Assembly: GCA_934667505.1 (NCBI GenBank)
Contig: CAKULY010000037.1
Location: forward strand, 1 to 15,077
DNA: 15,077 bases
From: an uncultured Treponema sp.
Lineage (GTDB): Bacteria; Spirochaetota; Spirochaetia; Treponematales; Treponemataceae
Direction of reading: 5' to 3'
Shown: positions 1-15,077 of the stretch, piece after piece
How the letters are laid out: every line of letters begins with the position of its first letter
How positions within the stretch are numbered: position 1 is the stretch's first letter
Notes under the pieces: generated by a model
Databases searched by the model: none
Told to the model about the DNA's origin: nothing
The model's input: only the letters and a program-made list of their open reading frames with translations
Position numbers and translations under genes: made by a program

Positions 1-11
1 ATGCCTCCATT

Positions 12-41
12 TTGAAGTAAAACAATCTTTAGAATTATATC
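12..41 (+). promoter_or_regulatory. possible sigma-70 promoter ahead of the ssp module
   Basis: TTGAAG at 12-17 matches four of six bases of the -35 consensus. TATATC at 36-41 matches the first four bases of the -10 consensus, with an 18-nt spacer. It lies just upstream of sspD, with no gene in front of it inside the window, so it is well placed to drive the modification operon. In A/T-rich DNA such matches are common, so this is a weak call. Confidence 0.25.
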
Positions 42-118
42 ACATTTTTTAATTTTCTGTCCCAAAAAACGACCGTTTTTCTGCGCATGTCAATTGGTGC
101 GCGTCTTGCGGAATTCCT

Positions 119-1756
119 TTGTTTTATGAAAATAATTCAGCCGGTGCGGGCTGCAAGTGTCCTCTTTGCCATGGAAAAACTGAATATCTTGCAAGCGATT
201 TGCGGCCGGTTTTTCCTGAGGAGCGGCTTTTGCTTGAGCTTCTGCTTGAAAAAGAGCCGTTCGGCCTTGCCTCGTCTTCGGTGTGGAACTCTGCGAACCG
301 TTATTACATTGACGGAAAATCTGTTGCGGTTTCATCTTCGGCTTTTAGAAATGCCGACTGCGATTCTCTCCGAAAAAAAATTGGCGGGCTTTCAAAAGAA
401 AATCTTGAAGTTTCAAAAAATCATTTTGACTCAACAATACAGAAATTTATTCAGGCGAACAAATCCCGCTTTGACTTCATAAAGGACGAGGCTTTTGGTT
501 TTGTCCAGGACGAGGCGGAAAAGTTTGTGCAGAAAAACGGCGCAGGCTCAGAAAACCGCATGATTGTCTCGTTCTCAGGCGGAAAAGATTCCACGGCGAC
601 TGCGGATGTCGTTGTGAAGGCACTTGGAAATCCGTACATAACTCATCTTTTTGGAAACACGACGCTTGAATTTCCTTGCACAACCGAATATGCCGAACGC
701 TACAGAAAGACGCACCCGATGGCGGAATTCAGAATTGCGCAGAACACAGACCAGAATTTTTACGAAGTCTGCAAGGAAATAGGCCCTCCTGCAAGAATGA
801 TGAGATGGTGCTGCTCGATGTTCAAGACCGGACCGATTACGCGCGTCCTGAACCGAAAATTCGGCGACAAGCAGATTCTTACATTTTACGGAATCCGCAA
901 GAACGAAAGCGTGAGCCGCTCAAAATACAGCCGCGTCACAGAAAACACCGAGACTGTAAAAATCCAGAAGCAGACAGTCGCAAGCCCGATTTTCGACTGG
1001 AAAGACCTGGACGTGTGGCTTTATCTTCTTTCGGAAAAAGTTGACTTCAACGACGCTTACCGTCTTGGCTACGACAGAGTAGGCTGCTGGTGCTGCCCGA
1101 ACAACAATCTTCGCGCCCAGTTTCTTTCGCGCGTTTACATGAGCGAGCAGAGCGAAAAATGGCGGAACTTTCTTTTGGATTTTGCCCGGCAGATTGGAAA
1201 GCCCGACGCGGAAGAATATGTGGATTCAGGAAAATGGAAGGCTCGACAGGGCGGAAATGGAGTCGCGGCCGCAGACGACGTGAAACTTAAATTCACAAAC
1301 TGCACAAGCGAGGAGCATTCAAAAATCTACCAGCTTACGCGCGCCTTTGATGACAGCTTTTTGAACATGCTCGTTCCGTTTGGAATTCTGGCTCCGGAGC
1401 TTGGACGCAAGCTGATTCATGAGACGCTGATTCTGGACGTAAAGACAAAAGTCCCGATAATTTCCGTTCAGCCGTTCAACCAGAGCGGTTTTGAGCACGC
1501 CGTAAAAATCCGCACGATGAACGTGGAAAAGCACGACGACTTGCAGCGCATGATTGGCTATCAGGTGAGGAAATTCAACGCGTGCAGAAAGTGTCTTAAA
1601 TGCGAGTCCGTCTGCCGTTTTGGAGCGATTTCGCTTGGCGGAAACGAGTATCACATAAATCCTGAAAAATGCAGACACTGCAAAAAGTGCGTCACAGAAA
1701 AATATCTGACTGGCGGCTGCATGATGGAAAAATATTTAAGGACAAAGGATTTATAA
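119..1756 (+). CDS. sspD: SspD-type phosphorothioation protein: PAPS-reductase-like ATP pyrophosphatase with C-terminal ferredoxin domain
   Basis: This is a PP-loop enzyme of the PAPS reductase/DndC/SspD group, expected to activate or transfer sulfur for insertion into the DNA backbone. Counting from TTG at 119, the PP-loop SGGKDS is at residues 153-158. The family's paired cysteines follow as RWCC (229-232) and GCWCCP (322-327). The C-terminus holds two ferredoxin-like clusters: C489, C492, C495, C499 and C518, C521, C524, C534. The N-terminus has CKCPLC and then the motif DLRPVFPEERLLLE. Placement directly before DUF4007 and a large ATPase argues against an assimilatory CysH. The start is doubtful. 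The reading frame is open from 53 and encodes WCASCG at 95-112, the first half of an apparent zinc ribbon, yet it has no ATG, GTG or TTG before 119. An out-of-frame ATG sits at 87. The true start may be upstream with a 1-nt lesion. Confidence 0.88.
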   Translation: MFYENNSAGAGCKCPLCHGKTEYLASDLRPVFPEERLLLELLLEKEPFGLASSSVWNSANRYYIDGKSVAVSSSAFRNADCDSLRKKIGGLSKENLEVSKNHFDSTIQKFIQANKSRFDFIKDEAFGFVQDEAEKFVQKNGAGSENRMIVSFSGGKDSTATADVVVKALGNPYITHLFGNTTLEFPCTTEYAERYRKTHPMAEFRIAQNTDQNFYEVCKEIGPPARMMRWCCSMFKTGPITRVLNRKFGDKQILTFYGIRKNESVSRSKYSRVTENTETVKIQKQTVASPIFDWKDLDVWLYLLSEKVDFNDAYRLGYDRVGCWCCPNNNLRAQFLSRVYMSEQSEKWRNFLLDFARQIGKPDAEEYVDSGKWKARQGGNGVAAADDVKLKFTNCTSEEHSKIYQLTRAFDDSFLNMLVPFGILAPELGRKLIHETLILDVKTKVPIISVQPFNQSGFEHAVKIRTMNVEKHDDLQRMIGYQVRKFNACRKCLKCESVCRFGAISLGGNEYHINPEKCRHCKKCVTEKYLTGGCMMEKYLRTKDL

Positions 1757-1757
1757 A

Positions 1758-2705
1758 ATGAAATACAGAGGACACGAGACATTTTCAATCCGAAAAAACT
1801 GGCTTGCGAAGGGAATTGAGGCGGTTCAAAAAAATCCCGGGATTTTTACGGACAAAACTTTTGCGCCGATGGAAGAGCTTGGAATCGGGCGGAACATGGT
1901 TGTTTCGCTGCGCTACTGGATGAAAGCGGTTGGGCTGACAAAAGAAGAAAAAGGCAAAGAATCGAAAAAGACGGAGACAAGTTTTACTCCGCTTGGGAAG
2001 ATTATTTACGAGCACGACAAGTTTGTTGAGGAAGCCGGAACGCTCTGGCTTTTGCAGAATGAGCTTGCCGCAAACCGCGAAAATGCGACTTCCTGGTACT
2101 TTTTCTTTAATGAATTCAATCTTACGGAATTTACGAAAGATGATTTTGTTACTGAGCTTTTGAAATTTGACAAAGGAAATGGTGGCTCTACGGCTCTTAG
2201 CTCTTTTGACAGCGATTTTGAATGCATTGTGAACACTTACGTTTCCCGTTTTAAAAATGCGGCTGAAATTGACCCGGAAGATAACATCGAGTCTCCGTTT
2301 GCCGAGCTTGGGCTTGTGGATTCAATTGGCAGCGGAAAAAAACTTTATAGAAAAGTGATTCCGCCAAAGCAGAACATTCCGCCACTCATTTTTCTTGCCT
2401 CGCTTTATAGGATGTGCGAAAAAAGCAAAGACGGCGGCGCGGAACATGAATATAAAAATTTTGAGATTCCGCTTTCGGACATTCAGAACAGAAAAAACAG
2501 CGCAGGAAAAGTCTTTAATCTTGATGTCATCACTTTGATGGATATTTTGAGCGAGCTTGAGACTTTAAATCTTCTGAAAGTTGTGCGGACTGCCGGGCTT
2601 GATGTTGTCTGTCTTTTGCCATGGAAAGATTTTGAAAAAGATTCCGGCGAAAAATCCGCTTACGAAAACTGCATAGAAAAATATTACGAGGAACTGAAAA
2701 AATGA
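1758..2705 (+). CDS. sspB: DUF4007 protein, SspB-type component of the phosphorothioation machinery
   Basis: The 315-residue product has the DUF4007 hallmarks: RGHETFSIRKNWL at residues 4-16, and the segment LGIGRNMVVSLRYWMKAVGL at 41-60. The C-terminal third (about 255-315) looks like a small helical/winged domain ending in a charged tail. DUF4007 proteins beside SspC and SspD correspond, as I recall, to SspB, described as the nickase that opens one strand for sulfur insertion. No classical nuclease motif is evident to me, so the activity is taken from the family. The ATG lies one base after the sspD stop, with AAGGA about 10 nt upstream. The last four bases overlap the sspC start (ATGA), which points to translational coupling and a fixed dose of the three subunits. 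Confidence 0.85.
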   Translation: MKYRGHETFSIRKNWLAKGIEAVQKNPGIFTDKTFAPMEELGIGRNMVVSLRYWMKAVGLTKEEKGKESKKTETSFTPLGKIIYEHDKFVEEAGTLWLLQNELAANRENATSWYFFFNEFNLTEFTKDDFVTELLKFDKGNGGSTALSSFDSDFECIVNTYVSRFKNAAEIDPEDNIESPFAELGLVDSIGSGKKLYRKVIPPKQNIPPLIFLASLYRMCEKSKDGGAEHEYKNFEIPLSDIQNRKNSAGKVFNLDVITLMDILSELETLNLLKVVRTAGLDVVCLLPWKDFEKDSGEKSAYENCIEKYYEELKK

Positions 2706-5700
2706 AACTTCAAGAAAAAAATATGATAACTGTCTCAAAGAATTTTCAATCCTCGGTGAATATCGCGTTCGACTTTGACAATGCGGAAAAAATCGCAGGA
2801 TTTATTCCGACTTCTGAAGCCATAAAATTTATTGACGATGCAATCTCAAGCACAAGAAGCACGGGCGTTCCTAAAAAAACTTCTTCCGAAAGCCGCGCAG
2901 GAATTCTGATTGGACCTTATGGAAAAGGAAAGTCGTACATTGTGCTGGAAACACTTTCTCTTCTATATAATAACCCAGATTTGAAAAAACTTTTTGAGTC
3001 GCTTGCGCAAAAAATCAGCGAAAAAAATCCTAGCGCCGCGGAAAATGTGCGTGAATATGTAAAAAGCGGAAAACGTCTTCTTCCGATTGTGATAAACGGA
3101 AATTCGCAGAGCCTTTCGCAGTCGTTTTTGTACGCGCTTCATCTGACCTTAAAAAGACGTGAATTTGAAAATCTTATGCCGGAAACCCATTTTGAGTCGG
3201 CTGCAAAAATGATTGAAAAATGGGAAAACGAATATCCTGAGACTCTTGAAAAATTCAACAATCTGGCTTCCGAAAAAGCGGCGAAGTTCAAGCGGAATCT
3301 TTTAAATTACAATTCTGACTTTTTTGAGGAATTTGAAAAACTTTATCCGTCGCTCACTTCGGGAAGCGAATTTAATCCGTTTGCGGGCTTTGATGTTGTC
3401 GATATTTATGAGCAGGTCTGCAAGAAACTTTGCGAAAGCGGAAAATACGATGGAATTTTTGTTGTTTACGATGAATTCGGAAAATATCTTGAGTCAAGCA
3501 TTGCACATGCGACTGTAAAAGACACAAAGCTCCTGCAGGATTTTGCCGAGCGTTCTGACCGCAGCGGAAAAAATCAGCTTCACTTGCTTTTGATTTGCCA
3601 CAAGGAGATTGAAAACTACATCGACATTCTTCCAAAGCAGAAAGTTGACGGCTGGAAAGGCGTTTCCGAGCGTTTCCGTCATATTCATCTTTACAGCAAT
3701 TATTCTGAAGTCTACAGCCTGATAAGCGCGGCGATTCTAAAAAATGAGGCTGAATGGAAAAAATTCTCTGAGCAGAACAAGGCGCAGTTTGAAAATCTTA
3801 AAAACGTCTGGTTCGGCGGCGGATTCCGTCTTTTTTCAAATCTTGAAGGCGGTTTTGCTGACACAATTTTGTACGGCTGCTATCCGCTTCACCCGGTTAC
3901 AAGCTACATTTTGCCGCGTCTTTCTGAAAAAGTCGCGCAGAACGAGAGGACTCTTTTTACTTTTCTTTCCGGCAACGACAAGAACGGATTTTCTTCCTTG
4001 ATTGGAAAACTTGAAAAATCAGAAAAAACTGCGGCTGACGGAAAAGAATTTTTGCAGGGCGGAAAGATAATTCTTTTTACGCCGGACGTTCTTTTTGATT
4101 ATTTTGAAAACCAGCTTCAAAACGAGCCTTACACAAGCGAAATCAAAAAATATTATCTTGTGGCGGCAAAGATTCTTCGCCAGCTTGAAAATAATTCCCT
4201 TGAATCAAAAATTGTAAAAACTCTTTCGCTGATTTACTGCCTAAACCAATTTGAGCGGCTTTCTCCGGATCTGAATTTTCTTTTTGCGCTTTACGATGAC
4301 GCGGGCTATTCTCGTGAGGAAATCCGTGGCGCGGTTAAAAATCTTTCTGAAAATCTTGGCGTGGTTTATCTGAACGTCCACAACAATTACCTTCAGCTAA
4401 AGGCTGCTTCCGGCGCGGATATTCCTGCTCTGATTTCGGACTGCGTTGAAAAACGGCGGCGCACGGTGCGGATTGTTGATATTCTGAACAATTTCAACAC
4501 TGAAAAATTCATCTACCCGACTTTGTACAACATCAAAAACAAGATGACGCGGTATTTCCGCTTTGTTTTTGTCTCTGAAAAAGAATTTTTGGAGCTGGAA
4601 GACTGGAAAACATTTGCTGAAACTTTTAATTCGGACGGCTGCGTTTTCGCGCTCTTCAAGGATTTTGAAAATGCGGAAAATTCTGGCGGAACAGATTTTG
4701 AAACGGAAAAAATCATTGAGCGGGCAAAGAAACTTTCTTCCGACTCAAAAAATCTTGTCTTTATAGTTTCAAAACTGGATGAGAATTTTTCTGAAAAGCT
4801 GCGCCGTTTTGATTCTGTCGCGTTCCTGCGGAACCAGCTTTTGGCGGCTTCTTCAAATTCTTTGGATTCTGTTCTTTTTGACGAGTACGACATTGTTTAT
4901 CAGGATTTCTACGAGGTTGTAAAGCAGATTGTCCATTCCTACGTTCAGCCGGAGCGGAATCTTGCGCTTTACGTTTCGCTTGGCGCGGAGCATAAGCTTT
5001 ACAGGAAATCTGAATTCACAAACCTTGTTTCGGATGTTTGCTCGGAAATTTTTTACAGAACGCCGGTTGTGAACAACGAAATGCTGAACAAAAACTGCCT
5101 TACCGGGGCTGCGGCAAAAAGCCGGGCAAAACTTCTGGACGCAATGCTGAATTCTCCGTCTTTGGATTTGGGCTTGTCCGGGAGCGGGCAGGAAGTTTCT
5201 TTTATGCGGAGCGCGCTTGTTCTTCCTGGAATCCTGAAAAAAGCTGACAAAGATTCTTTGGAAAAGAAAATCTTTAATCTTGAGCCGTCTTCCGGCACCG
5301 AAAAAAACGACGGGAACTTTAAGAAACTTTTTGCGGTGATAAAAGAATTTTTTGCGCATGCGGAAAAAAACGAAATCAGTTTTTATGAGCTTTTTGAGCT
5401 TCTCGTAAAGCCTGAAAACGGATTCGGTCTTAGGCGCGGCGTGATTCCGCTCTACATTGCCGCCGTTCTTTCTTCATTTGCAAAAAATGCCGTGCTCAAA
5501 AAAAGCGGAATTGAAGTTCCTGTGAACGCCCAAAGCCTTGCTGAAATCGCGGAAAGTCCTGAAGAGTTTTCTGTGCGTGTTCAGAACTGGAACGATGAAA
5601 AAGAAAATTATGTGAAGAAAACCGAAAACATTTTTGCCGACTTTGTGATTGACGATGAAAAAAACGCGAACGGCTATTCTTACCTTATAAACGCGATGCT

Positions 5701-6604
5701 CCGCTGGTACCGCTCGCTTGCAAAATACACAAAGCAGATGAAAAAAGTCTACGGCGGTTTGAAAGGCGGTTTTGATAAAAAAACGGTTCCGGTGCAGAAA
5801 GAATATTCTGAGTTTTTGAACATCCTGAAGCAGGGCGGATTCGGCACGAATGAAATCCTTTTTGAGAAGATTCCTTGCGCGTTCAAAAATGAAAAGCCTG
5901 AGCAGGCTGATTTTTCGCTTTCAGAAAATATAAAAGGCACGAAGAATTTTTTTGACTCCGCGCTGGAAAACTTCACAGAAAAAATCATTGAGGAGACAAA
6001 AAATTTCTTTGGCAAGAATGCAGGTGAAAAATCCCTAAAAAATGTGATTGCGGAATTCTGCGCGGAACTAGAGCCGGAAACTGAAAACCACGTTTTTGAA
6101 AACGGCGCGCATTTGCTTTTGAAGATTTACAAGTCCGCCGGAAACGATGAAAAGCAGACTGCATTTGAAATGGCAAAAGTTCTGACCGGACTTAGCATTG
6201 ACGACTGGAACGATGAGACCGTGGGCGTGTTTTTTGAGCGGCTTTCGGAGCTGAACCGGACGCTTCTTGATTTTAAGGATAATTCTGTTGCCAAAAAGAA
6301 TGAGCCGGTAGTTCGGCAGGCTCAGTGTCCGCTTGATAGTTCTGAAAAGTCGGTAGATGCAAACATTGACGGAGTTTCCATTTCAACGTTTGTAGAATCC
6401 CGCACAGCTGACAATTACGAAATCCGTTTTGTTCAAAGCGGAGCAGAAAACGCAAAATCAAAGTCGTTTAGGAAAGTGGAATGTTCTGTTAGGGCAAAGT
6501 CGCTTGAAGAGGAAATCTGGCGGACAATCGAGGAAATGGGACAGTCCGTGACAGACGCGGAAAAGCGGCAGGTTCTGGTGAGTTTGCTTGAGAAGCTATG
6601 CTAA
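2702..6604 (+). CDS. sspC: large P-loop ATPase, SspC-type
   Basis: The 1300-residue protein has a Walker A motif GPYGKGKS (residues 71-78). A hydrophobic strand ending in a DE pair, IFVVYDEFGKYLE (252-264), fits Walker B. The layout resembles the big AAA-type ATPases of BREX (BrxC) and Ssp systems, and the position after a DUF4007 gene identifies SspC. It probably powers DNA engagement for SspB and SspD. The start at 2702 is preferred over ATG 2723 because GAGGAA lies about 8 nt upstream and the codon overlaps the sspB stop. The central and C-terminal parts are long, charged and helical, without motifs I recognise. Residues 1201-1212 (EPVVRQAQCPLD) come from a dispersed repeat read in frame, so part of the 1200-1240 linker is probably a late insertion. 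Confidence 0.82.
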   Translation: MKLQEKNMITVSKNFQSSVNIAFDFDNAEKIAGFIPTSEAIKFIDDAISSTRSTGVPKKTSSESRAGILIGPYGKGKSYIVLETLSLLYNNPDLKKLFESLAQKISEKNPSAAENVREYVKSGKRLLPIVINGNSQSLSQSFLYALHLTLKRREFENLMPETHFESAAKMIEKWENEYPETLEKFNNLASEKAAKFKRNLLNYNSDFFEEFEKLYPSLTSGSEFNPFAGFDVVDIYEQVCKKLCESGKYDGIFVVYDEFGKYLESSIAHATVKDTKLLQDFAERSDRSGKNQLHLLLICHKEIENYIDILPKQKVDGWKGVSERFRHIHLYSNYSEVYSLISAAILKNEAEWKKFSEQNKAQFENLKNVWFGGGFRLFSNLEGGFADTILYGCYPLHPVTSYILPRLSEKVAQNERTLFTFLSGNDKNGFSSLIGKLEKSEKTAADGKEFLQGGKIILFTPDVLFDYFENQLQNEPYTSEIKKYYLVAAKILRQLENNSLESKIVKTLSLIYCLNQFERLSPDLNFLFALYDDAGYSREEIRGAVKNLSENLGVVYLNVHNNYLQLKAASGADIPALISDCVEKRRRTVRIVDILNNFNTEKFIYPTLYNIKNKMTRYFRFVFVSEKEFLELEDWKTFAETFNSDGCVFALFKDFENAENSGGTDFETEKIIERAKKLSSDSKNLVFIVSKLDENFSEKLRRFDSVAFLRNQLLAASSNSLDSVLFDEYDIVYQDFYEVVKQIVHSYVQPERNLALYVSLGAEHKLYRKSEFTNLVSDVCSEIFYRTPVVNNEMLNKNCLTGAAAKSRAKLLDAMLNSPSLDLGLSGSGQEVSFMRSALVLPGILKKADKDSLEKKIFNLEPSSGTEKNDGNFKKLFAVIKEFFAHAEKNEISFYELFELLVKPENGFGLRRGVIPLYIAAVLSSFAKNAVLKKSGIEVPVNAQSLAEIAESPEEFSVRVQNWNDEKENYVKKTENIFADFVIDDEKNANGYSYLINAMLRWYRSLAKYTKQMKKVYGGLKGGFDKKTVPVQKEYSEFLNILKQGGFGTNEILFEKIPCAFKNEKPEQADFSLSENIKGTKNFFDSALENFTEKIIEETKNFFGKNAGEKSLKNVIAEFCAELEPETENHVFENGAHLLLKIYKSAGNDEKQTAFEMAKVLTGLSIDDWNDETVGVFFERLSELNRTLLDFKDNSVAKKNEPVVRQAQCPLDSSEKSVDANIDGVSISTFVESRTADNYEIRFVQSGAENAKSKSFRKVECSVRAKSLEEEIWRTIEEMGQSVTDAEKRQVLVSLLEKLC
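6305..6331 (+). repeat. dispersed repeat unit inside the sspC reading frame
   Basis: The core TTCGGCAGGCTCA (6312-6324) differs at two positions from TTCGACAAGCTCA, a short motif I recall as scattered through several bacterial genomes, Treponema among them. It is translated within sspC as VVRQAQCPL, and such peptides usually mark repeat-derived linkers. The reading frame is kept, so the protein is extended rather than broken. Confidence 0.5.
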
Positions 6605-6639
6605 TGCTGACGTGCTAGGGATTGTAGGGGCGCGAAGCG

Positions 6640-6682
6640 TTGTTTTGTGACGGTTGAGTTTATCGAAACCAGAACAAAACAA
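6640..6682. repeat. inverted repeat, 9-bp stem
   Basis: TTGTTTTGT at 6640-6648 is the exact reverse complement of ACAAAACAA at 6674-6682. An inner GGTT/AACC stem (6652-6655 with 6667-6670) could stack within the loop. The loop is the dispersed repeat core, so the whole unit resembles a small palindromic repeat element. Confidence 0.6.
6651..6670 (-). repeat. second copy of the dispersed repeat core, minus orientation
   Basis: Read on the minus strand this contains TTCGATAAACTCA, which shares 11 of 13 bases with TTCGACAAGCTCA. That consensus is also matched at 11 of 13 by the copy inside sspC about 330 nt upstream. The two copies are therefore inverted relative to each other. Confidence 0.45.
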
Positions 6683-6746
6683 TGTAGGCGAAAGCCGGAA
6701 CCCCGAAAAGCCCGGCCCGAACGAAGTGAGGGTAGCACCCAAAATT

Positions 6747-6751
6747 GGAGG
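6747..6751 (+). promoter_or_regulatory. ribosome binding site fixing the sspA start
   Basis: GGAGG followed by five A residues places ATG 6757 at ordinary spacing. The alternative TTG at 6745 would put this site inside the coding region and adds four residues not expected before the family's usual FYFDNAATT opening. Confidence 0.8.
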
Positions 6752-6756
6752 AAAAA

Positions 6757-7917
6757 ATGAGTTTTTATTTTGACAATGCGGCTACGACTTTTCCGAAGCC
6801 TGAATGTGTCTACGAATTTATGGATTCTTTTTACCGGACTCACGGCGGAAATGCGGGGCGCGGGCAGTACAAGCTTGCGGCGGAGGCGTCAAAGGTGATT
6901 TTTGAGACGCGCGGCTTTATCCAGAAAATTCTTTGCTGCCCGAACAAGGACGTGATTTTTGCTCCGAGCGCGACGATTGCGCTGAACATGGTGATTCAAG
7001 GGCTGCTTGCGGACGACAAGAGGAAAACCGTTTACATTTCGCCGTTCGAGCATAATTCGGTGACGCGCGTTCTGCATCATTTTGAAAAGAGCGGAAAAAT
7101 CAGCGTAAGGCAGTTTTTTGTCTCGCCAGACTTTGAATACGGCATGGAAAAAATCAACGCGCAGTTTGCGGAGATTCCGCCTGACATTGTGGTTGCAAGC
7201 CACGCAAGCAACGTAATCGGGCTTGTCGCTCCTGTCCTTGAAATTTTTGCGGCGGCGAAAAAGTTTGGCGCGCTTACCGTAACCGACATGGCGCAGACGG
7301 CAGGGCTTGTTCCGCTGGATGTGGCGAGCGAGCTTGTCGACTTTGCGGTTTTTGCCGGGCACAAGACTTTGTACGGCCCGTTCGGAATCGGCGGATTTGT
7401 GAAAAAACGGAATGTGAAACTTGAGCCGATTCTTTTTGGCGGAACAGGCGTCGAGTCTGCGAATCAGGAAATGCCCGAAAACATTCCGAGCCGCTATGAG
7501 ATGGGAAGCCAGAACATCTGTGCGGTTGCTGGGCTTCACTCGGCGGCACAGTGGTTTTTGCAGAATCAGGACGAAATCCGCGCCACCGAAGAAAAAAATC
7601 ACCATAGACTTTTAGAGATTTTGCAGCGTTACGATTTTTTGAAGATTGCAGGCCCTGCCGACAGGTTTTCACAAAAGACAAAATGCATCGGCGTTGTCTC
7701 CACGTTTTTTGACGGCTACTCGGCGGAAGACATCGGAAACGTTTTTGACGAGGCGGAAATCGCCGTGCGCACCGGACTTCAATGCTCGCCGCTCGCCCAC
7801 AAATTCTTAGGCACATTCCCGGCCGGCACAGTGCGCTTCAGCGTGGGATATTTCACAAGCGAAGAGGACTTTTGCGCGCTGGAAAAGGCGATGGGATATA
7901 TTGAGGCGAATAGGTAG
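6757..7917 (+). CDS. sspA: cysteine desulfurase, SspA-type
   Basis: This is a PLP-dependent class V aminotransferase-fold enzyme that removes sulfur from L-cysteine as a protein persulfide. In the 386-residue product, FDNAATT opens the fold, FEHNS is at 97-101, and TDMAQTAG (176-183) supplies the PLP-contacting Asp and Gln. AGHKTLYGP (200-208) carries the Schiff-base lysine K203. RTGLQCSPLAH (338-348) carries the persulfide cysteine C343. The family resemblance is to the group typified by an RxGxxCxPLAHK loop. Placement after sspC identifies it as the sulfur donor for SspD rather than a general IscS/NifS. It has its own strong ribosome site after the structured spacer, and the helicase gene starts 11 nt downstream. 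SspA is the last gene of the G/C-richer half of the locus. A housekeeping role as well cannot be excluded. Confidence 0.87.
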   Translation: MSFYFDNAATTFPKPECVYEFMDSFYRTHGGNAGRGQYKLAAEASKVIFETRGFIQKILCCPNKDVIFAPSATIALNMVIQGLLADDKRKTVYISPFEHNSVTRVLHHFEKSGKISVRQFFVSPDFEYGMEKINAQFAEIPPDIVVASHASNVIGLVAPVLEIFAAAKKFGALTVTDMAQTAGLVPLDVASELVDFAVFAGHKTLYGPFGIGGFVKKRNVKLEPILFGGTGVESANQEMPENIPSRYEMGSQNICAVAGLHSAAQWFLQNQDEIRATEEKNHHRLLEILQRYDFLKIAGPADRFSQKTKCIGVVSTFFDGYSAEDIGNVFDEAEIAVRTGLQCSPLAHKFLGTFPAGTVRFSVGYFTSEEDFCALEKAMGYIEANR

Positions 7918-7928
7918 GAGAGAAAAAA

Positions 7929-10163
7929 ATGCTGCAAAAATTCAAAAATCCTTTAATCGATAATTCTCAAAATTACAAGCTTAGTTCATATATAAAAACT
8001 TTGTTGCTGGATGAAAATTATAATGAGTTTTATATAGCGACCGGTTATTGGGATATTCCCTCTATTGCGCTTATCTTTGAGGAACTCAAAATTTTTCTTG
8101 AACGGTCAGATACGAAAATAAAACTTCTGCTTGGCAAAGACCCAGAAGTTCAGAATTATCAGTTAAGCCATGCTGATGAAATTGACTTAAATGATTATCC
8201 GGCCTGTTACATCAAGTATCATTTGGAAAATATCCCTGTCGTTGCTGATTATGAAGATGCAATTTCATTGCTTTTAAATTATTGTGCTGGAGAAAATCCA
8301 AAGTTTGAAATTCACACTTATAAAGATTTGCATAATTCAAGTTTTCTTCATGCAAAGTGCTACATATTTAAAGGGAAGAACGATTCTTGCGCGATTGTTG
8401 GGAGTTCCAATTTCACAAAGAAAGGTCTTGAAGATAATTCAGAATTGAATTATTTGGAGATGAATTCTTCCAATGTCGTTGTGCGTCCTGAAAACGGAAC
8501 TTCTGTAAAAGGTCATATCTTCTGGTTTGATGAGAAATGGAAAAGCAGCAAATCTTGGGAAAAAATCTTTATTTATACCGTATTAAAGACAAATATAGGA
8601 TGTCGTTCGTTCTCAAAAGGCATTGAAAGCAAGTTCATTTCAGAAAAGAAAAAATTACAGATTGAAAAAATACAGAATGGGGAAATTGAAAACAAAATGA
8701 ATATTCCAAGAATTCCTTCGGACATAAATCTTTTTGATTATCAAAAAGAAGCGATTTCAGAATGGGAAAAACAAGACTACAAAGGCATTTTTGATATGGC
8801 TACAGGAACCGGCAAGACGCTTACAGGTTTAGGGGCGATTTCAAGGTTGAGCGAAGTTTTAAATGACAGGCTTGCAGTTTTCATAGTTTGCCCTTATCAG
8901 CATTTAGTTGAACAGTGGGTTGAGGATATTGAAAAATTCGGAATGAAACCGATTATCGGCTATAGTTCTTCGGAACAGAAAAATTGGAAATCATTGCTAA
9001 AATATGCTGTGGAAGATTTTAATCTGGAAATAAAAAATAGGACATTTTTTTGCTTTATTTCTACAAACGCTACATTTTCTTCCGAACTTGTTCAAAATCA
9101 AATCTCTAAACTGCATGGAAACGCCTTGCTTGTCATTGATGAAGCTCATAATTTTGGTGCGGAATATTTGAGAAAACTTTTAAGCAATAAATTTTCTTAT
9201 CGCCTTGCGCTTTCTGCCACATTGGAACGCCACGGAGATAAAGACGGAACTCAATCACTTTATGATTACTTTGGGAAAAAATGCATTGAATATGACCTTG
9301 AGCGAGCAATAAAAGAGAGAAAACTCACAAGATATAAATATTATCCGGTTATTGTTTCATTGACAGATGATGAATTTGTTTATTATGAACAATATTCCCG
9401 CGAGATTTTAAAGTGCGTTGTAAAAGGAAAAAATGGAAAATTAAAGCTGAATGAAAAAGGCAAGCGAATTGCGTTGCAGCGGGCAAGACTTGTAGCTGGT
9501 GCTTCTAATAAAATCGGAGAATTAAAAGAGCAGATAACTCCTTACATAAGCGACAATCACATTCTTGTTTACTGCGGCGCTGCAAAAGTTTTCGATGAGG
9601 ATTCAGAATTTGATGATTCTAACGATGATGAAATTTCAGAAGGAAAAAGGCAAATCGAAGTTGTTACAGATTTGCTTGGAAATCTTCTTGGAATGAAAGT
9701 TGCCCAGTTTACTTCAAAAGAAAATATGCAGGAACGTTCAGTGATAAAGAAAGAGTTTTCGGAAGGAAAAAATCTGCAGGCTCTTATCGCAATAAAATGC
9801 CTTGATGAAGGTGTAAATATTCCTGCAATAAAAACAGCCTTTATTCTTGCGAGCACAACAAATCCGAAAGAGTACATTCAACGGCGAGGACGTGTGTTAA
9901 GAAAATCAGACGGAAAAGATTTTGCTGAAATTTATGACTTTATAACGATTCCTCGTCCTTTAAGTGAAGTTATTTACGAAACAGAAGAAGAAAAAAAGAA
10001 AGGAAAGGGACTAGTTATAAATGAACTTGTTCGTGCAATTGAATTTGCACGTCTTTCCATGAATGAGATTTCAGCAATGGAAAAAATTGATGAAATAAAA
10101 GAACTGTATGAACTTACAGATAAGGATTTGATTTTTAAGGAGAATTTTGAGAATGAACAATGA
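7929..10163 (+). CDS. PLD-nuclease-like domain fused to a DEAD/DEAH superfamily 2 helicase
   Basis: Residues 1-220 form a phospholipase-D-like domain. HAK at 141-143 is followed by GSSN at 158-161, the HxK...GSxN signature of one HKD half. The SF2 motor follows: LFDYQKEAI (268-276), Walker A ATGTGKT (291-297), DEAH (404-407), SAT (429-431) and arginine-finger motif QRRGRVLR (651-658). The charged helical tail (685-744) may be a docking region. This layout is seen in restriction-type helicases. Here it probably cuts or unwinds DNA lacking phosphorothioates, because no SspE-like DUF262/DUF1524 gene is present. AGGAG at 7916-7920 precedes the ATG by 8 nt. Base composition drops here: a hand count gave about 30% GC for 8221-8280 against about 52% for 7141-7200 in sspA. 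The end overlaps the next gene by 11 nt. Confidence 0.85.
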   Translation: MLQKFKNPLIDNSQNYKLSSYIKTLLLDENYNEFYIATGYWDIPSIALIFEELKIFLERSDTKIKLLLGKDPEVQNYQLSHADEIDLNDYPACYIKYHLENIPVVADYEDAISLLLNYCAGENPKFEIHTYKDLHNSSFLHAKCYIFKGKNDSCAIVGSSNFTKKGLEDNSELNYLEMNSSNVVVRPENGTSVKGHIFWFDEKWKSSKSWEKIFIYTVLKTNIGCRSFSKGIESKFISEKKKLQIEKIQNGEIENKMNIPRIPSDINLFDYQKEAISEWEKQDYKGIFDMATGTGKTLTGLGAISRLSEVLNDRLAVFIVCPYQHLVEQWVEDIEKFGMKPIIGYSSSEQKNWKSLLKYAVEDFNLEIKNRTFFCFISTNATFSSELVQNQISKLHGNALLVIDEAHNFGAEYLRKLLSNKFSYRLALSATLERHGDKDGTQSLYDYFGKKCIEYDLERAIKERKLTRYKYYPVIVSLTDDEFVYYEQYSREILKCVVKGKNGKLKLNEKGKRIALQRARLVAGASNKIGELKEQITPYISDNHILVYCGAAKVFDEDSEFDDSNDDEISEGKRQIEVVTDLLGNLLGMKVAQFTSKENMQERSVIKKEFSEGKNLQALIAIKCLDEGVNIPAIKTAFILASTTNPKEYIQRRGRVLRKSDGKDFAEIYDFITIPRPLSEVIYETEEEKKKGKGLVINELVRAIEFARLSMNEISAMEKIDEIKELYELTDKDLIFKENFENEQ

Positions 10164-10329
10164 AAAAGTTGAGGTGGATGGAATCGAAATTGATGTAAAA
10201 AAGGCAAGAAACATTCTTACAGCAATTTTGATTGCGGAAAAGAAAAATATTGCCACAAAAGAAAAAGGCGATTCAGAAATGATTAAGGATATTAAGAAAA
10301 AAATTGCGGAGGAAGTTGCATGCTTATAA
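10153..10329 (+). CDS. small protein linking helicase and DndD-like genes
   Basis: The 58-residue acidic/basic helical protein starts MNNEKVEVDG and ends in AEEVACL. Its pattern (KKARNILTAILIAEKKNIATKEKGD, positions about 18-42, then EMIKDIKKKIAEE) matches my memory of a family named DNA modification system-associated small protein, found between a helicase and a DndD-like gene. The ATG at 10153 is preferred over TTG 10147 because AAGGAG (10137-10142) lies 10 nt upstream. It overlaps the helicase by 11 nt and the next gene by 10 nt, so all three are likely translated in series. It may be an adaptor between the helicase and the SMC-like ATPase. No catalytic motif is visible. Confidence 0.72.
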   Translation: MNNEKVEVDGIEIDVKKARNILTAILIAEKKNIATKEKGDSEMIKDIKKKIAEEVACL

Positions 10330-12320
10330 AAAAAATCACACTTGAAAATTTTAGGCAGTTCAAAGATATACAGTCTGTGGACTTTTCTGAAGACAATGAG
10401 AAAAATATCACGATTATTCTTGGAGAAAATGGAGCAGGAAAAACAACTTTTGCTCAGGCATTCAGGTGGTGCTTGTATGGAAAAACAACTTTTACCGACT
10501 CTATTTTGTTGAATAAGGAAATCTCGCAAAATCTAGGACCAAACAAAGAATCTTTTGTAAGAGTTTCATTGCAGCTTATACATAGCAATATTCAATATGA
10601 GATAACCCGGGAGCAAAAATATACAACGAATGCGACAGGCGGGCTTAATACACCGAACAGTTCTGAATTGAAAATCAAGTATAGAAATCCACAGGGAAAC
10701 ACTAAATTTGTTGAACAAAGAGAAGTTGATTTAAGAATAAAGGAAATACTTCCTTCCGAGCTTTCTAATTATTTTTTCTTTGACGGTGAACGAATTCAAA
10801 ATATGAGCAAAGAAATAAATGATGGAAAGAGCGCAGAATTCAAAGAGGCTGTGGAACGATTACTTGGTCTTTCTGCTTTTATGATTACTCTTGACCATTT
10901 AAATGGGCGGTCGAGTTCTTCTGTCATAAAGAGTTACAACAGGGACTTTGATTCAAAAGCAAATTCCCAGATTGCAGATTTACAAGATAAGATTGATTCT
11001 TTGAATAAAGAACTTAATAGAATTGATGAGCGAAATAAAGAAATCGATGATGATGTGGCAATGCTTGAAAAACAGCAGGAAGCACTTTCCAAAGAAATGG
11101 AAGCAAACAAAGATTCTGAAAAACTTATAAAAGAGAAAAAAAGTCATGAAGTTTCTTGTGAAAAATTAGAAAAAGAAAAAACCGATGCTATCTCTAATTT
11201 TGTTGATATTTTCAATAATAAAGCTGTGTCTTGGTTTTCAAGAAAAATTATCAGAGATGTTTTAACAGAACTTGCTGAGACTGATAGTCTTGATAAAGGA
11301 ATTCCTGATATAACTGCGAAGACAATAGATTATCTAAAGAATCGTGGAGTTTGTATTTGCGGAACTTGTTTAAAAGAGAATTCAAAAGAGCTTGAAGCAT
11401 TTGATGAGTTATTGAAATTTATTCCTCCTAAAAGTCTTGGAAATTTTATTTCTGACTTTAGCGGAAGCGCAAAGCAGCGGCTTGCTGACTCTGAATGCTT
11501 TTATGAAGATTCCATTGTTCAGAAGTATAGAGAAATCAGAGAAAAAGATTCGGAACTTGAAGGATTGAATTCGGAAATTTCAGAAATTGAAAAACGGCTT
11601 AAAAATATTAAGTCTTCGGCAGATTTGCAAATAAAAGCAGACGCGAATAAGAGACAAATTGCCGAGCTTAATAGAGAAAAATCTTCTCTGTTGGAAGAGA
11701 AAGGCGCAAAAACAGAAAAACAAAACCGAGCTCAATCTTCTCTTGACGAACAAGCCTTGAAGAGTGTCAGCAATAAGAAAATTGCAGTTTATAAAGCCTA
11801 TGCAACATATATGTATCAGCTGTTAAAAGATGACTATTCAAAACGGGAAAAGGAAGTAAGGGAACGGCTTCAGGAAAATATCAATGAGATATTCAAAAAT
11901 ATTTACAACGGAAAACTTTCATTGCAAGTAGATGAAAAATACAACATAAAAGTTGAGCTTGATGAATTTGCAAGTTACAGCGGCATGATTGAAACTTCAA
12001 CAGCACAAAGCATGTCTGTCATTTTTGCTTTTATCGCTGGGGTAATAAAAATGGCTCGTGAAAATGCAAAAAATAGAAATTCTGATATGTCTTTACAGTC
12101 AGAACCATATCCACTTGTAATGGATGCGCCCCTTTCAAATTTTGACAAGAAACGTGTAAAAAATGTTTGCGAAACTCTTCCTAAAATTGCAGAGCAAGTT
12201 ATTTTCTTTTCCTATGACAAGGATGCAGAAGTCGCAGAAGAAAATATGAGCGCAAAAATTGGAAAAAGATACGAGTTCATAAAAATAAATGAACTGGAAA
12301 CTAGAATTGAAGCGAGGTAA
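10320..12320 (+). CDS. DndD/SMC-like AAA ATPase with zinc-hook-like motif
   Basis: This 666-residue RecF/SMC-class ATPase has the split nucleotide-binding halves at its ends. Walker A GENGAGKT is at 35-42, and the DndD-typical FFFDGERI lies near 155-162. Long coiled coils flank a cysteine cluster CICGTC (C345, C347, C350) in the zinc-hook position. Near the C-terminus are a signature-like STAQSMSVIFAFIAGVIKMA and a Walker B LVMDAPLSNFD. DndD itself belongs to the dsDNA Dnd modification complex, but no DndC/DndE partner set is here. I infer a role in the effector module, sensing DNA ends or structures with the helicase. It starts inside the 3' end of the small gene and ends two nt before the next ATG. 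The hook is C-x-C-x2-C rather than the standard CxxC. Confidence 0.82.
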   Translation: MLIKKITLENFRQFKDIQSVDFSEDNEKNITIILGENGAGKTTFAQAFRWCLYGKTTFTDSILLNKEISQNLGPNKESFVRVSLQLIHSNIQYEITREQKYTTNATGGLNTPNSSELKIKYRNPQGNTKFVEQREVDLRIKEILPSELSNYFFFDGERIQNMSKEINDGKSAEFKEAVERLLGLSAFMITLDHLNGRSSSSVIKSYNRDFDSKANSQIADLQDKIDSLNKELNRIDERNKEIDDDVAMLEKQQEALSKEMEANKDSEKLIKEKKSHEVSCEKLEKEKTDAISNFVDIFNNKAVSWFSRKIIRDVLTELAETDSLDKGIPDITAKTIDYLKNRGVCICGTCLKENSKELEAFDELLKFIPPKSLGNFISDFSGSAKQRLADSECFYEDSIVQKYREIREKDSELEGLNSEISEIEKRLKNIKSSADLQIKADANKRQIAELNREKSSLLEEKGAKTEKQNRAQSSLDEQALKSVSNKKIAVYKAYATYMYQLLKDDYSKREKEVRERLQENINEIFKNIYNGKLSLQVDEKYNIKVELDEFASYSGMIETSTAQSMSVIFAFIAGVIKMARENAKNRNSDMSLQSEPYPLVMDAPLSNFDKKRVKNVCETLPKIAEQVIFFSYDKDAEVAEENMSAKIGKRYEFIKINELETRIEAR

Positions 12321-12322
12321 AT

Positions 12323-12859
12323 ATGTTTGATAATGAATACTCATTTAAGGGATCTCATGCAGTAAAAGTTAATAAACTTACAGCAAAATTTCCTCAGTCT
12401 GGAAACAGCTTGTTTAAACGCAATATCGATGTTTTTGTTTTGGCTCCAATTGTTGGAATGCTTTACAACAGAATGTCAGATATTGACTCTAGTATTGAAA
12501 CAACAAAAATATTTCCGGGACAATTTACAAATCACCATAATGATGTGTATTTTACATACAGGCTTGTGATGCTCGTAGCGCAAAAGGAAAAAAAATCTAT
12601 AAATGAGCGAGTTAATAAAGCTTTTAATGGAGAAGCGCAAGGAACAGCGGAAGAAGATTTTAAAATTTTTGAAAAATATCTTCTTGGCGGAATTGACGTT
12701 CTTTATGAGAAACTGATTGAGCAGGATAATCCGTCTTCTGAAGATGATTATATTAGCAATCTCAATAATTTTCTTTCAGAAATTCATGAACGTTATGAGG
12801 CTGAGCAAGATTCAAGTCAAGATTTCTTGGCAAAACTGGAACAAATTGCCAGAGATTAA
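12323..12859 (+). CDS. unrecognised acidic protein of the effector module
   Basis: I cannot assign a named family. The 178-residue protein has a conserved-looking core, KRNIDVFVLAPIVGMLYNR (32-50), TKIFPGQF (61-68), a hydrophobic helix FTYRLVMLV (77-85), and GGIDVLYEKLIE (122-133). An acidic tail follows. It looks soluble and all-helical, with no signal peptide or catalytic signature. I have a faint memory of similar proteins beside phosphorothioation and restriction gene sets, but not of a function. GAGG at 12314-12317 sits 5 nt before the ATG, and the gene follows the SMC-like ATPase by 2 nt, so it is almost certainly part of that complex or its control. It does not resemble DndE, which I considered. 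Confidence 0.75.
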   Translation: MFDNEYSFKGSHAVKVNKLTAKFPQSGNSLFKRNIDVFVLAPIVGMLYNRMSDIDSSIETTKIFPGQFTNHHNDVYFTYRLVMLVAQKEKKSINERVNKAFNGEAQGTAEEDFKIFEKYLLGGIDVLYEKLIEQDNPSSEDDYISNLNNFLSEIHERYEAEQDSSQDFLAKLEQIARD

Positions 12860-12868
12860 CATCATAAA

Positions 12869-13918
12869 ATGACAGTTGCAGAAATTCAGAATCAACTTTT
12901 TTCTCAATATAAAAGAAAAGGCTTTTTGTCAGAGAATGAAATTACAGATTGCTGCGTCAGCAATAATCTAGATTTCTTTGAAACTGATGAAGTCATGCAG
13001 TTCCTTATAGATAAGAAAGTTTTGTTTTCAGAGAAAAAAGGCGAAATCATTTGTGAGGAAGAAGACATTTATGATAAAGCTCAAATTGATTACGATGAAT
13101 TTTTTGATAAGGTTTTAGCTGAATATCCAAACTTTAAAATTATTGTGGAGCATATTAAGAGCATAAAGCCGCCGCAGCATCGCGAATGGAAAAATCTTAT
13201 TCATGAAGCCCAAAGCGGAAACGTTTATGCTTTTAACAGAATGACAGAAATGTATTTGCGTGGGGTTTTACGCATTTCTTATAACTTTGCGAAGGAAAAT
13301 TATTGTGATTTTGAGGAGGCTTTTCAAAACGGCACAATAGGATTAATCCGAGCTATAAAAAGTTTCGATGTAACGAGTCCGAATTCATTTGTTGGTTATT
13401 ATTCTCTTTCTGTGCTAAGTGAGATGCAACGGAAGTATAACGTAAAAAACTCTTTTTTTGATTTGCCTGCTCATTTTTCGCAAAAGATTTTTGAATTTTT
13501 AGGAATAATTTCAAAACATCTTGCAAATGGAAAAACTCCAGAAGAAAGCATGAATATTGTATCTGATGATTTTTGCCTAGAAATCAATCCAAAATTAAAA
13601 ATGTACTTTTTACCTTATATTGATTTAGACGGTATTTCTTATGAAAATTTTGCTTTTGATGTTCATATTGAAGATGATATTATTTATGAATCATTAAAAA
13701 AGCAATTGAATGAAGTTTTGCTTACATTGCTAGAGCGGGAACGGGAAGTATTAGAAATGCGGTTCGGACTTAATAATTTAAAGCAGATGACGCTCGAAGA
13801 TGTTGGAAAATATTACAATGTTTCAAGAGAAAGAATCCGACAGATAGAGGCAAAAGCTATAAAAAGATTGCAGAATTCAAGAATAAAAACTTTGCTTAAT
13901 GAGTATATGAATTCTTAA
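12869..13918 (+). CDS. sigma-70-like protein with region 1.1 and degenerate promoter-melting region
   Basis: Residues 1-70 resemble sigma region 1.1 (KRKGFLSENEITDCC..., then an EEED stretch). Residues 118-170 match region 2.1-2.2, with FEEAFQNGTIGLIRAIKSFD the core-polymerase contact. The next segment, FVGYYSLSVLSEMQRKY (174-190), replaces the usual tryptophan-rich FSTYATWWIRQAI, so the -10 melting residues are largely lost. FDLPAHF (197-203) and GKTPEES fit region 3. Region 4 is strong: TLEDVGKYYNVSRERIRQIEAKAIKRL (308-334) is a near-canonical -35 helix-turn-helix. It may direct transcription of the module, or it may bind polymerase as a regulator or decoy. It lies 9 nt after the 178-aa gene, with only a weak ribosome site. 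It closes the apparent operon. Confidence 0.85.
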   Translation: MTVAEIQNQLFSQYKRKGFLSENEITDCCVSNNLDFFETDEVMQFLIDKKVLFSEKKGEIICEEEDIYDKAQIDYDEFFDKVLAEYPNFKIIVEHIKSIKPPQHREWKNLIHEAQSGNVYAFNRMTEMYLRGVLRISYNFAKENYCDFEEAFQNGTIGLIRAIKSFDVTSPNSFVGYYSLSVLSEMQRKYNVKNSFFDLPAHFSQKIFEFLGIISKHLANGKTPEESMNIVSDDFCLEINPKLKMYFLPYIDLDGISYENFAFDVHIEDDIIYESLKKQLNEVLLTLLEREREVLEMRFGLNNLKQMTLEDVGKYYNVSRERIRQIEAKAIKRLQNSRIKTLLNEYMNS

Positions 13919-13949
13919 ATATTATTTTTCCGCTTAGCCAATTTCTTTA

Positions 13950-13978
13950 TATACACTTAAAATCTAATGGTTTATAAT
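13950..13978 (+). promoter_or_regulatory. predicted promoter for the DUF6978-DUF1828 pair
   Basis: A perfect TATAAT at 13973-13978 lies 17 nt after TATACA (13950-13955), which keeps four of six -35 bases. The predicted transcription start falls near 13985, where an ATG sits, so the message may be leaderless or nearly so. There is no hairpin with a U-run between the sigma-like gene and this site, so read-through is also possible. Confidence 0.45.
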
Positions 13979-13984
13979 ATAAGT

Positions 13985-14427
13985 ATGTCAAGCGGTCTTT
14001 CAAAAGAAGAAATAGACTATCTTCTTAACCTTGAAAAGAATTGTAAATCTTCTCAAAAATACAATTTTCCAAGTTTAGGCGGAAAAATCGAAATCGAATT
14101 ATCATCGGCTGATAAGAATGAAGACTTCTTGTTAGATGTTTGGCGTTCACATATTGATTTAGCAAAAACAAAATTTCAAAATCGGGCTAGGAAGACAGTT
14201 CCAATTGTAAGGCTTGATATTAATTCTGCGCCACACAAAATCCTGATGGAGTGCACTTGGGCGGAACGCATTTTCATATTTATAGAGAAGGTTATGGTGA
14301 TAAATTTGCGTATCCTTTACCAGACGAGTTTGCGGATTGTAAAAGTCCTAGAGATTTTCTTGAAAAGTTTATGGATTATTGCCATATTATGAAAAAGCCG
14401 ATAATCGAGGAGGATTTATTTGTATGA
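13985..14427 (+). pseudogene. DUF6978-type gene broken by a single-base frameshift
   Basis: The frame from 13985 reads MSSGLSKEEIDYLL and reaches RLDINSAPH at 14236. Homology-like sequence then resumes one frame over at 14239 as NPDGVHLGGTHFHIYREGY, followed by GDKFAYPLPDEF and ending IIEEDLFV. Adding one A to the run at 14237-14240 gives an intact product of about 147 residues that ends at 14427. Its stop overlaps the next gene's ATG as ATGA, which strongly supports that frame as ancestral. The unshifted frame stops at 14392 after a run of unlikely residues. The R-LDI...PH-NPDG...HIYREG pattern fits DUF6978, whose function I do not know. ATG 13967 is in frame but lies upstream of the -10 box, so 13985 is preferred. 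The lesion could be a genuine mutation or a sequencing slip. Confidence 0.75.
14407..14413 (+). promoter_or_regulatory. strong ribosome binding site of the DUF1828 gene
   Basis: GAGGAGG lies 10 nt before ATG 14424, inside the end of the DUF6978-type gene. It lets the downstream gene be translated even though the frameshift terminates the upstream frame early at 14392. Confidence 0.7.
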
Positions 14428-15077
14428 AAAAAACAGAAATAGATGCTCTTATTGATAGTTATTTTAAATGGCTAAAAGAAAATACTTCTTCAAAAATCAT
14501 AAATGATACTTGGTCGGAAATTACAACGCCGTATTTAGACAGACACAATGATTGCCTTCAGATTTATGCTAAAAAAGAAGGTGATAAGATTATTCTTTCA
14601 GATGACGGTTATATTATTGATGATTTGGAATCTTCTGGCTGTCATTTGGATTCTCCTAGACGAAAAGAAATTTTGAATACAACTCTTCGTGGTTTTGGTG
14701 TTTTGCTAGATAACAATCAGCTGATTGCAAAAACTTCGGCAGAAAATTTTCCTCAGAAAAAGCATGATTTGATTCAGGCTATGCTTGCTGTCAATGATTT
14801 ATTTTATCTTTCCAAGCCACAAGTGCAGAATCTGTTTTTCGATGATGTTGTCGCTTGGTTTGATAAAAATGATATTCGTTATGTTCAGAAAGTAAAATTT
14901 TCAGGGAAAACTGGTTTTGACAATATGTTTGATTTTGGCATACCAAAGTCAAGAAAATATTCAGAAAGACTTGTGCAGACTATAACGAATCCGTCAAAAG
15001 AAAATTCTATGAATCTTGTTTTTAAGTGGATTGATACAAAAGATGAGCGGCCGACAGAGTCAGTTCTATTTGCAATG
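14424..15077 (+). CDS. DUF1828/DUF1829 protein, 3' end outside the window
   Basis: The first 218 residues are visible and the frame is still open at the last base. Residues about 30-125 match DUF1828: PYLDRHNDCLQIYA, then LSDDGYIIDDLESSGC, GFGVLL, NFPQKKHDLIQAMLAVNDLF. From about 135 onward the DUF1829 pattern follows: FFDDVVAWFDKNDIRY, FSGKTGFDNMFDFGIPKS, FKWIDTKDERPTES. The biochemical role is not known to me. The pairing with a DUF6978-type gene through a 4-nt overlap suggests a two-component unit of the kind carried in defence islands or mobile DNA. Composition is A/T-rich like the effector genes upstream. Confidence 0.82.
   Translation, partial: MKKTEIDALIDSYFKWLKENTSSKIINDTWSEITTPYLDRHNDCLQIYAKKEGDKIILSDDGYIIDDLESSGCHLDSPRRKEILNTTLRGFGVLLDNNQLIAKTSAENFPQKKHDLIQAMLAVNDLFYLSKPQVQNLFFDDVVAWFDKNDIRYVQKVKFSGKTGFDNMFDFGIPKSRKYSERLVQTITNPSKENSMNLVFKWIDTKDERPTESVLFAM

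Follow-up and report, generated by a model that had tools for sequence, protein, structure and literature searches.

Why should a defence operon end in a gene for a sigma-70-like protein? The question is raised by a contig of an uncultured Treponema sp. (GenBank assembly GCA_934667505.1, contig CAKULY010000037.1), from which a stretch of 15,077 nucleotides, hereafter the window, was analysed. The window is coded on the + strand throughout: sspD-sspB-sspC-sspA (119-7917) is followed by pbeA-pbeB-pbeC-pbeD (7929-12859) and then by the sigma-like gene, here called SIG.

119..1756, + strand: sspD, a brxP-like PAPS-reductase-type sulphurtransferase (Pfam PAPS_reduct 104 bits), matched better in PADLOC by the BrxP model (261 bits) than by that of SspD (46 bits)
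1758..2705, + strand: sspB, a DUF4007 protein (Pfam DUF4007 279 bits; PADLOC SspB 203 bits)
2702..6604, + strand: sspC, a BrxC-like ATPase (PADLOC SspC 382 bits)
6745..7917, + strand: sspA, a cysteine desulfurase (Pfam Aminotran_5 230 bits; NCBIfam TIGR01977 381 bits, cut-off 377; PADLOC SspA 139 bits)
7929..10163, + strand: pbeA, an HKD (PLD) nuclease fused to an SF2 helicase (PADLOC PbeA 578 bits; Pfam PLDc_2 and ResIII)
10153..10329, + strand: pbeB, a small protein of 58 aa between pbeA and pbeC (ORF reading)
10320..12320, + strand: pbeC, a CxC-type ABC ATPase with the motif CICGTC (PADLOC PbeC 375 bits; motif)
12323..12859, + strand: pbeD, a DndE cognate (weak match to NCBIfam TIGR04062, 19.6 bits; cut-off 74)
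12869..13918, + strand: SIG (working name pbeE), a SigA-derived, sigma-like protein of 349 aa (Pfam, profile match, conserved place)

The operon is therefore an SspABCD modification set joined to a complete PbeABCD module and a sigma-like gene. Its first part comprises SspB (DUF4007), SspC, a PAPS-reductase-type SspD and a cysteine desulfurase, and its second part has PbeA, PbeB, PbeC and PbeD in that order. An earlier, sequence-only reading of this DNA had described a DNA-modification defence operon with SIG as its last gene. A phosphorothioation operon it is, but that reading missed the PbeABCD half, which is the fixed neighbour of SIG. SIG is last in the Ssp-Pbe set, although two more ORFs on this strand, belonging to a different candidate system, start 48 bp on. 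This second candidate defence pair behind SIG consists of a DUF6978 gene (13967-14392; PADLOC PDC-M24A), whose frame leaves the domain after about residue 91, with the rest in another frame, and a DUF1828/DUF1829 gene (14424-15077; PDC-M24B) cut by the window end.

For PbeB and PbeD, place and relatives weigh more in the assignment than curated models. A profile built from the window PbeB, a single sequence, finds ORFs of 60-63 aa in the same interval of loci L129, L153 and L155 (23-39 bits), and PbeD shares 40-48% identity with the product of the gene that follows pbeC in Clostridia loci. PbeA scores 509 bits against NCBIfam TIGR04095, under the cut-off of 600. The motif of PbeC is the one that gives the CxC-type ABC ATPases their name, a class described in passages of PMC10853773. 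We also considered a BREX type 4 system and rejected it, PglZ and BrxL being absent among the matches listed for the ten scanned ORFs of the 15-kb window. At the 5' end, the sspD frame in positions 1-118 lacks the first zinc ribbon found in the relatives L175, L176 and L123; given this and an in-frame stop upstream of sspD, the true start or the integrity of sspD is uncertain. Clostridia loci carry an extra ORF of 96-107 aa between sspA and pbeA (L082 4776-5099; L085 4774-5064; L086 4772-5062), where the window has a gap of only 11 bp.

The SIG frame opens with an ATG at 12869, 9 bp after the preceding gene on the same strand, and its stop codon ends at 13918. Four parts of the protein matter for what follows:

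12893..13042, + strand: region 1.1-like N-terminal domain, aa 9-58 (Pfam Sigma70_r1_1 13.5 bits, E 0.072, under the cut-off)
13247..13399, + strand: sigma region 2 core, aa 127-177 (Pfam Sigma70_r2 26.6 bits; cut-off 24)
13388..13432, + strand: rewritten region 2.3/2.4, aa 174-188, with W433, W434, R436 and Q437 replaced (column table and alignment)
13718..13873, + strand: sigma region 4 with an intact -35-reading HTH, aa 284-335 (Pfam Sigma70_r4 58.8 bits; cut-off 24.1)

Regions 2 and 4 both score above their curated cut-offs, which places SIG among the sigma-70 proteins of Pfam. The window protein gives no match at E <= 0.1 to the Pfam models of regions 1.2 and 3 (PF00140, PF04539). A 54-row family profile, compared with SigA chains in the PDB, aligns in one stretch over positions 7-363 (252 bits) and runs colinear with SigA through both of these regions. 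Since this colinearity starts at position 7, it also supports the region 1.1-like N-terminus proposed in the sequence-only reading, though Sigma70_r1_1 itself stays below its cut-off. By homology, then, SIG is a diverged derivative of a primary sigma factor (SigA). Treponema is the name given to three relatives that are 84-90% identical to the window protein (P0003, P0017 and, as a fragment, P0026).

The two DNA-reading parts of this protein have fared differently. In region 4.2, the -35 contacts R584, E585, R588 and Q589 are kept (residue positions throughout are in E. coli sigma70 numbering), in line with the near-canonical region 4 noted in the sequence-only reading. Region 2.3/2.4 of the window protein reads F-V-G-Y-Y-S-L-S-V-L-S-E-M-Q-R; F427, Y430 and R441 are kept, and W433, W434, R436 and Q437 have become L, S, L and S, which removes the -10 reading and melting residues W433/W434/Q437 (L/S/S). 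It had been concluded from this loss that the protein cannot melt DNA well, which does not follow. ECF sigma factors are also without the tryptophan pair, yet they initiate, so missing tryptophans are no proof of a melting defect.

Is SIG simply a chance neighbour, the sigma gene of a mobile element that landed behind pbeD? Genome contigs searched with the window SIG as a single sequence gave no relative; a profile of SIG residues 1-211, which excludes region 4, returned 10 loci. The order SspC-SspA-PbeA-PbeC-PbeD-SIG, as in the window, recurs in L082, L084, L085, L086, L088 and L152. In L083 and L087 the contig starts inside the operon, and PbeD still precedes SIG. The contig of L081 starts 161 bp before SIG, with the upstream gene outside it, and no PbeD was found elsewhere in that genome. 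Two SIG loci, L151 and L152, were recovered by a search with PbeD alone. Within the close family (A2 profile score >200 bits), PbeD is the direct 5' neighbour of SIG in 10 of the 10 loci whose upstream gene is visible, window included. L151 nearly duplicates L082, and L084, L085, L086 and L088 are closely related to one another, so that these amount to about six distinct lineages. SspD and SspB lie upstream in genomes G002, G004, G005, G006 and G1002. In the compared loci, identity to the window (blastp) is 29-31% for SIG, 40-48% for PbeD, 45-47% for PbeC and 60-66% for PbeA. Seven of the eight loci L081-L088 are metagenome-assembled, L082 coming from the isolate Pseudobacteroides cellulosolvens DSM 2933, and for Treponema-type proteins the gene context comes from the window alone.

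The wider family gives chance some room. L089 and L090, more distant from the window SIG (25-26% identical), have no Pbe genes alongside and lie next to mobile-element genes. Their products are longer (L089 221-2005, 594 aa; L090 9698-11404, 568 aa, with a C-terminal HTH_3) and stand beside transposase or recombinase/DUF6551 genes. Among viral contigs, no family member was present in the best 80 of 355 relatives found, the best of those 80 scoring 86 bits on the A2 profile, which is RpoD level; a search of viral contigs with the window PbeA returned none.

The trees speak against chance. SIG-bearing loci, window included, form one clade in the PbeC tree (6 of 30 rows) and in the PbeA tree (6 of 33 rows), with an SH-aLRT of 97; both trees were made by a quick method with no bootstrap, after removal of the near-copies L085, L086 and L151 and of ORFs <500 or <400 aa. 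No SIG-less locus falls inside the clade, and its nearest neighbours are L155, L156 and L153, in which the end of the contig cuts off the slot behind pbeD. In a sigma tree, a branch of length 1.16 (SH-aLRT 100) separates the SIG family from RpoD and three other sigma rows, and L089 and L090 group on the SIG side. A single clade of the short SIG rows, as opposed to L089/L090, P0071-type and P0082/P0084 proteins, is not rejected (p-AU 0.517), which is not proof.

The unit has also travelled. The PbeABCD-SIG genes of G002 (P. cellulosolvens; L082) and G857 (L151) are 99.95% identical over 8.4 kb, while the RpoD proteins of the same two genomes are 80% identical, which indicates that the module moved between distant genomes with SIG aboard. 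We considered whether L151 might be a PbeABCD-SIG unit without modification genes and ruled this out, as the contig of L151 also carries an SspB 100% identical to that of G002, placed about 36 kb ahead of pbeA rather than about 5 kb as in G002. G857 thus holds the same system split by an insert and no independent arrangement.

Taken together, the constant position behind pbeD in all 10 informative loci, which probably represent two phyla and have a SIG about 30% identical to the window protein, the single clade in both trees and the near-identical unit in two genomes with diverged RpoD make a chance neighbour very improbable, and we regard that answer as largely refuted. The link to defence drawn in the sequence-only reading is borne out, and close homologues do sit in Pbe loci. 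SIG was probably recruited once and inherited with PbeABCD. From homology, gene order, co-inheritance, the near-identical unit in two distant genomes and an RpoD-like -35 head combined with a diverged region 2, we conclude that, in one lineage of phosphorothioate-dependent PbeABCD modules, SIG is very probably the fifth component, derived from a primary sigma factor, most likely in one event, and kept behind pbeD ever since.

Searches with TIGR04095 (E <= 1e-50) recovered PbeA from 6 of 391 Clostridia-class genomes; in the order to which G004 belongs, 12 of 394 genomes have it. SIG was found at family level in 1 of the 391 (E <= 1e-30) and in 2 of the 394, where 10 of 12 matches (100-118 bits) were classed as RpoD-level by score alone. 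All three family-level genomes (G002, G004 and G005) carry SIG in Pbe loci.

How far does the rewriting of region 2.3/2.4 extend? In the Treponema-type clade, R436 has become L in 25 of 25 rows and Q437 has become S in 24 of 25, counts that leave out the fragments P0021, P0022, P0026 and P0027 and in which many rows are near-copies; the same residues are missing from the more distant members P0023, P0024 and P0025, which are 57-62% identical to the window protein. Elsewhere, W434 is present in all nine of the family proteins encoded in loci (L081-L088, L152), in 17 of 18 rows P0029-46 and in 32 of 34 rows P0047-80, and the nine non-Treponema proteins from loci all keep F427, Y430, W434, Q437, R441 and H455. 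The loss of WWIRQ-type residues noted in the sequence-only reading is thus true of the window protein but is a property of the clade and not of the family; as aligned, it is confined to the Treponema-type proteins, and most other members keep W434 and Q437.

This retention outside Treponema favours the possibility that SIG is an alternative (group 2-like) sigma factor, one that drives its own defence operon or a small set of genes and is switched off by region 1.1. In the Treponema-type clade, the -10 specificity would then have been changed rather than lost. We consider this a real possibility, second to the reading developed below. SIG is colinear with SigA over its full length, region 1.1 included, as a working sigma factor would be, it keeps the six residues above in all nine non-Treponema proteins from loci, and the final gene of an operon is a common place for an autoregulator. 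The loss of the usual -10 reader in the Treponema-type clade fits such a factor less well.

How conservation is distributed along the protein also bears on this possibility. Compared with seven RpoD rows, ten SIG rows are 68-84% identical in region 4.2 and 26-41% identical in region 2.1-2.2. Genes with sigma region 4 from G002, G857 and G004 served as a control; the region-4 profile used (SIG and RpoD rows) recognised 18 of 59 loci, 17 of them alignable, and mostly missed short ECF-like genes. The 17 comprise 3 RpoD, 3 SIG and 11 other genes. In 10 of these 11 ordinary alternative sigmas (the exception is L197), region 2.1-2.2 is better kept than region 4.2, the order opposite to that in SIG; their identities run from 0.22 to 0.40 in region 4.2 and from 0.29 to 0.56 in region 2.1-2.2. 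The profile favours RpoD-like region 4, and the choice of controls therefore works against the contrast.

Region 2 separates the two groups less well. For region 2.1-2.2 the ranges overlap (0.26-0.41 in SIG, 0.29-0.56 in alternative sigmas), and in region 2.3-2.4 the non-Treponema SIG rows cover the same range as the alternative sigmas (0.27-0.50 in both), which suits an alternative sigma factor. Given this overlap, SIG may bind RNA polymerase. The contrast between SIG and alternative sigmas resides chiefly in region 4.2. On these identities, an ordinary alternative sigma changes its -35 reader, whereas SIG retains that of RpoD; with a -35 head so close to RpoD's, it would define no separate -35 class. 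SIG seems to have been kept for reading housekeeping-type -35 elements.

A -35 head without the usual -10 reader, as found in the Treponema-type clade, could also belong to an effector that shuts off transcription. Once Pbe had sensed infection, such a protein would be released or activated, occupy core polymerase or -35 elements and stop phage (and host) transcription. This is unlikely. The non-Treponema members retain the -10 residues and so would not be pure blockers, the core-binding region 2.1-2.2 is poorly conserved, and any release or toxicity is purely hypothetical.

The reading that we rank first, and hold tentatively, is that SIG is a promoter- or polymerase-targeting subunit of PbeABCD; we favour a promoter-binding accessory subunit over a plain sigma factor. 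The roles put forward in the sequence-only reading (regulator, transcription block, sensor of modified promoters) may each still apply. Region 4 of SIG would bind housekeeping-type -35 elements and/or the flap of RNA polymerase, and SIG would also contact PbeC-PbeD or PbeA. It would thereby direct the HKD-nuclease/helicase, along with the scanning ATPase, to the promoters of unmodified DNA entering the cell, or to polymerase engaged at them. Binding of DNA or polymerase, contact with Pbe proteins and the targeting role itself are what we infer. If promoter opening is not needed, region 2 would be free to drift, and we propose that the replaced -10 reader of the Treponema-type clade reflects this. 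A targeting subunit would explain the kept -35 head over a diverged region 2, and also why the gene stays intact in the one clade that has lost its -10 reader.

Several observations count against targeting. Most Pbe loci do without SIG: PbeD is present in 12 of 398 Bacillota genomes, the 3' side of its gene is visible in 11, and SIG stands there in 3 of the 11 (G002, G857 and G1002). The colinearity with SigA and the retention of W434 and Q437 outside the Treponema-type clade look like those of a working sigma factor, and a conserved -35 head would also be expected of a group 2-like one. Finally, the relatives L089 and L090 sit by mobile-element genes without Pbe.

The slot directly behind pbeD offers a further view, since it is visible in 12 Ssp-type loci that lack SIG; in L130 and L153 the contig ends before it. 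Its occupant is nuclease-like in 4 of the 12: GmrSD-type proteins in L156, L157 and L161, and in L154 a PLD protein with a weak PD-(D/E)XK match behind it. The others hold uncharacterised proteins that form two homologous pairs (L123 with L129; L124 with L131), a 5'-nucleotidase-like gene (L158), an integrase gene (L159), sspD (L160) and a gene on the opposite strand (L155). One gene beyond the slot, L131 has a GmrSD protein, and L124 has a gene similar to MzaB in third place after pbeD. The slot is an accessory position. Nuclease-like proteins in the place of SIG speak against an alternative sigma factor and are what a shut-off effector would lead one to expect; in the remaining 8 of 12 no nuclease is recognised directly behind pbeD, which counts against targeting.

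SIG is not the only sigma-like protein at Pbe loci. Sixty loci, 974 kb in all with some overlap, were scanned with a region-4 profile, which recognised 22 ORFs, 16 of them in loci with Pbe genes. Nine of the 16 are SIG directly behind pbeD, and the other seven are proteins outside the SIG lineage encoded directly 5' of pbeA (L091, L092, L096, L125, L134, L135 and L188). The remaining six ORFs are SIG of L081 and the sigma genes of L089, L090, L093, L094 and L095, loci that had been fetched for those genes. Scanned with Pfam, four of the 5'-of-pbeA proteins (L091, L096, L125 and L134) have region 4 and no region 2, together with an alpha-CTD that scores above cut-off in L125 and L134 and more weakly in L091 and L096. 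Among plasmids, 4 of 12 sampled loci have such a protein, the 12 having been taken from 21 PbeA records and two of them chosen for an annotated sigma-like HTH. An accessory slot and separate sigma-4 proteins at Pbe loci would both be explained by a targeting subunit. More broadly, and this is rather doubtful, PbeABCD-type defence may use modules derived from RNA polymerase as a general targeting device, either SIG or the alpha-CTD/sigma-region-4 protein 5' of pbeA, so that self and non-self would be read at promoters by the head of a primary sigma factor.

Two neighbouring observations deserve mention. Plasmids of L. plantarum (L093 8635-13307) and E. faecium (L095 8899-13342) carry a sigma-70 gene with regions 2, 3 and 4 paired with a gene for a large helicase that matches PADLOC C3a193, and in L095 type I restriction genes precede it. 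Haloarchaeal plasmids have genes of the TFIIB family and for TATA-box-binding protein near Pbe-like loci (L191 13013-13936; L183 3574-4134), which may be chance.

A plain search for consensus elements in five upstream sequences turned up no shared promoter, which counts somewhat against an alternative sigma factor. A palindrome, TGTCC-n8-GGACA, lies upstream of sspD, perfect in G004, G005 and G006 and with one mismatch in G002; sites with one mismatch are numerous elsewhere in the loci. In SIG-bearing Clostridia loci the palindrome upstream of sspD, TGTCCGTTTTATCGGACA, is located at about 3967 in L175 (one arm mismatch), 4347 in L176, 6166 in L177 and 5058 in L178, and a similar site occurs at L082 16081. 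The candidate copy in the window has two mismatches and was set aside, about 0.2 such sites being expected by chance in 118 bp (hand estimate). In G002, a small ORF recognised by eye as XRE-like lies upstream of sspD, just upstream of the palindrome, and a regulator separate from SIG may therefore exist.

The choice of sites by phosphorothioate-dependent restriction is an open question, since only a minority of possible phosphorothioate sites are modified, as stated in passages of PMC10853773. A promoter-reading protein inherited with the Pbe module leads us to propose that targeting proceeds by promoter or polymerase and not by the modification motif alone. If the targeting reading is true, SIG and the alpha-CTD/sigma-4 proteins found at other Pbe loci would fall under one scheme; if SIG is a plain sigma factor, the result is still a defence module with its own diverged transcription factor. 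The inherited sigma-like part suggests that this kind of sulphur-marking defence may use the promoter-reading module of its host.

How does this compare with known systems? A defence operon with a sigma-like gene is not new in kind, as the MZA anti-phage system has a sigma factor, MzaA (PMC9523054, in the portion available). Like SIG, MzaA (NCBIfam NF041931, PADLOC) is a sigma-70-like protein of a defence operon with similarity in regions 2-4. Orthology was rejected, SIG scoring 110.5 bits against the NF041931 cut-off of 800 and 115 bits with the RpoD model; other Mza models gave no match among the listed matches of the window ORFs. Sigma-like HTH domains also occur in phosphorothioate-related or BREX defence proteins, namely a DndH variant (PMC10853773, whose available text uses 'sigma' once, for this sigma-factor-related HTH) and the N-terminal SIGMA-HTH of BrxL (described in passages of PMC12839542). 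Those are isolated domains within larger proteins, whereas SIG is a complete sigma-like protein. It differs from SigA/RpoD itself, with which it is colinear over regions 1.1 to 4 and shares the -35 contacts, in its strongly diverged region 2. A literature search whose scope excluded most subscription papers and all preprints returned no publication on a sigma-like component of PbeABCD, and in the available text of one review PbeABCD and 'sigma factor' appear together, unrelated.

Both halves of the Ssp-Pbe set have known counterparts. With SspABCD-SspE and SspABCD-SspFGH, as presented in the accessible part of PMC8092258, it has SspB, SspC, SspD and the cysteine desulfurase in common. Its restriction part, however, is PbeABCD, and no match named SspE is among those listed for the ten window ORFs. 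The names sspBCD and pbeABCD both occur in PMC8053081. The order PbeA, PbeB, PbeC, PbeD is that of DndCDEA-PbeABCD in haloarchaea (PMC6459918, where 'sigma' does not occur in the main text available) and of the CxC ABC ATPase-DndE pairing in passages of PMC10853773. Compared with the haloarchaeal system, the window has SspABCD as partner instead of DndCDEA, and a sigma-like gene after pbeD.
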